Below are positions 1-64,000 of a DNA stretch of 64,000 nt, one piece after another. This DNA is from Litoreibacter roseus. Its GTDB lineage: Bacteria > Pseudomonadota > Alphaproteobacteria > Rhodobacterales > Rhodobacteraceae. The notes below the pieces were generated by a model. It saw nothing but the letters and a program-made list of their open reading frames with translations. It made no database searches and was not told the DNA's origin. The translations under genes and the position numbers were made by a program. The stretch lies in assembly GCF_009811795.1 (NCBI RefSeq), contig NZ_BLJE01000001.1, forward strand, positions 1 through 64,000. Direction: 5' to 3'. Numbering within the stretch: the first letter of the stretch is position 1; each line of letters opens with the position of its first letter.

Positions 1-138
1 TCCGGCAAAATCATGCGCCGCATCCTGCGCAAAGTCGCCGAAAACGACTACAAAGCACTCGGAGACACATCAACGCTCGCTGACCCAGACGTCGTCGACG
101 ACCTCATCAATAACAGAATGAATAGGGGGAGGTCATGA
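1..138 (+). CDS. acs: acetyl-CoA synthetase, C-terminal end (partial)
   Basis: Only the last 45 codons are present; the gene begins before the window. The reading begins [16 protein letters not shown], the signature C-terminus of AMP-forming acetyl-CoA synthetase. The Lys of SGK is the residue that in characterised Acs enzymes contacts the acyl-adenylate and is switched off by acetylation (family knowledge). Acs makes acetyl-CoA from acetate, ATP and CoA in the cytoplasm. Its TGA stop overlaps the adenylate kinase start (ATGA at 135-138), so the two are probably translationally coupled; AMP produced by Acs is a substrate of that kinase. The neighbouring symporter genes fit an acetate-uptake operon. 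Confidence 0.9.
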
Positions 139-824
139 TGGATGGCAGCAAAGGGCCAAAGCGCCCCCCCGTTCTGATCCTGCTCGGACCACCGGGTGCT
201 GGAAAAGGTACCCAGGCGCGCATGCTCAGCGAGCGGTTCGGGTTTATTCAGCTCTCGACCGGCGATCTGCTGCGGGCTGCGGTTGTTGCAGGCACCGACG
301 CGGGCAAGAGGGCCAAATCCGTTATGGAGGCTGGTGGGCTTGTCAGTGATAACATCGTTCTGGCGATCCTCGCCGATCGTCTGGCAGAGCCTGACTGCGC
401 AAATGGTGTGATCTTGGACGGCGTGCCCCGCACCACCGCGCAGGCAAAGGCTCTGGACACACTGCTGGCAAACGCCGGTCAGAGCATTGACGCTGCCCTC
501 GCCCTTGAAGTGGACGATGTGGAGATGGTCGTTCGCATCGCCGGGCGGTTTACCTGTGGCGCATGCGGCGAAGGATATCACGACAGCTTCAAGGCACCCA
601 AGGTCGAGGGTGTCTGCGATTGTTGCGGCGCGCAAGACATGAAGCGCCGTGCCGATGACAAGGCAGAAACCGTGATGGCCCGCCTTGATGCATATCATGC
701 AGAAACGGCGCCGCTCATTTCATATTACGAGCAGCGCGGCGTTCTTTGGCGCATTCGGGCAATGGGAGATATCGACGAGATTGCTGCGAAGATCACCGGC
801 GTCGTTGCAGCAATAACAGCTTAA
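135..824 (+). CDS. adk: adenylate kinase
   Basis: A 229-residue nucleoside monophosphate kinase, ATP + AMP to 2 ADP. The P-loop [10 protein letters not shown] is at residues 18-27, followed by the AMP-binding stretch [11 protein letters not shown]. The LID is the long, zinc-type version with Cys141, Cys144, Cys161 and Cys164. The start overlaps the acs stop by four bases; a second ATG directly follows (138) and either may be used. Placement right after acs suggests it recycles the AMP released by acetate activation. It may be an additional copy, since the main adk of alphaproteobacteria normally sits in the ribosomal protein cluster; that cannot be checked here. Confidence 0.93.
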
Positions 825-884
825 AAAAGACCGGGCGCGGCGTGTTCGGCGCGTTCAATAAACCACACAAGGAGGAGCGCCAAA

Positions 885-1169
885 ATGGCGGATCAAACCA
901 CACAACATGAAAAGGCGGCGGAGGGCGACAGTGCCTACTGGTCGGCCAATCTCCGCATCATTGTCATCAGTCTCATCATCTGGGCGCTTGTCTCGTTCGG
1001 GTTTGGCATTCTGCTTCGCCCGCTTCTGAGCGGCATTAGCGTTGGTGGCACTGATCTGGGCTTCTGGTTTGCCCAGCAGGGTTCGATCATCGTATTTCTG
1101 GCGCTGATCTTCTTCTACGCGTGGCGCATGAACCGTCTCGACCGTGAATACGGCGTGGACGAGGAGTAA
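885..1169 (+). CDS. DUF4212 small subunit of sodium/solute symporter
   Basis: A 94-residue membrane protein with two hydrophobic segments, roughly residues 24-48 and 60-82, and a charged end. It matches the DUF4212 family, which is encoded immediately before VC_2705-type symporters and is regarded as their small subunit. A clear Shine-Dalgarno sequence GGAGGAG lies at 871-877 before the ATG. Only 6 bp separate it from the large subunit gene. Confidence 0.88.
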   Translation: MADQTTQHEKAAEGDSAYWSANLRIIVISLIIWALVSFGFGILLRPLLSGISVGGTDLGFWFAQQGSIIVFLALIFFYAWRMNRLDREYGVDEE

Positions 1170-1175
1170 GAGAAC

Positions 1176-2975
1176 ATGGATCAGTTTACGCTTAACCTTC
1201 TTTTCGTGGGCGCAAGTTTTGCGCTTTATATCGGAATTGCGGTCTGGGCACGTGCCGGCTCAACATCCGAGTTCTATGCCGCTGGTCGCGGCGTTCACCC
1301 AGTCACCAATGGCATGGCGACCGCTGCTGACTGGATGTCCGCCGCGTCATTCATCTCGATGGCAGGTCTGATTGCCTTTACGGGCTACGATAACTCGTCT
1401 TTCCTCATGGGCTGGACTGGGGGCTATGTCTTGCTGGCGCTGTTGCTTGCGCCGTACCTGCGGAAGTTCGGTAAGTTCACGGTGTCCGAGTTCATCGGGG
1501 ACCGGTTCTATTCGCCGACCGCGCGGCTTGTGGCAGTGATTTGTCTGATCGTGGCATCCGTGACGTATGTGATCGGTCAGATGACTGGCGTTGGAGTTGC
1601 ATTCGGGCGCTTTCTTGAGATCTCAAATACGGCCGGGCTGCTGATCGGCGCATGTGTTGTTTTTGCCTATGCAGTGTTCGGCGGCATGAAGGGTGTGACC
1701 TACACGCAGGTGGCCCAGTACGTCGTGTTGATCATGGCCTATACAATCCCGGCTATCTTCATCTCACTACAGCTAACAGGCACACCGATCCCTGCGTTGG
1801 GACTGTTCGGTGAATATACGCCAGGTGGGGAAAGCTCCGGGGTTTATCTGCTGACCAAGCTTGATCAGGTTGTGACCGATTTGGGATTTGCCAGCTACAC
1901 CGAAGCGCACAAAGACAATCTGAATATGGTGCTCTTCACCCTGTCTCTGATGATCGGGACGGCGGGTCTGCCCCACGTCATCATGCGCTTCTTTACCGTT
2001 CCTAAGGTATCTGACGCCCGGTGGTCTGCCGGTTGGGCGCTGGTCTTCATTGCGTTGCTCTACCTGACAGCGCCAGCGGTTGGTGCGATGGCACGGTTGA
2101 ACATCACAGAACTTATGTGGCCTGAGGGCACAGCAGGTGAAGCGGTGTCTGTCGAAACCATCGAGTCCGATCCGCAGTATGATTGGATGCTGACATGGCA
2201 GAAAACCGGTCTTCTCGATTGGGAAGACAAGAACGGGGATGGCCGCATCCAGTACTACAATGACAGTTCTGACACGATCGCAGACCGTGCGGCTGCTGCA
2301 GGCTGGCAAGGCAATGAGCTGACCAACTTCAACCGTGATATTCTGGTGCTCGCAAATCCGGAGATCGCAAACCTTCCGGGGTGGGTCATCGGTCTTGTCG
2401 CAGCGGGCGGCCTTGCGGCGGCTCTGTCGACGGCGGCGGGTTTGCTCTTGGCTATCTCATCTGCGGTAAGCCACGATCTGGTGAAAGGCGCAATCAATCC
2501 CAATATCTCGGAGAAGGGTGAGCTTCTGTCCGCCCGGATCGCGATGGCGGTGGCGATCGCAGTGGCGACTTGGTTGGGTCTCAATCCTCCAGGATTTGCG
2601 GCGCAAACCGTGGCGTTGGCCTTTGGTTTGGCTGCGGCATCGATCTTCCCTGCACTGATGATGGGCATTTTCTCCAAGCGCGTGAACAATGTTGGCGCTG
2701 TTTCGGGGATGCTGGCCGGTCTGATCTTCACCTTGCTCTACATCTTCCTGCACAAGGGCTGGTTCTTCATCGCGGGCACCAACTCCTTCCCGGATACCGT
2801 TGATGGATCACTGTTCGGTATTCAGTCGACGGCAATCGGTGCGATCGGTGCGTTGATCAACTTCGGCGTGGCCTATGCTGTCTCCACGGCAACGAAGGAC
2901 ACACCGCAAGAGATCAAGGATCTGGTGGAGAGCGTGCGGTCCCCTAGGGGTGCAGGCGCCGCTGTGGATCACTGA
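1176..2975 (+). CDS. VC_2705-family sodium/solute symporter (acetate-type)
   Basis: A 599-residue polytopic transporter of the SSS family, about 13 membrane segments. The N-terminal half carries the family pattern FYAAGRGVHPVTNGMATAADW and the GAVFGG-like segment (AVFGGMKGVTYTQVAQY region) near residues 165-185. A soluble loop rich in Asp/Glu sits around residues 310-380, typical of this subfamily. The acs neighbour points to acetate or another short carboxylate as substrate, but selectivity is not visible in the sequence. The gene is followed by a hairpin terminator at 3001-3034. Confidence 0.88.
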   Translation: MDQFTLNLLFVGASFALYIGIAVWARAGSTSEFYAAGRGVHPVTNGMATAADWMSAASFISMAGLIAFTGYDNSSFLMGWTGGYVLLALLLAPYLRKFGKFTVSEFIGDRFYSPTARLVAVICLIVASVTYVIGQMTGVGVAFGRFLEISNTAGLLIGACVVFAYAVFGGMKGVTYTQVAQYVVLIMAYTIPAIFISLQLTGTPIPALGLFGEYTPGGESSGVYLLTKLDQVVTDLGFASYTEAHKDNLNMVLFTLSLMIGTAGLPHVIMRFFTVPKVSDARWSAGWALVFIALLYLTAPAVGAMARLNITELMWPEGTAGEAVSVETIESDPQYDWMLTWQKTGLLDWEDKNGDGRIQYYNDSSDTIADRAAAAGWQGNELTNFNRDILVLANPEIANLPGWVIGLVAAGGLAAALSTAAGLLLAISSAVSHDLVKGAINPNISEKGELLSARIAMAVAIAVATWLGLNPPGFAAQTVALAFGLAAASIFPALMMGIFSKRVNNVGAVSGMLAGLIFTLLYIFLHKGWFFIAGTNSFPDTVDGSLFGIQSTAIGAIGALINFGVAYAVSTATKDTPQEIKDLVESVRSPRGAGAAVDH

Positions 2976-3000
2976 TCCGTCCATGAGGACTTAGCACATA

Positions 3001-3034
3001 GCCCTATCCCGCATGTTCGTGGGGTAGGGCTTTT
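3001..3034 (+). terminator. rho-independent terminator after the symporter gene
   Basis: GCCCTATCCC (3001-3010) pairs with GGGGTAGGGC (3021-3030), with one G-U pair, and is followed by TTTT. It sits 25 bp after the symporter stop. The next gene starts at 3054, so this could also attenuate read-through into it. Confidence 0.75.
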
Positions 3035-3053
3035 CAATAGGGGCATATCTCTT

Positions 3054-4880
3054 GTGAATACGGTCGCCGCGACTTTTCTGGCAAATCTCCATCCCTATAG
3101 CGCGCTGTCCGAGGCCGCGCAGGACGATATGCTGGCCCATGTCAGATTGATGGATCTGGCCGCCGGCGAGACCGTTTATAAGCTGGGCGAACCGCTTACC
3201 GGAATCTATGTCATCGTGTCCGGAACAGTCGCAATCACCGATATCAACAATGTTCAGGTTTCCCGTCTTGAGACTGGCAATACCTTTGGCGAACGGGGAT
3301 TTCTGAAGGACGGAAGCGCCGCAACCACAGCAAAGACGGAAGACCCGACCCGGCTGATGTGCATTCCGGGGGCGTACTTCAGTCAGTTGCTTGACCAGCA
3401 CCCACCCATCAAGCGGTTCTTCAATCGTTCTGGACAGGCCGAAGATCGCGTTCAGGGTCACAAATCCGATCTGGCCACAATGCGCATTGCTGACCTCATG
3501 GCTTCAGACCCGATCACATGTTCTGGGTCCACGACCATTCTAGAGGCCGCGCAGATGATGCGGGACAACCGAATTTCCTCGCTCTGTGTGATGGAGGGCG
3601 ATGCATTGACCGGTATCGTGACGGTGCGGGATTTGACCAACAAGGCACTGGCTGAGGCGCTGCCGTCCGACACGCCTGTGTCCCAAGTGATGACGGCCGG
3701 TCCCAAGACACTGCCCCCCACAGCGATCGGCTCAGACGTTCTTCACCTCATGATGGAGCATGCCTGGGGCCATCTGCCCATTGTGGATGCAGGCAGGCTT
3801 GTTGGTATCGTCACGCAAACCGATTTGACGCGCCATCAGGCGGCAACGTCGGCAGGCGTAATCGCTGCGGCGGCCCATGCCGAGAACGCGCAGGATCTTG
3901 CACGGATCACTGCGCGAATTCCGAGGCTTCTGGTCCATCTCGTGGCCTCGGGCAATCGGCACGACATTGTCACGCGTCTGATCACTGATGTGGCGGATGT
4001 CGTCACCCGCCGTCTGCTTGCATTGGCGGAAGCGAAGTTCGGACCACCGCCAGTGCCGTATGTGTGGCTCGCCTGCGGCTCTCAAGGCAGGCAGGAACAG
4101 ACCGGCGTTTCGGATCAGGACAACTGCCTGATGATTGATGACAGCGTCGATGCTTCTGATCTGGGCTACTTTGAAGACTTCGCAACCTTCGTATCAGATG
4201 GCTTACATGCTTGTGGTTACGTGTATTGCCCTGGCGATATGATGGCCACTAACCCGCGCTGGCGGCAGCCCGTCGCCGTGTGGCGTGACTATTTCAAAAG
4301 CTGGATCGCGTCCCCAAGCAAGGAGGCGCAGATGCTCGCTTCCGTTATGTTTGATCTCAGACCTATCGGCGGGCGAGCCGAGCTTTTTGAAGGGGTGCAG
4401 ACCGAAACACTCGCAGCTGCGTCAAAGAACTCGATCTTCACAAGCCATATGGCCAGCAATGCCACGACCCACGGAACCCCGCTTGGGCTGCTCCGAGGTT
4501 TTGTCACGATCCGGTCGGGGGAGCATCGCAATACAATTGACATGAAGCACAATGGCGTGGTGCCGGTCGTCGATCTGGGTCGGATGTATGCGCTGCAGGG
4601 TAAGTTGCAGGTCGTCAACACCCGCGCGCGACTTGAGGCTGCCATGTCTGCTGGCATCGTCAGCCCTGGCGGTGGGCGGGATTTGCTTGATGCCTACGAT
4701 CTCATCGCCCAGAGTCGGCTGGAGCACCAAGCAAAGTCGATCAAAGCTGGGGCGGCGCCAGATAACTTTCTACCGCCGGCCGCGCTTTCCGATTTCGAAC
4801 GCAGCCATCTGCGTGATGCATTTGTGGTTGTGAAAACGATGCAAGCCGCTTTGATGCAGGGACGGGGTGTTCTGGGCTAA
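3054..4880 (+). CDS. cNMP-binding / CBS / DUF294 nucleotidyltransferase-like protein
   Basis: A 608-residue soluble protein with, in order, a cyclic-nucleotide-binding fold (about 10-120), a pair of CBS domains (about 145-270) and a DUF294 nucleotidyltransferase-like domain with its C-terminal partner (about 300-600). The last has the G342-S343 ... E348 ... D354-x-D356 pattern expected for a catalytic nucleotidyltransferase core. Such proteins usually accompany acs/actP-like and DnaQ-like genes and are thought to modify or sense in response to nucleotides; the target is unknown. The start is GTG, only 20 bases after the upstream hairpin's T-run, with no strong ribosome site. Confidence 0.87.
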   Translation: MNTVAATFLANLHPYSALSEAAQDDMLAHVRLMDLAAGETVYKLGEPLTGIYVIVSGTVAITDINNVQVSRLETGNTFGERGFLKDGSAATTAKTEDPTRLMCIPGAYFSQLLDQHPPIKRFFNRSGQAEDRVQGHKSDLATMRIADLMASDPITCSGSTTILEAAQMMRDNRISSLCVMEGDALTGIVTVRDLTNKALAEALPSDTPVSQVMTAGPKTLPPTAIGSDVLHLMMEHAWGHLPIVDAGRLVGIVTQTDLTRHQAATSAGVIAAAAHAENAQDLARITARIPRLLVHLVASGNRHDIVTRLITDVADVVTRRLLALAEAKFGPPPVPYVWLACGSQGRQEQTGVSDQDNCLMIDDSVDASDLGYFEDFATFVSDGLHACGYVYCPGDMMATNPRWRQPVAVWRDYFKSWIASPSKEAQMLASVMFDLRPIGGRAELFEGVQTETLAAASKNSIFTSHMASNATTHGTPLGLLRGFVTIRSGEHRNTIDMKHNGVVPVVDLGRMYALQGKLQVVNTRARLEAAMSAGIVSPGGGRDLLDAYDLIAQSRLEHQAKSIKAGAAPDNFLPPAALSDFERSHLRDAFVVVKTMQAALMQGRGVLG

Positions 4881-4904
4881 AGCATCAAAAAGGGGAGCCG
4901 AGAG

Positions 4905-5426
4905 ATGTTCTACGAATTGATCGGGGTATTCGTTGCCGGTGCCGTCGCCGCCCTTTTGTTCTGGGCGCTGAACCGGACGTTGAAAGGTATATTGCCCAGC
5001 TGGCTGATGCCGGTTTGCGCGGGCGCGGCGATGCTGGCCGCCACGATCTCAGGCGAATATGGATGGTTCTCGCGTACCACGGCCAATCTACCCGAAGGGA
5101 TCGAAGTCGCGCAAACGGTCGAGGAGACTGTTTTCTACCGGCCATGGACCTATGTCAAGCCTTTCGTGACACGGTTCGTTGCCGTGGACCGGGCCACGAT
5201 GAAGACGCATCCGGCCAGTCCGGAACAACGTATGGTCGATCTTTTGTTCTACGGACGATGGTCCCCTTTGATAAAGGCGCCCGTCTTGTTCGATTGCGCC
5301 GCCGGACGGCGCGCGGATCTGATCGACGGCGTTGAGTTTTCTTCGGATGGTCAGGTGTCTGACCCGGACTGGATCGCCGTGGGTACAACGGATCCCATCC
5401 TGCAGACTGCGTGTCGGAAGGTTTAG
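4905..5426 (+). CDS. small membrane protein of unknown function
   Basis: A 173-residue protein with two hydrophobic segments (about 3-26 and 32-52), followed by a soluble part with two Cys residues near the C-terminus. I do not recognise a named family. The ATG has a GGGGAG ribosome site at 4892-4897. It lies between the DUF294 gene and the exonuclease gene, and its stop is 2 bp before the next ATG, so it belongs to the same operon. Confidence 0.75.
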   Translation: MFYELIGVFVAGAVAALLFWALNRTLKGILPSWLMPVCAGAAMLAATISGEYGWFSRTTANLPEGIEVAQTVEETVFYRPWTYVKPFVTRFVAVDRATMKTHPASPEQRMVDLLFYGRWSPLIKAPVLFDCAAGRRADLIDGVEFSSDGQVSDPDWIAVGTTDPILQTACRKV

Positions 5427-5428
5427 AT

Positions 5429-6829
5429 ATGAATGGATTGAGCCTGAGATTAAGAGCGTTCCTTCTGTTTTGTGCGATTGCCATCGGCGGCATAGGGATA
5501 ACTCTGGTTGCACTGCTCCTTGCTTATCGGCAGCTTGGATTGCCCGATGTGTCTTCTGCATTCGTGACGGCCTTTGTCGTTGCATCTTTTGGATTCGCCT
5601 TGCTCTCGGTTGGTATCTGGCTGTGGGTTGATGACCATTGTGCAAAGCCACTTGAACGGCTGGCGGCGGATATCCGAACCCGGGCGCATAGTGGGCATAG
5701 CTCCGATCTTGATCCGAGCAGCGCGCCGCATCTCGGTGATATCGGCCCGGCTGCGGCAGCGCTATGCACCCACATGCGCGCTGCACGGGAAGAGACCGGG
5801 CGTCTTGTTACGAAGGAAACCGCGCAGCTCGTTCACGAGAAGGAGCAGTTGATCGCGATCCTGTCCGATATTCCGATCGCTGTCATGATGGTCAACGCGG
5901 CCCATCAGATCGTTCTCTATGACGGGCAGGCGGCTGAGATGATGGAACGGGAAGCGCCGGTGCGCCTCAACGCGTCCGTCTATGATTATTTCAAAGAAGG
6001 GCCCCTGAAAACCGCAGTGAAGGAGTTGCGGGCTGCGGATGCAAGTCGGATCGCTGCAGTTCTGGAAAGTAGGTCCGGCGCATCTTACAGCGGACATCTT
6101 CGCAAGACGGACTACAAGGGTGGCTATACGCTGATGCTGGAGCCGATGAGCCCAGATGCCGAGCGTCCGCTGACCTACGATTTTGCACTTTTGGAGCGGC
6201 GGACAAGCGTCAATCTGGAGGACACGCCTCTGCGGGATCTCAGCTATGTTGTGTTCGACACGGAAACCACCGGGCTTTTGCCCCATAAAGATGAGGTCGT
6301 TCAGATCGGTGCGGTGCGTGTCGTCAACGGCAAACAGGTGGTCGGAGAAAAGTTCGACTGTCTCGTAAATCCGGGCGTTCCAATTCCGAGGACGGCCAGC
6401 CGTGTCCACGGGATCACTGACAGCATGGTCGCCACGTCTCGCGATATCATCGACATTGGACGTGACTTTCACAAGTTTTCGACCGGTGCGGTCATGGTCG
6501 CGCACAACGCCCCCTTCGACATGGCGTTTCTGCACAGATACTCAAAGCAGATGGGGGTGCGGTTCGATCATCCGATCCTCGACACCGTTTTGCTGTCGGC
6601 AATTGTGTTCGGTGCATCGGCACGGCACACGTTGGATGATCTTTGCGCACGGTTTTCTATCACCATTCCACCCCATCTGCGCCACACTGCAATGGGCGAC
6701 GCTGTTGCGACAGCTGATGTCTTTACATCGATGCTTCCCATTCTCGAAGCGCGTGGTATCTCGACCTTCGGGGACGTGCTGTCAGAGATGAGAAAGCACC
6801 AGCGAATCCTCAAAGACCAAAACGAATGA
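5429..6829 (+). CDS. membrane-anchored DnaQ-like 3'-5' exonuclease with sensor-like N-terminus
   Basis: 466 residues. Two hydrophobic segments near the N-terminus (about 8-30 and 42-66) are followed by a HAMP/PAS-like region and then a DEDDh exonuclease domain from about residue 270. All catalytic residues are visible: D277 and E279 in FDTETTG, D364 in VAHNAPFD, and H419/D424 in HTAMGDA. The domain matches the epsilon/DnaQ family, but membrane anchoring and the sensor-like region argue against being the replicative proofreader. I chose ATG 5429, with GGAAGG 7 bases upstream, over an in-frame GTG at 5411 inside the previous gene. Confidence 0.87.
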   Translation: MNGLSLRLRAFLLFCAIAIGGIGITLVALLLAYRQLGLPDVSSAFVTAFVVASFGFALLSVGIWLWVDDHCAKPLERLAADIRTRAHSGHSSDLDPSSAPHLGDIGPAAAALCTHMRAAREETGRLVTKETAQLVHEKEQLIAILSDIPIAVMMVNAAHQIVLYDGQAAEMMEREAPVRLNASVYDYFKEGPLKTAVKELRAADASRIAAVLESRSGASYSGHLRKTDYKGGYTLMLEPMSPDAERPLTYDFALLERRTSVNLEDTPLRDLSYVVFDTETTGLLPHKDEVVQIGAVRVVNGKQVVGEKFDCLVNPGVPIPRTASRVHGITDSMVATSRDIIDIGRDFHKFSTGAVMVAHNAPFDMAFLHRYSKQMGVRFDHPILDTVLLSAIVFGASARHTLDDLCARFSITIPPHLRHTAMGDAVATADVFTSMLPILEARGISTFGDVLSEMRKHQRILKDQNE

Positions 6830-7184
6830 TTGTCCGAAGGGACGAAAACGGCGACTGATCGTGAGAATCTCGTTATGGTTTACGGTGAGATCTGCGCTGA
6901 AACCCGCCAAATTTTGTTTCGACTTCCAACTTTATTGTTATTTTGTTTCTCAAATCCGCGTAAATCGGCGATATTGCGCTGACCGTATCAGTTAACGAAT
7001 AAGACTTTTTTGTGTTCAGTTAACCAACTTTTAACCATTTTCCGCGTCGCCGTATCCGCATTGTCAACAATTCGTCCATATTGCGTAGATTTTTGGACGC
7101 AATTCGTAGGCAGTGTTCACATCACGAAGAAGGCCGACCTGGACGGCCGCTAGAAACATTTTGGCATTTATCGGAGACAGTCAA
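6830..7184. other. 355-bp intergenic region, AT-rich promoter region
   Basis: No credible gene is seen. The stretch is AT-rich compared with its surroundings. It contains two CAGTTAAC words at 6989-6996 and 7017-7024 and a TTAA-N7-TTAA arrangement at 7020-7034. It most likely holds the promoter of the gene at 7185. No convincing terminator for the exonuclease gene was found. Confidence 0.6.
7020..7035 (+). promoter_or_regulatory. candidate CtrA-type box
   Basis: TTAA at 7020-7023 and TTAA at 7031-7034 are separated by exactly 7 bases and followed by C, matching the CtrA consensus TTAA-N7-TTAAC of alphaproteobacteria (family knowledge). It is 150 bp upstream of the PstS-like/OmpA gene. Chance occurrence in AT-rich DNA is possible. 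Confidence 0.4.
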
Positions 7185-8768
7185 ATGAAGAGCATGACGC
7201 TCAATAAACTTCTTTCAGGCACCGCGCTTGGTTTCGCCATGCTCAGCGCTCCTGCATTTGCAGAGCCAGTGACCCTGACCACAGAAGACGGTTCCATCAC
7301 CATTTCTGGTGAAATTAAAAACTTTGACGGTACCAATTACACGATCGAAACAGTGATTGGTACGGTTATCATGTCTGCACAGACGGTCAGCTGCCAAGGT
7401 GCAGCATGCCCGGTTCTGGCGCCACAGGAATCCCAGTTTAAATTTGCAGGATCCCGCGCACTTGCCGACAGCTTGATCCCGACGCTGATCAGCGATTACA
7501 GCAAATCTATCGGCGCACAGTCCGAAAGCAGCGTGTCCTCGAACGGCAGAGCTGTTTTCTCGTTCGACACCGAACAGGCTGGCAAAGCTGAGATCGAAGT
7601 CGCTTCCACCAACTCGCGCGACGGTTTCGAGGCGCTGGTAGGGGGCGATGCAACGTTTGCTCTGGCAACACGTCCTGCACGTAACCGCGAAGTTCGCGCC
7701 GCCGCAGACGCAGGCAAAGGCGAATTGCGTACACCACAGCAAGAGCACATCGTTGCTGTTGACGGTCTTCTGCTTGTGACGCACCCGGACAACCCGGTTC
7801 GCGCCGTATCCGAAGTCAACGCGGCCCTCGCTTTTAGTGGTCGTATCGCAAACTGGTCCGAGCTCGGCGGCAACAACGCCCCGATCAACCTCTATGTGCG
7901 TGAAGCTGACAGCGGCAGCCGCGAAGTGTTCGACAACCTCGTGATGCGCCCGAACGGTCTTGCTGTTGCGGCGAATGTCACAGTGCTCGACTCTGACCAA
8001 GCTATCTCTGACGCTGTTCAGCAGGATCCAAACGGATTTGGCTTTACGAGCTTTGCGAACGTCGGTGAAGCGGCTGCGCTCGACATTCAAGGTGTTTGCG
8101 GACTTCGTACACCGGCCAGCGCGTTCACGATTAAGACGGAAGAATATCCACTGACACGTCTGATGTACATGTATCAGGCGGGTGACCGTCTGGACTACCA
8201 CGCGAAAGGCTTCCTTGATTATCTGGAAACCGATGAGGCGCAGGAAGCTGTTGCGCGTGCAGGGTTCGTGGATCAGTCGATCTCGTCCGAAACGATCAAC
8301 TCCCAAGGTATCCGGGTTGCATCCGCTGTTGTGAACAACGAGACGCCCGAGGATTTCGCCGTTATGCGCGATATGCTTGAGTTGCTCTTGTCCTCTGACC
8401 GTATGTCCACGACCTACCGTTTCGAGACCGGTTCTGCCCGTCTTGACGCGCGTGCTCAGGCCGACGTTGCGCGTCTTGCGGAGCTTTTGGAAAGTGATCG
8501 GTTCAGAAACAAAGAAATCCTCTTTGTTGGGTTCACCGACTCTGTTGGTAAGTCTGATCTGAACCAGCTTCTGTCGCTGCAGCGTGCCGAGCTTGTTCGT
8601 CGGAACGTTCTTGCTGAAAACCCAAGTCTGCGTAACTCGATCAAGACACGCGCTGTCGGTTTTGGCGAAGTTTCGCCGCTGGGTTGCAACGAAACCGATA
8701 CTGGTCGCCGCATCAACCGTCGTGTTGAAGTATGGGTCCAAGACATCGTCGCCGCCGATCAATCTTAA
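7185..8768 (+). CDS. PstS-like substrate-binding protein fused to OmpA peptidoglycan-binding domain
   Basis: 527 residues. A signal peptide (MKSMTLNKLLSGTALGFAML, cleavage after AFA) is followed by a type II periplasmic binding fold resembling PstS, including a SGSREVFDNLV phosphate-pocket-like motif. The last ~120 residues form an OmpA-type domain (RFETGSARLD, FVGFTDSVG, GRRINRRVEVWV). It should sit in the periplasm attached to peptidoglycan, so a sensory or scavenging role is likelier than feeding an ABC permease; none is encoded nearby. I preferred ATG 7185, with GGAGA upstream and a clean signal peptide, over an in-frame ATG at 7113. Confidence 0.85.
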   Translation: MKSMTLNKLLSGTALGFAMLSAPAFAEPVTLTTEDGSITISGEIKNFDGTNYTIETVIGTVIMSAQTVSCQGAACPVLAPQESQFKFAGSRALADSLIPTLISDYSKSIGAQSESSVSSNGRAVFSFDTEQAGKAEIEVASTNSRDGFEALVGGDATFALATRPARNREVRAAADAGKGELRTPQQEHIVAVDGLLLVTHPDNPVRAVSEVNAALAFSGRIANWSELGGNNAPINLYVREADSGSREVFDNLVMRPNGLAVAANVTVLDSDQAISDAVQQDPNGFGFTSFANVGEAAALDIQGVCGLRTPASAFTIKTEEYPLTRLMYMYQAGDRLDYHAKGFLDYLETDEAQEAVARAGFVDQSISSETINSQGIRVASAVVNNETPEDFAVMRDMLELLLSSDRMSTTYRFETGSARLDARAQADVARLAELLESDRFRNKEILFVGFTDSVGKSDLNQLLSLQRAELVRRNVLAENPSLRNSIKTRAVGFGEVSPLGCNETDTGRRINRRVEVWVQDIVAADQS

Positions 8769-8850
8769 TCAATGGTCAATTAAGAAACACCAAACTATCT
8801 GAGCGGACCTCATGTTCAACCTGAGCGCTCCGCCGAGAGGAGTAAGACAA

Positions 8851-9876
8851 ATGAAAACTCTAACTAAGTTTCTGACCATTGCGGCAATGGCTCTTCCATT
8901 GCCTGCGTTGGCGGATCCAACGGCCTGCGACCCGGGCGAAGAAGTGCTGAAGTTCAGCGTCGTCACAGCGCTTAAAGGTCACCCTAAAGGTGAAGCGGCG
9001 CTGGCCTATGCGGCAGTGATCAACAGTGAGCTTGACGGTCGGTACTGTGTGGAAGTCTACGGAAAGAGCGATCTTTATCCTGATGACGACACATTGTTCA
9101 CCGCTCTGCGTGAAGGCGACGCACATTTTGCAATGCCTGCATTTGCAAAGACCAGCTCTTTCAGCGCCAAAGCTGACATCTTCAACCTGCCATTCCTTTT
9201 CGATGGCCCACTGCATGTGTTGGAATTTCTTCAGTCCGATACGATCGACCAGATCGGTGACGACTTTGTAGATGATGGGTTTGCGGTTCTGGGGTATGCC
9301 AGTAATGGAATGCGCCAGTTTTCGGCAACCGTCCCAATGCGGTCCCCTGGTGATGCAGAAGGTATGTCCTTCCGCGTATCTTCAGGTTCTCCAATCACTG
9401 CGGCAGTTCTCAACATCATGGGTGTCACACCGGTGAAGCTGAAGTTCGCGGACGTTTATGACAACCTCGACAATGGAACGGTGCAGGGTCAAGAAAATAC
9501 CTATGCAAACATCGAAAAGATGGGGTTCTACGAAGTTCAGGCCGCTGTCACGGAGACGAACCATACCTATATCGGGTATCCAATGATCGCATCCTTGAGC
9601 TTCTTGGATAGCCTAGATGCTGAAACCCGGAGTGTCTTCGTGAACTCGGCAAAGCTGGTGCTTCATGAAAGAAATCGGTTTGCGTTCGAGTTGAACCAAC
9701 TCAGCCGTCAGAACATCTTGGATGACGATGGAATCATCATTCGTCTGTCCGACGGCGAGCTTCAGGAATGGAGAGACGCATTTGCGCCGGTCCTTACAGA
9801 ATTCAAATCCTCCATTGGTGATGAATTTGTAGACGCAGCAATCGCGATCAACGCTGCGGCGGACCCATTCAACTAA
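8851..9876 (+). CDS. orphan TRAP-type (DctP) periplasmic binding protein
   Basis: 341 residues with a signal peptide (TKFLTIAAMALPLPALA) and the DctP fold: an early VVTALKGHPKGEAA segment, FAMPAFAKTSSFSAK, MRSPGDAEGMSFRV and NGTVQGQENTYANI, the family's usual landmarks. No DctQ or DctM permease gene lies beside it. The ATG at 8851 has a GAGAGGAG ribosome site. It is 82 bp after the PstS-like/OmpA gene and ends at a strong terminator, so the two may share a transcript. Either it uses a permease encoded elsewhere or it acts as a ligand sensor. Confidence 0.85.
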   Translation: MKTLTKFLTIAAMALPLPALADPTACDPGEEVLKFSVVTALKGHPKGEAALAYAAVINSELDGRYCVEVYGKSDLYPDDDTLFTALREGDAHFAMPAFAKTSSFSAKADIFNLPFLFDGPLHVLEFLQSDTIDQIGDDFVDDGFAVLGYASNGMRQFSATVPMRSPGDAEGMSFRVSSGSPITAAVLNIMGVTPVKLKFADVYDNLDNGTVQGQENTYANIEKMGFYEVQAAVTETNHTYIGYPMIASLSFLDSLDAETRSVFVNSAKLVLHERNRFAFELNQLSRQNILDDDGIIIRLSDGELQEWRDAFAPVLTEFKSSIGDEFVDAAIAINAAADPFN

Positions 9877-9891
9877 GTCACAGACCAAGAC

Positions 9892-9927
9892 AAAAGGCCC
9901 CCCTCCCTGTTTGGGCGGGGGGCTTTT
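9892..9927 (+). terminator. rho-independent terminator
   Basis: A GC-rich hairpin with a C-rich left arm (9896-9907) and a G-rich right arm (9913-9923), preceded by AAAA and followed by TTTT, 15 bp after the TRAP binding-protein stop. Confidence 0.85.
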
Positions 9928-10037
9928 GCCGTTGTGAGAGTGATCCAAAGAGGGTGAAAAACGGCCGTTTTTTACGCGTTCCGCTGCGGAACTTTCATGA
10001 GGACGACACATGTTATCGTTTTTTGATCATGAAATCG

Positions 10038-10049
10038 CCTGAATTCAGG
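10038..10049. promoter_or_regulatory. 12-bp perfect palindrome upstream of the kinase gene
   Basis: CCTGAATTCAGG reads the same on both strands and lies 85 bp before the kinase start, in an AT-rich leader. It could be an operator; no binding protein is recognised. Confidence 0.3.
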
Positions 10050-10133
10050 TAGATAAAAGTTTAATGGAGACGTTGTTACATAGTTCGGAGCTTTTTTGGG
10101 GATGCTCTGGTAAGCAAATGGGGGGCACCAATC

Positions 10134-12719
10134 ATGGGTGCTGATGGGAAGATGCAAGCAGTAACAAAAAATGGCGGGATTACCGAAGGCGATCCTGCGG
10201 ATGTGAATGACGAACTGGAGCCGGGCACAGAGCTTCTGGATGGTCTCTACAAGATCACGGAGTTTCTGAACAGCGGTGGCTTCGGGATGACATACCTGGC
10301 CGAGGACAGCCTTGAGCGCCGTATCGTCATCAAAGAATGCTTTCCTGGATCGTTTTGTCGGCGGATCGGAACGAAAGTCGCCGTACGCTCACGCGCCCAC
10401 GAGGCAGAGCTTCGCCGCATCGTAAAAAGCTTCAAGCAAGAGGCGAAGAGCCTTGCGAAGCTTGAGCACGCCAATATCGTCGGCATCCACCTCGTGTTTA
10501 ACGACAACGACACGGCCTATATGGCAATGGATTACATCGAGGGGACAGACCTTCTCGACCTGATCGAGGACAAATCCGGTCTGCTGACGCCCGAGAACAA
10601 CATCTCGATGCTGCGCAAGCTGATCAACGCGATGTCCTACGTTCATAAAAATGGCCTGTTGCACCGCGATATCTCGCCCGACAACATTCTTTTGAACGAA
10701 AAGAAAGAACCGGTTCTCATTGATTTTGGCGCTGCGCGGGAAAGTTCCCAGAAGGCCAGCCGCCTTCTATCTGCGCTGAGTGTTGTCAAGGACGGGTACT
10801 CCCCGCAGGAATTGTACCTTCAAGGCAGCGATCAGGCAGCGTCAATCGACGTGTACGCATTGGGCGCAACCTTCTATCATGTGATCAAAGGTGAAACGCC
10901 GCCACCCAGCCAATCTCGCTTGATGGCAGTCGCTGAAGGGGACGGCGACCCCTATGAGCCGCTCCTCGGGAATGTCGAAGGCTACCCTGAAGCGTATCTG
11001 AAATCCATCGACCGCGCGTTGGCCGTTCTGCCGAAAGATCGCTTCCAGTCCATGGAAGACTGGTTGGACATGATCGACGGCAAGGATGTTGCCGACGGAA
11101 ATGTCATCCCGCTGAACGTAGGTGAGCCTCGCGCGGAAGCTCCAAAGCCGGAGAGCACTGCGGACGTCGAGCCAGTCGTTGAAGCCGCTGTGGCGTCCAC
11201 ATTGGCAACGGAGCCTGCGAACAAAAACAAAGCAATTCTTTTGGGCTCTGTCGCAGCTGCCGCAATCGTGGCGGTTGGCGTTGCCTACGTTGCGTTGTCT
11301 CCGAGCGAGCCAACCGAGGTTGCTGCCGTTGACGCGCCATCGATCCAAGCGGACGTGGCTGCTGTTGCGCCTGCTGTTGAGGCACCTTCAACCACCGAGA
11401 CACCTGCACCTGCCGAAGCGGTAGAAACACCTGTGATTGCTGCGCCGGAAGTTGTCGTTGAAGCCCCCGTCGAGCCCGCTGCGCCAACAGCAGCGGACGT
11501 CATGGCGACGCTCAACCCGGCAACGATAGATGACGTTTTCACTCCGGCTCCAGAAGCAGAGTTGGTCGACCCTGCACCAACTGCGGCGGAAGTTATGGCT
11601 GCTGTTGAACCTTCCGCAATTCAGGACGTCTTTGTGCCCCCGCAAAGTTCTGAATTTACGGATGAAATCATGGCTGCCGTACCGCCAAGTGCGATTGAGG
11701 ATGTGTTCGTCCCAGAAACGCTTGAAGTTGACATACCCCTGGCAGAGCGTGTCTCACCTATTGCACCCGTTCTGATGAGTGATGCGCCTGCGACAGATGG
11801 ATTTGATCCGACGCAGCCGCTTGATTTCGGTCCGGGCGTTGCAGTGTCTTCCGCGAATGGCGATGCCGTGCCTGAAACGCTGAAAGTTTCTCAGCTTCAG
11901 GGGGGCGCGTCTGTTTCTGATGGCAACCCCGACGGTTTGGCTCAGATCGACCGCGCCACCTATGTTGCGCCGCCGAAGCCGGAGCCCGCGCCAGTTGAAA
12001 CAGCTGCTGCACCGCTTGTCGTCATGCCACTTGTTGTGGAACCCGAGGCAGTACCCGCGCCTGCGCCAAGTGCTGAGGCCGAGGTTCTTTTCTCCGTTGT
12101 TGCACCTACAGCAAACTCCTCCAATACACCTTCTGTTGACGCAAGTTTTGAAGGCCGCTGGGACGTCAGTCTGAGCATCGACACGGTGTCCGAGCAATCA
12201 GAATACGGTGTGTTCCCACGGATTGTAGGTGTGACAGCGCCGGAAGTGCTTGCCTATAATCCTTGGATTGAGGTTGGCCAGACCATCTTCTCGATCAACG
12301 GGGAATTGGTTTCCAACGAAGCGCAAGTGAAAGAACTGTTCCTGCAAAACGCCAACGTTGATCGGAATGACAATCTGACGGCGAGCGTTCTGATCCGGGA
12401 CGGTGATGCGCTGATCGATCACCAATTGGCTTTGCCTGCGGTGCGCGTTACTGAACTGGAGAACGGCACTACGCTGCGCAGTTCCACGAACAACGGACTG
12501 TGGTTTGCAGAGGTGACTTCATTGTCAAACAACGGTGCGAGTGGCCTTCAGATTGGCGATCGCATCATCAGCGAAGATATTTCGGGACTGTCTGTGATGT
12601 ATCCTACGGCGATTGAAGACATCCTGACGAGCGTTCTTTCGGACAACATTGCAGAGGCTGAATTCGTAGTTCAGCGTGGCAATAACGAACTCCTGGTAAC
12701 GGAGCCGCTTACAAACTAA
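10134..12719 (+). CDS. transmembrane Ser/Thr protein kinase with periplasmic PDZ-like tail
   Basis: 861 residues. A Hanks-type kinase domain (about 38-310) shows the glycine loop NSGGFG (46-51), Lys67 in VIKE, HRD at 177-179 and DFG at 197-199. The catalytic-loop Lys is replaced by Ser (HRDISPDN), a variation seen in other bacterial kinases. One membrane segment spans about 367-388. It is followed by a Pro/Ala-rich linker containing three near-repeats and a C-terminal region (about 680-861) resembling tandem PDZ-like folds. The kinase faces the cytoplasm and the tail the periplasm, so it probably relays an envelope signal. It converges on the M56/BlaI pair, 21 bp away. Confidence 0.85.
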   Translation: MGADGKMQAVTKNGGITEGDPADVNDELEPGTELLDGLYKITEFLNSGGFGMTYLAEDSLERRIVIKECFPGSFCRRIGTKVAVRSRAHEAELRRIVKSFKQEAKSLAKLEHANIVGIHLVFNDNDTAYMAMDYIEGTDLLDLIEDKSGLLTPENNISMLRKLINAMSYVHKNGLLHRDISPDNILLNEKKEPVLIDFGAARESSQKASRLLSALSVVKDGYSPQELYLQGSDQAASIDVYALGATFYHVIKGETPPPSQSRLMAVAEGDGDPYEPLLGNVEGYPEAYLKSIDRALAVLPKDRFQSMEDWLDMIDGKDVADGNVIPLNVGEPRAEAPKPESTADVEPVVEAAVASTLATEPANKNKAILLGSVAAAAIVAVGVAYVALSPSEPTEVAAVDAPSIQADVAAVAPAVEAPSTTETPAPAEAVETPVIAAPEVVVEAPVEPAAPTAADVMATLNPATIDDVFTPAPEAELVDPAPTAAEVMAAVEPSAIQDVFVPPQSSEFTDEIMAAVPPSAIEDVFVPETLEVDIPLAERVSPIAPVLMSDAPATDGFDPTQPLDFGPGVAVSSANGDAVPETLKVSQLQGGASVSDGNPDGLAQIDRATYVAPPKPEPAPVETAAAPLVVMPLVVEPEAVPAPAPSAEAEVLFSVVAPTANSSNTPSVDASFEGRWDVSLSIDTVSEQSEYGVFPRIVGVTAPEVLAYNPWIEVGQTIFSINGELVSNEAQVKELFLQNANVDRNDNLTASVLIRDGDALIDHQLALPAVRVTELENGTTLRSSTNNGLWFAEVTSLSNNGASGLQIGDRIISEDISGLSVMYPTAIEDILTSVLSDNIAEAEFVVQRGNNELLVTEPLTN
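11488..11724 (+). repeat. three tandem ~34-residue repeats inside the kinase linker
   Basis: The linker repeats a unit whose core reads ADVMATLNPATIDDVFTP, then AEVMAAVEPSAIQDVFVP, then DEIMAAVPPSAIEDVFVP. The copies are diverged at the DNA level, so this is an old protein repeat rather than a recent slippage event. Confidence 0.8.
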
Positions 12720-12740
12720 GCGGCCCCGGCCACCCCACTA

Positions 12741-13853
12741 CTACCAGTCTCGCGTCATCCCACCTATTGCGTTTAGGCGTTCTAGGTTGACGATTGTTGA
12801 CAGCATGATGCGATCTTGGCTCCACCCGCTTTGTTTTTGGATCGCGACAGCCGTTATTCCGACTGCACCAGCGAGAAATAAACTGACGGCAATGGTGGTC
12901 CGCTTTCTGATGGTCGGTTCCGTATTCTTTGCCATGGAATTTGCCCGCTCTGCCAAAAGGTTATGTGCCTTCATAGGCTGGCGTTTGGGGGCAAATGGTA
13001 CACCTGTCAGCACCACACGAGGCTCCGCCGGTTCATGGCTGTCTGCACAGACCCGCAAGAGGCAACTGAGGTAGCGCTGCGGACTGATAGATAAGCGGGC
13101 AATCACCGCCTGATCGCAGTTAAGTTCTCTTACCCGTTCAATATCACGCTTCCAGCCATGGAAGGCTGGGTTCCAGAAGAACAATGGCCGCAGAAGCTCC
13201 AACGCAAATTCCCACGTGAGGTCTCCGTTGCGGACATGCTGAAACTCGTGCGCCATAACGAGTTTTAGGTCATTCGGTCTCGCCAAAAGTACGTGCGGGA
13301 GGATCACGTAAAACCGAAAAAGCCCGCGGGTGGAAAACGGTGTATCGATCCGATCGCTAATCAAAACGCGTGTCCGCCGAGATGTTCGCCAAACATAGGC
13401 TTGCCCCAGTATTTTTCGGAGCCCTAGACCCTGACGAACAAGCTTCAGAGCATGTACCAAGGCACCAAGGGCAAGCAGCGTGAGAATCGCGCGGGTGACA
13501 GGCATCGTTTGGCTGATCATCGCGTCCACCCATATGTCGCGGCTGTTCAAGACCTGCTGAAAGGTCATCGCGTCGAGCGCAATGTTCCCATGAAGATATT
13601 GGCGGACTGTCCAATCCGAAAGCGTCTGCAGCGGCAGGCCAGCGACGCCGTCCGGTCCGAACAGAAGGCCGGCACAGGACCCTATGCCGAAAGCCAGAAG
13701 CGTGACTTGCGCAAAAAACAGGTGGCTTCTGTGTGCCTGACTGTATCCAAGCGTGGCCAGAGATCTCTTCGCAAGACTCCAAACCAGAAAGGACGCCACA
13801 AGCAAGATATTGGCGTCGATATACAGATGTGCGAGCGTTTCAAGACGAACCAT
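12741..13853 (-). CDS. M56-family (BlaR1/MecR1-like) membrane metalloprotease
   Basis: 370 residues. Hydrophobic segments near 12-28, 45-65, 118-138 and about 318-336 surround a cytoplasmic zinc protease core with HEFQH at 202-206 and the downstream ELNCDQA ligand region near 243-249. These proteins cleave a BlaI-type repressor on receiving an outside signal. Here only about 30 residues follow the last membrane segment, so there is no penicillin-binding sensor domain and the signal is unknown. The gene overlaps the repressor gene by 14 bp. Confidence 0.85.
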   Translation of the reverse strand: MVRLETLAHLYIDANILLVASFLVWSLAKRSLATLGYSQAHRSHLFFAQVTLLAFGIGSCAGLLFGPDGVAGLPLQTLSDWTVRQYLHGNIALDAMTFQQVLNSRDIWVDAMISQTMPVTRAILTLLALGALVHALKLVRQGLGLRKILGQAYVWRTSRRTRVLISDRIDTPFSTRGLFRFYVILPHVLLARPNDLKLVMAHEFQHVRNGDLTWEFALELLRPLFFWNPAFHGWKRDIERVRELNCDQAVIARLSISPQRYLSCLLRVCADSHEPAEPRVVLTGVPFAPKRQPMKAHNLLAERANSMAKNTEPTIRKRTTIAVSLFLAGAVGITAVAIQKQSGWSQDRIMLSTIVNLERLNAIGGMTRDW

Positions 13854-14235
13854 CTTTCAACCTCCGGTCCAGAAGTGCGCGAATTTCTTCAAGAGCTTCG
13901 GTGGATAGACCATCATCATCCACCAGCCGTGCGACGAGCGCCACCGGAGTGTTGTCGAACAATTTTTGCGATAGGTCACGGAGAGATCTGGACTGGTAGT
14001 CGTCCTTGCTCAGTACAGGTTCGTAAATGAACGTCTTGCCGACCTTCGTGCTGCTGACGAATTTCTTCTGCTCGAGAATGCGCATAATCGTCGCGGCAGA
14101 GGTGTATGCGAGGTTCCGATCGGCAGGAAGCGCTGCCAATAAATCACGCACGCTGCCTTCGCCGATGGCCCAAAGCAGGGTCATAAACTCAAGCTCGACC
14201 TCTGTGAGAAGTGTGATTTTCTTGCGTTGCCTCAT
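13840..14235 (-). CDS. BlaI/MecI/CopY-family transcriptional repressor
   Basis: 131 residues with the winged-helix layout of the Penicillinase_R family: LTEVELEFMTLLWAIGEGSVRD at the N-terminus, YTSAATIMRILEQKKFVSS as recognition region and a C-terminal dimerisation helix. It is coupled to the M56 protease gene, the usual repressor/protease pair. A classical TACA-N2-TGTA operator was not found near its start. Confidence 0.87.
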   Translation of the reverse strand: MRQRKKITLLTEVELEFMTLLWAIGEGSVRDLLAALPADRNLAYTSAATIMRILEQKKFVSSTKVGKTFIYEPVLSKDDYQSRSLRDLSQKLFDNTPVALVARLVDDDGLSTEALEEIRALLDRRLKDGSS

Positions 14236-14248
14236 GTCATGTCCGATT

Positions 14249-14279
14249 GCCTCAGGCCCGGCGAAAAACCCGCTGAGGC
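14249..14279 (-). other. hairpin in the 45-bp gap between glpU and the BlaI-like gene
   Basis: GCCTCAG (14249-14255) pairs with CTGAGGC (14273-14279). The hairpin lies just after the glpU stop on the minus strand. There is no U-run after it, so it may be a weak terminator, a processing site, or part of the repressor's control region. Confidence 0.4.
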
Positions 14280-14280
14280 G

Positions 14281-14559
14281 TTAAACCTTCCAAAAGCAGA
14301 AACCGCCCCACGCTATTGCGAGCCCCAGCGGAATCCAGAGCGGTGTTCCGAAGAAGCCGAGCCATGCGAGGAAAATGTACGCTGTTCCAAGCAGTGAGAT
14401 GAACAAGCGGTCGCCGCGTGTCGTTGTCAGACCGAGAATACCCGTCCGTTCTGCTCCGCCTGGGCGCTTGATTTCCAGAACGGTAATTATGGCCATCGCT
14501 GAGAATATTCCAATGAAGACAAAAGCCGTCGGCCAGGTCCATGCCATCCAACTCAACAT
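14281..14559 (-). CDS. glpU: DUF2160 membrane protein of glycerol importer (GlpU)
   Basis: 92 residues, three hydrophobic segments, matching DUF2160, a family found inside glycerol ABC importer operons (GlpU in Rhizobium). The start MLSWMAWTWP has GGGAG 7 bases upstream; a longer in-frame reading would run back into the permease gene. Its precise role is unknown. The gene follows glpQ directly, with one base between the glpQ stop and this ATG. Confidence 0.8.
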   Translation of the reverse strand: MLSWMAWTWPTAFVFIGIFSAMAIITVLEIKRPGGAERTGILGLTTTRGDRLFISLLGTAYIFLAWLGFFGTPLWIPLGLAIAWGGFCFWKV

Positions 14560-14560
14560 A

Positions 14561-15358
14561 TCAAACTCTCCCGAGGGCAAAGCCCTTCGCGATATAGTTA
14601 CGAACAAAGTAGATCACGATAGCCCCGGGGATGATTGTCAGAGTGCCAGCTGCGGCCAGCAATCCCAACTCATAGCCCGCGCTTGACGCGGTTTTGGTCA
14701 TCGTCGCAGCGATCGGTTTGGCTGCGACAGCAGTCAATGTCTTGGCCAGCAGCAATTCGACCCATGAGAACATGAAACAGAAGAAGGCCGCCACGCCCAC
14801 GCCCGCCTTGATCGTCGGCAGGAAGATCGACACGAAAAAGCGTGGGAAGGAATAGCCATCCACATAAGCGGTTTCGTCCAACTCCTTTGGGACGCCGGAC
14901 ATGAAGCCTTCGAGGATCCAGACCGCCAGCGGAATGTTGAACAGGCAGTGGGCAAGTGCAACTGCGAGGTGGGTGTCGAAAAGACCCACAGCCGAATAGA
15001 GCTGAAAGAACGGCAGTGCGAAAACCGCTGCGGGGGCCATGCGATTGGTGAGAAGCCAGAAGAACAGTTGCTTGTCACCCAGAAAACTGTAGCGCGAGAA
15101 GGCATAGGCCGCGGGAAGTGCCACGATAATTGAGATCACCGTATTGAGCGACACGTATATGATTGAATTGATGTAGCCCCAGTACCAAGTTGGGTCAGTA
15201 AAGATCACCCGGTAGTTTTCCAGCGTGAATGTCTGTGGGAACAGTGAGAAGCCCGACAGGATCTCGTTGGTTGTCTTGAAGCTCATCGCCACAAGCCAGT
15301 AGATCGGCAACATCAGAAAGAGGATGTAAAGGATCGGAATGAGGCTACGTTTCTTCAT
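14561..15358 (-). CDS. glpQ: glycerol ABC transporter permease GlpQ
   Basis: 265 residues, six membrane segments, with the inner-membrane component signature EAA-like loop (ELDETAYVDGYSFPRFFVSI) that contacts the ATPase. It is the MalG-type partner of the next permease. The ATG overlaps the glpP stop by four bases. Confidence 0.85.
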   Translation of the reverse strand: MKKRSLIPILYILFLMLPIYWLVAMSFKTTNEILSGFSLFPQTFTLENYRVIFTDPTWYWGYINSIIYVSLNTVISIIVALPAAYAFSRYSFLGDKQLFFWLLTNRMAPAAVFALPFFQLYSAVGLFDTHLAVALAHCLFNIPLAVWILEGFMSGVPKELDETAYVDGYSFPRFFVSIFLPTIKAGVGVAAFFCFMFSWVELLLAKTLTAVAAKPIAATMTKTASSAGYELGLLAAAGTLTIIPGAIVIYFVRNYIAKGFALGRV

Positions 15359-16218
15359 TTCCCATCATCCTTCGTCATCAGAGTGTAGAAGAGCCAAGAC
15401 ACCAAGAGCGTGATCGCGAAGTAGATCAGGCTCATCGCTGCAGCAGGGCCTAAATCGAACTGGCCGAGTGCGATTTTCACCAGATCAATCGACAGCAGGG
15501 TCGTCGAGTTGCCCGGTCCACCGCCCGTCAGAACGAATGGTTCGGTGTAGATGTTGAAGCTGTCCATGAAACGCAGCAGGATCGCGATGGTCAGGACCGT
15601 CTTCATCTTAGGCAGTTGGATATGGCGAAACACGGACCATGGACTGGCCCCGTCGATCTTGGCCGCCTGATAATATGCATCGGGGATCGAGACGAGGCCC
15701 GCGTAGCTCAGAAGGACAACCAGCGATGTCCAGTGCCAGACATCCATGGTGACGATCGTCACCCAAGCGGCAATCGGATCCTGGGTCATGTCATAGGAGA
15801 TACCCAGCGTGTTGTTCATAAAATAGCCCAGTAGGCCGATCTCGGGCAGGGTGAAGATGTTCCACATCGCGCCGACGACATTCCAAGGGATCAGCATGGG
15901 CAACGCCATCGTGACAAGACAAACGGGAACCCAGAACCCTTGGCGCGGCATCGCGAGCGCGATGATGATGCCAAGGGGGATTTCGATGGCAAGGATCAGA
16001 CCGGTAAAGAGAAATTGACGACCGAGGGCGGCGTGAAACCTATCGGATCGCAGGATTTGCTCGAACCAGTCGAGCCCCTGCCAGAAAAACACGTTATCGC
16101 CGAACGTCTCTTGGACGGAATAATTGACCACCGTCATCATTGGGATCAGCGCATTGAACGCGACCAGAAGGAGGACGGGCAGAACGAAGTACCAACCGTA
16201 CTGGTTTTGGGTTTTCAT
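15355..16218 (-). CDS. glpP: glycerol ABC transporter permease GlpP
   Basis: 287 residues, MalF-type permease with six membrane segments and the loop SIPDAYYQAAKIDGASPWSV that docks onto the ATPase. I start it at ATG 16218, which has GGAGG eight bases upstream and overlaps the glpT stop as ATGA, rather than at an in-frame ATG 24 bases earlier. Confidence 0.85.
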   Translation of the reverse strand: MKTQNQYGWYFVLPVLLLVAFNALIPMMTVVNYSVQETFGDNVFFWQGLDWFEQILRSDRFHAALGRQFLFTGLILAIEIPLGIIIALAMPRQGFWVPVCLVTMALPMLIPWNVVGAMWNIFTLPEIGLLGYFMNNTLGISYDMTQDPIAAWVTIVTMDVWHWTSLVVLLSYAGLVSIPDAYYQAAKIDGASPWSVFRHIQLPKMKTVLTIAILLRFMDSFNIYTEPFVLTGGGPGNSTTLLSIDLVKIALGQFDLGPAAAMSLIYFAITLLVSWLFYTLMTKDDGK

Positions 16219-17288
16219 GATGCGGCCTCCGTCGCGATCCAACCATCCCGGTAGAGCCGGGTCTGATCTGGTCTGAATGCCAGTTTGACGGACGAGCCCT
16301 TCACTGGGGTGTCCCCTTCCAGAATGGCTTTGACTTCGATGTCCCCGACGCGGGCTTCGACCACATTATGGCGGCCGACATCTGCGACCTTTGTGATCGT
16401 CGCGTCCAATCCTTGATCCGCGATGGAGACGAACTCGGGGCGGATCCCGATCTGTGTTTCACCGTCCCCTTGGGAGGCCGGTCCTTCGAGCGCCACTTGC
16501 TCCCCTTGAAAAAACGCACCGCCGTCCCGCAGATCGCAGGGCAGGATGTTCATACCGGGTGATCCAATGAAATGGCCGACAAATGTATGCTGCGGACGCT
16601 CAAATAGGTCGACAGGTGTTCCCATCTGTACGATTTCTCCGTCCTGCATAACGACGACCTGATCCGCGAAGGTCAGTGCTTCGGTCTGGTCATGCGTCAC
16701 ATAAATCATTGTGGCCCGCACGCGCTGATGAAGCTCTTTCAGTTTTGAGCGCAGCTTCCATTTCAGGTGAGGGTCAATCACGGTCAGGGGCTCGTCAAAC
16801 ATCACAACATTCACGTCATCGCGGACGAGGCCGCGACCCATCGAGATCTTCTGCTTGTTATCCGGGCTAAGTCCGGCTGCGCGGAGCCCGAGCATATCCG
16901 TTACCTCAAGCATATCCGCGATTTCCGTGACGCGCGCATCGACCTTCGCCGCCGCGACGCCGCGGTTGCGGAGCGGGAACGCGAGATTGTCGTAGACGGT
17001 CATCGTGTCGTAAATCACCGGGAACTGGAACACCTGTGCGATGTTACGCTGGTCCGGGGGCAGGGACGTAACATCCGTATCATCGAAAAGAATGCGTCCC
17101 TCGGACGGATTGAGCAGACCAGAGATGATATTGAGCAAGGTCGACTTGCCGCAGCCCGATGGGCCGAGCAGGGCGTAAGCGCCGCCATCTTCCCATGTCA
17201 GGTCTATCTCTTTCAGCGCGTAGTCATCGCGAGTCTTTGGCGTGGCACTGTAGCTGTGACGCAGATTTGAGAGCGTGATCTGTGCCAT
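16215..17288 (-). CDS. glpT: glycerol ABC transporter ATPase GlpT, degenerate signature
   Basis: 357 residues, UgpC/MalK-type ATPase with Walker A GPSGCGKST and Walker B VVMFDEP, followed by an OB-like regulatory domain. The ABC signature LSGGQ is replaced by LSPDNKQK and the D-loop region reads TVIDPHLKW. Paired with the canonical GlpS, this would make one of the two ATP sites degenerate. The start abuts the glpS stop with no gap. Confidence 0.85.
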   Translation of the reverse strand: MAQITLSNLRHSYSATPKTRDDYALKEIDLTWEDGGAYALLGPSGCGKSTLLNIISGLLNPSEGRILFDDTDVTSLPPDQRNIAQVFQFPVIYDTMTVYDNLAFPLRNRGVAAAKVDARVTEIADMLEVTDMLGLRAAGLSPDNKQKISMGRGLVRDDVNVVMFDEPLTVIDPHLKWKLRSKLKELHQRVRATMIYVTHDQTEALTFADQVVVMQDGEIVQMGTPVDLFERPQHTFVGHFIGSPGMNILPCDLRDGGAFFQGEQVALEGPASQGDGETQIGIRPEFVSIADQGLDATITKVADVGRHNVVEARVGDIEVKAILEGDTPVKGSSVKLAFRPDQTRLYRDGWIATEAAS

Positions 17289-18350
17289 CTAAGCCACCAA
17301 CTTTCCATCGGGTGCAAAGTAGTAACAATGCGCGGGATCCATCCAGAAGGCGTGGTCTTCGCCGACTTCATAGGGGTGAACGCCATGGGCGAGCGACACC
17401 CAGTTGTCGGTTCCCATCAGGAAATGAGCACTTGATTCCGATCCGCTCAGTTCCGTCACTTGCACCTGGCCTGTCAGCTCAACCGCTTGCGCACCTTGGG
17501 AGGCGGGTGTGACATGGTGCGGTCGCACCGCAACAGTGTAGGCTCCATCCGGCAGCGCCGCGGCCTGACCGTCCAGTGGCCATGAAACGCCGGTTGGTAA
17601 GCTCGCTTGCGCGCCGTTTTTCTGGATTGTCGCAGAGTTTATGGGGGGATCCGAGAACACCCGTGCGGAGGTCAGGTTCGCAGGTTTGCGGTAAATCTCT
17701 GCTGTCGGGCCAAACTGCGCGACATGGCCATCATGCATCAACGCGGTTTCCCCGCCAAGAAGCAGCGCCTCCTCCGGCTCGGAGGTCGCATAGATCACCA
17801 CGGCCCCGCGACCGGCAAACAACTCTGGCAGTTGCTCGCGCAATTCCTCTCGCAACTTGTAATCTAGATTGGCAAGAGGCTCGTCCAAGAACACCGCTTG
17901 GCTTTCTTTCGCGATCGCGCGGGCCAGCGCCGTCCTTTGCTGTTGGCCGCCGGACAATTCTTGCGGACGGCGGTTCAGCATGGGGCGAAGTTGAAGGATG
18001 TCGGCGGCCTCTTCGACGCGGCCTTGGATTTCGGATTTCGCCATGCCTGCGACCCGAAGAGGGGAGGCGATGTTATCGAAAACGGTCATGTGGGGGTAAT
18101 TCACAAAAAACTGGTGGACCAGAGAGATGTTGCGCTTCTGTGGAGAAAGCTTTGTCACATCCTGGCCGTTAATCAGGATCTGGCCGGAGGCAGCGAGATC
18201 AAGACCCGCCATCAGTTTGATCAGTGATGTCTTGCCGGACCCGGTCTCGCCCAACAGCACATTGAAATGGCCGGTCTGCAAAGTCAGCGAGGTCGGCTTG
18301 ATATGGATGATCTGGCCGATCTTCTTGGAGATGTCGCGCAACTCGATCAT
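17289..18350 (-). CDS. glpS: glycerol ABC transporter ATPase GlpS
   Basis: 353 residues with Walker A GETGSGKTS, intact signature LSGGQQQR, Walker B AVFLDEP and D-loop ANLDYKLR, then a C-terminal TOBE-like domain. With GlpT it forms the ATPase heterodimer of the importer. It is separated from the binding-protein gene by 93 bp holding a stable hairpin, which probably lowers expression relative to GlpV. Confidence 0.85.
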   Translation of the reverse strand: MIELRDISKKIGQIIHIKPTSLTLQTGHFNVLLGETGSGKTSLIKLMAGLDLAASGQILINGQDVTKLSPQKRNISLVHQFFVNYPHMTVFDNIASPLRVAGMAKSEIQGRVEEAADILQLRPMLNRRPQELSGGQQQRTALARAIAKESQAVFLDEPLANLDYKLREELREQLPELFAGRGAVVIYATSEPEEALLLGGETALMHDGHVAQFGPTAEIYRKPANLTSARVFSDPPINSATIQKNGAQASLPTGVSWPLDGQAAALPDGAYTVAVRPHHVTPASQGAQAVELTGQVQVTELSGSESSAHFLMGTDNWVSLAHGVHPYEVGEDHAFWMDPAHCYYFAPDGKLVA

Positions 18351-18405
18351 GGCGGGACTCCGGTGTGATGTGTGGAAACGGGACGCAGGCGTTGCCGCGT
18401 CAAAG

Positions 18406-18437
18406 TGCCAGCCCCACGCATCGGGGCGGGGCTGGCA
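18406..18437 (-). other. intercistronic hairpin between glpV and glpS
   Basis: TGCCAGCCCC (18406-18415) pairs perfectly with GGGGCTGGCA (18428-18437) around a 12-base loop. It sits just after the glpV stop on the transcribed strand without a U-run, the usual arrangement for a stem that protects binding-protein mRNA or partly terminates it. Confidence 0.6.
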
Positions 18438-18443
18438 AATTTG

Positions 18444-20183
18444 TTACTGGGACGACCAGCGCGCAACCAGTTCGTCATAGTTGACGGTCTGGCCTTGCGG
18501 CTTTTCGTTGTCCAGCTTTGGCTTGGGCGAGCCGGGCTGGGACAGCCAGTACTCGGGATCACGCTCTTCGTTCAGGCGTGGGCCACAGCCACCATAGACT
18601 TCCTGTGCCTCGTCCGCACGCTGCATCCGAGCCATGGTGATGTCCATTTCCTCGGCCAGCCGGTCCATCGCCTCTTGTGGCGTGAAAGCGCCAGAGTTCA
18701 CGTCACCGATTTGCTGCCACCAGATCTGGGCCAGCTTCGGATAGTCAGGCACGTTCACACCGGTTGGAGACCATGCCACGCGATCAGGCGAGCGGTAAAA
18801 CTCGACCAAGCCACCCAGCTTTGGCGCGCGCTCGGTGAAGCTTTCGTGATTGACCGAACTGTCTCGAATGAAGGTCAGACCCACCTGGGACTTCTTCACG
18901 TCGACTGTTTTGGAGGTCACGAACTGTGCGTAGAGCCACGCAGCCTTCGCGCGTTCAAGCGGTGTGGATTTCAGGATCGTCCAAGATCCCACATCCTGAT
19001 AGCCAACCTTCTGGCCTTCTTCCCAGTACGGGCCATGTGGCGATGGCGCCATCCGCCACAGCGGGTTGCCCTCGTCGTCTACTGTATTGTTGCCTTCGGA
19101 TTTCGGCTTCACCATGTCCGCAGTAAAGGCGGTGTACCAGAAGATCTGCTGGGCCACGTTGCCTTGGGCCAAAGCTGGCAGGGACTGGTAGAAATCGTAG
19201 GACGCCGCACCGGGTGGTGCATAGTTCCGAAGCCATTCATCCCACTTGCGGATTGCATAAACAGCAGCAGGCGCGTTGGCGGCCCCGCCACGGGATACCG
19301 ACGCACCCACTGGGTTACAGGTGCCTTCCTCCATCCGGATGCCCCATTCATCAACGGGTACGCCGTTTGGTTCGCCGACCGAGCCAGCGCCCGCCATGGA
19401 CAGCCACGCATCGGTCATCCGCCAGCCAAGATCTGGGGCGCGTTTGCCGTAATCCATGTGGCCGTAGATCGTGACGCCGTCGATTTCCTTTACATCGTTC
19501 GAGAAGAACTCGGCGATGTCCTCATAGGCAGACCAATTGACCGGAACGCCAAGTTCATAGCCATACTTTTCCTGAAACGCTGTTTTCAGATCCTCACGGT
19601 CGAACCAGTCCTTGCGGAACCAATACAGGTTCGCGAACTGTTGGTCGGGCAACTGATAGAGGTCGCCATCCGCACCGGTGGTGAATTGCAGCCCCATGAA
19701 ATCGTCGAGATCCAGTGTCGGACTTGTGACGTCTGCGCCGTCGCCTGCCATGAAGTCAGTCAGGTTGTACGCCAGCTGCAAACGGGAGTGAGTACCGATC
19801 AGATCACTGTCGTTGACATAGGCATCGTAAAGGTTCCGCTTGGTCTGCATCTGCGTTTGAACCGCCTGCACGACCTCGCCTTCGCCCAAGATCTGGTGGT
19901 TCACCTTGATCCCGGTGATTTCCTCGAACGCCTTTGTCAAAACCTCGGATTCGTACCCATGGGTCGGGATACCTTCGCTGAGCACGTTGATCTCCATCCC
20001 GGAGAACGGCTCGGCGGCATTGATGAACCATTCCATCTCCGACATCTGCTCGTCCTTGCTGAGCGATGAAGGCTGGAATTCTGAATCAATCCATTTCTGT
20101 GCTGCGGCCGCATCGGCAAAAGCAGCATTGGACCCCGCAACAACGGCACTTGCCGCAACTGCGGAGAGCAGATACTTGCGCAT
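18444..20183 (-). CDS. glpV: glycerol ABC transporter substrate-binding protein GlpV
   Basis: 579 residues, long for a family 1 solute-binding protein but usual for GlpV. A signal peptide ends near SNAAFADAAAA. It is periplasmic and first in the operon glpV-glpS-glpT-glpP-glpQ-glpU. No glycerol kinase, glycerol-3-phosphate dehydrogenase or GlpR gene is present in the window. The upstream region has a 13-bp palindrome overlapping a TTGACA. Confidence 0.85.
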   Translation of the reverse strand: MRKYLLSAVAASAVVAGSNAAFADAAAAQKWIDSEFQPSSLSKDEQMSEMEWFINAAEPFSGMEINVLSEGIPTHGYESEVLTKAFEEITGIKVNHQILGEGEVVQAVQTQMQTKRNLYDAYVNDSDLIGTHSRLQLAYNLTDFMAGDGADVTSPTLDLDDFMGLQFTTGADGDLYQLPDQQFANLYWFRKDWFDREDLKTAFQEKYGYELGVPVNWSAYEDIAEFFSNDVKEIDGVTIYGHMDYGKRAPDLGWRMTDAWLSMAGAGSVGEPNGVPVDEWGIRMEEGTCNPVGASVSRGGAANAPAAVYAIRKWDEWLRNYAPPGAASYDFYQSLPALAQGNVAQQIFWYTAFTADMVKPKSEGNNTVDDEGNPLWRMAPSPHGPYWEEGQKVGYQDVGSWTILKSTPLERAKAAWLYAQFVTSKTVDVKKSQVGLTFIRDSSVNHESFTERAPKLGGLVEFYRSPDRVAWSPTGVNVPDYPKLAQIWWQQIGDVNSGAFTPQEAMDRLAEEMDITMARMQRADEAQEVYGGCGPRLNEERDPEYWLSQPGSPKPKLDNEKPQGQTVNYDELVARWSSQ

Positions 20184-20247
20184 CTTGTCTCCTCCCTAAC
20201 ATTTTTTAGTCGGACGACTGCCGACACGTTAACCATCATCGAAGATG

Positions 20248-20260
20248 TGACAATTTGTCA
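20248..20260 (-). promoter_or_regulatory. palindrome overlapping the glpV promoter region
   Basis: TGACAAATTGTCA (minus strand) is a perfect 13-bp palindrome about 65-77 bp upstream of the glpV start, and it includes the TTGACA at 20261-20256, a candidate -35. An A/T-only stretch lies upstream of it, like an UP element. No good -10 was found at the expected distance, so the promoter call is weak but the operator-like symmetry is clear. Confidence 0.45.
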
Positions 20261-20310
20261 AACTAAATAATTAGTAGAAAATTAATTTCACGATTTCAGA
20301 TGGTTGTCGG

Positions 20311-21621
20311 TCACGCGGTCGTCGGCCTGAGTGTGTTGGGCAGCCATGTTGCCAGCTCAGGAATCGCTATCAGCACAAAAACCATCAATACCATGATCAG
20401 GAACATCGGGATCGCTGCACGTGCAATGAAACCCATTTCGTGATCGGTCATGCCTTGCAAAACGAACAGGTTGAAGCCGATGGGTGGCGTGATCTGCGCC
20501 ATCTCGACCACGACCACGATGAAGATGCCGAACCAGATCAGGTCGATGCCCGCCTGACGCACCATCGGTTCGACAACGGCCATAGTCAGAACGACCGATG
20601 AGATGCCGTCGAGAAAGCACCCGAGGATGATATAGAATACGAGAAGTACCATCAGTAGTTCGAAGCGGGTCAATTCCCACGCCGCGACCAGTTCCGCGAG
20701 ACCGCGCGGCAGGCCCGTAAAGCCCATAGATAGGGATAAAAATGCGGCACCCGCGAGAATGAGGGCAATCATGGCAGATGTTCGCGTCGCTCCCATCAAG
20801 CTTTCTGTGAATGTCGTCCAGTTGAGCGAACCTTGGCCAAGTGCGAGCAGGAGCGCGCCGATGACGCCGAAAGCGGCCGCCTCGGTGGCGGTCGCAAAGC
20901 CCAGATACATCGAGCCGATCACCACAAGGATCAAACAGATCACCGGCAGCAGAAAACGGGAGTTTCTGACCTTTTCCGCGAAGGTTAGCTTCGGTTCTGA
21001 GGCGGGGGCCCAGTTGCCCGACAGCTTCGCGTAGATCGCGACATACCCCATGAACATCGCCGCCAACACCAGCCCCGGAACAATGCCCGCAAAGAAAAGT
21101 TTTGTTATGCTTTCATTGATCGTGACCCCGTAGACGATCAGCGTCAAAGAAGGGGGTATCATCAGACCAAGCGTCGCCGCGCCGGCGAGCGTTCCGATGA
21201 CCATACGCTCGGGATATTGGCGCTTCCGCAATTCGGGAATAGACATCTTTCCGACCGTTGTAAGCGTCGCTGCCGAGGATCCGGAAACCGCCGCAAAAAC
21301 TGTGCAACCGACGATATTCGTGTGAACCAGACCACCCGGCAAGGGCGCCATCCAAGGACTGAGCCCGCGAAACATATCTTCGCTCAGCCGCGTTCGATAC
21401 AATATCTCGCCCATCCAGATGAACATGGGCAGGGCGGTCAGTGTCCAGGACGATGATGTTGACCAGATGGTCGTCAGCATCACGTCGCCGACCGGGCGCG
21501 ACGTGAACAACTCCATCCCGACCCACGCAACACCCATAAGAGCCAACCCGACCCAGACGCCCGAACCGAGCAGGGTGAACAGCACAAACAAGAAAAGAAG
21601 AATGACTGACAGGTTTTCCAT
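20311..21621 (-). CDS. TRAP transporter large permease (DctM family)
   Basis: 436 residues, about 12 membrane segments, with DctM landmarks: SSWTLTALPMFIWMGEIL near the N-terminus, AAVSGSSAATLTTVG, LMIPPSLTLIVYGV and ITPPIGFNLFVLQG at the end. It works with the small permease and binding protein upstream to drive Na+- or H+-coupled import. It is last in the operon starting with the DadA-like gene. Confidence 0.9.
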   Translation of the reverse strand: MENLSVILLFLFVLFTLLGSGVWVGLALMGVAWVGMELFTSRPVGDVMLTTIWSTSSSWTLTALPMFIWMGEILYRTRLSEDMFRGLSPWMAPLPGGLVHTNIVGCTVFAAVSGSSAATLTTVGKMSIPELRKRQYPERMVIGTLAGAATLGLMIPPSLTLIVYGVTINESITKLFFAGIVPGLVLAAMFMGYVAIYAKLSGNWAPASEPKLTFAEKVRNSRFLLPVICLILVVIGSMYLGFATATEAAAFGVIGALLLALGQGSLNWTTFTESLMGATRTSAMIALILAGAAFLSLSMGFTGLPRGLAELVAAWELTRFELLMVLLVFYIILGCFLDGISSVVLTMAVVEPMVRQAGIDLIWFGIFIVVVVEMAQITPPIGFNLFVLQGMTDHEMGFIARAAIPMFLIMVLMVFVLIAIPELATWLPNTLRPTTA

Positions 21622-21624
21622 GCG

Positions 21625-22158
21625 TTATTCCCCGCTGGCCTGATCGTGCAGGTTTCGGTGAATGCGGTTCTCCCCCTTCAGAATAAGGTGCAAAAGGTTG
21701 TCAGTCAGCGCAATCGCCAAGATAACTGCGCCCAAAAGCATCAACCCCTGCGGCATCCACAGAGGTGTCTTGTCCTGCCCTTGGCTCACGTCGCCGAACT
21801 TCCACGACCAGAAAACAAAGCGCTGCGCGTAGTAAACGAAGTACCACATCACGGCCGTCGCGATTGCAAAACACCAAATATCCAGCCACCTGCGAGCGGT
21901 TGGCCCGAGTGCATTCAGAACGATGGAAACGCGAATATGGCTCCCGCGATTGAGCGCGTTTGCGAACGCAAGAAAAGACGCCGCCGCCATTGCATATCCC
22001 GCGTAATCAGGGGCGCCCGGAAAGACCTCGCCCGTCCAGCGCGCCAGCATTTGAACCAGTATCAAAAGCAAAATGGCAATCAGGCTCAATGCAGCCAGCA
22101 CACCGGCAGCGGTATAGAGCGCGTCGAGAGATTTGCGTAGCGCAATCATGGCATTCAA
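21625..22158 (-). CDS. TRAP transporter small permease (DctQ family)
   Basis: 177 residues, four hydrophobic segments, with DctQ-like FPGAPDYAGYAMAAASFLAFA and the RGSHIRV stretch. The start may be the first ATG or the one three codons later. Only 3 bp separate it from the large permease gene. Confidence 0.88.
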   Translation of the reverse strand: MNAMIALRKSLDALYTAAGVLAALSLIAILLLILVQMLARWTGEVFPGAPDYAGYAMAAASFLAFANALNRGSHIRVSIVLNALGPTARRWLDIWCFAIATAVMWYFVYYAQRFVFWSWKFGDVSQGQDKTPLWMPQGLMLLGAVILAIALTDNLLHLILKGENRIHRNLHDQASGE

Positions 22159-22221
22159 CCTGATCGTACAGTTTGAGGGAGCCTATCCCCCGGAGCATCG
22201 AACCCCGAGGGACAGATCAGA

Positions 22222-23187
22222 TCAGTTTTTGAACGCGTCCACGATTGCCTGACCGTCGTCACCTGCGGCTTCGAGCCACTCTGCGGTCATCGTCTCGCCA
22301 ATTGTTTTCAACTCACCAACCAGCGTATCACTTGCCGGGGCCACTGTCATGCCGCCTTCGGCCAGACCGTCCATTGTGAACTGGGTATAGTCCTTCGACA
22401 GCTGCAGGCCATTCGCCTCAGCCGTTGCGGCGCAATCTGTCAGCACAGTTTTGTTCGCATCGCCCAGCCCATTCCAGGCATCGCTGTTGACCATCACGTA
22501 GTTCCGCGGCAGCCAAGCGTCGACCTCATAGAAATAGTTCAGGCTTTCCCAAACCTTGCGATCATAGCCCGTTGCGCCAGACGATACCATCGACTCGGCC
22601 ACACCGGTGGCAAAGGCCTGGCTGATTTCTGCGGCTTCGATTGTTACGGGCAGCATACCGGTCAGTTCCGCCAGTCGCGCCGTCGCGGAATTGTAAGACC
22701 GGAACTTCACGCCTTTCATGTCCTCAACCGAAGTGACTTCATCCTTGAAATAGAGCCCTTGGGGCGGCCAAGGCACCGCATAGAGCAGGGTCAGGTTTTG
22801 CTCTGCCAAGACCTCTTCCAACTTCGGCTTGGCCGCCTCGTAAAGCGCGACGCTGTCATCGAAGGAGGTCGCGAGAAACGGAACAGAGTCAAATCCAAAG
22901 AGCGGGTTTTCGTTTTGATGCCCTGACAGGAGGCGTTCCCCGATGGGCACCTGACCGGTTTGGACAGCGCGCTTGATGTCCGCCCCTTTGAAAAGCGAAC
23001 CGGACGGATGTGTCGTGATTTCGATCTCGCCGTTCGTGCCGGATGTTACGCATTGCGCAAACTCCGCTGCGTTTTCTGAATGGAAATTCGTCGCAGAGTA
23101 GGCCAGCGGCATGTCCCACTTCTCGGCCAATGCTGGGGCTGCAGCGGTCACGGCCGTTGCAGCCAGCGCATATGTCAGTCGTCTCAT
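22222..23187 (-). CDS. TRAP transporter substrate-binding protein (DctP family)
   Basis: 321 residues with signal peptide MRRLTYALAATAVTAAAPAL and DctP features, including the KFRSYNSATA region where DctP proteins bind the substrate carboxylate with an Arg. ATG 23187 has AAGGAGAG upstream; a longer in-frame start would run into the flavoenzyme gene. The ligand is unknown, but the DadA-like neighbour suggests an amino acid or amino-acid-like anion. Confidence 0.88.
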   Translation of the reverse strand: MRRLTYALAATAVTAAAPALAEKWDMPLAYSATNFHSENAAEFAQCVTSGTNGEIEITTHPSGSLFKGADIKRAVQTGQVPIGERLLSGHQNENPLFGFDSVPFLATSFDDSVALYEAAKPKLEEVLAEQNLTLLYAVPWPPQGLYFKDEVTSVEDMKGVKFRSYNSATARLAELTGMLPVTIEAAEISQAFATGVAESMVSSGATGYDRKVWESLNYFYEVDAWLPRNYVMVNSDAWNGLGDANKTVLTDCAATAEANGLQLSKDYTQFTMDGLAEGGMTVAPASDTLVGELKTIGETMTAEWLEAAGDDGQAIVDAFKN

Positions 23188-23227
23188 AAGTCTCTCCTTG
23201 TTCTGCGGGCCTGGTTTCTCCCAGACA

Positions 23228-24475
23228 TCATTTTGATCCACCGAAGCGTGCAGGCGAATAGCACGCGACGTCAACATTTGGTTTGCGCCCGGATATCATT
23301 TGGGCGACCAGTCGTCCGGTCTTGGGGCCGCCGGTCAGGCCGACATGGTGGTGGCCAAACGCCATGTAGAGACCGCGCCAGCCGGGCACCTCGCCGATCA
23401 CCGGAATGCTGTCCGCAGGCGCCGGGCGATGGCCCATCCAGCGCTCGGCCCGTGACCATGTCAGGCCCGGTAGGGCGGCTCGCGCGCTGCGTTCCAAAAG
23501 CTCAAAAGGTGGCTCCGACGGCGGGGCGTCCAACCCCCCGAACTCCACGACGCCAGCAAGCCGCAATCGCCCCTCCATAGGCGTCGCCACAAACTTGCCA
23601 GCAGCGACCATGGTGGGCGCGTTGGGCATGATGGATGGATCCCACAGGTCGATGTGGTAGCCGCGCTCACTTTCGAGCGGGATGCTCAGTCCAAGTTTTC
23701 CCGCAAGCGGTTTCGACCATACGCCAGTCGCCAGAACGGCCGCATCACAGGTCAGGCTGCTTCCGTCGATTTTCAGATGGGTCAGACGACCACCGTTTCG
23801 TTGAAATCCGCTGATCTCACCTTTCAGAATACGCCCACCGTTCGTCGCAAAGTGCTTTGCAAGATGTTTGACATAAGCCCCGGGATCCGTAATCCGGCCG
23901 TGATTTGGAAGCTGGATGCCAAAAGACAGATTTTCCGCGAAAACAGGATCGTAAGAACCCAAATCAATTTCCGACCATTCGAAGCCATTTGCCTTGCGAA
24001 CATCCCATCCAAAGGCGTCACCCAAGAAGGCCGCACGGTCCGGATAGGCATATATGTAGTCGCCGGGCACGACAAATTTCGCCGCATCGGTTCCGGCGCT
24101 CAGCGCCTGATGATCCGCAAGGCTGTCTCCGATCAGAGGTGTCAGCGCTTTCGCGATGCGTCGAGCATCTGCCGCGTTTGCATGCTTGAGATATTTTCCG
24201 AGCCAAGGCAGCAGTTTGGGAAGATAACGCCATTTGAGGAAAAGCGGTTTCGTCGAATCAAACAGCATGGCGGGTGCCTTGCGAACAAGTCCCGGTACGG
24301 TGACAGGCACAACCGCACAGGACGCCAAAACGCCGCCGTTGCCATAGCTTGTGCCTTCCCCGGGGCCTGCCTTGTCGATAAGTGTCACGTGGTGACCATC
24401 GCGTTGTAGCCAGATCGCCGTTGCGACACCGACGATGCCTGCCCCAATCACATGGATATGCTTTGGTTCGGTCAT
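23228..24475 (-). CDS. DadA-like FAD-dependent amine/D-amino acid oxidoreductase
   Basis: 415 residues with the dinucleotide-binding GAGIVGVATAIWLQRDGHHV at residues 12-31 and the C-terminal YMAFGHHHVGLTGGPKTGRL typical of DadA/GlyOx-type enzymes (DAO family). It should oxidise a D-amino acid or a related secondary amine at the membrane or in the cytoplasm. It is first in an operon with a complete TRAP importer, so it probably handles the imported compound. The racemase-like gene diverges from it. Confidence 0.82.
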   Translation of the reverse strand: MTEPKHIHVIGAGIVGVATAIWLQRDGHHVTLIDKAGPGEGTSYGNGGVLASCAVVPVTVPGLVRKAPAMLFDSTKPLFLKWRYLPKLLPWLGKYLKHANAADARRIAKALTPLIGDSLADHQALSAGTDAAKFVVPGDYIYAYPDRAAFLGDAFGWDVRKANGFEWSEIDLGSYDPVFAENLSFGIQLPNHGRITDPGAYVKHLAKHFATNGGRILKGEISGFQRNGGRLTHLKIDGSSLTCDAAVLATGVWSKPLAGKLGLSIPLESERGYHIDLWDPSIMPNAPTMVAAGKFVATPMEGRLRLAGVVEFGGLDAPPSEPPFELLERSARAALPGLTWSRAERWMGHRPAPADSIPVIGEVPGWRGLYMAFGHHHVGLTGGPKTGRLVAQMISGRKPNVDVACYSPARFGGSK

Positions 24476-24569
24476 TGGCCTACGGTGACCATCTCTGTCA
24501 GCTCATGCAATTTCTTTGTTGCCAAAGGGTCACGACGGCCTCCAATTTGCTGCGAATGGAGGACCGTAG
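24476..24569. promoter_or_regulatory. divergent promoter region, 94 bp
   Basis: The region separates the flavoenzyme/TRAP operon (-) from the racemase/TauE pair (+). It contains GTGACC and GGTCAC half-sites about 40 bp apart. No regulator gene is adjacent. Confidence 0.4.
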
Positions 24570-25256
24570 ATGAGCAGAGGAGCGATAGGTGTACTCATGC
24601 TGGAGACGCGGTTTCCGCGCCCGCCGGGTGACATCGGCAATCCTGAAACCTTCGATTTCCCGATGCTTTACCAGACGGTGCGGGGCGCTTCGCCCAAAGC
24701 CGTCGTAGAAGATCGAGAGACCGGGCTTCTGACCCCGTTTGTTACGGCTGGTCATGATCTAGTTGAGCGAGGCGCCGTTGCGCTGACAACCAGTTGTGGT
24801 TTCCTGACGTTGTTTCAAAAAGAATTGACCGCAGCTTTGCCAGTGCCGGTTGCCACGTCCGCGCTGCTGCAGGTTCCGTTGATCGACGCGGTGTTGCCGG
24901 ACGGCCAGCGTGCCGGGATACTGACCATATCCGCGCAAAACCTCACGGCAGATCATCTGGCGGCGGTTGGGGTGCCGGAGGACACTCCGATTGGTTCAAC
25001 CGAAGGCGGGATTGAGTTCACTGATGCCATCCTTGGCAACCGTGAAACACTCGATTTCGCGCTTGCAGAGGTGGACAATGTTGAAGCGGCGCAGGACCTG
25101 TGCCGAAGGCATCCGGAGGTTGGTGCGATCTGTCTCGAATGCACGAACATGCCGCCCTATGCAGCCGCAATTCAGGCCGCCACGGGCCGACCGGTTTATT
25201 CGATTGTCACCCTTGTCGAATGGTTGCATGCCAGTGCTCAGACGTTCAGGGCGTGA
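24570..25256 (+). CDS. aspartate/glutamate/hydantoin racemase-family protein
   Basis: 228 residues. Two cysteines sit in the expected places for this cofactor-independent family: TTSCGF in the first half and LECTNMPP in the second, with the C-terminal VTLVEWLH. It would interconvert D- and L-forms of an acidic amino acid or similar molecule. Divergence from a DadA-like oxidase and TRAP importer supports a shared amino-acid substrate. A GGAGGA site lies just upstream of the ATG. Confidence 0.8.
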   Translation: MSRGAIGVLMLETRFPRPPGDIGNPETFDFPMLYQTVRGASPKAVVEDRETGLLTPFVTAGHDLVERGAVALTTSCGFLTLFQKELTAALPVPVATSALLQVPLIDAVLPDGQRAGILTISAQNLTADHLAAVGVPEDTPIGSTEGGIEFTDAILGNRETLDFALAEVDNVEAAQDLCRRHPEVGAICLECTNMPPYAAAIQAATGRPVYSIVTLVEWLHASAQTFRA

Positions 25257-25314
25257 CGTCTTGCCTTTGCTTTGCTAGACGCGCAGGACGCCATTTTCCG
25301 GAAAGTCTGAGTCC

Positions 25315-26145
25315 ATGACATCTTTCGACCCGTCGACAATCGCATTGTTGGTCGCCATTGCTGCGGGCGCAGGTGTGTTTGGAGGCATTCTGGCCGGACT
25401 TCTGGGGGTCGGGGGTGGCATCGTAATCGTTCCGGCACTTTATTTTGCGCTTTCGCTAACCGGTATTGATCCCGCTTTGACGATTCAGATTGCGGTGGGT
25501 ACGTCGCTGGCGACAATCGTCTTCACCTCTCTTTCGTCAAGTTGGGGGCACTACAAGAAAGGTGCGCTTGATATGACGCTGCTGAAGAAATGGGCGCCTT
25601 CCATCTTGATCGGCGTGGTGATCGGCGGCCTTCTGGGCGGTGTCGTGAGCGGCTACATTCTGGTCGCGGTCTTCGCGGTTGTTGCGGGCGTCGTCGCGCT
25701 GGACATGATCTTTCGCAAACCCCGGACCGATCCTGAGCCAAAGACATTCTCCAATATGATCTGGGCCGCGCTCGGGGTGTTTGCGGGCGGCGTCAGCGCG
25801 ATGATGGGCATTGGTGGCGGAACAGTTTGCGTCCCGGTGCTCAGTTTTCTGGGGTATGATATTCGAAAGGCCGTTGGGACATCGGCCGCGATTGGATTTC
25901 TGATCGGTGTGCCCGGTGCGCTGATCTATGCCGCGACAGGTTTTGGCCAAGCTGGTCTGCCACCGTTCTCCATAGGCTACGTCAATCTTGTCGCAGCCGC
26001 GATCATCATACCTCTCAGCACAACCTTTGCACGGGTTGGCGTTCGGATTGCTCATGCAATTCCGCAGCGCGCGCTGAAACTATCTTTCGGTGTATTCTTG
26101 CTTTTGACGTCAGCGCGGATGTTCTCTGATCTGCTCGGCAACTAG
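25315..26145 (+). CDS. TauE/SafE-family anion exporter
   Basis: 276 residues, about eight membrane segments, with the two glycine-rich family repeats GGILAGLLGVGGGIVIVPAL (near residue 23) and MMGIGGGTVCVPVLSFLGYD (near 163). Members export sulfite, sulfoacetate or other small anions. It follows the racemase gene by 58 bp. Sulfite export would be relevant to the sulfonate genes 17-30 kb away, but the local context is the racemase, so the substrate is open. Its TAG stop shares the palindrome CTAG with the stop of the convergent gene. Confidence 0.83.
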   Translation: MTSFDPSTIALLVAIAAGAGVFGGILAGLLGVGGGIVIVPALYFALSLTGIDPALTIQIAVGTSLATIVFTSLSSSWGHYKKGALDMTLLKKWAPSILIGVVIGGLLGGVVSGYILVAVFAVVAGVVALDMIFRKPRTDPEPKTFSNMIWAALGVFAGGVSAMMGIGGGTVCVPVLSFLGYDIRKAVGTSAAIGFLIGVPGALIYAATGFGQAGLPPFSIGYVNLVAAAIIIPLSTTFARVGVRIAHAIPQRALKLSFGVFLLLTSARMFSDLLGN

Positions 26146-28043
26146 AGCCGAGTCCAGCGGACATCCGCAGGTGCAAGTTCCACACCGTCAAACTCTCGCG
26201 GTTCTGCGGCATAGTTAAATACAAACTTATGGCTCTCTGTGCGCCTGATCCGAACGCCTTCCGGGAGGTCGGTGGTCTGCAAATCACAGGTCAAACAGAG
26301 CTCATCCAACATGCGAGCAAGCGCAGTTTCATCGGGCCAACCGGCGAGGTATCTGATCCCTGCGTCACCCACCAAAAGCGGCCTGTCGTCGGTCATTTTG
26401 AACGTGGTTGGGGCTGTCGTTTCGAGTGTTTCGAACCAATGCAAGACATGACCTCCGCCTTCTACAGGGCGCGCCATATCGGCCCGGAACGTTTCTACGT
26501 AAGAAACGGTCGCATCCAGGCCGGGCAGGTCAGGCGGCAGCGGTGTCGGGATCGCAAAATCCTTTGTTTTGGAATTGCTCCGAGGGCCAATCACGGCAAT
26601 CGCGTTTGACCGACTGAGGGCCGTTTTCAGATCCGCAGATAGCGCGAAAAGGCCTGGGGCGAAAACCAACTTATAGTCCGAAAGATCGGCGGCCGTTGCG
26701 GGCAAGATATCGACATCAAGCCCGAGTTTCCGAAGGCCACGATAGATTTCGAACACCAGCCTGAAATAGCTGAAGCCTCTGCCTTGGGGTTGCACTGTCC
26801 AGGCCCAATCGGATGTATAATCAAAGATCAGGGCAACATGGCTCTGCGCTGTGGCAACCTCTGGCATCCCTTGGATTTCTTCCGCAACCTGAGTGGCTTC
26901 TGCCAAGGCAGGTGCTGCTGCGCTGTCAGGCCTCAGAAGGCCAGCATGCATCTGTTCCTGTGCGATGGGGGCCTGCCGCCAGCGGAAATAACAAACGGTT
27001 TCGGCACCATGGGCAAAAGCCTCCCACGCCCACAACCGACACATTCCGGGCAGCGGGGCGGGGTTGACAGGCGCCCAATTCACGGGGCCGGGCTGCTGTT
27101 CCATAATCCACCATCGTCCACCACCAACGGCGCGATAGAGATCGTGGTGAAACGCCTGAAAATCCGGATCGCCCTGTTGCGCGTAGGCGCATTTGTGTGG
27201 GTCGCCGTCCTCCATCCGATCTTCGAGGAAACCCAACGGATAGCTGTCCCACGAGGCGATATCGAGATCCTGACCGACGTCGAAATGATCGAACTCCGTC
27301 ACCCGGCCCATGTAGTTGTGGATCAACGGCGCATCGGAGTGCTCTCGCAGGATATCGGTTTGCGCCCGGTTGAACCTGACGACCTGATCAGAGCTGAAAC
27401 GTCGGAAATCCAGCGCATGTGCCGGGTTCGGCTCGGTGACGGTCAGGTTGGGTAAACCGATCTGATCGAACGTGTCATACTCCATGGACCAGAACACGTT
27501 GCCCCATGCGCGGTTCAGCGCATCGGTGCTTTGGTACCGCTGCGCAAGCCAATCGCGAAAGCCACTGCGGGCAGCGCCAGAAAACGACAAAACCGTATCA
27601 TGGCATCCGTATTCATTGTCGGTTTGCCACGCCGCAATATGAGCGTTGGATCCATATCGCTTGACCAGCTTCATCGTGATCCGGCGGCATTCTTCAAGGT
27701 ACTCGGCGTGGCTGAAGCAGTAATGGCGGCGCGATCCGAACCCGCGGGGATGTCCATGGTCGTCCAATGCGATCATGTCAGGATACTTGTCGAGCATCCA
27801 CCGGGGTGGTGTGGCAGTTGGCGTCCCAAGAATAACCTTTAACCCGGCGTTGCCCAATGTCTCGATCGCGCGGTCCAGCCAATCAAAGTCATACGCGCCT
27901 TCTTTCGGCTCAAGACGGGACCAGGCGAATTCGCCGATCCGAACCCAGCTGAGACCTGCCGCAGCCATCCGATCTGCATCTTCTGCCCAGATATCTTCCG
28001 GCCAGTGTTCCGGATAGTAGCAAACGCCAAGTGTGCGTCTCAC
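26142..28043 (-). CDS. GH42 beta-galactosidase
   Basis: 633 residues. The N-terminus LGVCYYPEHWPEDIW is diagnostic of glycoside hydrolase family 42. The acid/base Glu lies in WQTDNEYG and the nucleophile Glu in WWIMEQQPGPVNW, followed by trimerisation and C-terminal domains. It has no signal peptide, so it works on imported galactosides in the cytoplasm. I start it at GTG 28043, overlapping the preceding stop as GTGA and placing the family's conserved N-terminus at the beginning. It ends the galactoside operon. Confidence 0.9.
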   Translation of the reverse strand: MRRTLGVCYYPEHWPEDIWAEDADRMAAAGLSWVRIGEFAWSRLEPKEGAYDFDWLDRAIETLGNAGLKVILGTPTATPPRWMLDKYPDMIALDDHGHPRGFGSRRHYCFSHAEYLEECRRITMKLVKRYGSNAHIAAWQTDNEYGCHDTVLSFSGAARSGFRDWLAQRYQSTDALNRAWGNVFWSMEYDTFDQIGLPNLTVTEPNPAHALDFRRFSSDQVVRFNRAQTDILREHSDAPLIHNYMGRVTEFDHFDVGQDLDIASWDSYPLGFLEDRMEDGDPHKCAYAQQGDPDFQAFHHDLYRAVGGGRWWIMEQQPGPVNWAPVNPAPLPGMCRLWAWEAFAHGAETVCYFRWRQAPIAQEQMHAGLLRPDSAAAPALAEATQVAEEIQGMPEVATAQSHVALIFDYTSDWAWTVQPQGRGFSYFRLVFEIYRGLRKLGLDVDILPATAADLSDYKLVFAPGLFALSADLKTALSRSNAIAVIGPRSNSKTKDFAIPTPLPPDLPGLDATVSYVETFRADMARPVEGGGHVLHWFETLETTAPTTFKMTDDRPLLVGDAGIRYLAGWPDETALARMLDELCLTCDLQTTDLPEGVRIRRTESHKFVFNYAAEPREFDGVELAPADVRWTRL

Positions 28044-28888
28044 AGGATCACCAGATATTCGGGCTGTGGTTTGAGGTCGGTTGCGATGGCGAAGGTCTTG
28101 CCGGCGTCCGGCTGCTCTTTTTTCTGGGCGTTGGTCAGTCCCTGTCGCGCAGAGGTTGCGAACAGGAAACCACCGCCAAGCGCGGGGCATGTTATGTGAT
28201 CTGTGGGCATCTCGATTGTCTTAGACATGGTTCCGCTGGGGTCATATACCGCCAATCGCGCGGCCCCCCACTGGGCATTGATCAGACGACCGTCGGTCGT
28301 AACGATGGCACCGTCGGGGTTGATGTCGTCAGATGCGAGGTCAAGGAAGACGTTCGGAGCAGCGTTCGGCCAACCTGTTGCGTCATCCAGCAAGACTTTC
28401 ATTATCTTCTGGGTCGGCGTGTCGGTGAAGTAAGCGCAACTCTTATCCGGGGCAAAGCAAATCGCATTCGAAATCGTGATCGGGGCAAACAACTGACGAA
28501 GCTCGCCTTGGTAGAACCGATAAATAGCACCTGCGTCAGGTTCAGCGTTTTTGCCCATCGTCCCGATCCAGAACCCGCCCCAAGGATCCGCGCGGCCATC
28601 GTTGGACCGTGTCAGCGTTGTATTCTTTTCGAGATCGCAAATGTGATCTGAGAGACCGGTCTTTACGTCAAATACGGACAAGCTGGTTTCGCTCGCGATC
28701 AAAAGTCGGGTTTCAGTTACCCATCCACCAGCCGAGACGTGTTCAGGAAATTGCCACGCCCGCCCGTCGTCGCACAGCAGCTTGCGGTCCATGATGTCGA
28801 ACCAGAACAGTGCACCGGACCAACTGTGCCAGATCGGCCCTTCGCCCAAAACGCAAGCGCGCGCGTCATGAACCCTAACCCCGGTCAT
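28040..28888 (-). CDS. SMP-30/gluconolactonase-family lactonase (probable galactonolactonase)
   Basis: 282 residues, six-bladed propeller family: CVLGEGPIWH, GWVTETRLLIA, SNDGRADPWGGFWIGTMG and ISNAICFAPDKSCAYFTDT carry the metal-binding Glu, Asn and Asp. It likely opens galactono-lactone to galactonate, the second step of the De Ley-Doudoroff pathway. ATG 28888 overlaps the aldolase stop as ATGA. Confidence 0.87.
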   Translation of the reverse strand: MTGVRVHDARACVLGEGPIWHSWSGALFWFDIMDRKLLCDDGRAWQFPEHVSAGGWVTETRLLIASETSLSVFDVKTGLSDHICDLEKNTTLTRSNDGRADPWGGFWIGTMGKNAEPDAGAIYRFYQGELRQLFAPITISNAICFAPDKSCAYFTDTPTQKIMKVLLDDATGWPNAAPNVFLDLASDDINPDGAIVTTDGRLINAQWGAARLAVYDPSGTMSKTIEMPTDHITCPALGGGFLFATSARQGLTNAQKKEQPDAGKTFAIATDLKPQPEYLVIL

Positions 28889-29490
28889 GAAAACGCCGCG
28901 TCGTAAGATGCAACCATGTCTGCGGCAATGGCGGAGATGTCGCCTACAGACCGGCCCGGCTTGTACAGCGCAGACCCGATTCCAAACCCGTTGGCCCCGG
29001 CTCTTTTCCATTCTGCGAACCCGTCCGGTCCAACCCCGCCAACCATATACATTGGGACGTCGTTTGGAATCACAGCGCGGAGTGCACCAAGCCCATCGAC
29101 ACCCAATTTAAACGCAGGAAAAACCTTCAGGCCGGTCGCCCCAGCCTTGATGGCGGCAAAGCACTCTGTCGGCGTGAGAACGCCGGGCCAGCTTTCCAGT
29201 CCTTGGGACAGCGTGGCCGCAACAACTTCGGGGTCAATATTAGGTGACACGATCAACCGACCGCCAATACCAGAAACATCAGCGACAGCCTTCTCTGTCA
29301 AAACTGTGCCTGCTCCGATAAGCGCGTCATTTCCGAATGCAGACACCATAGCTTCGATGCTGGTCAGCGGTTCAGGGGAGTTCAGGGGAACCTCGATCTT
29401 GGTGATCCCCGCATGCACTAACGCCTCACAGATCGGAACAGCTTCACCGGGCGTAACCCCGCGAAGAATGGCAATAAGATTTCGGGTCAT
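28885..29490 (-). CDS. dgoA: 2-dehydro-3-deoxy-6-phosphogalactonate aldolase
   Basis: 201 residues, class I KDPG/KDPGal aldolase fold. The Schiff-base Lys is in GLKVFPA and the catalytic Glu in KIEVPLN; RGVTPGEA at the start is typical of DgoA rather than Eda. It splits KDPGal into pyruvate and glyceraldehyde 3-phosphate. It overlaps both neighbouring genes by four bases. Confidence 0.9.
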   Translation of the reverse strand: MTRNLIAILRGVTPGEAVPICEALVHAGITKIEVPLNSPEPLTSIEAMVSAFGNDALIGAGTVLTEKAVADVSGIGGRLIVSPNIDPEVVAATLSQGLESWPGVLTPTECFAAIKAGATGLKVFPAFKLGVDGLGALRAVIPNDVPMYMVGGVGPDGFAEWKRAGANGFGIGSALYKPGRSVGDISAIAADMVASYDAAFS

Positions 29491-30392
29491 CCATAAAGCT
29501 CCGTATATGCTGCCGTTAGGCCTTTCAGCGTCATGGTGTCACCGTCTTCCACCTGCGCGACGAGCCCTTGAACCGAAAGCGCGCTGGCGTAAAGCGCGGT
29601 GAGGGCTGTTGCGCCGACCAGCGCGATATTCTGGCCCAGCCAATAGGGTTTGGTCGCGGCCAGTTCCACGCCCAGCAAGAACCCCGAAAGGCGCGCGCGC
29701 GCGATACCCGCATGCGTGCCTTCCAGCAGATCGCGCGCCCTGATCTGAAACAGCCGAGCGGCCAAGGCCTCTGGTCTACTTAGTGTATCGGACACCGCCT
29801 CCGAGAATGCGGCTTTGTCCCAGTCTTCCGTGTCTACGGAGTGGCGCAGGACAGACTGCCGTCCCAGAAGGTCAAACAGTTCCCCGGTCATGAGTGTCTG
29901 GAACGAGACGACCTCGCCTGCGCTGATATGAACCCATTTTGTGTGAGTTCCCGGTAAGCAGAGAACACCATCAAACTTGGGATGCGTTGCAAGAAACCCG
30001 GCGATCTGGGTTTCCTCGCCTCGCATTACATCCGGCGCGTTTTGCTGCTTCAAACCCGGCAGGAGAGACACCTTGATCCGTCCATCTGAACAAGGCACGT
30101 CCTGCGCCCCACCCAGCGGTGCGGTCGGAACTGCGGCATACGGAGCCTCTCGCCAACCTTGCCGCGAGCCGACCATGCCGCAACAGACAACTGGAGTGGG
30201 CGCAGTTCCAAGCCACGGTTCGATCAGGTTCAGCAAAACAGGCTCGAACTCTGCTTGAGACAGCTTGGACATACCTTGGTCCGACATGCGTTGATCGCGA
30301 ACCTCCCCGCGCCCGGTCATGGCCCAGACGCGTAGGTTCGAGGTGCCCCAGTCCACCGCAATCCAGTCAGCATATGATGCGCGGCCGCTCAT
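29487..30392 (-). CDS. dgoK: 2-dehydro-3-deoxygalactonokinase
   Basis: 301 residues with the sugar-kinase phosphate motif IAVDWGTSNLRVWAM at the start and the DgoK-type segments CCGMVGSRQGW and CLPGTHTKWV. It phosphorylates 2-keto-3-deoxygalactonate. ATG 30392 forms TGATG with the dehydrogenase stop; a longer frame would only extend into that gene. Confidence 0.9.
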   Translation of the reverse strand: MSGRASYADWIAVDWGTSNLRVWAMTGRGEVRDQRMSDQGMSKLSQAEFEPVLLNLIEPWLGTAPTPVVCCGMVGSRQGWREAPYAAVPTAPLGGAQDVPCSDGRIKVSLLPGLKQQNAPDVMRGEETQIAGFLATHPKFDGVLCLPGTHTKWVHISAGEVVSFQTLMTGELFDLLGRQSVLRHSVDTEDWDKAAFSEAVSDTLSRPEALAARLFQIRARDLLEGTHAGIARARLSGFLLGVELAATKPYWLGQNIALVGATALTALYASALSVQGLVAQVEDGDTMTLKGLTAAYTELYG

Positions 30393-31162
30393 CAGCCAGT
30401 CACCACCACACCGCCATCGATTACCATGGCTTGGCCCGTCATCATCTTGGACATGTTTGAGGCCAGGAACAGAACGCCACCAACGATATCTTGGGGATCG
30501 AGTGTATCCTTCAGGCACTGGCGATCTAAGTGGGCCGCCAACCCATCTTCCGTGACCCACATGTCTTTTTGCTTCTGCGTCAGCACCCACCCAGGGGCAA
30601 GGGCGTTCACACGGATCCGATCCGGTCCGAACTCGCGCGCAAGGGATCTGGTCATACCGTTGATCCCAGAGTTTGCAGCGGTGTAGATGGGATAGCCCGC
30701 ATTGCCCATCATGTAGCTTATTGAACTGAAATTGATGATCGAGCCCCCGCCAGCCTGTTTCATTCCGTCAGCAACCGCTTGGCAGGCGAAGAAATAAGCT
30801 TTCATATTAATCGCGATCATCCAGTCCCAGAAATCGCTGTCGACCTCTTCGGTGCTGTGACGTTTGTCGTTCGCGGCGTTATTGACCAGCGTGGTGATGG
30901 GCCCGTTGGCTTCTGCGGCTTGAGACATCGCTGCTTTCAACGTCTCTATTTCCGTAATGTCTCCTTGGATGAACAGCGGGGCCGCGCCGTGCTTGTCCGT
31001 CATGTCCGTAACGAACCCTGACGCGTCCGATCGGCCAATGAAGGCGACCTTTGCGCCCTGAGCCAGAAATCCGTCGGTAAGGGCCGCCCCAATACCGGAG
31101 CCCCCGCCTGTGATGAAAACGGATGTATCTTTGAGATCGTGGAACGTAGCTGTCTGGGTCAT
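30392..31162 (-). CDS. SDR-family dehydrogenase, probable D-galactose 1-dehydrogenase
   Basis: 256 residues, classical short-chain dehydrogenase: cofactor motif TGGGSGIG (near residue 16), NNAAN, catalytic Ser in INFSSISYM, YxxxN-like YTAANSG... with Tyr in PIYTAANSGINGM, and the MVIDGGVVVTG end. With DgoK, DgoA and a lactonase in the same operon it most likely oxidises galactose to galactonolactone. The usual YxxxK appears as Y-T-A-A-N, so the Lys is replaced by Asn at the aligned position, which deserves checking. Confidence 0.8.
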   Translation of the reverse strand: MTQTATFHDLKDTSVFITGGGSGIGAALTDGFLAQGAKVAFIGRSDASGFVTDMTDKHGAAPLFIQGDITEIETLKAAMSQAAEANGPITTLVNNAANDKRHSTEEVDSDFWDWMIAINMKAYFFACQAVADGMKQAGGGSIINFSSISYMMGNAGYPIYTAANSGINGMTRSLAREFGPDRIRVNALAPGWVLTQKQKDMWVTEDGLAAHLDRQCLKDTLDPQDIVGGVLFLASNMSKMMTGQAMVIDGGVVVTG

Positions 31163-31226
31163 CAATGACCTCCCCTGAACAGAGTGCGTGCGATACGCGC
31201 GGTATTGCGAACACGACCTTGGCCAA

Positions 31227-33305
31227 TCATAGCCGCTCCCCCTCAAGAACCCACATGGTTTCCGGGAAGCTCCAAGGCATTATAACGCCATGGTTCATAA
31301 GATAGGTCCCAGATGCGCGTAGGTTTTCCGTCTTCAGAAGTGGTGACCCCCGTGAGAGTGTCGGCGCGTTTGTGCGGTTGGCCAAAGTAATCTGATACAT
31401 CGCATCGGGATGCAGGCGCGTCAGCCTCAAAGGGCGTGGAGCAATCTGCTCGCTGGTGGCGGCTTTGCCAGCGAAGACAACAAAGCGGGTGCCATCACCC
31501 GCCATTTGTTGTTCCGCAATGACCGCTGGATCAGCGCTGTCGAGCCGCAGGATATCCGCCTGCATCATCCAATCCCGATTGTGTTTCCACCAGGATGTGA
31601 CCTCCCTCAGCACCGCCGTTTCGTGATCGGTCAACTCGCGCGGGTCCATCTCGAACCCCATATGTCGTTGCGCCGCGACCCATGACCGGAAGCTGATATC
31701 CAGCGTCCGGCCAGACGTGTGACATTTGCGCGGACCTACGTGAGAGCCAGTGACAGTAGCAGGCAGAAACAGCGTCGCATTGTGCTGCATCTTCAGCCGT
31801 TCGAGCGCGTCGTTGCTGTCGCTGAGCCAGACGCGTTGTGTCCGCTTCAAAATGCCGAAGTCGATCCTTCCGCCGCCGGAGGCACAGCTTTCAATCTCGA
31901 CAGCCGGAAAATCGGCGCGCAGCCGATCCAGCAATGCGTAAGAGCCTCGTGTCTGGTTCGCATCTGGGGCGGGTAGGACGCGGTTGTGATCCCATTTGAT
32001 GTAGTCAATCGGATACTTCGACAGGATTGCAGCCATGCGGTCATAGATGAACTCCCGCACTTCGGGCAGCGCCATGTTGAGCGCTTTTTGTTGACGCCCA
32101 AGTGTCTGGTCCTCCGACCCAAGCGCCCAGTCGGGATGGGCGCGGTGCAGATCGCTGTCAGGGTTGATCATCTCTGGCTCGAACCAGATGCCGAAACTCA
32201 GACCCAGATCGTGAACATGGTCAATTAGGGGACCCAAACCGTCGGGATACTTTCTAGGGTCAACCTCCCAATCACTGAGGGATGTCGTATCATCGTCGCG
32301 TTGACCGAACCATCCATCGTCCAGCACGAACCGTTCGGCCCCCAAATCCGCGGCGCGGGTCGCGATGTCTTTCAGGACGGGCAGCTTGTGGTCAAAGTAA
32401 ACGGCCTCCCAGCAATTGTAATGAACCGGGCGGGGTTTATCGGACGTGGGCGTGACGATCCGGTCGCGCAGATGGCGTTGGAACGCAACCGCGCATCCGT
32501 TGAGACCGTCCGTTGAAAACGTGATGTAGAGTGGGGCCGTGCTGAATTTCTTTGATGGCGCAGTTTCCATCCTCGCCGCATGGCCGAACTGAATTTGACG
32601 GCGCCCATCAGGTAACTCTTCGGCGATCATCTTATGACCGCCGGACCAACCATAGTGAAATGCGTAGGCTTGCCCTTGCGTGTTGGTTGCGCCACGGCAG
32701 GGAATAAGAAGACCCGGAAAATGCTCGTGACCCGTTCGACCCGTGCGATTTTCGCGGTACCGCATCCCGGCGGACCAAGGCGTCCGCGCCAGTTGAAATT
32801 CACCACACCATCTGCCGTGAAAATCAATCATGTCATCTGCGAATTGCGGGGCGGGCAGGACCGGGGCAGCAAGCCAGTGAAGGTGCACAGGGCGATCCGC
32901 CTCGAGCTCTGCCGAAGTGGTGATGATCCGCGTCTGCGCGTCCGTTTCAAAAGACACGCTATAGTGCAGTTGATGCTCGGCATCGTGATAGCGCAGACGC
33001 AGCCCGGTCTCGGATGTTTCATCGCTTTCAAAACAAAATTTTGGCAGGATCGGTGTTCCATCCGTATCCCGCAGAATAAGCCCAGGTTGCCCGGGGAACG
33101 TCCGCACGGCCTCTGGACACAGGGACAGATCCGGGTTTTCATCAAGCATCCCGCCGGTCACATCGATCATATGAGCTTCGGCAAGGACCGACAGATCATC
33201 CGCTATCGGCAGCGGGGCGCCCCAGTAAACCACTTGGGGCAACCGCATGTTTCTGGCTGCCAGAACAAGTGTCTGACGCCCGTCGTCCAACCGCCAAGTT
33301 TGCAT
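31227..33305 (-). CDS. GH36 alpha-galactosidase
   Basis: 692 residues. The GH36 landmarks are complete: FVLDDGWFGQRDDD, FGIWFEPEMINPDSDL, nucleophile Asp in YIKWDHNR, CASGGGRIDFG, and acid/base Asp in WLSDSNDALER. It has no signal peptide and so acts in the cytoplasm on alpha-galactosides brought in by the adjoining ABC importer. The ATG overlaps the permease stop as TAATG. Confidence 0.92.
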   Translation of the reverse strand: MQTWRLDDGRQTLVLAARNMRLPQVVYWGAPLPIADDLSVLAEAHMIDVTGGMLDENPDLSLCPEAVRTFPGQPGLILRDTDGTPILPKFCFESDETSETGLRLRYHDAEHQLHYSVSFETDAQTRIITTSAELEADRPVHLHWLAAPVLPAPQFADDMIDFHGRWCGEFQLARTPWSAGMRYRENRTGRTGHEHFPGLLIPCRGATNTQGQAYAFHYGWSGGHKMIAEELPDGRRQIQFGHAARMETAPSKKFSTAPLYITFSTDGLNGCAVAFQRHLRDRIVTPTSDKPRPVHYNCWEAVYFDHKLPVLKDIATRAADLGAERFVLDDGWFGQRDDDTTSLSDWEVDPRKYPDGLGPLIDHVHDLGLSFGIWFEPEMINPDSDLHRAHPDWALGSEDQTLGRQQKALNMALPEVREFIYDRMAAILSKYPIDYIKWDHNRVLPAPDANQTRGSYALLDRLRADFPAVEIESCASGGGRIDFGILKRTQRVWLSDSNDALERLKMQHNATLFLPATVTGSHVGPRKCHTSGRTLDISFRSWVAAQRHMGFEMDPRELTDHETAVLREVTSWWKHNRDWMMQADILRLDSADPAVIAEQQMAGDGTRFVVFAGKAATSEQIAPRPLRLTRLHPDAMYQITLANRTNAPTLSRGSPLLKTENLRASGTYLMNHGVIMPWSFPETMWVLEGERL

Positions 33306-34153
33306 TATTTCACGGCACCCAAAGTGAGACCAGCAATGAAGTGGCGCTGCATTAGAAAGAACATCGCGACCGGGGGGACTGCCGCCAGCAGAGACGCCGC
33401 TGATACGAGATGCCAGTTGTTTACGAATTGCCCGTTGAGCGCGCGGACGCCCGCCGTGATTGGTTTAGAGGCTTCTCCCTGAGTCAGAACCGTGGCCCAG
33501 AAAAAATCATTCCAGATGAAAGTGAAGATCAGAACGGCAAGGGCGGCAATGGCGGGACGCACCAGCGGCAGGACCAGATACCAGAAGATCTTGAACTCGC
33601 CGACGCCCTCAATCCGCGCGCTCTCGATCAGGTCAAAAGGCAGCGCTTTGATGAAGTTTCGCATGAAGAGCGTGCAGAATCCGGTTTGAAAAGCTGCATG
33701 AAACAGGACAAGGCCGGTGACTGTGTCGTAGAGACCCGTCTTCACTGACAGATCGCGCACCGGAACCATCAGGATCTGGAACGGCACGAAATTACCCGCG
33801 ACGAAGATAAAGAACAGGGGCAGGGCCGCGCGGAATTTGTAAATTGCCAAGGCATAGCCAGAAAGGCAGGCCAGACTTACTGACAGGATCACGGTCGGAA
33901 TAGTGATCTTGAAGGAGTTCAGGAAGTAGGTCGTGGCTTCCGATTGCGTGAAAACGGCCGTGTAGTTTTCGATGATCTGGAAGGAAGACGGCCAGCCAAA
34001 CACATTGCCGGTATTGATGTCGGATGGCGGCCTGACAGACGTTGCCACAATGGCCAGCAAAGGCAGCAGCCAAATGATCAGCGCTATGGGCAGAAACACT
34101 TTGTAGGCGAATTGGGTCGCAACGCCTGATTTCTCTATCGGTTTGGGAAACAT
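33305..34153 (-). CDS. carbohydrate ABC transporter permease (MalG type)
   Basis: 282 residues, six membrane segments, with the EAA-type loop PFDLIESARIEGVGEFKIFW. Second permease of the galactoside importer, coupled to its partner by TGATG. Confidence 0.88.
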   Translation of the reverse strand: MFPKPIEKSGVATQFAYKVFLPIALIIWLLPLLAIVATSVRPPSDINTGNVFGWPSSFQIIENYTAVFTQSEATTYFLNSFKITIPTVILSVSLACLSGYALAIYKFRAALPLFFIFVAGNFVPFQILMVPVRDLSVKTGLYDTVTGLVLFHAAFQTGFCTLFMRNFIKALPFDLIESARIEGVGEFKIFWYLVLPLVRPAIAALAVLIFTFIWNDFFWATVLTQGEASKPITAGVRALNGQFVNNWHLVSAASLLAAVPPVAMFFLMQRHFIAGLTLGAVK

Positions 34154-35082
34154 CAGCGGGCTCCCTTCTCGTCTTGGTACATGCGGTAGAGGAAATAGCT
34201 GATGTAAATCAGCATGATCAGGAAGAGGACCGTGGCGATGGCAGAGCCATATCCCATCCGATAACCATATTCGCTGAGCGCTGTTTCGTACATGTAGTAG
34301 GCCAGCACATTGGAAGACCCGTAAGGGCCGCCCTGTGTCATGATTGCGATCATGTCAAAGCTGCGCAGCGCGCCGATAACGGTGACAACCACCGCAATGA
34401 AAGTTGCGGGCTTGAGTTGCGGTAGCACGACATACCAAAGCATCTTCCAGCCTTTGGCTCCATCCAGTCGGCCTGCTTCGATTTGATCCGCGGCGACGTT
34501 GTTCAGCCCGGTTAGATAGAGGATCATGCAATACGCGATTTGCGGCCACAAACCCGCAGCGATGATGCCATAGGTGACGTAACGCTCATCGCCCAGAATA
34601 GAGGGTGGGGTGGCCCCGAAGAACTGCCAGACCTGCCCGACGACACCGAAATCGGGATTGTAGAACCACGTGAAAATGAGGCCGACGACAACCTGACTGA
34701 TCACGAACGGGAAGAAGAACATCGATTTGTATATGCGCATGCCCGTGACGGTCTGGTTCAGGAACAGTGCTACGAACAAGCCCGCCGGGACCGCCAACAT
34801 GTAAAGCAGCAGCCACAGGACATTGTTCCATAGCGATGTGTAGAACCTATCGTCGTCCATCAATTCGACATAGTTGCGCGCGCCGACCCACTCAGCGGCG
34901 CCCAAGCCATCCCATTCGTAGAAGGAGATCCAGATAGATTGGAAAATCGGCGCGATCACGTAAATCAGGAAGAAGATCATCGCGGGGATCAAGAAAAGCC
35001 ATGGCGTGATCGCCAGCTTGTTGCGCGCATACCAAGAGCGCGTGACCGGGGGATCGGTGTCAGGCAAGGCAGTTGCGGTCAT
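34153..35082 (-). CDS. carbohydrate ABC transporter permease (MalF type)
   Basis: 309 residues, six membrane segments, with loop VAADQIEAGRLDGAKGWKML that docks to the ATPase. It is 61 bp downstream of the binding-protein gene. The ATPase for this importer is most likely the MalK-type protein encoded on the opposite strand at 37328. Confidence 0.88.
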   Translation of the reverse strand: MTATALPDTDPPVTRSWYARNKLAITPWLFLIPAMIFFLIYVIAPIFQSIWISFYEWDGLGAAEWVGARNYVELMDDDRFYTSLWNNVLWLLLYMLAVPAGLFVALFLNQTVTGMRIYKSMFFFPFVISQVVVGLIFTWFYNPDFGVVGQVWQFFGATPPSILGDERYVTYGIIAAGLWPQIAYCMILYLTGLNNVAADQIEAGRLDGAKGWKMLWYVVLPQLKPATFIAVVVTVIGALRSFDMIAIMTQGGPYGSSNVLAYYMYETALSEYGYRMGYGSAIATVLFLIMLIYISYFLYRMYQDEKGAR

Positions 35083-35143
35083 TGCAGTCTCTCCCCCGGA
35101 ATTGGAAAAGGTGGGCCGCGAAAGGGCCCACCTACAAGGCCGC

Positions 35144-36379
35144 TTACTTGTAAACGCGCTCTTGGATCTTATCGAGACGCTGCAAGATCGCGTCCATACG
35201 CTCTGGCTTGATCATGAATTCCTGAAAGCCTTCCATGCCAGCCTTTGCCATCTCGGCGGGCGCATCGCGGTCATAAAATTGTGCGAGGCCCGCTGCGGTC
35301 GAAACGGTTTCAAACCCTTCTCTCAGGAACTTGTTGTCGCCGATCTCGGACTCTGAGTTCACCGGAAGCTGACCAATGGTTTTGTTCCACTCGGTTTGCA
35401 CATCAGGCTGGGCGACGAACGCCAGGAACTTACGGGCGTCTTCCTTGTTCTTCGCACCGGATGGGATGAAGAATGCATCCGCCGGGGCTTCTTCGGCCCG
35501 TGGCAGGCCCGGTGTGATTTCCGGGAACTGGAAATAGTCGATCTGATCCATGGTCAGACCCGCGTTCAGATAGGCGTCCACTGAGAAATTGCCCATCACA
35601 TACATCGCGGCTTCGCCATTCGCGAAGGGAGCTACGGCGTCCTGCCAGCTCATCGTCGCGTGGTTTTCAATGAAGTAGCCGGGCTCGATCAACTGCTTCC
35701 ATTTCTCGAAGACGTCGACGATGCGCGGATCAGTGTATTTGATCTTGCCCGCTGTCAGGTCATTGTGCACGTCATAACCGTTGGTGCGCAAGTTCAGGTA
35801 GTCAAAGACGCCGGCTGCGGTCCAAAGAAATTTTGTGCCGATGGTGAATGGCGTAACACCATTTTCTTTCAGCTTCGCAGAGGCGGCCAGAAGCTCGTCC
35901 CACGTCTGCGGTTCGCTGATGCCCATCTCGTCGAAGATGTCTTTGCGGTAATAGATGCCCCATTGATAGTAAGAATAGGGCACGCCCCAGATCTCGCCGT
36001 TGCGGCTCATCGTCGGTTTAATTGCGGCCAGCGTTTCGTTGAAGCCTTCTTGTTCCCAAAGATCGGTCACCGGTTCAAAGAGGCCTGCGTCCACGAAGGG
36101 GGCCATGCGGTTGCCGGGATACCATGTGGTGACATCGGGTGCGTCGGCGCTCAGAAAGTTGCGGATCGCTGTCTTGTGGGCTTCGCGGTCGTTGATGTTG
36201 ACGATTACGTTGATGTCGGGATTGGCTTCTTTGAATTTCGCAACGGCGTCCTCGAAGCCTTTCTTTGGGCCTGGGTTCGGGTCGTCGAAGTTGATGACAA
36301 GGTCGGCAGCAAACGCGGCGGCTGTCATCATGGAAGAGGTAACAAGCGCCGCAAGCGACGCCTTCAAGATGGAACGCAT
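35144..36379 (-). CDS. extracellular sugar-binding protein of the galactoside ABC importer
   Basis: 411 residues, family 1 solute-binding protein with signal peptide (MRSILKASLAALVTSSMMTA, ending AAFA). ATG 36379 has GGAGG nine bases before it; an in-frame ATG 36 bases upstream would add an unlikely charged leader. First gene of the galactoside operon. Cytoplasmic alpha- and beta-galactosidases downstream suggest the ligands are small galactosides. Confidence 0.88.
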   Translation of the reverse strand: MRSILKASLAALVTSSMMTAAAFAADLVINFDDPNPGPKKGFEDAVAKFKEANPDINVIVNINDREAHKTAIRNFLSADAPDVTTWYPGNRMAPFVDAGLFEPVTDLWEQEGFNETLAAIKPTMSRNGEIWGVPYSYYQWGIYYRKDIFDEMGISEPQTWDELLAASAKLKENGVTPFTIGTKFLWTAAGVFDYLNLRTNGYDVHNDLTAGKIKYTDPRIVDVFEKWKQLIEPGYFIENHATMSWQDAVAPFANGEAAMYVMGNFSVDAYLNAGLTMDQIDYFQFPEITPGLPRAEEAPADAFFIPSGAKNKEDARKFLAFVAQPDVQTEWNKTIGQLPVNSESEIGDNKFLREGFETVSTAAGLAQFYDRDAPAEMAKAGMEGFQEFMIKPERMDAILQRLDKIQERVYK

Positions 36380-36407
36380 AGTATCCTCCCTAGGTGCTTC
36401 CACTACT

Positions 36408-36426
36408 AGTTCCAAATAATGAAACT
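36408..36426. promoter_or_regulatory. candidate IclR operator
   Basis: AGTTCC (36408-36413) and GAAACT (36421-36426) form an inverted repeat matching at five of six positions around an A/T spacer. It sits between the divergent galactoside operon and the IclR gene, just downstream of the predicted -10 of the operon, where binding would repress. Confidence 0.4.
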
Positions 36427-36445
36427 TAGTTTTGTATATTGAAAA

Positions 36446-36474
36446 TTTAATCTCGACTCGGTTAGGGTTGTCAA
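36446..36474 (-). promoter_or_regulatory. predicted sigma-70 promoter of the galactoside operon
   Basis: On the minus strand a perfect TTGACA (36474-36469) is followed after 17 bases by ATTAAA, or after 18 by TTAAAT. It lies about 70-95 bp upstream of the binding-protein start. Confidence 0.55.
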
Positions 36475-36511
36475 CAGGTTTCCCCTACGGAGGCGGGGAG
36501 AGGGAGGATAA

Positions 36512-37309
36512 ATGAGCGATACCGCGCAAGGCGACGGGACGGTCGGAAAGGCATTGGACGTTCTCGATCAGGTCGCGGGCTTCGGCAGGCCCGTGCGGTT
36601 TTCCGAGTTGCTCGACGCCAGTCCTTATCCGAAAGCGACGCTTTACCGCTTGCTGCAAACGCTGACAAAGCAGGGGATGGTGTCTTTCGATCCTGACCGC
36701 AGTGCGTATTCTTTGGGGGTTCGGCTTGTTCGGTTGGCGCATCGGGCGTGGCGGCAGTCGTCGTTGGCCCCGTTAGCCCGACCTCAGGTTGACGCATTAT
36801 CGCGCACTTTGGGTGAGACCGTTCACTTGGCGCAGATGGACAACGCGCAGGTGCTCTACGTCGACAAGCGCAACGCGGCCAAACCCATCGAGATGTATTC
36901 GCAAGCCGGCAAGGTCGGGCCCGCCTATTGCACAGGTGTTGGGAAAGCCATGCTGGCCTGGATGCCAGCGGAAGAGCAGGAACGCATCATCTCTCAGCAA
37001 AGCTTCCACGGGTTTACGCCAACCACGCTGACCACGGCGGAAGACTTACGGGCAGAACTTGCCGAATGCGTCCGTCGGGGGTTCGCCTTTGACAACGAAG
37101 AACATGAACCCGGCATCATTTGCATCGCATTCCCCATTCTATCGGGGGCTGGGCGGGTGATGGGCGGGCTTTCGATTACATCAACAACGACGCGGCATTC
37201 GCTGCAATCGCTTCAAACCATGGTGCCGACAATCCGCACCGCAGTCGACCGGATTGCCGAAGACGTCGAAAACTGGCGCTTTCCGGACGAAATCAAAGAA
37301 CGCGCCTAA
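36512..37309 (+). CDS. IclR-family transcriptional regulator
   Basis: 265 residues: an N-terminal winged helix-turn-helix (GKALDVLDQVAGFGRPVRFS, YPKATLYRLLQTL) and a C-terminal effector domain (LGETVHLAQMD, CTGVGKAMLAWM, GIICIAFPI). It diverges from the galactoside operon and precedes the importer ATPase, so it probably controls both, with galactose, galactonate or a KDG-like compound as effector. Confidence 0.9.
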   Translation: MSDTAQGDGTVGKALDVLDQVAGFGRPVRFSELLDASPYPKATLYRLLQTLTKQGMVSFDPDRSAYSLGVRLVRLAHRAWRQSSLAPLARPQVDALSRTLGETVHLAQMDNAQVLYVDKRNAAKPIEMYSQAGKVGPAYCTGVGKAMLAWMPAEEQERIISQQSFHGFTPTTLTTAEDLRAELAECVRRGFAFDNEEHEPGIICIAFPILSGAGRVMGGLSITSTTTRHSLQSLQTMVPTIRTAVDRIAEDVENWRFPDEIKERA

Positions 37310-37327
37310 CCGAGGGAGGACGAGGCC

Positions 37328-38389
37328 ATGTCAGGTCTGACGATACGCAATGCGATCAAACGCTACGGCGAGGTGCAGGTGATGCACGGCGTCGATCTGG
37401 ATATTGCGGATGGGGAGTTCTGTGTTTTTGTCGGCCCGTCTGGCTGTGGTAAATCTACGCTGCTGCGCATGGTGGCTGGGCTTGAAGAGACAACCGAAGG
37501 CAAGATGGCCATTGGCGGGCGGGACGTGACCCACATGGACCCAGCGGACCGGGGCGTCGCGATGGTGTTCCAGACTTACGCGCTCTACCCACACATGACG
37601 GTCAAGGAGAACATGAGTTTCGGGCTGAAGATGAACGGTCATCCCAAGGAAGAGATTGAAACCAAGGTGGCCGAGGCATCGCGCATTCTGAAACTGGACG
37701 AATATTTGGATCGCAAGCCTGCGGCGTTGTCCGGTGGCCAGCGTCAGCGGGTGTCCATCGGGCGCGCAATTGTTCGTGGTCCTGAGGTGTTTTTGTTTGA
37801 CGAGCCTCTGTCAAACCTTGATGCGGAACTCCGGGTTGAGATGCGGGTCGAGATCGCGCGCCTTCACAAGGAGATCGGCGCGACGATGATCTATGTGACC
37901 CATGATCAGGTCGAGGCGATGACACTGGCCGATAAGATCGTCGTGCTGCGGGCCGGGCGGATCGAACAGGTTGGTGCGCCGCTGGAATTATACCGCGACC
38001 CGGACAACAAATTCGTGGCAGGATTCATCGGCTCGCCCTCGATGAACTTTCTCAACGGCACTATGAATGCAGGCGGTCTTGTTGACGTTCCATCTTTGCA
38101 AACGTCGCTTAAATTGAACGTGACGCCGCCACCTGAAGGAACGGCGGTTACGCTTGGTCTGCGACCGGAACATCTCATTGTCGATCCAGCAGGGGACACA
38201 CATCGCATCGACCTGACAGAAGCCTTGGGCGGCGTGTCCTACGACTATCTCATGAGCGCGACCGGCGAGCGGATTGTTGTGGAAGAGCGGGGCGATGAGC
38301 GCGCCGTTGAAGGGGCAACCGTCGGTCTCACCATCGACCCGGACCGCGCCATGCTCTTCGACACGAAAACCGAGACGCGCATCAGGTAA
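37328..38389 (+). CDS. carbohydrate ABC transporter ATPase (MalK/UgpC type)
   Basis: 353 residues with Walker A GPSGCGKST, signature LSGGQRQR, Walker B VFLFDEP, D-loop SNLDAELR and a C-terminal TOBE domain. It has a GGGAGGA ribosome site and is 18 bp after the IclR gene. It is the only canonical ATPase near the galactoside permeases, which lack one in their own operon. Confidence 0.9.
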   Translation: MSGLTIRNAIKRYGEVQVMHGVDLDIADGEFCVFVGPSGCGKSTLLRMVAGLEETTEGKMAIGGRDVTHMDPADRGVAMVFQTYALYPHMTVKENMSFGLKMNGHPKEEIETKVAEASRILKLDEYLDRKPAALSGGQRQRVSIGRAIVRGPEVFLFDEPLSNLDAELRVEMRVEIARLHKEIGATMIYVTHDQVEAMTLADKIVVLRAGRIEQVGAPLELYRDPDNKFVAGFIGSPSMNFLNGTMNAGGLVDVPSLQTSLKLNVTPPPEGTAVTLGLRPEHLIVDPAGDTHRIDLTEALGGVSYDYLMSATGERIVVEERGDERAVEGATVGLTIDPDRAMLFDTKTETRIR

Positions 38390-38430
38390 TTCGTCCTCGG
38401 CGAGACTTCGTTCAGGGCATTTCGGAGTGG

Positions 38431-38459
38431 TTGACAGTCGAGAGCGCTTGGCGACTAAT
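38431..38459 (+). promoter_or_regulatory. candidate promoter of the TRAP operon
   Basis: TTGACA (38431-38436), 17 bases, then ACTAAT (38454-38459). A 6-bp hairpin CGCCGC/GCGGCG follows at 38468-38485, just before the ribosome site. Confidence 0.45.
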
Positions 38460-38499
38460 TGACAAAACGCCGCACCCAAGCGGCGAGTTCGGGAGGAAC

Positions 38500-39087
38500 A
38501 TGCCAATCATGCTGGCAGTCACGCGCGCCTTGGCGGCTGTGAACGCGCTTGTTCTCGCGATCGGTCGGTTTATTTCGATCGGCCTCATGGGCTTTATGGT
38601 TCTTGTGATCCTCTTGCAGGTCTTCTTTCGATACATCTTGAACGATGCGTTGCCCTGGTCCGAGGAGGCCGCCCGCTTCATGATGCTGTGGATGACCGGC
38701 TTGGTCGCACCATCGGCCTATCGTTGGGGGGGCTTTGTGGCGATCGAGATGGTGCCGCAAATGCTGCCGAAACGGATCGGCGCGCTCCTGATGCTATTCC
38801 TGTTGGTTGTTGCAGGCCTCGTTCTTGTCGTTGCCGTCCAACTGGGTTGGAAGCACGTGAACAGCGGTTGGTTGTTCAACTCGTCATCCCTTAAAATCCC
38901 TATGGACCTGTTTGGAATGAAGGTCGTCCGGGTCAAGCTGGCGTGGATGTATATGTCCCTTTTCGTCGGTGTGATCCTTCTGCTGTCGGTGAACGTGGAA
39001 CTGATCCTGCGTACTTTGGCTAAATTCGCCGACCGCGAAGACGAGTTGCCAGAGATCAAGCCGCTGATGGCGGTTGAGGCAGAGTAA
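38500..39087 (+). CDS. TRAP transporter small permease (DctQ family)
   Basis: 195 residues, four hydrophobic segments, with LPWSEEAARFMMLWMTGL and an extended segment between the third and fourth helices. ATG 38500 has GGGAGGA at 38491-38497; an in-frame TTG at 38431 falls inside the predicted promoter and is rejected. The stop overlaps the next ATG (TAATG). Confidence 0.87.
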   Translation: MPIMLAVTRALAAVNALVLAIGRFISIGLMGFMVLVILLQVFFRYILNDALPWSEEAARFMMLWMTGLVAPSAYRWGGFVAIEMVPQMLPKRIGALLMLFLLVVAGLVLVVAVQLGWKHVNSGWLFNSSSLKIPMDLFGMKVVRVKLAWMYMSLFVGVILLLSVNVELILRTLAKFADREDELPEIKPLMAVEAE

Positions 39088-40373
39088 TGCTGGTCTGGTT
39101 CCTGCCCATCTTCCTGCTGTTCCTGATGATTGGCCTGCCGGTGTTCTTCGCGCTCTTGGCGGCGCCGGGCATCATGCTGTGGCTGAACGGACAAGAGCGC
39201 GATCTCGCGCTGCTTTATCGCAATGTCTACAACGGCATGGACAGCTTCCCGCTGATGGCGATCCCGTTCTTCATGCTGGCTGGCGAGATGATGAACCGCG
39301 GCGGCATCACCATGCGGCTGGTCGAGTTCAGTCAGGCCATGGTCGGGCACTTCAAAGGTGGGTTGGCACAGGTCAATATTCTGTCCTCCATGCTGTTTGC
39401 AGGGCTGTCCGGATCGGCCGTCGCGGACACCTCTGCACTTGGCTCGATGCTGATCCCCGCGATGGAAAAAGAGGGCTACACCCGCAGGTTCGCCGCCGCG
39501 GTAACCGCTGCCTCCAGTGTAATCGGTCCGATCATTCCACCGTCAGGCATCATGATCATCTATTCCTATGTCATGGGTGAAAGCGTTGCGGCGCTGTTTC
39601 TGGCGGGCATCGTGCCGGGCGTGCTGGTCGGGCTTGGTCTCATGATCGTCACGCGGATCATGGCGAACAGCAACGACTTTCCTGCCTCCCGTGCACGCGC
39701 CACATGGCCGGAAAAGGGCCAAGCATCGCTGAAGGCTTTCTTCCCACTTTTGACCCCAGTGATCATTCTCGGCGGTATCTTGGGCGGGGCGTTCACTCCG
39801 ACGGAAGCGAGTGCGGTCGCCGTGGCCTATGCTTTCATCGTAGCGATCTTCATGCGGACGATGACCGTTGGCGATCTGCCGCAGGTTCTGCTGAAGGCCG
39901 CGCTTACGTCTTCCGTCGTTTTGCTGTTGGTCGGCGCGGCAATGGCGTTCAAGACGGTTGTCAGCCTTAGTCACGCGCCAGAAGCTTTGGCCGCCTTCAT
40001 TCTGACCCTCAGCGAGAATCCGTTGATCCTGCTGTTCCTGATCAACCTGCTGCTTTTCATTGTGGGCATGTTCCTTGATGCGGGACCTGCGATCATCATC
40101 CTCGGTCCGATCCTTGGCCCCATTTTTACAAATCTGGGCATCGATCCGGTCCACTTCGCGATTATAATGAGTGTCAACCTGACGGTGGGTCTTGCGACGC
40201 CGCCTATGGGACTGGTTCTATTCGTCGCGTCATCGGTGTCGGGGGAGCGGGTGGAGTCCATTGCGAAGGCAATTCTGCCGTTCCTTGCGATTGAAATCGC
40301 TGTCATATTCCTGATCACATACGTGCCGAACATCTCGCTGTTTGTCCCGAGGTTCTTCGGCTTCGTAACTTAA
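39087..40373 (+). CDS. TRAP transporter large permease (DctM family)
   Basis: 428 residues, about 12 membrane segments, with DctM landmarks DSFPLMAIPFFMLAGEMMN, GLSGSAVADTSALG, SSVIGPIIPPSGIMIIYSYV and VGLATPPMGLVLFV. Second gene of a complete dctQ-dctM-dctP set. Confidence 0.9.
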   Translation: MLVWFLPIFLLFLMIGLPVFFALLAAPGIMLWLNGQERDLALLYRNVYNGMDSFPLMAIPFFMLAGEMMNRGGITMRLVEFSQAMVGHFKGGLAQVNILSSMLFAGLSGSAVADTSALGSMLIPAMEKEGYTRRFAAAVTAASSVIGPIIPPSGIMIIYSYVMGESVAALFLAGIVPGVLVGLGLMIVTRIMANSNDFPASRARATWPEKGQASLKAFFPLLTPVIILGGILGGAFTPTEASAVAVAYAFIVAIFMRTMTVGDLPQVLLKAALTSSVVLLLVGAAMAFKTVVSLSHAPEALAAFILTLSENPLILLFLINLLLFIVGMFLDAGPAIIILGPILGPIFTNLGIDPVHFAIIMSVNLTVGLATPPMGLVLFVASSVSGERVESIAKAILPFLAIEIAVIFLITYVPNISLFVPRFFGFVT

Positions 40374-40402
40374 AAAGAGTTCCAATAGGGAGGAAACACA
40401 TC

Positions 40403-41476
40403 ATGAAACTGGGAACGCTCACAAAATCGCTGGCTTTGGCTGCGATCATGGGATGTGCAGGGCTTTCGGCCTATGCAGATGGTCATGCGATCACCATTCG
40501 GGCCACCGCAAATTCCAACGAAAACGACGAGGATTATGATGGTCTGGTCGTCTTCAAAAACTATGTCGAACAGGCGTCCAACGGCGCGATCACGGTCGAG
40601 ATGTTTATCGGGACTCAGCTGTGTTCGAATGGAACCGAGTGTTTGCAGGGCATCGCGGACGGTACGATCGACGTTTTCGTGTCTACATCTGGGGGCGTGT
40701 CGGGGGCGTTTCCCTTCGTCCAGGTTCTGGATCTGCCCTACCTGATGTCAGATGACCGCGTCGCCGAGACGGCGCTTGCGAACGGCTCGACCTTCACGAC
40801 AAAAATGCAGGACATGGTCGAAGAAACCTCTGGCGGCGCGATCCGCTTGATGACCATTGGCAACACCGGCGGCTGGCGCAACTTTGCCAACACTCAACGG
40901 CGCGTCCAAACACCTGCTGACATGGAAGGTCTGAAGATCCGGACCGTCGTCGCCGATCTGCCGCAGGAGCTTGTGAAGGCGCTTGGTGCGTCCCCGACGC
41001 CGATCCCGTGGCCTGAACTGTTCACATCGTTTCAAACAGGCGTTGTAGAAGGATCCAAGAACGGCATCACAGATATCATGAACATGAAGTTCCCCGATGC
41101 TGGTCTGAACTACGTCACGCTGGACGGACACGCCTATATGGGCGCGCTTTGGTTCATGAACAACGACAAATTCATGTCGATGGATGAGGACATGCGGCGC
41201 GTCATCGTCGACGGGTTCTACCAGCTACAGCAGGCGACGTTTGCGTCACCAAAGCGCAAGTCGATCCAAGCCTACGAAGACTTCCAAGCGGCTGGCGGTG
41301 ATCTCTATGTACCAACGCCAGACGAAAAAGCTGCATTCAAAGAGGCGGCCGCTCCGGTCTATGACTGGTTCAAGGCCAACATTGATGGTGGCGAAGACAT
41401 CTTCAACGCGCTGAACGAAGCCGTTGCGGACGCAGAGGAAACGATCAATGCGGCGCGCGAAGCGGACCTGAACTGA
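40403..41476 (+). CDS. TRAP transporter substrate-binding protein (DctP family)
   Basis: 357 residues with signal peptide (AAIMGCAGLSAYA) and DctP features: GWRNFANTQRRVQTPADMEG, LKIRTVVAD with the Arg that usually contacts an acid group, and QTGVVEGSKNGITDIM. Two Cys at about 68 and 74 may form a disulfide. The ligand should be an organic anion; the sulfonate genes that follow make a sulfonate (sulfoquinovose glycoside, DHPS or sulfolactate) a reasonable guess. The operon ends in a strong terminator. Confidence 0.87.
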   Translation: MKLGTLTKSLALAAIMGCAGLSAYADGHAITIRATANSNENDEDYDGLVVFKNYVEQASNGAITVEMFIGTQLCSNGTECLQGIADGTIDVFVSTSGGVSGAFPFVQVLDLPYLMSDDRVAETALANGSTFTTKMQDMVEETSGGAIRLMTIGNTGGWRNFANTQRRVQTPADMEGLKIRTVVADLPQELVKALGASPTPIPWPELFTSFQTGVVEGSKNGITDIMNMKFPDAGLNYVTLDGHAYMGALWFMNNDKFMSMDEDMRRVIVDGFYQLQQATFASPKRKSIQAYEDFQAAGGDLYVPTPDEKAAFKEAAAPVYDWFKANIDGGEDIFNALNEAVADAEETINAAREADLN

Positions 41477-41490
41477 ACTCTGTAAACAAA

Positions 41491-41527
41491 AAGTCGGCGC
41501 CCGCTGAATCGGGCGCCGACTTCTTTT
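41491..41527 (+). terminator. strong rho-independent terminator after the TRAP operon
   Basis: A perfect 13-bp stem (AAGTCGGCGCCCG, 41491-41503, with its complement at 41510-41522) around loop CTGAAT, followed by CTTTT. It separates the TRAP operon from the genes beginning near 42.2 kb. Confidence 0.92.
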
Positions 41528-41671
41528 CAACGGTAGACAAAATGGCAGATTGCCCTGTCACCAATGGCACAATCTCCCTTTTTGGGATCGTTGAACTAGT
41601 GGAAATCGAGACGCGTCCGGATCGCGTTGATGCAGGGGGCAATGGTCTGTGGCAAGGTTAATCCGATGATG

Positions 41672-42139
41672 TCAGCGAAACGGATACATCCAGACCTTGT
41701 AATCCGCGATCAAAGCGTGGGCATGGGCGATCTCGTCCTGCGTCATTTTCTTGACCACCTCCTCCTGACTTATCGCGGCATCGGGATCGCCGCCGATCGC
41801 GCTGAGGGCGTACCACATATACGCGCGCACCAGATCAGGCGCGGGCATGCCGATGCCTTCTTCGTAGTACCAACCGATGCCGGATTGCGCGCCGGGGTGT
41901 CCTTTCATGGCCGATCGCAGGTACCACTCGAAGGCGCGCACCGGGTCCTTTTCGACGCCGAGGCCGAGGGCGTACATTACGCCGATCAACTCTTCGGCGT
42001 CGGCATTTCCAGACCGCGCAAACGGGGCAAGCGCGGCGCGGGCTTCTTCGAATTGCCCTGCTTCCATCAGGTCGCGGGCCTTTTCGATATCTCCCAGTGC
42101 TGGCGTCGCAAAAAACAGAAGAGCCAAGAAAAGTCGCAT
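41672..42139 (-). CDS. secreted Sel1-repeat protein
   Basis: 155 residues: signal peptide MRLFLALLFFATPALG, then Sel1-like repeats (ADAEELIGVMYALGLGVEKD, AEWYL-type and GAQSGIGWYYEEGIG segments). It is periplasmic and probably mediates protein contacts. GGAG lies six bases before the ATG. It starts head-to-head against the cytochrome peroxidase gene with almost no space between, so their control regions must lie inside each other. Confidence 0.82.
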   Translation of the reverse strand: MRLFLALLFFATPALGDIEKARDLMEAGQFEEARAALAPFARSGNADAEELIGVMYALGLGVEKDPVRAFEWYLRSAMKGHPGAQSGIGWYYEEGIGMPAPDLVRAYMWYALSAIGGDPDAAISQEEVVKKMTQDEIAHAHALIADYKVWMYPFR

Positions 42140-42190
42140 CGAAATCTCCGTGTCGCGATCGCACTTTGCCTGTCTGTAGGGTCAACCGCA

Positions 42191-43444
42191 ATGGCGGAGC
42201 AACCATTGGTGATCACGTCCGAGATGTTTCCCGCGATTGACGCAGAGAAGGCCGCATTGGGCCAACTCTTATTTTATGACCCCATCCTGTCGGGCAATCG
42301 CAACATCAGCTGTGGGACTTGCCATCATCACGATCATTTCTCGGCGGATGGGGTCAGCCTGTCTATCGGCGAAGGCGGGGAGGGCGTTGGACCAAGTCGC
42401 AAGGTTGGGCTCGATGAGATCAAGAAACGCGTACCTCGGCATGCGCCCGCTTTATGGAATATCGGCGCGCACCAGTTTCGGACGTTTTTCCACGACGGCC
42501 GGGTAAGCGCGTCGGACGATTACGGGAACGGCATAAACTCCCCGGCAGAAGAATGGTTACCCGAAGGCTTGGAAGGCCTCCTCGCCGCGCAAGCGCTGTT
42601 TCCGATGACCGCGCAGTTTGAAATGGCGGGCAACCCAAGCGAAAATGAAGTGTCCGGTGCAGTACATGATCGGATCGACAAAGGTTGGCCCATATTAGCG
42701 AAGCGAGTGCGCGGGATTGATGACTATGCCCGGCGGTTCACGCGGGCTTTCGATCTGAACACCCGAGAGGATATCTCAATTGCCCATATTGCAAACGCAC
42801 TTGGTGCATTCATGGGCAGTGAGTGGCGGAGCTTTGACAGCCCATTCGATGAATGGCTCATGGGAACAGGGCAGCTGACAATTGATCAGGATCGAGGCCG
42901 CAAGCTGTTTTACGGCCGTGCGGGATGCAGCAGCTGCCATAGCGGGCCGTTTCAAACGGACCATGCCTTTCACGCGATCGGCTTGCCGCCTTTCGGTCCA
43001 GGGCGCACCCGGCAGTTCGATCCTCTGCCACGGGATGTCGGGCGCATGGCCGAGAGTAATGATTTGGCCGATGCCTACAGATTTCGAACCCCGTCGCTGC
43101 GTAATGTTGCCCTAACGGGCCCGTACGGTCACAACGGCGCTTATCCGACGCTGGCCGGTATCATTCGCCACCATGCAAACCCAGGGAAAAGCCTGCTCGA
43201 TTGGCTGCCAGAGCTTGCGCGACTTCCGGATATTCCCAACCTCTCTGCGGTGGACTTTGCGATCCATCAAGACAGTCGCGAAATGGCGCGGGTGCGAGGC
43301 AAACTTGATATCGAACCGCGCGATCTCAGTGATCGTGATATTGAGGATCTCGTGGCATTTATGGGCTCTTTGACAGGTAGGGACAGCCGCCATGGAAGAT
43401 TGGGGCGCCCCGACATCGTACCTAGCGGATTGAAGGTCGACTGA
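42191..43444 (+). CDS. di-heme cytochrome c peroxidase / MauG-family protein (start uncertain)
   Basis: At least 417 residues. Two c-type heme motifs are present, CGTCH (42311-42325) and CSSCH (42926-42940), with family segments RTPSLRNVALTGPYGHNGAY and FFHDGRV. It should be periplasmic. The in-frame codons before ATG 42191 read RVAIALCLSVGSTAMA, an obvious signal-peptide core with an AMA cleavage site, yet no ATG, GTG or TTG occurs in frame between about 42051 and 42191. The true start is therefore either a rare codon near 42143-42170 or a TTG deep inside the antisense Sel1 gene. The stop overlaps the kinase start (TGATG), tying it to the sugar genes. Confidence 0.75.
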   Translation: MAEQPLVITSEMFPAIDAEKAALGQLLFYDPILSGNRNISCGTCHHHDHFSADGVSLSIGEGGEGVGPSRKVGLDEIKKRVPRHAPALWNIGAHQFRTFFHDGRVSASDDYGNGINSPAEEWLPEGLEGLLAAQALFPMTAQFEMAGNPSENEVSGAVHDRIDKGWPILAKRVRGIDDYARRFTRAFDLNTREDISIAHIANALGAFMGSEWRSFDSPFDEWLMGTGQLTIDQDRGRKLFYGRAGCSSCHSGPFQTDHAFHAIGLPPFGPGRTRQFDPLPRDVGRMAESNDLADAYRFRTPSLRNVALTGPYGHNGAYPTLAGIIRHHANPGKSLLDWLPELARLPDIPNLSAVDFAIHQDSREMARVRGKLDIEPRDLSDRDIEDLVAFMGSLTGRDSRHGRLGRPDIVPSGLKVD

Positions 43445-44325
43445 TGGTTCATGTCTTGGTCGTCGGCAGTGCGGTTCTGGACTTCGTCTACCGCGTAGAT
43501 GAGTTACCAAAAGCGGCCGAGAAATACAGGGCGTTTGATATGGAAACTGTCGGCGGGGGGTGCGCCGCAAACGCCGCCGTGGCGATTTCACGGTTGGGTC
43601 AGAGGGCTTCGCTGTTGGCCCGGTTCGGGCGCGATATTGTTCAAACGCAAGTGATGGAGGATCTGACAAACGAAGGTGTCTTGTTGGATTTGGTCGACAT
43701 CGCGGAAGGGGGGCGATCGGCTGTTTCGTCGGTCTACGTGGACAGGACCGGCGAACGGCAGATCATGGCGTTTCGCGGGGAAGGGCTAAGCCAAAAACCG
43801 GCACCGCTGAAGTTGGAGGCCATCGACGCTGTGCTCGCGGATACCCGTTGGCCCGAGGCCTCCCTTCTGGCTTTAGAGCACGCACGGGCGCTTGGTTCAC
43901 CTGGCATTTTGGACGGGGAAGCACCGATTGACCTCGCTCTGGCTGAGGCGGCAAGCCACGTTATTTTCTCGGAACAGGGGCTTCTGGATTTCCAAACCGA
44001 AACCAATGTAAAAGAAGCGCTTTTGGGCGCATCAGCGCGTCTGCCGGGCTGGGTTGCCGTGACCTCGGGCAGTGCCGGTGTCGCTTGGGTCGAGGGCGAC
44101 CATGTGCGTCAAATGCCTGCCTTCAAGGTCGATGTCAAAGATACATTGGGGGCGGGCGACGTGTGGCACGGCGCGTTCGCGCTCAATCTGTCAGAGGGGG
44201 CAGTGATCGAAGAGGCAATTCGGTTTGCAAATGCCGCGGCGGCATTGAAATGTACGGGCCATGGGGGCCGCAAGGCGGCGCCGAACCGCGAACAGGTTGA
44301 ACAGTTTCTAAAGGACAACACATGA
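43444..44325 (+). CDS. PfkB-family sugar kinase, probable 6-deoxy-6-sulfofructose kinase (YihV-like)
   Basis: 293 residues, ribokinase/PfkB family with GGGCAANAAVAISRLG (37-52) and the catalytic GAGD at 236-239 in FKVDVKDTLGAGDVWHG. From memory it resembles E. coli sulfofructose kinase YihV more than LacC or FruK: shared segments include PAFKVDV-DT-GAGDV-HGA, VTSGSAG-W and LAD-RW, and Lys27 and the Arg in LADTRW (135) coincide with YihV residues reported to bind the sulfonate; the third reported residue (Asn109) is Ala here. Predicted reaction: sulfofructose + ATP to sulfofructose 1-phosphate. It overlaps the aldolase gene by four bases. Confidence 0.72.
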   Translation: MVHVLVVGSAVLDFVYRVDELPKAAEKYRAFDMETVGGGCAANAAVAISRLGQRASLLARFGRDIVQTQVMEDLTNEGVLLDLVDIAEGGRSAVSSVYVDRTGERQIMAFRGEGLSQKPAPLKLEAIDAVLADTRWPEASLLALEHARALGSPGILDGEAPIDLALAEAASHVIFSEQGLLDFQTETNVKEALLGASARLPGWVAVTSGSAGVAWVEGDHVRQMPAFKVDVKDTLGAGDVWHGAFALNLSEGAVIEEAIRFANAAAALKCTGHGGRKAAPNREQVEQFLKDNT

Positions 44326-45350
44326 TAATTTTATCGCCGGGCAAGCTCTGGGGAATGCGCCGGATGGCGGACGCGTCGGGTCTTTTCAAGATGACCGCAG
44401 TGGATCAGCGCCCACCGATTAAAGGACCAATCGCCCAGCACTACGGAACGGCGGAGGCGCCTTTTGAAGATGTTGCGCGGTTTAAAGCGCTGCTGGTCGA
44501 GACGTTGCAGGAGGCCTCGTCGGCCATGCTGCTTGATCCTCACTATGCGATCCCGGTGGGTTTGAAGCATCTGTCGCCAACAAAGGGCCTGATTGTGACG
44601 CTGGAGAACTCGCTTTTCGAGGAAACGGGGAACGGCCGGAAATCGTCAGAGATCGATGATTGGTCGGTGGCGAAGATCAAGCGGATGGGTGGCGACGCTG
44701 TCAAAGTCCTCGCTTGGTATCGGCCAGATGCGGATGCGGCTGTGTTGCAGCACCAGAAAGACTGGACCAAGCGGATCGGCGCGGCCTGCGCCAAGTATGA
44801 TATCCCGTTCCTTTTCGAACTGCTGGTTCATCCCCTGGACAGCGACGCGGAGCAGACCAGCGAATACGTCGAAATGAACACCAAGCGTGCAGGTGATGTT
44901 CTGGCGTCGGTCGAGGAATTCGCAAAACCGGACTACGGTGTTGATGTTTTCAAGCTGGAAAGCCCGGTTCCGGCCAAGGATGTTGCAAACACGGACGGGG
45001 TGCAGGACCTGTTCGATGAGATGGGCCGTCTTTCTGGTCGCCCTTGGGTCATGTTGTCAGCGGGTGCCGGAAAACCTGAGTTCCACACGATACTTGAACA
45101 CGCTTACGCCGCTGGCGCATCCGGGTTCTTGGCAGGTCGGGCGATCTGGTTGGATGCGTTTCAGATGTTCCCGGACTGGGACGACATAGAGGTTGGATTG
45201 CGGGGCGACAGCTCAAGCTACATGGCGGAGATCAGTGCATTGACCGATGCGAAGGCAACGCCGTGGGATCAGCATACATGTTTCGGCGAGGGCGGCGCGC
45301 AATTCACCCCAGCGGATGCCAGCTTTCGGCATGGCTACGACGGATTCTGA
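44322..45350 (+). CDS. class I LacD/YihT-type aldolase, probable sulfofructose-1-phosphate aldolase
   Basis: 342 residues, (beta/alpha)8 aldolase of the tagatose-bisphosphate/sulfofructosephosphate family. The Schiff-base Lys is K211 in VFKLESP, next to WVMLSAGAGKPEFHT and ASGFLAGRAIW, which parallel YihT. TAVDQRPPIKG near the start is the family's AVDQR motif. Predicted to split SFP into dihydroxyacetone phosphate and 3-sulfolactaldehyde. A tagatose-1,6-bisphosphate role cannot be excluded from the sequence, but the kinase partner and aldehyde dehydrogenase argue for the sulfo version. Confidence 0.72.
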   Translation: MIILSPGKLWGMRRMADASGLFKMTAVDQRPPIKGPIAQHYGTAEAPFEDVARFKALLVETLQEASSAMLLDPHYAIPVGLKHLSPTKGLIVTLENSLFEETGNGRKSSEIDDWSVAKIKRMGGDAVKVLAWYRPDADAAVLQHQKDWTKRIGAACAKYDIPFLFELLVHPLDSDAEQTSEYVEMNTKRAGDVLASVEEFAKPDYGVDVFKLESPVPAKDVANTDGVQDLFDEMGRLSGRPWVMLSAGAGKPEFHTILEHAYAAGASGFLAGRAIWLDAFQMFPDWDDIEVGLRGDSSSYMAEISALTDAKATPWDQHTCFGEGGAQFTPADASFRHGYDGF

Positions 45351-45353
45351 ACC

Positions 45354-46700
45354 ATGAAGATTGGACTTTTGCCCCTGGCGCGCCCGACCTTCGATGTTGC
45401 TTATGCGGAAGAGAAGCTGGCCGGTATGTTGGCTGTTTTGGATGCCACGGGTCATGAGATCGTAGGGCCCAGAAGCTTGTTGATGGAAGCGAGCCTTGAC
45501 GCGCTGAATGCGGTGGGTGAGGCGGATCTGGTCCTTATCCTGCAAGTAACCTTTACCGACGCCGCCTTTATCGTGGAGGCATCCAAGCTCAATCGACCGC
45601 TTGCGATCTGGGCCGTTCCTGAACCGCGCTTAGGCGGACGGCTGCGGCTTAATGCATTCTGTGGTTTGAATCTCGCGAGCCACGCATTGGCCGCCAACGG
45701 GATCGCTTTCAATTGGCTTTATGGAGATCCGGAAGATGTGGACCTGACGTCGCTGCTGGATGGGTCGCGCGGCGTTCGGCGTATTGAAGGCTCTGTCCCG
45801 AATGTATCGCCTTCACCGATGCCTGCCGAGGGTTTGCGAATTGCGCGGATAGGGGAACATCCCATCGGGTTCGATACCTGTGCGTATGACAAAAGCGCGC
45901 TGAAGGCACTTACTGGTGCGGAAATTGATGAGCTTGCACTGGACGACATGTTTGCAGCCGCACGCGCTTTGCCCGAAGATGCCGTCGCGCCCTATATGGA
46001 GAAAGCAGCAGCTCTTCCAAATCTTAAACACATGGATGCGGGCGAGTTGAATAGATCCTTGCGACTCGCCGGGGCGTTGGATCAACTGAAGACAGACGGC
46101 AAGTATGACGCCTTCGCGATACGGTGTTGGCCAGAAACGTTCACTGAATATGGTGGTGCGGTCTGTGGCCCCGTGTCGATGATGGGCGAGGCGCGTGTGC
46201 CGTGTGCCTGTGAGGCGGATGTCTATGGTGCGGTAACGCAGGCGATGTTGCAGGAGATTGCAGACGCGCCGGTGTTTCTGGCCGATCTCGTCGATATGGA
46301 TGTTGCGGACGACACAGGTGTGGTGTGGCATTGCGGGCAAGCGCCTGTCTCAATGACGGACGACACACCGATGGCCACGGTTCATACGAACCGCAGGCAG
46401 GCATTGCTCTACGAGTTCACCTTGAAGCCGGGGCGCGTGACATTTTTCCGGCTCTCTCAGGCGGGCGGCACACCGAAGATCATTATCGCAACCGGTGAGA
46501 TGCTGGCACGGGACATGGCATTCACCGGTACATCAGGCGTGGTCCGCTTTGACCACGGTGCTGCGGGCGTCTTGCGGGACGTGATGAACAGCGGATTGGA
46601 ACATCACATGGCACTGGCCTATGGCGATCATGCCGATGCCTTACGATCGGTTGCCGCTGGGATGAACCTGCCGCTCATCGAACTGGGGGTGGGACAATGA
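45354..46700 (+). CDS. L-fucose/L-arabinose isomerase-like protein, candidate sulfoquinovose isomerase
   Basis: 448 residues of the L-fucose isomerase-like superfamily. The C-terminal half has the metal-site pattern PCACEADVYGAVTQAML and VVWHCGQAPVSM with the ligands expected for Mn-dependent ketol isomerases. In a set with a ketose kinase and aldolase it should turn the imported aldose into the ketose. Some sulfoglycolytic routes use an isomerase of this superfamily instead of YihS (recalled, not checked). It starts 3 bp after the aldolase and overlaps the next gene as ATGA. Confidence 0.68.
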   Translation: MKIGLLPLARPTFDVAYAEEKLAGMLAVLDATGHEIVGPRSLLMEASLDALNAVGEADLVLILQVTFTDAAFIVEASKLNRPLAIWAVPEPRLGGRLRLNAFCGLNLASHALAANGIAFNWLYGDPEDVDLTSLLDGSRGVRRIEGSVPNVSPSPMPAEGLRIARIGEHPIGFDTCAYDKSALKALTGAEIDELALDDMFAAARALPEDAVAPYMEKAAALPNLKHMDAGELNRSLRLAGALDQLKTDGKYDAFAIRCWPETFTEYGGAVCGPVSMMGEARVPCACEADVYGAVTQAMLQEIADAPVFLADLVDMDVADDTGVVWHCGQAPVSMTDDTPMATVHTNRRQALLYEFTLKPGRVTFFRLSQAGGTPKIIIATGEMLARDMAFTGTSGVVRFDHGAAGVLRDVMNSGLEHHMALAYGDHADALRSVAAGMNLPLIELGVGQ

Positions 46701-47791
46701 TCCGGTACGGTCTGATCGGCGCCGGCATGATGGGGCAGGAACACATCCGCAATATCGCCTTACTGGACGGGGCCTCCGTCACTGCGGTGGCCGATCCGGA
46801 TGAAGGCATGCGGTGCCGAGCCGCTGAAGTCGCCCATGGCGCGCGGGCCTTTTCCGACTACGCGGAGCTGTTGGGCTCGGATCTGTGCGACGTTTACCTG
46901 GTGGCCGCACCGAATGACTTACACGCAGGCATACTCCAGAAATTGCTCGCGACAGACAAACCGATCCTTGTAGAAAAGCCCTTGGCCACCACGTCAGCGG
47001 ATTGCCGAGATTTGCTGAACATGGCGCGCGGTCGCAACGCGCCGATTTGGGTCGCGATGGAGTACCGTTATATGCCGCCGTTGCAACGGCTGATGCAGGC
47101 CATCGATCAGGGTGCTGCGGGCACCCCCCGCATGATGTCGATCCGCGAACACCGTTTTCCCTTTTTGCCTAAAGTCGCGGACTGGAACCGGTTTAACACA
47201 CGGACGGGCGGAACCCTGACCGAGAAATGCTGCCACTTCTGGGATCTCATGCGTCTGGTTCTGAAAAGCGATCCCGTGCGGGTCTACGCAAGTGCTGGCG
47301 TCGACGTGAACCACAGGGATGAGCGCTATTTTGGAAAGGTGCCGGATATCGTGGATAATGCTTATGTCATTGTGGATTTCGCCTCCGGCGCGCGCGGAAT
47401 GTTGGATTTGTGCATGTTCGCCGAAGGCTCATATTGGCAGGAAACCGTGGCCGTGACAGGCGAAAAGGCGCGATTAGAGGCGTTCGTACCGGGACCGGCC
47501 CGGTTCGCACCCGATGGCCAAGAAAGGAAATCCGAGTTTGTCATGTCATTGCGCGCCTTGAAAGAAGAGGTCCGCGAAGAAATACATGTAGACGAAAAAA
47601 TCCTGAACGCGGGTGATCACCACGGATCGACCTATTTCCAGCATGAGCGCTTCCTAAAGCTGGTCAGAACCGGGCGCGGCGCGCCTGAGATCACCTTGGA
47701 GGATGGTTATTGGTCAGTATTGGTCGGTGAGGCGGCAGAAGAAAGTGCCCGGTCCGGACAGGCAATTGATTTGCGAGGAAAAGGCCCTTGA
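46697..47791 (+). CDS. Gfo/Idh/MocA-family protein, candidate NAD-dependent sulfoquinovosidase
   Basis: 364 residues. Rossmann motif GLIGAGMMGQEHIRN (4-18), EKP in ILVEKPLATT, then the alpha/beta domain with WNRFNTRTGGTLTEKCCHFW, where GG-x-x-x-E-K-C-C-H marks the substrate pocket. Family members are sugar dehydrogenases, but some are NAD+-dependent glycosidases (GH4/109-like chemistry), and a recently described group of this fold hydrolyses sulfoquinovose glycosides (GH188, recalled). No GH31 sulfoquinovosidase lies in the cluster, so this protein is the best candidate for releasing sulfoquinovose. A dehydrogenase role is the alternative. Confidence 0.62.
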   Translation: MIRYGLIGAGMMGQEHIRNIALLDGASVTAVADPDEGMRCRAAEVAHGARAFSDYAELLGSDLCDVYLVAAPNDLHAGILQKLLATDKPILVEKPLATTSADCRDLLNMARGRNAPIWVAMEYRYMPPLQRLMQAIDQGAAGTPRMMSIREHRFPFLPKVADWNRFNTRTGGTLTEKCCHFWDLMRLVLKSDPVRVYASAGVDVNHRDERYFGKVPDIVDNAYVIVDFASGARGMLDLCMFAEGSYWQETVAVTGEKARLEAFVPGPARFAPDGQERKSEFVMSLRALKEEVREEIHVDEKILNAGDHHGSTYFQHERFLKLVRTGRGAPEITLEDGYWSVLVGEAAEESARSGQAIDLRGKGP

Positions 47792-48783
47792 GCTTTGGTG
47801 CGATGCCCGCTGGTGATCCAGTCACGCGCCACCGCATAGAGGGCGGCGGTCTTACGGCTTGGATCTTAAGCTACGGGGCAGTTTTGCAGGATCTGAGGTT
47901 TGAGGGACATCCGCACCCGCTGGTGCTTGGCTTCGAACGCTTCGAGCCCTACCTTACATCATCTCCCTATTTCGGTGCGATTGCTGGCAGATGCGCCAAC
48001 CGGATCACCAATGCCAGTTTCGAAATTGACGGGAAGACCTTTCAACTCGACCGGAACGTCGAAGGCATCCACAGCTTGCACGGTGGCTCAAAGGGCATGG
48101 GAAAGCGCAACTGGGACGTGGTTGGTATTGGCCCGGATAGCGTAACGCTGGAATATATCGCTGACAACGGCGAGATGGGATACCCGGGCAAACTGTCGGC
48201 ACGTGTGACTTACACTTGCCTGCCGGATGGCATTTTCGATATTCGACTTCATGCAACCACCGACACCCCGACCCTCTGCAATCTTGCCCATCATACCTAT
48301 TGGGCGCTTGATGACACTGGGGATACGGCACACCACCTGCTGCAGGTTGATGCGGATCATTACGTTGAGGTCGATGACCTTTTCATTCCCACAGGGACAG
48401 TTGCGAATGTCGCCGGCACGCGCTTTGATTTCAGGACGACCCGTCCTATCGCGGACGAAACGTTGATCGATCATAATCTGTGCCTGTCGTCCGAGCGGGA
48501 ACCATTGCGCCGTGTCGCCCGTTTGATGTCAACGCAAAGTGATGTCTCGATGGAGGTTCTGACAACGGAACCGGGGCTTCAGGTTTACGACGGCTATAAA
48601 ATCGACATCGACATACCCGGGCTCGAGCAAAAACATTATGGACCAAATGCCGGGCTGGCGCTGGAACCGCAGGTTTGGCCTGACGCCATCAACCACGACA
48701 GCTTTCCAAACGCTGTACTCCGACCAGACGACACCTACCGTCAGCACACGCAATTCAAGTTTTCAAAAGGACCAGCCTCATGA
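47788..48783 (+). CDS. aldose 1-epimerase (mutarotase), candidate sulfoquinovose mutarotase
   Basis: 331 residues of the galactose mutarotase family: AGRCANRITNASFEIDGK, the catalytic His in GIHSLHGG and LAHHTYWALD, and Glu in ALEPQVWPDA. It equilibrates sugar anomers; YihR does this for sulfoquinovose in E. coli. The start is TTG 47788, forming TTGA with the previous stop and preceded by GAGGAAAAGG; an ATG five codons later is the alternative. It overlaps the dehydrogenase gene by four bases. Confidence 0.82.
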   Translation: MSFGAMPAGDPVTRHRIEGGGLTAWILSYGAVLQDLRFEGHPHPLVLGFERFEPYLTSSPYFGAIAGRCANRITNASFEIDGKTFQLDRNVEGIHSLHGGSKGMGKRNWDVVGIGPDSVTLEYIADNGEMGYPGKLSARVTYTCLPDGIFDIRLHATTDTPTLCNLAHHTYWALDDTGDTAHHLLQVDADHYVEVDDLFIPTGTVANVAGTRFDFRTTRPIADETLIDHNLCLSSEREPLRRVARLMSTQSDVSMEVLTTEPGLQVYDGYKIDIDIPGLEQKHYGPNAGLALEPQVWPDAINHDSFPNAVLRPDDTYRQHTQFKFSKGPAS

Positions 48784-50222
48784 GCTACGACACATATCTC
48801 AAGCAAGCGAACTTTATCGACGGGTCATGGGTCGGCGCGGACGGCGGTGAGACCATTGATGTGATCAACCCCGCGACAGGCGAGGTGATTGGAACTGTCC
48901 CGGCCAGCGGCACGGATGAAACCAGACGCGCGATCGCGGCAGCACAGGAAGCTTTTCCCGGCTTCTCCTCCATGCCTTTGATGGAACGTCTCGATTTGCT
49001 TTGGAAGCTGCACGATGCACTGATGGACAACCGCGACACTCTGGGGGAATTGCTGACGGTCGAGCAGGGTAAACCGCTGGCGGAGGCGAAGGGAGAGATC
49101 ACCATCGGCGCGGGCTATATCCGATGGTTCGCCGAAGAGGCGCGCCGTGCAAAAGGTGAGATTGTCCCAGCACCCGGGAATGGTCGCCGTATCCTTGTAA
49201 CGAAACACGCGGTGGGCGTGGTGGGAATGATCACGCCGTGGAACTTCCCATCCTCGATGCTGGCACGCAAGGTTGGCCCGGCCTTGGCCGTCGGCTGCAC
49301 CGTCGTGGCAAAGCCTGCAACAGCGACGCCATACTCTGGTCTGGCATGGGCTGCTTTATGCGAAGAGGTCGGCTTTCCAAAGGGTGCGATCAACATTCTG
49401 ACTGGTTCGGCGAAAAAGATCGGCGGTGCAATCATGGATGATCCGCGTGTGCGTAAGGTCACGTTCACAGGCTCCACCGGTGTTGGCAAAGAGCTCATTC
49501 GGCAATCTGCGGACACGGTTAAAAAGGTGTCTATGGAGCTTGGGGGCAACGCGCCGTTTCTGGTTTTTGACGACGCCGATATTGACGCCGCTGTTCAGGG
49601 GGCCGTCGTCTCCAAATTTCGCAATGCGGGTCAGACCTGCGTTTGCGCCAACCGAATCTATGTACAGTCCGGCGTGTACGATGAATTTGTCGAGAAACTG
49701 AAGTCCGAGACCGCGAAGATGAAAGTGGGTGACGGACGCGAAGATGGCGTCGAGCAGGGGCCGATGATCGACATGGATGCTGTCGAGAAGGTGGAGGAAC
49801 TGTTGTCAGACGCCAAGGAAAAAGGCGGTAAAGTGATACTCGGCGGCAACCGTCACGAGAAAGGGCACAGTTTCTTTGAGCCGACAATCGTATCTGAGGC
49901 TACCCAAGACATGCGCTTTTCGAAGGAAGAGATCTTTGGACCGCTCGCACCGGTGTTTCGCTTTGAGGATGAGCAGGACGCAATAGATTGGGCGAATGAC
50001 ACTGAATTCGGTCTGGCGTCCTACGCATACACCCGTGACATCGGGCGTATCTGGCGTCTTAACGAGGGCCTACAATATGGCATGATCGGGATTAACTCGG
50101 GGCTCATTACCACCGTCGAGGCACCTTTCGGGGGCGTAAAGGAAAGTGGTTTGGGTAAGGAAGGCGGCAGTCAAGGGCTCGAGGATTACATGGACACTAA
50201 GTACACCGCCGTTGATTTCTGA
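48780..50222 (+). CDS. NAD(P)-dependent aldehyde dehydrogenase (GabD-like), probable sulfolactaldehyde dehydrogenase
   Basis: 480 residues, complete aldehyde dehydrogenase with ITPWNFP, the Rossmann TFTGSTGVGK, catalytic Glu253 in MELGGNAP and nucleophile Cys287 in GQTCVCANR. It most resembles succinate-semialdehyde dehydrogenases; the sulfolactaldehyde dehydrogenases of sulfo-ED and sulfo-SFT routes belong to the same group. In this operon it would oxidise 3-sulfolactaldehyde to 3-sulfolactate, giving a C3 product different from the DHPS of E. coli. Confidence 0.8.
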   Translation: MSYDTYLKQANFIDGSWVGADGGETIDVINPATGEVIGTVPASGTDETRRAIAAAQEAFPGFSSMPLMERLDLLWKLHDALMDNRDTLGELLTVEQGKPLAEAKGEITIGAGYIRWFAEEARRAKGEIVPAPGNGRRILVTKHAVGVVGMITPWNFPSSMLARKVGPALAVGCTVVAKPATATPYSGLAWAALCEEVGFPKGAINILTGSAKKIGGAIMDDPRVRKVTFTGSTGVGKELIRQSADTVKKVSMELGGNAPFLVFDDADIDAAVQGAVVSKFRNAGQTCVCANRIYVQSGVYDEFVEKLKSETAKMKVGDGREDGVEQGPMIDMDAVEKVEELLSDAKEKGGKVILGGNRHEKGHSFFEPTIVSEATQDMRFSKEEIFGPLAPVFRFEDEQDAIDWANDTEFGLASYAYTRDIGRIWRLNEGLQYGMIGINSGLITTVEAPFGGVKESGLGKEGGSQGLEDYMDTKYTAVDF

Positions 50223-50276
50223 TGGCGCTCTGCGAACGTGAGTGTCGCATAGGGACTTGATTTCGGCGGGCGCGCC

Positions 50277-51275
50277 ATGGAGCATCGTCCCATGCGCGCG
50301 CCCGTCATCGATAACCTTCAGTATGCCAATTGGTCTGAAAAGATCTTTCGTCAGATGCGTGAGGGGGGCGTCGATGCTGTTCACGTCACGATCGCCTATC
50401 ATGAGAGCTTCCGTGAAGCCGTCCTCAATTTGGAGGCGTGGAACACGTGGTTCGAGCAGTATCCCAACCTGATCTTTCGCGGATTGACCGGTAAGGACGT
50501 CCAGCGGGCTCAAGAGACAGGCCGCACCGCTATCTTCTTTGGCTTTCAGAATCCAAGCCCTATCGAAGACGACATCGGTCTGGTTGAGGTTTTCCACCAG
50601 CTCGGCGTTCGGTTTATGCAATTGACCTACAACAACCAATCGTTGCTTGCGACGGGGTGCTACGAGGAAGATGACACGGGCCTCACGCGCTTCGGCAAGC
50701 AAGTGGTGACCGAGATGAACCGCGTCGGGATGGTCATCGATATGAGCCATTCGGCAAACCGCTCTACATTGGAAGCCATAGACCACTCCACCCGGCCAAT
50801 CGCCATCACCCATGCAAATCCGGCGTGGTGGCACGGGGCGCTTCGAAACAAGTCTGACGAGGTTCTGCGGGCCTTGACGACATCAGGGGGCATGCTGGGG
50901 TTTTCTCTTTATCCGCATCATCTGAAAGATGGGTCTAGTTGCACACTGACTTCATTTTGCACGATGATTGCGGAAGCCGCAGAACGGTACGGTACGGATG
51001 CGCTTGGGATCGGGTCGGACCTTTGCCAAGATCAACCCGACAGTGTGGTGTCATGGATGCGCAACGGACGCTGGTCAAAGGTGACCGATTTCGGTGAAGG
51101 CTCTGCGGATGCGCCGGGGTTTCCCGACATGCCCGGCTGGTTCAGGGACAATCGCGATTTCGGTCAAATCGCGGCAGGCTTGCAAGACGTCGGGTTCACC
51201 GCAGCGGAGGTTGCGGCGATCATGGGCGACAACTGGCAGCGATTTTATGACGCCTCCTTCGGTCCCGCAGCATGA
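50277..51275 (+). CDS. M19 membrane-dipeptidase-family protein with altered metal site
   Basis: 332 residues. The second half has the family's DMSHSANRSTLEAIDHS, ITHANPAWW and GIGSDLCQD, which supply His, His and Asp of the zinc site. The N-terminal HxD ligand pair appears as VIDNLQYANW and the bridging Glu position as FFGFQN, with Gln. One metal may thus be lost and the substrate may not be a dipeptide. It has no signal peptide. It lies 54 bp after the aldehyde dehydrogenase gene, and its stop overlaps the next start as ATGA. Start may be ATG 50277 or 50292. Confidence 0.72.
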   Translation: MEHRPMRAPVIDNLQYANWSEKIFRQMREGGVDAVHVTIAYHESFREAVLNLEAWNTWFEQYPNLIFRGLTGKDVQRAQETGRTAIFFGFQNPSPIEDDIGLVEVFHQLGVRFMQLTYNNQSLLATGCYEEDDTGLTRFGKQVVTEMNRVGMVIDMSHSANRSTLEAIDHSTRPIAITHANPAWWHGALRNKSDEVLRALTTSGGMLGFSLYPHHLKDGSSCTLTSFCTMIAEAAERYGTDALGIGSDLCQDQPDSVVSWMRNGRWSKVTDFGEGSADAPGFPDMPGWFRDNRDFGQIAAGLQDVGFTAAEVAAIMGDNWQRFYDASFGPAA

Positions 51276-52915
51276 CAATTGCACTTCCCCCACAAGAGCC
51301 GTTACGCCCACCGGCAGACGTCATGCGTCTGGCTCGGATGGGGGCGATGTTTCCGACGCGTCTCAGCTTTATGAGAACGCTACTGCGATATCTGGGGACG
51401 GAAAGCGCATCCGTGATGCGGCCTGTCTGGGAAATGGACAATGATGGGTACGGCCATGCGGTCTATTCCATCAGTTTTGGTGGATACACTTACAGCCTCG
51501 TTGCGGTCTCAAACGCACTGTCGCCGGATCAGCGAACGGACCGCGTTATCGCAGAGGCGTGGGATACCACGTATGTGTTGTATGACGGCGTGCCGGATAG
51601 CAATGAGATTGCGCGTCTGACAGAGAACGCCCCGCTGCAAGAGGCCGGGCGATTTACTGAGCGCGATCTCGTGTTGAGCCGGGCCAACAAATCCGTGCGC
51701 CTGTTCGCGCATGTCGCCGAGGCGCTTCGACGAGGTGCGCAACCCGACCTGCAGATGGTCCGCGATATTGGGTACCTGATGCGAACCACGGCGGTCTATG
51801 GGAACGGTAAGTTCGGCATAGCGGATCGGGAAGTCATCAGGGAAAGACCTGGATTGGACGGTCCGTTCATGGCTGAGATGCTCACTGTTTGGCTGATCCG
51901 TGGCTTCACCCATGATCTTGTAGAGCATGTCGGCGGCGGACAGCTGGACCCGGCAGTGAAGCGGCACCTTGGTATCGGCAATTCCACCGGACTTGGCATG
52001 GCGCCGTTCCTGGTGTCTCACCCGGACCTTCTCAACAACTGGATGATGGCGCGGGAGACGGCCTTGGCGCGGGTCAGAGCGGTGCGAGGTCTTACGTCTG
52101 AACAGATCGACCGTATTGTCGCTCTTACAGATCGCGCAGCGCAGCATCTTGGCGAATGGACTGTCCCTGACGTGGAACACCAGCAGCGGATCGCGCGGTT
52201 GCGGTTGGACTGGGCAGACCTCACAGCCAACCTTAAAGACTTGCTCGACCAGCCCAAACCTATTGACCAGCTGGTTCGCGTCTGTGCCACGATCTCGCGG
52301 GACTGTGAAGAATTGGCCGCAGCGCTTGTTCTGGAACCTTTTGGCGATCTTGTGGATCAGCTTGCCCTCGGCATGATCAGCGCTCAGTTGCCGCCTTTGG
52401 ATCCGAGGGGCGGAGTATGCGATTTACGGATGTTGATCGAAGCGCGGTGGGACTGGGCGCTTGAGATCAACTTTGATGATCCTTGGGAAACGGCCCAGTT
52501 CTGGTATGTGAGCGAAGAAAAACTGGAGCCGCGTCTGGGGCGCCGTGCGGAAGAACCGGGCGCGGATCAGGAAAGCCCTCTGGACATTGCTCGGCAAATT
52601 CAGGCTCTTCACCGGGACATGGCTGACGCAGATGGCACGCTTGCTTCTTTCCTGAGAGCCTATCCGCAGCACCGATCAGCGGTACATCGTGTGCAGATCA
52701 ATCTTGCTCATCCTTATTCCGAAATCTGCGATAACCTGATTGGCGAGGGGTGCAAGCCGATTGATATGCTACGGTGCAAGCTGTCGTTCTTCGGGGCATC
52801 CAAATTTGACCCAAAGTCCGATCGCTGGATCCGGATCACCCTGGCGCAAGGTGCGCCTCTGTTTGATGAACTTGGCGGCGCGGACGATTGGTGGCTGCCT
52901 GTCTTCGGTGCATGA
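51272..52915 (+). CDS. uncharacterised 547-residue protein
   Basis: I do not recognise a family. The protein is soluble, without signal peptide or membrane segments, and has no P-loop, heme or iron-sulfur motif. It is rich in Arg, Leu, Asp and Trp. Notable segments are RMGAMFPTRLSFMRTLLRYL near the start and DDWWLPVFGA at the end. It overlaps the dipeptidase-like gene and the following small gene by four bases each, so the three are made together and may form a complex or pathway. Confidence 0.7.
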   Translation: MTIALPPQEPLRPPADVMRLARMGAMFPTRLSFMRTLLRYLGTESASVMRPVWEMDNDGYGHAVYSISFGGYTYSLVAVSNALSPDQRTDRVIAEAWDTTYVLYDGVPDSNEIARLTENAPLQEAGRFTERDLVLSRANKSVRLFAHVAEALRRGAQPDLQMVRDIGYLMRTTAVYGNGKFGIADREVIRERPGLDGPFMAEMLTVWLIRGFTHDLVEHVGGGQLDPAVKRHLGIGNSTGLGMAPFLVSHPDLLNNWMMARETALARVRAVRGLTSEQIDRIVALTDRAAQHLGEWTVPDVEHQQRIARLRLDWADLTANLKDLLDQPKPIDQLVRVCATISRDCEELAAALVLEPFGDLVDQLALGMISAQLPPLDPRGGVCDLRMLIEARWDWALEINFDDPWETAQFWYVSEEKLEPRLGRRAEEPGADQESPLDIARQIQALHRDMADADGTLASFLRAYPQHRSAVHRVQINLAHPYSEICDNLIGEGCKPIDMLRCKLSFFGASKFDPKSDRWIRITLAQGAPLFDELGGADDWWLPVFGA

Positions 52916-53454
52916 GACGCTCGGCCAACGAGGCGCAGATGCTCGTGTTGAAGGCAGTCCGTGGTGCGGGGGCGCCGCTGGGTGCGGCCGAGATGCTTGC
53001 GCGTGTCGTCCCTGATCTGAGCACGGCTGCATGGCACGAACTGCCCACTGCGCTCAGAGGCCCGTTCCCTGCATCGCGACCGTACCAAGAGGGCGGCATC
53101 GTCAAGTTCACCAAAGCCCGCGTTCTGACTTGCGGAGTTGCAGCCTTGGACATTGCCCTGAGCGAGGACGTCGACGTTCACGTTCTTCAAGTTGATGCCC
53201 CGGAGATTACCTGCGCGCTTGCGCGGTATATCGAACAGGCGTTCGGCGTGACGCTCAGCCGCCTTGTGATAACCGATAGCACTGATCGTTCCATCCCGGT
53301 CTCAAGGGGTTCTGTACCAGCCTTGTCAACGGCGGACGGTATTCCAGACACTGTCTGGCGGGCATTGATGGAATTTGCGGCGAAAACCTATGTGGCAGCC
53401 AGTGAAGCGTCACGCAGCGGTGGTGCCGGAGCTGGTCTGACTGACAACGATTGA
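52912..53454 (+). CDS. small uncharacterised protein, DUF3726-like
   Basis: 180 residues. The N-terminus (SANEAQMLVLKAVRGAGAPLG) recalls DUF3726, a family of alphaproteobacterial proteins of unknown function; that match is from memory and tentative. No membrane segment or catalytic motif is visible. ATG 52912 overlaps the preceding stop as ATGA. Confidence 0.65.
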   Translation: MRRSANEAQMLVLKAVRGAGAPLGAAEMLARVVPDLSTAAWHELPTALRGPFPASRPYQEGGIVKFTKARVLTCGVAALDIALSEDVDVHVLQVDAPEITCALARYIEQAFGVTLSRLVITDSTDRSIPVSRGSVPALSTADGIPDTVWRALMEFAAKTYVAASEASRSGGAGAGLTDND

Positions 53455-53573
53455 TCACTAAAGATCAGTTTCGGGATACTTGAAAGCCCCTGGAAACCGC
53501 GCGTTTGGCCTTGGAAGACAGGCTACTTTCGCGGAAGCCGTAAGCGACGCACCATTCTGCCGGGAGATTTTCG
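53455..53573 (+). other. 119-bp gap before the HisD-like gene
   Basis: TGATC/GATCA can form a 5-bp stem at 53451-53466, too weak to be a confident terminator. The rest contains no recognised promoter; a ribosome site GGGAGA precedes the ATG at 53574. The HisD-like gene may be read from the upstream operon. Confidence 0.4.
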
Positions 53574-54881
53574 ATGAAGCATATCAAACAGCCAGCAATC
53601 GACACGCAGATCGAAGACGGTCGCATCCGCACGCTGGTCGAAGGGATGCTGTCTGAAATCCGTGCCAATGGTGAAGATGCTGTCCGGAAGTATGCGGCAG
53701 ACTTGGATGGCTGGACCTCCGACTTTGCGTTGAGCGATGAGAAAAAGCAGCGGTTGATTGCGCAGGTACCGCAGCAGACACGCGACGATATCGGCTTTGC
53801 CTTCAAGCAGATATCGCGCTTTGCGAAGGCGCAGCGGGGCAGCATTCAGGATTTTCAGATCGATACGGAGCCCGGCGTGACGCTTGGCCAGCGGTGTGTT
53901 CCGGTCGATTGTGCAGGCTGCTATATCCCGGGCGGTCGGTATGCGCATGTGGCCTCTGCTTTGATGAGCGTTGCGACGGCCAAGGCGGCGGGTGTACCGT
54001 TCGTGGTTGCAGCTTCCCCGCCCCGTGGCGATGCCATTGATCCGTCCGTGGCCTATGCGCTCGATCTGGCCGGTGCGGACGTGATCCTTGAGATGGGCGG
54101 TGTTCAGGCAATCGCCTCGATGGCGCTTGGCCTTTTCGGTGCGCGTCCGGCTGACATTCTGGTGGGGCCGGGCAATGCCTACGTTGCGGAAGCCAAACGT
54201 CAGCTTTTTGGTGAGATCGGGATCGATGTCTTTGCCGGGCCGACCGAAAGTGCGGTGATTGCCGATGATACGGCAGACCCTATGACTGTCGCTATTGATC
54301 TCTTGTCTCAAGCGGAACACGGCACGAACTCCCCGGTCTGGTTGTTCACGACGTCCCCGGAATTGTCCGAAACTGTGGCCCGGATTATTCCGAAAGTCGC
54401 GGCCGATTGGCCGACAGGAGAGGTTGCGCTCACGGCGTGGGAGAATTTTGGCGAGGTGATCCTGTGCGAAACACGGGAAGAAATGGCTGCCGTCTCGGAT
54501 CGCTACGCATGCGAGCATTTGCAGGTGCAGACCGCAGATCTGGATTGGTGGCTGAACCGTCTGCGCAATTACGGCTCGCTGTTTCTGGGTGAAGGTTCGA
54601 CGGTGACCCATGGCGACAAATGCTCTGGCACAAACCATATTCTGCCGACCCGTCAGGCGGCCCGGTACACCGGCGGGCTGAACGTGATGAAATTCCTCAA
54701 GGTCCTGACCTGGCAGGAGATAAAGACCGATGCGGATCCTGAAATGTCAGCAGTCGCATCCCGTCTGTCACGGGTCGAGGGGATGGATGGCCATGCCCGT
54801 GCTTGCGACTGGCGTCTGCAAAAGTTCGGCGGACAAACGTCGTGGGATTTCGAGGTTGCTCACCAAGTGCGCTACGACTGA
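53574..54881 (+). CDS. hpsN: HisD-family dehydrogenase, probable sulfopropanediol dehydrogenase (HpsN)
   Basis: 435 residues of the histidinol dehydrogenase family. Zinc and catalytic positions are kept: LLSQAEHG (Gln, His), YACEHLQ (Glu-His pair), GDKCSGTNH (Asp) and MDGHARA (His). The region after the NHILPT motif reads RQAARYTGGLNVMKFLKVLT, which differs from true HisD and matches what I recall of HpsN, the enzyme oxidising (R)-2,3-dihydroxypropane-1-sulfonate to sulfolactate. No his gene is nearby, whereas sulfonate genes converge on it 3 bp later. Confidence 0.78.
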   Translation: MKHIKQPAIDTQIEDGRIRTLVEGMLSEIRANGEDAVRKYAADLDGWTSDFALSDEKKQRLIAQVPQQTRDDIGFAFKQISRFAKAQRGSIQDFQIDTEPGVTLGQRCVPVDCAGCYIPGGRYAHVASALMSVATAKAAGVPFVVAASPPRGDAIDPSVAYALDLAGADVILEMGGVQAIASMALGLFGARPADILVGPGNAYVAEAKRQLFGEIGIDVFAGPTESAVIADDTADPMTVAIDLLSQAEHGTNSPVWLFTTSPELSETVARIIPKVAADWPTGEVALTAWENFGEVILCETREEMAAVSDRYACEHLQVQTADLDWWLNRLRNYGSLFLGEGSTVTHGDKCSGTNHILPTRQAARYTGGLNVMKFLKVLTWQEIKTDADPEMSAVASRLSRVEGMDGHARACDWRLQKFGGQTSWDFEVAHQVRYD

Positions 54882-54884
54882 GCC

Positions 54885-55760
54885 TTACCGTTTGTCGTAG
54901 TAAAGACCGACGGTGTGCTCTGCCTCTGCAAAGAACAGCCAGCGGATTGTGACAGCGCCGATGATGTGAAGAAGCACCGCGGCAAGCGCCAACATGTGGC
55001 TGAACTGAAAGGCGCTGAGCAGGATAAATGGGGTCAGGCTCAGGCAGAGAATTCCAAAGATCCGCAGGGTGTGACGGTGCTTGCGGCCGACCTGATGGAC
55101 CATTTCGGTCATGAGGTAGTTCTTGCTGCTATGGGGCGCTTCGAACATCCGGACTTTCCCGATGTTTCCCAGCCCCGTGGCGGTTTCGATGGTGGATCCT
55201 GCCTTGGCAAACTGACCGTCGCCGATCATCCAAGCGGCCAGTTGACCAACCCCTAGAAGCAGCAGCAACGGCAAGGCGATGCTAGTCTGTCCGGCGAGGA
55301 ATGCGCCCCCCGTCAGAGCGTAGCCGAGAAACAGAAGCGGTGTGGTCCAGTGGTTCCAACGGGGCACGGTTTTCAGCTGACCGTAGATCATTGCCGTGGC
55401 AAAGACCGTCGCAAGGCTGAGGGCTGCACCAAGCAGCCCCAAAGGGGCAATCCGTGTGTTGAAGAAAACCACGCCAATTGCGTAGAGACCCATGATAACA
55501 AGGGCTGCGACGCTCAAACAGGCCTCCCGGCTGAGCCAACTGGACCGCCATTGGGTGAAGGCCTTCAGCGCGCGCTGTGGGTTGCCCAAATGAAAGCTTG
55601 AGGCGATCAGACCGCTGACAGCCAAGGCGTAGGCCACGGCGAAAAAGACGAAGGCGGTGAAACCCGAGACGTCCGGTTTGCCAAAACCCAAGAAGGTCAG
55701 AAGGCCGAAGCCCAGACCGGAAAAGACGGTGAAGAAGATGATCGACGGGGCTGGATGCAT
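54885..55760 (-). CDS. soeC: SoeC, membrane anchor of sulfite dehydrogenase (DmsC/NrfD-like)
   Basis: 291 residues, eight hydrophobic segments, DmsC family. It anchors the A and B subunits at the cytoplasmic face and passes electrons to quinone. ATG 55760 forms TGATG with the soeB stop; a longer frame only reads back into soeB. Last gene of the sulfonate operon, converging on the HisD-like gene with a 3-bp gap. Confidence 0.82.
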   Translation of the reverse strand: MHPAPSIIFFTVFSGLGFGLLTFLGFGKPDVSGFTAFVFFAVAYALAVSGLIASSFHLGNPQRALKAFTQWRSSWLSREACLSVAALVIMGLYAIGVVFFNTRIAPLGLLGAALSLATVFATAMIYGQLKTVPRWNHWTTPLLFLGYALTGGAFLAGQTSIALPLLLLLGVGQLAAWMIGDGQFAKAGSTIETATGLGNIGKVRMFEAPHSSKNYLMTEMVHQVGRKHRHTLRIFGILCLSLTPFILLSAFQFSHMLALAAVLLHIIGAVTIRWLFFAEAEHTVGLYYDKR

Positions 55761-56500
55761 CAGATCTTCTCCAGCGTGCGATCGAGCCATCCCAGAAAGC
55801 CCGTGGGCTCTGCCGCGATGGGTTCAAGGAATGGCGCGAGGATGTCTATTTCCTCGTCCTTGGGGCGCGGCGGAAGGTACTTGTTTACGGGTTTTGTGCC
55901 TTGTTCGGGCATCAGGTCAAAGCCCCCACGTTCGGCCACCAACTTACTGACTTTGCTATCTTTATCCGCCAGATCGCCGAAATGCCGGGCGTTCGACGGG
56001 CATGTTCTGACGCAGGCCGGTTCGCGGTCTTCTTCGGGCAGGTTCTCGTTGTAGATCCGGTCAACGCAGAGGGTGCATTTCTTCATGACACCTTCTGCCA
56101 AATCCATCTCCCGCGCACCGTAGGGACATGCCCAGGCACACAGACCGCACCCGATACAGTCGCTTTCATTGACCAGTACGATGCCGTCCTCGACACGCTT
56201 GTAGCTGGCACCAGTGGGGCAGACCGTAACGCAGGGCGCGTCCTCGCAGTGGAGGCAGGATTTCGGGAAGTGGATTGTCTGGGCGAAGCCTGTTTCGGGC
56301 TGAACTTCGTAGCTGTGGACACGGTTGAGAAAGGTGCCAACGGGCTCCGCGCCATAGGGCTGTTGATCGCTGAGCGGCGCGCCATAATTCTCGGTGTTCC
56401 ATCCTTTGCAACTGACCACGCAGGCGTGGCACCCGACACAGGTGTCGAGGTCGATCACAAGCCCCAGTTTCTTTTCCGTGTGGGTCGGCAACTGGGTCAT
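55760..56500 (-). CDS. soeB: SoeB, iron-sulfur subunit of sulfite dehydrogenase
   Basis: 246 residues with four cysteine clusters of the DmsB type: CVGCHACVVSC, CLHCEDAPCVTVCP, CIGCGLCAWACP and CTLCVDR with later CVRTCP, enough for four [4Fe-4S] centres. It carries electrons from SoeA to SoeC. It lies 58 bp downstream of soeA. Confidence 0.85.
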   Translation of the reverse strand: MTQLPTHTEKKLGLVIDLDTCVGCHACVVSCKGWNTENYGAPLSDQQPYGAEPVGTFLNRVHSYEVQPETGFAQTIHFPKSCLHCEDAPCVTVCPTGASYKRVEDGIVLVNESDCIGCGLCAWACPYGAREMDLAEGVMKKCTLCVDRIYNENLPEEDREPACVRTCPSNARHFGDLADKDSKVSKLVAERGGFDLMPEQGTKPVNKYLPPRPKDEEIDILAPFLEPIAAEPTGFLGWLDRTLEKI

Positions 56501-56558
56501 AAGGTGTCCTTTTTGGCTTTCGGAAATCTATCGGACTTCCATCGGACTTTTGTCGGAC

Positions 56559-59411
56559 TCATTTTCCCACCTTCCACGCCAGCTTGTCGGGCCCTGCGCC
56601 AACCGGAGACTTTTGCGCTGGCAGGCTGGGCTGACTTTCGGCTGGCGCGACCGTCTTCTCGATATTCACGCGCAGGTCGAACCATGCGGCTTGTCCCGTG
56701 ATTGGATCCGAGTTCGCCCAGCGGAGACCGTCGCCCTTGGGCGGCAAAAGCTCGTGTATCAGATGGTTCAGAAGGAAGCCCTTCGTGACCTCGGGGGCGT
56801 CGGTGTCCAAGGCCCATGCGCCCTTGCGTTTGCCGATGGCGTTCCATGTCCAGACAGTGCTGTCGTTCAGCGCAGCCTGATGGGCGACGGGCACTGTGAT
56901 GGTGCCGTGTGGTGAAGTGACCTTGGCCCAGTCGCCGTCTTCGAATCCGTGCGCCTCCCACACTTTGGTGGGGACATAGAGCGGGTTGTGCCCGTGTATC
57001 TGTCGCAGCCATGCGTTTTGTGACCCCCAAGAATGGTACATGGCCATGGGCCGCTGGGTCAGCGCGTGGAGGGGGAATTCGTAGCTGTTGACGGCGGCTT
57101 CCTCGAAGGGCTCGTACCAGATGGGCAGCGGGTCCATGGTAGATTTCACCCGCTCGCGCAAATGTTCTGGCGGCTGGCGTGTGCCGTGACCCTCGGCGGC
57201 CAACTGGAACCGGCGCATGGGTTCGACATAGAGGTTGAAGATGTAGGGCTGGGGGGCGTCATAGAAGCCCATCTTGACGGCCCAGTCCTGATAGCCCGCG
57301 TTCCAAGGTTTATAGTAGGCGGCCTCTGCCGGGACATGTTCCATCCAGAAGCCGCCGTTTTCGATATAGCGGTCAAGTTGGTCGGGGTTCGGTGACCCGC
57401 GTCCGTCGGCTGTCGCCTCAGACGGCGTCCCACCCACCCCCGAACCTTCAGCCATGCGCCATCCGGCCAGTGGGCCAATGCCGGGGCGGCGGATGTGGTT
57501 GGTGATGTAATCGGCGTAATCCTTGTATTTCTGAGTGCCGTCCTCGTTCACGAACCCCGGCAGGCCAAGGCGCCCGCCCAGATCGCAGAGCGCGGACTGG
57601 AAGCCGCGCACGTCACGGTCAGGTTCGACCACAGGCCAGCGGATTGCATCGGCGACGGCGTCGGCCTCGCAAATAGGGCGGTCCAGAAGGCTGATGCAGT
57701 CGTGGCGTTCCAGATAGGTGGTATCCGGCAGGATCAGGTCGGCATAGGCCACCATCTCGGATGAATAGGCGTCCGAATAGATGATGTTCGGGATGACGTA
57801 ATCGCCGTTCTCATCCGTGTCGGTGAGCATGTCGATGACGCCGCGCGTGTTCATGGACGAGTTCCACGACATGTTGGCCATGTACATGAAGAGTGTGTCG
57901 ATCTTGTAAGGATCACCCGCATGGGCGTTGGAGATGACCATGTGCATCAAGCCGTGGGCGCTCATAGGGTTTTCCCAGGTGAACGCCTTGTCGATGCGGG
58001 CCGGGTTGCCGTCGGCATCCAGCGCCAGATCTTCGGGACCGTGGACAAAGCCCAGATGTGGTCCGTTCAAGGCGCAGTTGGGCTGGACCCCGCAATGGGG
58101 TTTCGGGTGCGCCTCTGGTGGCTTGGGGTAAGGTGGCTTGAAGCGCATACCGCCGGGCACTTCGACGGAGCCCAAGAGGATCTGCAGCAGATGCAGAGAC
58201 CGGCAGGTCTGGAAGCCGTTGGAATGGGCCGAGATGCCGCGCATGGCGTGGAAGCTGACGGGGCGTCCGATCATCTTCTCATGTGTCTGACCCCGGAAAT
58301 CGGTCCATGGCTGGTCGATCTCAATGGCCTGATTGAAAGCGACATCGGCCAGTTCCGCGGCGATGCGCTTGATACGGTCTGCGGGGATGCCAGTCCTGTC
58401 GGCGACGGCTTCTGCCGCGTATTGTGGATCAAGATATCTGTCGACCATGTGCAGGAACACGGCCCGATGGGTGACGCCCGCCTCGCGCAGTTTGCCCGAC
58501 AGATCCGGCTTGACGCCAGGCGTATCGAAGGCCGTGGGCTTTCCGGTTGTCCGGTCGATGACCATCAGCTTATTGTTGTCGTCGCGCAGAAGCAGGCCAT
58601 GGTCGGCGGATTTTTCGTCGCCATTGACCAGAACGGGCGCGTTGGTGAGGTTGGCGAGATAGTCGAGGTCGATCTTGCCGGCCTTCATCAACTCATGCAC
58701 CAGCGCGAGAATGAAAAGCCCGTCCGTGCCGGGTGTGATGCCGACCCATTCATCCGCCACAGCGTTGTAGCCCGACCGCACGGGGTTCACGCCAATGACC
58801 TTGGCGCCACGTGCCTTCAATTTGCCCAGACCCATCTTGATCGGGTTGCTGTCGTGATCCTCGGCCACACCAAAGATCATGAACATCTTGGTGTGGTCCC
58901 AGTCGGGCTGGCCGAATTCCCAAAACGCTCCGCCCATCGTGTAGATGCCCGCCGCCGCCATGTTGACCGAGCAGAACCCGCCATGGGCCGCGTAATTCGG
59001 TGTGCCGAAGCCCTGAGCCCAAAGGGACGTGAAGCTCTGCGACTGATCGCGGCCGGTGAAAAAGGCCAGCTTTTCAGGGTGTTTTTCGCGGATCGGGCGG
59101 AGGATATCCGTGGCACGTGTGAGCGCCTCCTCCCACGTGATTTCCTCGAACTCGCCCGATCCGCGAGGCCCCACCCGGCGCAGCGGTGCGCGCAGCCGTG
59201 ACGGAGCATTGTGTTGCATGATCCCGGCGCTGCCTTTGGCGCAGAGAACACCCTGATTCACCGGATGATCGCGGTTGCCTTCGATATATGCAACCTTTCC
59301 GTCCTTCATATGGACATTGATGCCGCAACGGCAGGCGCACATGTAGCAAGTTGTCTTGCGGATCTCGTCCGAGACTTTCGGTGAAAGATCAATTTTGGGC
59401 TGGTGGGTCAT
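56559..59411 (-). CDS. soeA: SoeA, molybdopterin catalytic subunit of cytoplasmic sulfite dehydrogenase
   Basis: 950 residues, DMSO reductase superfamily. The N-terminal [4Fe-4S] motif is C22-x2-C25-x3-C29 with C57, followed by molybdopterin-binding domains (AAHGGFCSVNMAAAG, VNPVRSGYNAVADEW) and the C-terminal MYHSWGSQNAWLRQIHG. There is no Tat signal, so it faces the cytoplasm, unlike DmsA. Position directly after xsc and pta, which release sulfite inside the cell, supports sulfite oxidation to sulfate (SoeABC as in other Roseobacters) rather than DMSO reduction. It overlaps pta by four bases. Confidence 0.82.
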   Translation of the reverse strand: MTHQPKIDLSPKVSDEIRKTTCYMCACRCGINVHMKDGKVAYIEGNRDHPVNQGVLCAKGSAGIMQHNAPSRLRAPLRRVGPRGSGEFEEITWEEALTRATDILRPIREKHPEKLAFFTGRDQSQSFTSLWAQGFGTPNYAAHGGFCSVNMAAAGIYTMGGAFWEFGQPDWDHTKMFMIFGVAEDHDSNPIKMGLGKLKARGAKVIGVNPVRSGYNAVADEWVGITPGTDGLFILALVHELMKAGKIDLDYLANLTNAPVLVNGDEKSADHGLLLRDDNNKLMVIDRTTGKPTAFDTPGVKPDLSGKLREAGVTHRAVFLHMVDRYLDPQYAAEAVADRTGIPADRIKRIAAELADVAFNQAIEIDQPWTDFRGQTHEKMIGRPVSFHAMRGISAHSNGFQTCRSLHLLQILLGSVEVPGGMRFKPPYPKPPEAHPKPHCGVQPNCALNGPHLGFVHGPEDLALDADGNPARIDKAFTWENPMSAHGLMHMVISNAHAGDPYKIDTLFMYMANMSWNSSMNTRGVIDMLTDTDENGDYVIPNIIYSDAYSSEMVAYADLILPDTTYLERHDCISLLDRPICEADAVADAIRWPVVEPDRDVRGFQSALCDLGGRLGLPGFVNEDGTQKYKDYADYITNHIRRPGIGPLAGWRMAEGSGVGGTPSEATADGRGSPNPDQLDRYIENGGFWMEHVPAEAAYYKPWNAGYQDWAVKMGFYDAPQPYIFNLYVEPMRRFQLAAEGHGTRQPPEHLRERVKSTMDPLPIWYEPFEEAAVNSYEFPLHALTQRPMAMYHSWGSQNAWLRQIHGHNPLYVPTKVWEAHGFEDGDWAKVTSPHGTITVPVAHQAALNDSTVWTWNAIGKRKGAWALDTDAPEVTKGFLLNHLIHELLPPKGDGLRWANSDPITGQAAWFDLRVNIEKTVAPAESQPSLPAQKSPVGAGPDKLAWKVGK

Positions 59412-60373
59412 GACGTGGAGCCCTTCGTCGCGTTCACGATGGCCGCCAGCGCGATCGAGGCGAGCCGTGCCGCAGGTGGATCCGCGCGGGAGGTCAGAAG
59501 GATCGGAACCTTGGCCCCCATGACGATCCCGGCGGCGCAGGCCCCTGTCAGGTAAACCAGCGCCTTGAAGAGCGCATTGCCCGAGACGATGTCGGGCACG
59601 ATGATTGCATCGGCCTTGCCCGCGACCGGATCATCGGTCAGCCCCTTGGTGGCGACGCTGTCCGGCGACAGGATGAGATCCAGCGCGAGCGGGCCGGACA
59701 CACTGGCATTCGGGATATTCTCTGCGGCCCAGTTGGCGAGCGTACGCGCCTCGCCCGAGGACGGCACGGCGTCCAGAACGCTTTCGGTGGCAGACAGGAT
59801 CGCGACGCGCGGGTGGTCGATGTCGAGTGTCTGCATCAGGTCAACCACGGAGCGGATGGCGTCCTGCCGGGTTTCCATGTTGGGATCCACGTTGACTGCG
59901 CCGTCGGACAAAAACAGCGGGCGCCCCCCCCCGGGATGGGTGATGTGGAAGATATGGACCAGCCGTTTGCCGGTGCGCAGGCCTGCGTCGCGGTTCAAGG
60001 CGGCTTTCATGAATTGATCGGTGTGAAGCTGACCCTTCATCAGAACATCGGCGTCCCCGCGGCCACAGGCTTCGGCTGCGGCTTGCCCGGCTGCGGCCTC
60101 GCCCTTGGCCTCGATGATCTCAAAGCCGGAGATGTCCCACTGCAGGTCGTCGGCAAGCTTTCTGATGACGTTCGCTTCGCCGGTAAAGAGCGGCTCCATC
60201 ATATTGGCTTCCACGGCCTCTTTCGCAGCTTCCATCGGAAGGGCGCTGCCTGCGCGGGCGATGGCGACGCGGGGCGGTGGCAGACCTTTTGCGCGGGCGA
60301 TCAGAGCAGCCGGCGCCACCGCCTGGACGGTCGATAAGAACGGGGACCGCGTGTGTGTGGTGTCTGACGTCAT
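59408..60373 (-). CDS. pta: phosphate acetyltransferase (PTA/PTB family)
   Basis: 321 residues, short single-domain phosphotransacetylase of the Ptb-like group: DVLMKGQLHTDQFMKA, PLFLSDGAVNVDP and GALALDLI-type SGPLALDLILS. It converts the acetyl phosphate made by Xsc to acetyl-CoA. xsc-pta pairing is the standard arrangement for taurine and sulfoacetaldehyde breakdown. Confidence 0.88.
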   Translation of the reverse strand: MTSDTTHTRSPFLSTVQAVAPAALIARAKGLPPPRVAIARAGSALPMEAAKEAVEANMMEPLFTGEANVIRKLADDLQWDISGFEIIEAKGEAAAGQAAAEACGRGDADVLMKGQLHTDQFMKAALNRDAGLRTGKRLVHIFHITHPGGGRPLFLSDGAVNVDPNMETRQDAIRSVVDLMQTLDIDHPRVAILSATESVLDAVPSSGEARTLANWAAENIPNASVSGPLALDLILSPDSVATKGLTDDPVAGKADAIIVPDIVSGNALFKALVYLTGACAAGIVMGAKVPILLTSRADPPAARLASIALAAIVNATKGSTS

Positions 60374-60421
60374 GTCCGGCGCGTCCTCTGGTGGGTTTGT
60401 CAGTTCATCTGACAGCGTAAA

Positions 60422-60444
60422 TCCGGCTTCCGTGTGAGGCCGGA
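60422..60444 (-). other. small hairpin between xsc and pta
   Basis: TCCGGC (60422-60427) pairs with GCCGGA (60439-60444). A second 6-bp stem TGTCAG/CTGACA lies nearer pta at about 60398-60414. Neither has a U-run; they may tune relative xsc and pta expression. Confidence 0.4.
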
Positions 60445-60463
60445 CATTCTGGGTTTTCGTCTT

Positions 60464-62233
60464 TTACTCGGCGGCCATGTCGGCGGCGTCGATACCGGAC
60501 ACGGATACCGGCTTCTTCATTGCATCGCGGCGGAACGGTTCACCCAGTTCCTGATTGAGCACGACTTCAAGGAAGGTGGTCTCGCCGTCCTGCATCTGCG
60601 CCTTGATGGCCTTGTTCAGCTCGTCGGTCAGCTGATCCATGGTTGTAACCTGCACGCCCTTGAGGCCACAGGCCTTGGCGATGTCGGCGTAGCGCACATC
60701 CAGATCCAACTCGGTCCCGACGAAGTTGTCGTCGAACCACAGCGTCGTGTTCCGCTTTTCGGCACCCCACTGATAGTTGCGGAAGATGATCATCGTGATT
60801 GCGGGCCAGTCGCCACGCCCAACTGCTGTCATCTCGTTCATGGAAATCCCGAAGGCGCCGTCGCCCGCGAATCCTACAACCGGTACGTCAGGTTGACCGA
60901 TCTTGGCACCGACAATGGCCGGGAAGCCATAGCCGCAAGGGCCGAAGAGACCGGGCGCCAGATATTTGCGGCCTTCCTCGAAGGACGGATAGGCGTTGCC
61001 GATGGCGCAGTTGTTGCCGATGTCGGAGCTGATGATTGCCTCTTTTGGAAGAGCGGCCTGAATGGCGCGCCATGCCTGGCGGGGCGACATGTGATCGGGT
61101 TGACGGGTGCGCGCGCGCTCGTTCCATGTGGTGCCGGGATCGTCCTCTTCATGGTCGAGCGAGGTCAGTTCCTGTGCCCAGCGAGACTTGGTGTCCGCGA
61201 TCAGGGCTTTGCGGTCTGCGCGGCCTGCGTCGCCCGCGTGATCGGCCAGCTTGCCAAGGATACCTTCCGCCACTTTCTTTGCGTCGCCCACGATGCCCAC
61301 GGTGACCGTCTTGGTCAGGCCGATCCGGTCCGGGTTGATGTCGACCTGAATGACTTTGGCGTCCTGCGGCCAGTAGTCGATGCCGTAGCCGGGCAGGGTG
61401 GAGAATGGGTTGAGCCGGGTGCCGAGGGCCAAAACCACATCAGCCTTGGAGATCAGTTCCATCCCCGCCTTCGAACCGTTATAGCCCAGAGGCCCGGCAA
61501 AAAGCGGATGCGACCCGGGGAACGCGTCATTGTGCTGATAGCCGACGCAGACAGGCGCATCGAGCGTCTCGGCCAGTTTCATAGAGGCCGGGATGCCGTC
61601 CGCCAGAACGACACCTGCGCCGTTCAGGATTACCGGAAACTTGGCGCTGCTTAAAAGATCTGCGGCGCGGGCAATTGCGTCTTCGCCGCCCGACGGGCGT
61701 TCGAAATCCACCACTGCGGGTAGGTTGATGTCGATGACCTGAGTCCAGAAATCGCGCGGCACGTTGATCTGGGCGGGCGCCGAGGCACGGTAGGCTTTCA
61801 GGATCACGCGGTTGAGAACCTCGGCGATGCGGGACGGGTCGCGGACCTCTTCCTGATAGGCGACCATGTCTTCGAACAGTTTCATCTGTTCGACTTCCTG
61901 AAATCCGCCCTGACCGATGGTCTTGTTGGCCGCCTGCGGCGTGACCAGCAAAAGCGGTGTGTGGTTCCAGTAGGCGGTCTTCACGGCGGTTACGAAATTG
62001 GTGATGCCGGGGCCGTTCTGGGCGATCATCATGGACATCTCGCCGGTCACACGGGTGTAGCCGTCGGCCATCATGCCTGCGCTGCCTTCGTGGGCGCAGT
62101 CCCAGAACTTGATGCCTGCGGACGGGAACAGGTCCGAGATCGGCATCATGGCAGAGCCGATGATCCCGAACGCATGTTTGATCCCATGCATCTGCAACGT
62201 TTTGACGAAGGCTTCTTCGGTGGTCATCTTCAT
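60464..62233 (-). CDS. xsc: sulfoacetaldehyde acetyltransferase
   Basis: 589 residues, thiamine-diphosphate enzyme. The N-terminus MKMTTEEAFVKTLQMHGIKH and AFGIIGSAMMPISDLFP is characteristic of Xsc rather than acetolactate synthase. The activating Glu is in DCAHEGSAGMM, and the ThDP/Mg motif is GDGAFGISMNEMTAVGRGD followed by an Asn-containing loop. It converts sulfoacetaldehyde and phosphate to acetyl phosphate and sulfite. It is followed by pta and soeABC, which deal with both products. Confidence 0.93.
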   Translation of the reverse strand: MKMTTEEAFVKTLQMHGIKHAFGIIGSAMMPISDLFPSAGIKFWDCAHEGSAGMMADGYTRVTGEMSMMIAQNGPGITNFVTAVKTAYWNHTPLLLVTPQAANKTIGQGGFQEVEQMKLFEDMVAYQEEVRDPSRIAEVLNRVILKAYRASAPAQINVPRDFWTQVIDINLPAVVDFERPSGGEDAIARAADLLSSAKFPVILNGAGVVLADGIPASMKLAETLDAPVCVGYQHNDAFPGSHPLFAGPLGYNGSKAGMELISKADVVLALGTRLNPFSTLPGYGIDYWPQDAKVIQVDINPDRIGLTKTVTVGIVGDAKKVAEGILGKLADHAGDAGRADRKALIADTKSRWAQELTSLDHEEDDPGTTWNERARTRQPDHMSPRQAWRAIQAALPKEAIISSDIGNNCAIGNAYPSFEEGRKYLAPGLFGPCGYGFPAIVGAKIGQPDVPVVGFAGDGAFGISMNEMTAVGRGDWPAITMIIFRNYQWGAEKRNTTLWFDDNFVGTELDLDVRYADIAKACGLKGVQVTTMDQLTDELNKAIKAQMQDGETTFLEVVLNQELGEPFRRDAMKKPVSVSGIDAADMAAE

Positions 62234-62317
62234 GAGGTGGGCTCCCTGAACAGAGGTAGACCCGGCTGGAATCGCCGGAGCTTTGAGCGCGAAGCTATCT
62301 TTTGAGGTGTCATTTCG

Positions 62318-62327
62318 ATAGGTCCAA
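62318..62327 (-). promoter_or_regulatory. TauR-type box upstream of xsc
   Basis: TTGGACCTAT on the minus strand, about 85-94 bp before the xsc start and just after the tauR stop. It is identical at all ten bases to one of the two boxes at 63834-63843. It suggests an internal promoter for xsc under TauR control. Confidence 0.6.
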
Positions 62328-62329
62328 AA

Positions 62330-63808
62330 TTATGCGTGTATAACGCCAGCCTGCGCTTCTTCCATCGCCTGTGCGATCAGGGCGACGCCGGGGGCGATCT
62401 GGGGTGCGGTGATTGATGAATAGGCCAGTCTGTAATGCCTGTAGGTGCGGGCGGTCCGTTCACAAAATGCCTCTCCGGGTTCGATCAGAACGGAGCGCGC
62501 GCGCAGGGTTTCGGCCAGTTGCTTGGTGTCCACGCCGTCCGGGGCGCGCATCCAGTAGCTTGAGCCTCCGAATGTGCCCGCGCCCGCAATCTCAAGCCCG
62601 TGCTGGGCCATGGCCTTGTCCATGATGCGCCTGCGGTCCTGAAATGCGGTGCGCAACCGTTTGACCAGCGCGTCGTAGTGGCCCAACGACAGGAAATAGG
62701 CTGCGGTGCGCTGCATATGTCCGGGCGGGTGGCGCAAGACGGCGGATCGAAGTGCGCGCGCTTCGCGGATGAAGGGCGCGGGGCCCGCCAGATAGCCCAG
62801 CCTCAGCCCCGGAAAGAGCGACTTGGAGAAGGAGCCGATATAGATCACGCGGCCGTCCTCATCCAGTGATTTCAAGGCGGGGGACGGCGGGCGCAGGAAC
62901 GACATTTCGAATTCGTAATCATCCTCGACGATCAGGAAATCGTCCTTGCGCGCGCGGTCCAGCAGGGCGTGTCGGCGCTCCAGTGGCATGGTCGCGGCAG
63001 TCGGGCATTGGTGACTGGGCGTCGTGAAAACGACGTCCGTTTCGGGCGGGATCAGATCGGGGGGCAGACCATCGGCATCGACCGGGATCGGCAGGCGGTG
63101 GCAGCGTGATTGCCGGAGGATAGAGCGGATGCCGGGATAGGACGGATCCTCGTGCGCCGCGGTCCGGCGTTGGGTCAGAAGGACCTGTGCGGTCAGCCAC
63201 AGCGCATTCTGGGCGCCGATGGTGATCAGGATCTCGTCGGGGCTTGCCAGAATACCCCGGCGGGGCAGGGTGTTGCGGGCGATGAATTCGAGCAGTTGCG
63301 GATCGTCGCGGTCCATCTGATCGGCAGTCAGGCTGTCAAAATCCCGTTGTCCCAAGGCACGGACCGCGCAAAGCCGCCAATTCTGGCGGTCAAACAGCGT
63401 CGGGTCCACTTGGCCATAGAGAAACGGATATTTATAGCGTCGCCAGTCCACGGGCTTTTCGATCTGGATGCCGCCGGAAAACCGAGTGCCGATGGCGCGG
63501 GACCAGTCGACCGTATCACCCGACATGCGCTGCGTCAGTTCGGGCGGCTCGGGGGCCTTGTCCGAGACATAATAACCAGACCGCCCGGCAGAGGTCAGAT
63601 AGTCGTCCGACATCAATTCATTATAGGCCAGCGTCACGGTGATCCGGCTGACCCCCAGATGATGGGCCAACTTGCGCGACGACGGCAGCTTTTCCCCCGG
63701 CCGAAACCGACCCGACAAAATGCCCCCCGCAACCATCTGCTGGATCTGCTGCTGCAAGGTGCCCTCAAAAGCAGGATCGAGGAAGAAGGTTTCGACAGCG
63801 ATGGGCAT
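62330..63808 (-). CDS. tauR: MocR/GntR-family regulator with aminotransferase domain, TauR-like
   Basis: 492 residues: an N-terminal GntR winged helix (GRFRPGEKLPSSRKLAHHLG, VSRITVTLAYNELMSDDYL) joined to a fold-type I aminotransferase domain with the PLP Lys in YIGSFSKSLFPGLRLGYL. MocR proteins sense amines through PLP; TauR responds to taurine and activates taurine and xsc genes. Position upstream of xsc and the matching DNA boxes support this. Confidence 0.87.
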   Translation of the reverse strand: MPIAVETFFLDPAFEGTLQQQIQQMVAGGILSGRFRPGEKLPSSRKLAHHLGVSRITVTLAYNELMSDDYLTSAGRSGYYVSDKAPEPPELTQRMSGDTVDWSRAIGTRFSGGIQIEKPVDWRRYKYPFLYGQVDPTLFDRQNWRLCAVRALGQRDFDSLTADQMDRDDPQLLEFIARNTLPRRGILASPDEILITIGAQNALWLTAQVLLTQRRTAAHEDPSYPGIRSILRQSRCHRLPIPVDADGLPPDLIPPETDVVFTTPSHQCPTAATMPLERRHALLDRARKDDFLIVEDDYEFEMSFLRPPSPALKSLDEDGRVIYIGSFSKSLFPGLRLGYLAGPAPFIREARALRSAVLRHPPGHMQRTAAYFLSLGHYDALVKRLRTAFQDRRRIMDKAMAQHGLEIAGAGTFGGSSYWMRAPDGVDTKQLAETLRARSVLIEPGEAFCERTARTYRHYRLAYSSITAPQIAPGVALIAQAMEEAQAGVIHA

Positions 63809-63811
63809 AGA

Positions 63812-63843
63812 CTGGACCTAAACGAGTGATGTTTTGGACCTAT
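63812..63843 (+). promoter_or_regulatory. pair of TauR-type boxes upstream of tauR
   Basis: CTGGACCTAA (63812-63821) and TTGGACCTAT (63834-63843) form a direct repeat with start-to-start spacing of 22 bp, two DNA turns. The first equals the TauR site CTGGACYTAA I recall from Rhodobacter capsulatus. The boxes begin 4 bp before the tauR start and read away from it, which fits autoregulation and control of a gene beyond the window's right end. Confidence 0.65.
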
Positions 63844-64000
63844 CAGGCGCGCGGCGGGATTGGAAGGTGGCGGTATAGCATTGATGGATAAGGCGAAATA
63901 TGTGTGACCACCATTCCATTTCAGATGCAGTCAACGTAACCATCATGCTCTCTCTAGCTTCTGACTGAGTTATAATTAATCTAAGTGTCTTGAAATCTAG

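Follow-up and report, generated by a model that had tools for sequence, protein, structure and literature searches.

Six tightly packed open reading frames (ORFs) on the plus strand span positions 43444-50222 of the window, the 64,000-nucleotide stretch of the Litoreibacter roseus contig NZ_BLJE01000001.1 that was analysed. In the ORF listing, five of the six start within the preceding stop, overlapping it by 1 to 4 bases, and the remaining one follows its neighbour after a 3-base gap. The first of them, a kinase gene, shares one base with the stop of an upstream di-haem peroxidase ORF. An earlier note on this DNA described six overlapping or abutting genes of named families, and both the ORF coordinates and the Pfam matches agree with it. 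The interval that it gave, 43444..50222, is sound for the six-gene unit but leaves out a linked block upstream, as the conserved region begins at a TRAP transporter at about 38431. The isomerase of the operon was used for a genome scan. It gave 204 relatives, of which the best 80 were kept, and 62 of these are well flanked (at least 7.5 kb upstream and at least 5 kb downstream). The presence of each gene in these 62 loci, called by set identity thresholds, is given with the features below.

38431..39087, plus strand: TRAP small permease (DctQ), an ORF with a likely ATG start at 38500; 54 of 62 loci
39087..40373, plus strand: TRAP large permease (DctM), PF06808 1.3e-118; 57 of 62 loci
40403..41476, plus strand: TRAP solute-binding protein (DctP), PF03480 5.5e-52; 57 of 62 loci
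41672..42139, minus (opposite) strand: small Sel1-repeat-like protein, labelled by reading the sequence; 54 of 62 loci
42150..43444, plus strand: di-haem cytochrome c peroxidase/MauG-family protein, PF03150 3.9e-33; 53 of 62 loci
43444..44325, plus strand: PfkB-family kinase, proposed sulfofructose kinase (YihV type), PF00294 (PfkB) 1.6e-44; 58 of 62 loci
44322..45350, plus strand: class I (DeoC/LacD family) aldolase of the PRK12858 subfamily, proposed sulfofructose-1-phosphate aldolase, DeoC/LacD Pfam 1.9e-23; 55 of 62 loci
45354..46700, plus strand: fucose/arabinose-isomerase-fold protein, proposed sulfoquinovose (SQ)-sulfofructose isomerase (SqvD/SftI-like), Fucose_iso_C 1.1e-10
46697..47791, plus strand: predicted GH188 NAD-dependent sulfoquinovosidase (SqgA), GFO_IDH_MocA 2.1e-23 and its C-terminal domain 3.6e-25; 58 of 62 loci
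47788..48783, plus strand, TTG start: aldose 1-epimerase, proposed SQ mutarotase, Aldose_epim PF01263 6.5e-71; 39 of 62 loci
48780..50222, plus strand: GabD/SlaB-type aldehyde dehydrogenase, proposed sulfolactaldehyde dehydrogenase, Aldedh 1.3e-167; 39 of 62 loci

The kinase, aldolase, isomerase and GH188 genes occur together in 51 of the 62 well-flanked loci drawn from the best 80 of 204, and all six operon genes in 33. Because the grouping recurs across the loci of relatives, it is not a product of chance.

The kinase matches the sulfofructose kinase structure 7ag6 (1.4e-49); its best PDB match is 2rbc, an unassigned sugar kinase and not YihV. In a tree that contains several long branches, it falls into a 25-row group (98/95) together with YihV and the kinase of a Zymomonas SQ cluster, while LacC, FruK, PfkB and RbsK fall outside. 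Within this group YihV sits with the Zymomonas and Variovorax sequences (88/89), separate from the 19-row set of the window (96/94). The YihV-like label of the earlier note thus withstood the phylogeny that it had called for. The Lys27 and Arg135 that it had pointed out are present; in the alignment they fall on Lys27 and Arg138 of E. coli YihV, which we take to be sulfonate contacts. Lys27 is kept in 82 of 86 kinase rows (84 distinct) and Arg135 in 81, and the Arg is absent from all five reference kinases. The same pair is found in kinases from four stretches that have no GH188 or isomerase match (L086, L087, L088 and L095).

The aldolase scores 325 bits against NF009498 (cut-off 184), a subfamily that bears the name tagatose 1,6-diphosphate aldolase. 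Its PDB matches are 8tnf (1.4e-92), the tagatose aldolase 5f2l (2.4e-35) and the sulfofructosephosphate aldolase 7ag1 (3.1e-17), so that by E-value it is nearer to LacD than to YihT. In the tree it groups with neither and forms a class I clade of its own, a third beside LacD and YihT and about 30% identical to either. Orthology with YihT was considered and rejected, given the separate clade and an identity of 29.6% (76% of the query covered). Of the YihT/LacD-like description proposed earlier, membership in class I and the DeoC/LacD family stands, and a particular likeness to YihT does not. Lys211 aligns with YihT K193 and LacD K205, presumably the position of the class I Schiff-base lysine, and is a lysine in 26 of 26 rows.

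The isomerase has a single NCBIfam match at E 0.001, the SftI family NF048012 (2.5e-77). Since its 260.5 bits lie below the equivalog cut-off of 700 bits, the protein is called SftI-like and is not filed as SftI. An AlphaFold model (pLDDT 87.9) matches L-arabinose isomerase 4r1q (1.1e-19) and L-fucose isomerase 1fui (6.7e-13) in Foldseek, with TM scores of 0.47-0.58 and an rmsd near 23 A over whole chains, which means that the placement of domains in the model is unmatched. The SftI match and the fold of the model bear out the earlier description as a fucose-isomerase-like protein. E287, D289 and H326 are kept in 83 of 83 rows (82 distinct) and E261 in 82 of 83.

The Gfo/Idh/MocA protein, a family assignment that Pfam confirms, has SqgA structures among its best PDB matches. 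It matches 8zn9 ('oxidoreductase, putative'; 1.7e-121) and the SqgA entries 8qc3 (2.1e-115) and 8qc2 (4.8e-113), and the next match after this set is 3ezy at 6e-24. Catalytic and sulfonate-site residues named for ArSqgA are K107, Y136, R166, L170, K172, E189, H193 and H321, among which Arg166/Leu170/Lys172 form the sulfonate clamp and Glu189 lies at the C4 hydroxyl (PMC10755693). K94, Y123, R153, L157, K159, E176, H180 and H308 of the window protein are in register with these eight. E151 falls on ArSqgA position 164, one off from the Glu163 given in the paper (PMC10755693). All nine of these residues are invariant across the 77 aligned rows (76 distinct). Judged by its sequence, the protein belongs with the GH188 NAD-dependent sulfoquinovosidases, with the catalytic residues and sulfonate clamp kept.

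Pfam likewise agrees with the mutarotase and GabD-like dehydrogenase named earlier. The dehydrogenase matches 8c54 (9.3e-163) and, more strongly, the succinate-semialdehyde dehydrogenase 3jz4 (9.7e-179). It barely reaches the SSADH subfamily cut-off (646.4 against 646.35 bits) and shares 53% identity with E. coli GabD. In RlGabD, Arg171/Arg289 and WNF positions have been proposed to bind sulfolactaldehyde (SLA) (PMC10599462); these are present in the window enzyme and likewise in E. coli GabD. Its proposed role as a sulfolactaldehyde dehydrogenase is assigned by context.

Gene order, homology, synteny, the glycosidase residues and the kinase Lys/Arg pair together point to an oxidative hybrid sulfo-EMP operon for SQ degradation in this marine member of the Rhodobacterales, a reading to which we give a probability of about 0.9; all substrates and the import role of the TRAP transporter are predictions within it. 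The TRAP transporter would import SQ or sulfoquinovosyl glycerol, and GH188 would free SQ through an NAD-dependent cycle of oxidation, elimination, hydration and reduction. The mutarotase would equilibrate the SQ anomers, the metal-type isomerase would convert SQ to sulfofructose, and the YihV-type kinase would phosphorylate sulfofructose at C1. The class I aldolase, via a lysine Schiff base, would cleave sulfofructose-1-phosphate to dihydroxyacetone phosphate and sulfolactaldehyde, which the GabD-type dehydrogenase would oxidise to sulfolactate. This is the route from SQ-glycoside to sulfolactate predicted earlier, and by homology and synteny it is the best reading of the genes. A Zymomonas plasmid carries the same gene set but with a class II aldolase instead.

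Three rival readings were weighed. Its greater proximity to LacD by E-value, the fucose/arabinose-isomerase fold of its neighbour and that neighbour's score far under the SftI cut-off would suit an EMP-like operon for another 6-sulfosugar, for example sulfofucose (6-deoxy-6-sulfo-galactose), degraded by isomerisation to sulfotagatose, which would be phosphorylated and then cleaved by a LacD-like aldolase; such a route was considered for Paracoccus wurundjeri before an ED route was found (PMC12421959). We consider this unlikely, as GH188 keeps the SQ-contact residues of ArSqgA, including Glu189 at the C4 hydroxyl, the TRAP transporter is common to clusters of the sulfo-SMO type, SMO being an SQ pathway (PMC13372026), and the literature examined contained no demonstrated sulfotagatose pathway. 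Less probable still is that the kinase and aldolase serve a different, non-sulfonated keto-acid or keto-sugar and merely lie beside SQ genes. Plasmid stretches of Variovorax and Microvirga, each about 11 kb long and with no GH188 or isomerase match, do carry both members of such pairs (38-41% and 45-50% identical). However, the six window genes overlap or abut as one unit, four of them co-recur at the frequency given above, and the kinase of the Zymomonas SQ set falls into the 25-row group that also holds the window kinase.

A LacC/LacD-like pathway for tagatose or galactose, the rival named in the earlier note, is the least credible of all. The name of the aldolase subfamily speaks for it, as do galactoside-utilisation genes on the minus strand at about 26142-36415 (GH36 by profile, others by reading). 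Clustering of the kinase with LacC and of the aldolase with LacD, which the note held would overturn its proposal, is absent as far as the trees tell, which speaks against assigning either enzyme to the tagatose-6-phosphate pathway, and the Lys/Arg pair of the kinase is absent from LacC. Unlike the Lactococcus lac operon, the operon ORFs include no galactose-6-phosphate isomerase or PTS gene, and the reading leaves GH188 and the isomerase unexplained.

The block at 38431-43444 (TRAP, Sel1-like and di-haem peroxidase-like genes) travels with the sulfo-EMP operon, and copies of the TRAP transporter also adjoin sulfo-SMO genes. DctM shares 71% identity with its counterpart in a Rhizobium sp. SL42 cluster of the sulfo-SMO type. 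A 76% identical copy of the Sel1-like protein, annotated as a tetratricopeptide repeat protein, adjoins TRAP and sulfo-SMO-type genes in Ruegeria TM1040. Among 71 family genomes, its own included, this TRAP is found in 26, GH188 is found in 25 of those 26, and in 23 of these 25 it lies no more than 7 kb from the TRAP. The transporter is probably the importer of SQ or its glycoside for both sulfo-EMP and sulfo-SMO, with DctP as the proposed receptor. The Sel1-like protein has a signal-like stretch at its N-terminus. The peroxidase-like protein has two CxxCH motifs, and its ORF has more than one start candidate, of which 42191 is the first in-frame ATG past a signal-like stretch. The chances seem about even that the three components form a portable sulfosugar-uptake module independent of the downstream pathway, joined to sulfo-EMP here and to sulfo-SMO (as a whole module or TRAP alone) in other Rhodobacterales and Rhizobium. 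It would import the sulfonated sugar or its glyceride, with the periplasmic di-haem enzyme carrying out an uptake-linked redox step.

Several known systems come close to the operon. The oxidative sulfo-EMP pathway of Arthrobacter sp. AK01/AK04 likewise has a YihV sulfofructose kinase, an SFP aldolase, an SLA dehydrogenase, GH188 SqgA and sulfolactate as product; it has a YihS-type isomerase and ABC transporters, and a mutarotase gene was not found in it (PMC8873060, PMC10755693). In the operon described here, the isomerase is SqvD/SftI-like, the transporter is of the TRAP type, a mutarotase is present and the aldolase belongs to a clade separate from YihT. Sulfo-EMP2 of Bacillus urumqiensis shares the fucose-isomerase-like SqvD and the same intermediates, and aerobes oxidise SLA to sulfolactate, but its kinase is of the PfkA type and its aldolase is a class II zinc enzyme, where the window has a PfkB-type kinase and a class I aldolase (PMC9594981). 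Hybrid sulfo-EMP clusters that mix sulfo-EMP and EMP2 enzymes are described, Proteobacteria included, and the exact combination of the window was not found among them in the accessible parts of these sources (PMC10599462, PMC9594981, PMC12890257). In two further clusters, from Actinobacteria bacterium IMCC26103 and Clavibacter sp., GH188 has a Tyr where ArSqgA has Leu170; both encode an SF kinase, a fucose isomerase, an SLA dehydrogenase and sulfolactate sulfo-lyase subunits, and one of them also an SFP aldolase (PMC11465081). In contrast, the window GH188 has Leu there, and profile searches of the genome gave no SuyB-sized PF04295 match, nor any ComE match over the cut-off. The GH188 cluster of Jannaschia faecimaris is listed in the legend to Fig. 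5c of a 2023 paper (PMC10755693). Its locus carries TRAP, Sel1, peroxidase, kinase, aldolase, isomerase, GH188, mutarotase and dehydrogenase genes in the order of the window, with the GH188 and mutarotase genes about 1 kb further apart; the kinase is 44% and GH188 75% identical.

The operon very probably encodes a pathway of an already described kind, and its novelty is modest, because fucose-isomerase-like SQ isomerases (SqvD), GH188 (SqgA), GabD/SlaB-type SLA dehydrogenases and hybrid sulfo-EMP clusters have all been published and J. faecimaris has the same set in the same order. The enzyme families that the earlier note called unusual are not new to this pathway. A possibly new element is that two unrelated SQ pathways are accompanied by the same adjacent uptake genes.

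SQ is a sulfur sugar of plants and algae. Its output is put at 10 billion tons a year (PMC10755693), and a 2026 survey terms the sulfite-releasing sulfo-SMO the prevalent route in Roseobacter-clade bacteria (PMC13372026). The sulfo-EMP set of the window would give sulfolactate instead; gene content could therefore distinguish between these two fates of the sulfur, with the isomerase as a marker of EMP and GH188 plus TRAP as markers of SQ use more generally. If confirmed, the TRAP link would provide a pathway-independent marker for SQ uptake and a testable function for the Sel1-like and peroxidase-like neighbours.

The six genes of the operon (43444-50222) lie at the predicted positions, all on the + strand, with overlaps of 1 to 4 bases or a 3-base gap between them, and the first, encoding the kinase, overlaps the stop of the upstream di-haem peroxidase ORF. 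Pfam and NCBIfam profile matches confirmed the families assigned to the six products: a kinase, an aldolase, an isomerase, a Gfo/Idh/MocA protein, a mutarotase, and a dehydrogenase. The sulfo-EMP-type sulfoquinovose (SQ) pathway predicted in the earlier note is judged right; it belongs to a type already described. The parts of the literature available to us already cover SQ isomerases of the fucose-isomerase type and clusters that mix EMP and EMP2 enzymes (PMC9594981), GH188 in Roseobacter-clade bacteria (PMC10755693), oxidative sulfo-EMP with a sulfolactaldehyde (SLA) dehydrogenase (PMC8873060), and hybrid sulfo-EMP in Proteobacteria (PMC12890257; PMC10599462). Jannaschia faecimaris is named in the accessible legend of Fig. 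5c of PMC10755693, and its locus (L029) carries the TRAP transporter, Sel1-like, and peroxidase genes together with the six operon genes in the same order as in the window.

The fourth gene had been called only a Gfo/Idh/MocA protein. The family stands, and the PDB matches give a closer identity as kin of SqgA, which the available text of PMC10755693 describes as an NAD-dependent sulfoquinovosidase and the founder of GH188. In the PDB the window protein is closest to 8zn9 ('oxidoreductase, putative', 1.7e-121) and to two SqgA structures, 8qc3 (2.1e-115) and 8qc2 (4.8e-113), with 3ezy (6e-24) following next. When the residue register is set by placing window Arg153 on Arg166 of the Arthrobacter enzyme (ArSqgA), K94, Y123, L157, K159, E176, H180, and H308 coincide exactly with Lys107, Tyr136, Leu170, Lys172, Glu189, His193, and His321. 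Glu151 lands on position 164, one off from the Glu163 given in PMC10755693. All nine residues are identical in 77/77 aligned rows (76 distinct), which comprise the window protein, proteins from 71 of the 80 related loci, and four plasmid proteins. These conserved residues are the strongest evidence for sulfonated glucose as the probable substrate.

For the isomerase, SftI, a sulfoquinovose isomerase, is the sole NCBIfam match at E 0.001 (2.5e-77), and the score of 260 bits is below the equivalog cut-off of 700. No PDB chain was matched by sequence with phmmer and a profile search. An AlphaFold model built from 18 sequences (mean pLDDT 87.9, pTM 0.89) matched L-arabinose isomerases (1.1e-19) and the L-fucose isomerase of E. 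coli, 1fui (6.7e-13), in a structure search, with TM-scores of about 0.5 and a large whole-chain rmsd. Of the candidate metal ligands, E287, D289, and H326 are invariant over 83/83 rows (82 distinct), and E261 is shared by 82/83.

A tagatose pathway of the LacC/LacD type was rejected because the kinase and the aldolase fall outside the LacC and LacD groups in trees. In the kinase tree (31 rows, several long branches), the window protein belongs to a 25-row group (98/95) shared with YihV and the Zymomonas SQ-cluster kinase, while LacC, FruK, PfkB, RbsK, PsuK, and the kinase from the Arthrobacter GH188 plasmid lie outside it. Within this group, one subgroup (88/89) unites YihV with the Zymomonas kinase and a Variovorax kinase, and a separate one of 19 rows (96/94) holds the window's kind. 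Hence, YihV is a cousin of the window kinase, which is not nested with it. Its best PDB match is the 'sugar kinase' 2rbc (3.3e-61), presumably from Agrobacterium, ahead of sulfofructose kinase 7ag6 (1.4e-49). Lys27 is common to 82/86 rows and Arg135 to 81/86 (84 rows distinct); the Arg is absent from all five reference kinases and the Lys is present in E. coli PfkB. SQ clusters are not the sole place where the pair occurs: kinases of four stretches (L086, L087, L088, and L095) without a GH188 or isomerase match also have it.

The aldolase groups with neither LacD nor YihT, and the YihT-like label does not hold for it in particular. In a tree of 26 rows, which has long branches and gives no order of nearness between LacD and YihT, it shares a clade of 22 rows (93/92) with proteins from like loci and with Variovorax and Microvirga proteins. 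Its PDB matches run from 8tnf (1.4e-92) through tagatose aldolases (best 2.4e-35) to YihT (best 3.1e-17). The protein is not an orthologue of YihT. Lys211 is aligned with YihT Lys193 and LacD Lys205 in 26/26 rows, and the enzyme thus looks class I. A sulfo-ED or sulfofucose-ED route was also rejected; the candidate galactoside-type genes (about 26-36 kb) form a separate block on the - strand more than 7 kb away. This block, which by sequence reading includes genes for a lactonase, an SDR, and a kinase of the DgoK type, adjoins GH36 and ABC genes. The upstream IclR and UgpC genes are patchy across the best 80 loci and were assigned to it rather than to the operon.

The dehydrogenase matches succinate-semialdehyde dehydrogenase 3jz4 (9.7e-179), which we take to be E. 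coli GabD, better than 8c54 (9.3e-163). The latter is presumably the Rhizobium SLA dehydrogenase of PMC10599462. The sulfonate-holding residues proposed in the available part of that paper occur in the window dehydrogenase and in E. coli GabD alike, and therefore do not separate SLA from succinate-semialdehyde activity. The proposed roles of the dehydrogenase and the mutarotase rest on operon context.

An isomerase scan of one genome per species gave 204 relatives, and the 80 best of them serve as the loci compared here; they were picked by similarity to the window isomerase and are thus an uneven sample. Among the 62 well-flanked loci of these best 80 of 204, at identity thresholds that we set, the kinase was found in 58, the aldolase in 55, GH188 in 58, the mutarotase in 39, and the dehydrogenase in 39, with all six catabolic genes together in 33. 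DctP and DctM were each present in 57, DctQ in 54, the Sel1-like gene in 54, and the peroxidase in 53. Within the fetched stretches the aldolase was absent in seven loci, DctP in five, and GH188 in four, and the kinase was undetected in four. Three loci (L049, L056, and L076) have the kinase directly adjoining the isomerase, with the aldolase missing and GH188 present. Seven others (L030, L034, L043, L059, L070, L078, and L081) carry kinase, isomerase, and dehydrogenase genes but neither an aldolase nor GH188 within the sequence retrieved; by sequence reading, a 2-hydroxyacid-dehydrogenase-like ORF is next in line in L030.

Downstream of the operon lie further sulfonate genes.

Sulfonate genes neighbouring the operon
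53574-54881, + strand: HpsN-type sulfopropanediol 3-dehydrogenase (PDB 8v35, 5.8e-155, versus histidinol dehydrogenase, 3.6e-67)
54885-62233, - strand: Soe/Pta/Xsc-like block of Xsc, a phosphate acetyl/butyryltransferase-family gene, and a DMSO-reductase-type three-subunit complex
60464-62233, - strand: Xsc sulfoacetaldehyde acetyltransferase (TIGR03457, 939 bits, cut-off 676)

We take the three-subunit complex to be a SoeABC-like sulfite dehydrogenase. The HpsN-type gene, which passes TIGR00069 and is easily misnamed histidinol dehydrogenase, gives another way into sulfolactate close to the operon. HpsN matches occur in 5/80 loci (L004, L005, L008, and L010 at 75-80%, L045 at 52%) and SoeA matches in 4/80 (L002, L004, and L009 at 74-77%, L031 at 61%), many loci ending before that distance. 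Since their carriers are mostly Litoreibacter-like, these genes were treated as neighbors and rejected as operon parts. A PF04295 search of the organism's own genome gave one match, a 500-aa UxaA-like ORF, and none of the size we assume for SuyB. A ComE search of this genome gave six matches, none over the cut-off; the weakest lies in a decarboxylase-like gene that is broken into two ORFs. On contig 3 (L111, 6593-8201), a thiamine-diphosphate decarboxylase-like gene is split into two overlapping ORFs. Sulfolactate may be exported or may follow another route.

Plasmids carry related gene sets. On a 34 kb plasmid of Zymomonas mobilis (L085, 2489-14808), a YihV-type kinase, a class II aldolase, an epimerase, a fucose-isomerase-like protein, GH188, a TonB receptor, and SSADH form an apparent hybrid sulfo-EMP set. 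In the plasmid of Arthrobacter sp. YA7-1 (L083, 769-11095), GH188 adjoins kinase, aldolase, SSADH, SDR, galactonate-dehydratase, DHDPS-family, and SMP-30 genes. This set partly resembles the sulfofucose ED set in the available text of PMC12421959 and is possibly a double sulfosugar cluster. A Paracoccus seriniphilus plasmid (L094, 1-8680) encodes an AMP-binding protein, a sugar isomerase, DhaK, DAK2, a LacD-like aldolase, an aldehyde dehydrogenase, a GntR regulator, and a protein distantly related (26%) to the SQ isomerase; it possibly specifies another sugar pathway.

The TRAP transporter upstream of the operon goes with GH188 in genomes of the family. Of 71 such genomes (one per genus, the window's own included, E-value lines set by us), 33 have GH188, 26 have the window-type DctP, and nine have the isomerase. 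GH188 is present in 25/26 genomes with DctP versus 8/45 without it (Fisher p 3e-11), or in 24/25 when the organism's own genome is excluded (p 6e-11), both values being uncorrected for relatedness. In 23 of the 25 genomes with both, DctP and GH188 share a contig at a distance of 3.8 to 6.8 kb. The isomerase is absent from 16 of these 25, and all nine isomerase genomes have both DctP and GH188. Peroxidases of the close group (58% identity or more, a line we set after inspecting the list) occur in 16 genomes, all with DctP, and lie within 7.5 kb of it in 13, about 14 and 21 kb from it in G058 and G020, and far away in G057. More distant relatives (43-53%) are found both with and without DctP.

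A tblastn search of plasmids with DctP gave 13 records, ten of them at 63-82% identity, and GH188 is also on nine of those ten. Of 22 GH188 plasmid records, 11 were examined, and five (L089, L098, L099, L100, and L101) carry the TRAP genes, in all five adjoining a flavin reductase, an aldo/keto reductase, an LLM-class monooxygenase, and GH188. Matched by name, the first three are read as the set of the monooxygenase-type SQ pathway (sulfo-SMO). The locus of Ruegeria TM1040 (L098) also has Sel1-like (76% identity) and peroxidase (58% identity) genes, which were not detected in the other four. Small Sel1-like and MauG/cytochrome c peroxidase-like proteins (41672-43444 in the window) accompany the transporter in sulfo-EMP loci and in one examined sulfo-SMO-type locus. 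The six other examined records showed no such TRAP. ABC genes occur in the Marinovum SMO-type locus and in Shinella, Arthrobacter, and Burkholderia multivorans loci, and MFS genes in Zymomonas; the Paraburkholderia stretch is unannotated. The PDB matches of DctP (best 4p47, 1.5e-33; isethionate 8t9t, 4e-27; DHPS 24gc, 7.7e-16) were rejected as a guide to the ligand, being general TRAP matches that name none. Among the listed matches of our literature searches, none was seen to tie a TRAP transporter or cytochrome c peroxidase to SQ uptake, and we do not claim the link as unpublished. We read the transporter as the proposed importer of SQ or SQ-glycosides for both the sulfo-EMP and the sulfo-SMO pathway. 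To the described kind the operon adds an aldolase of a separate clade and this transporter link, the latter worth testing.
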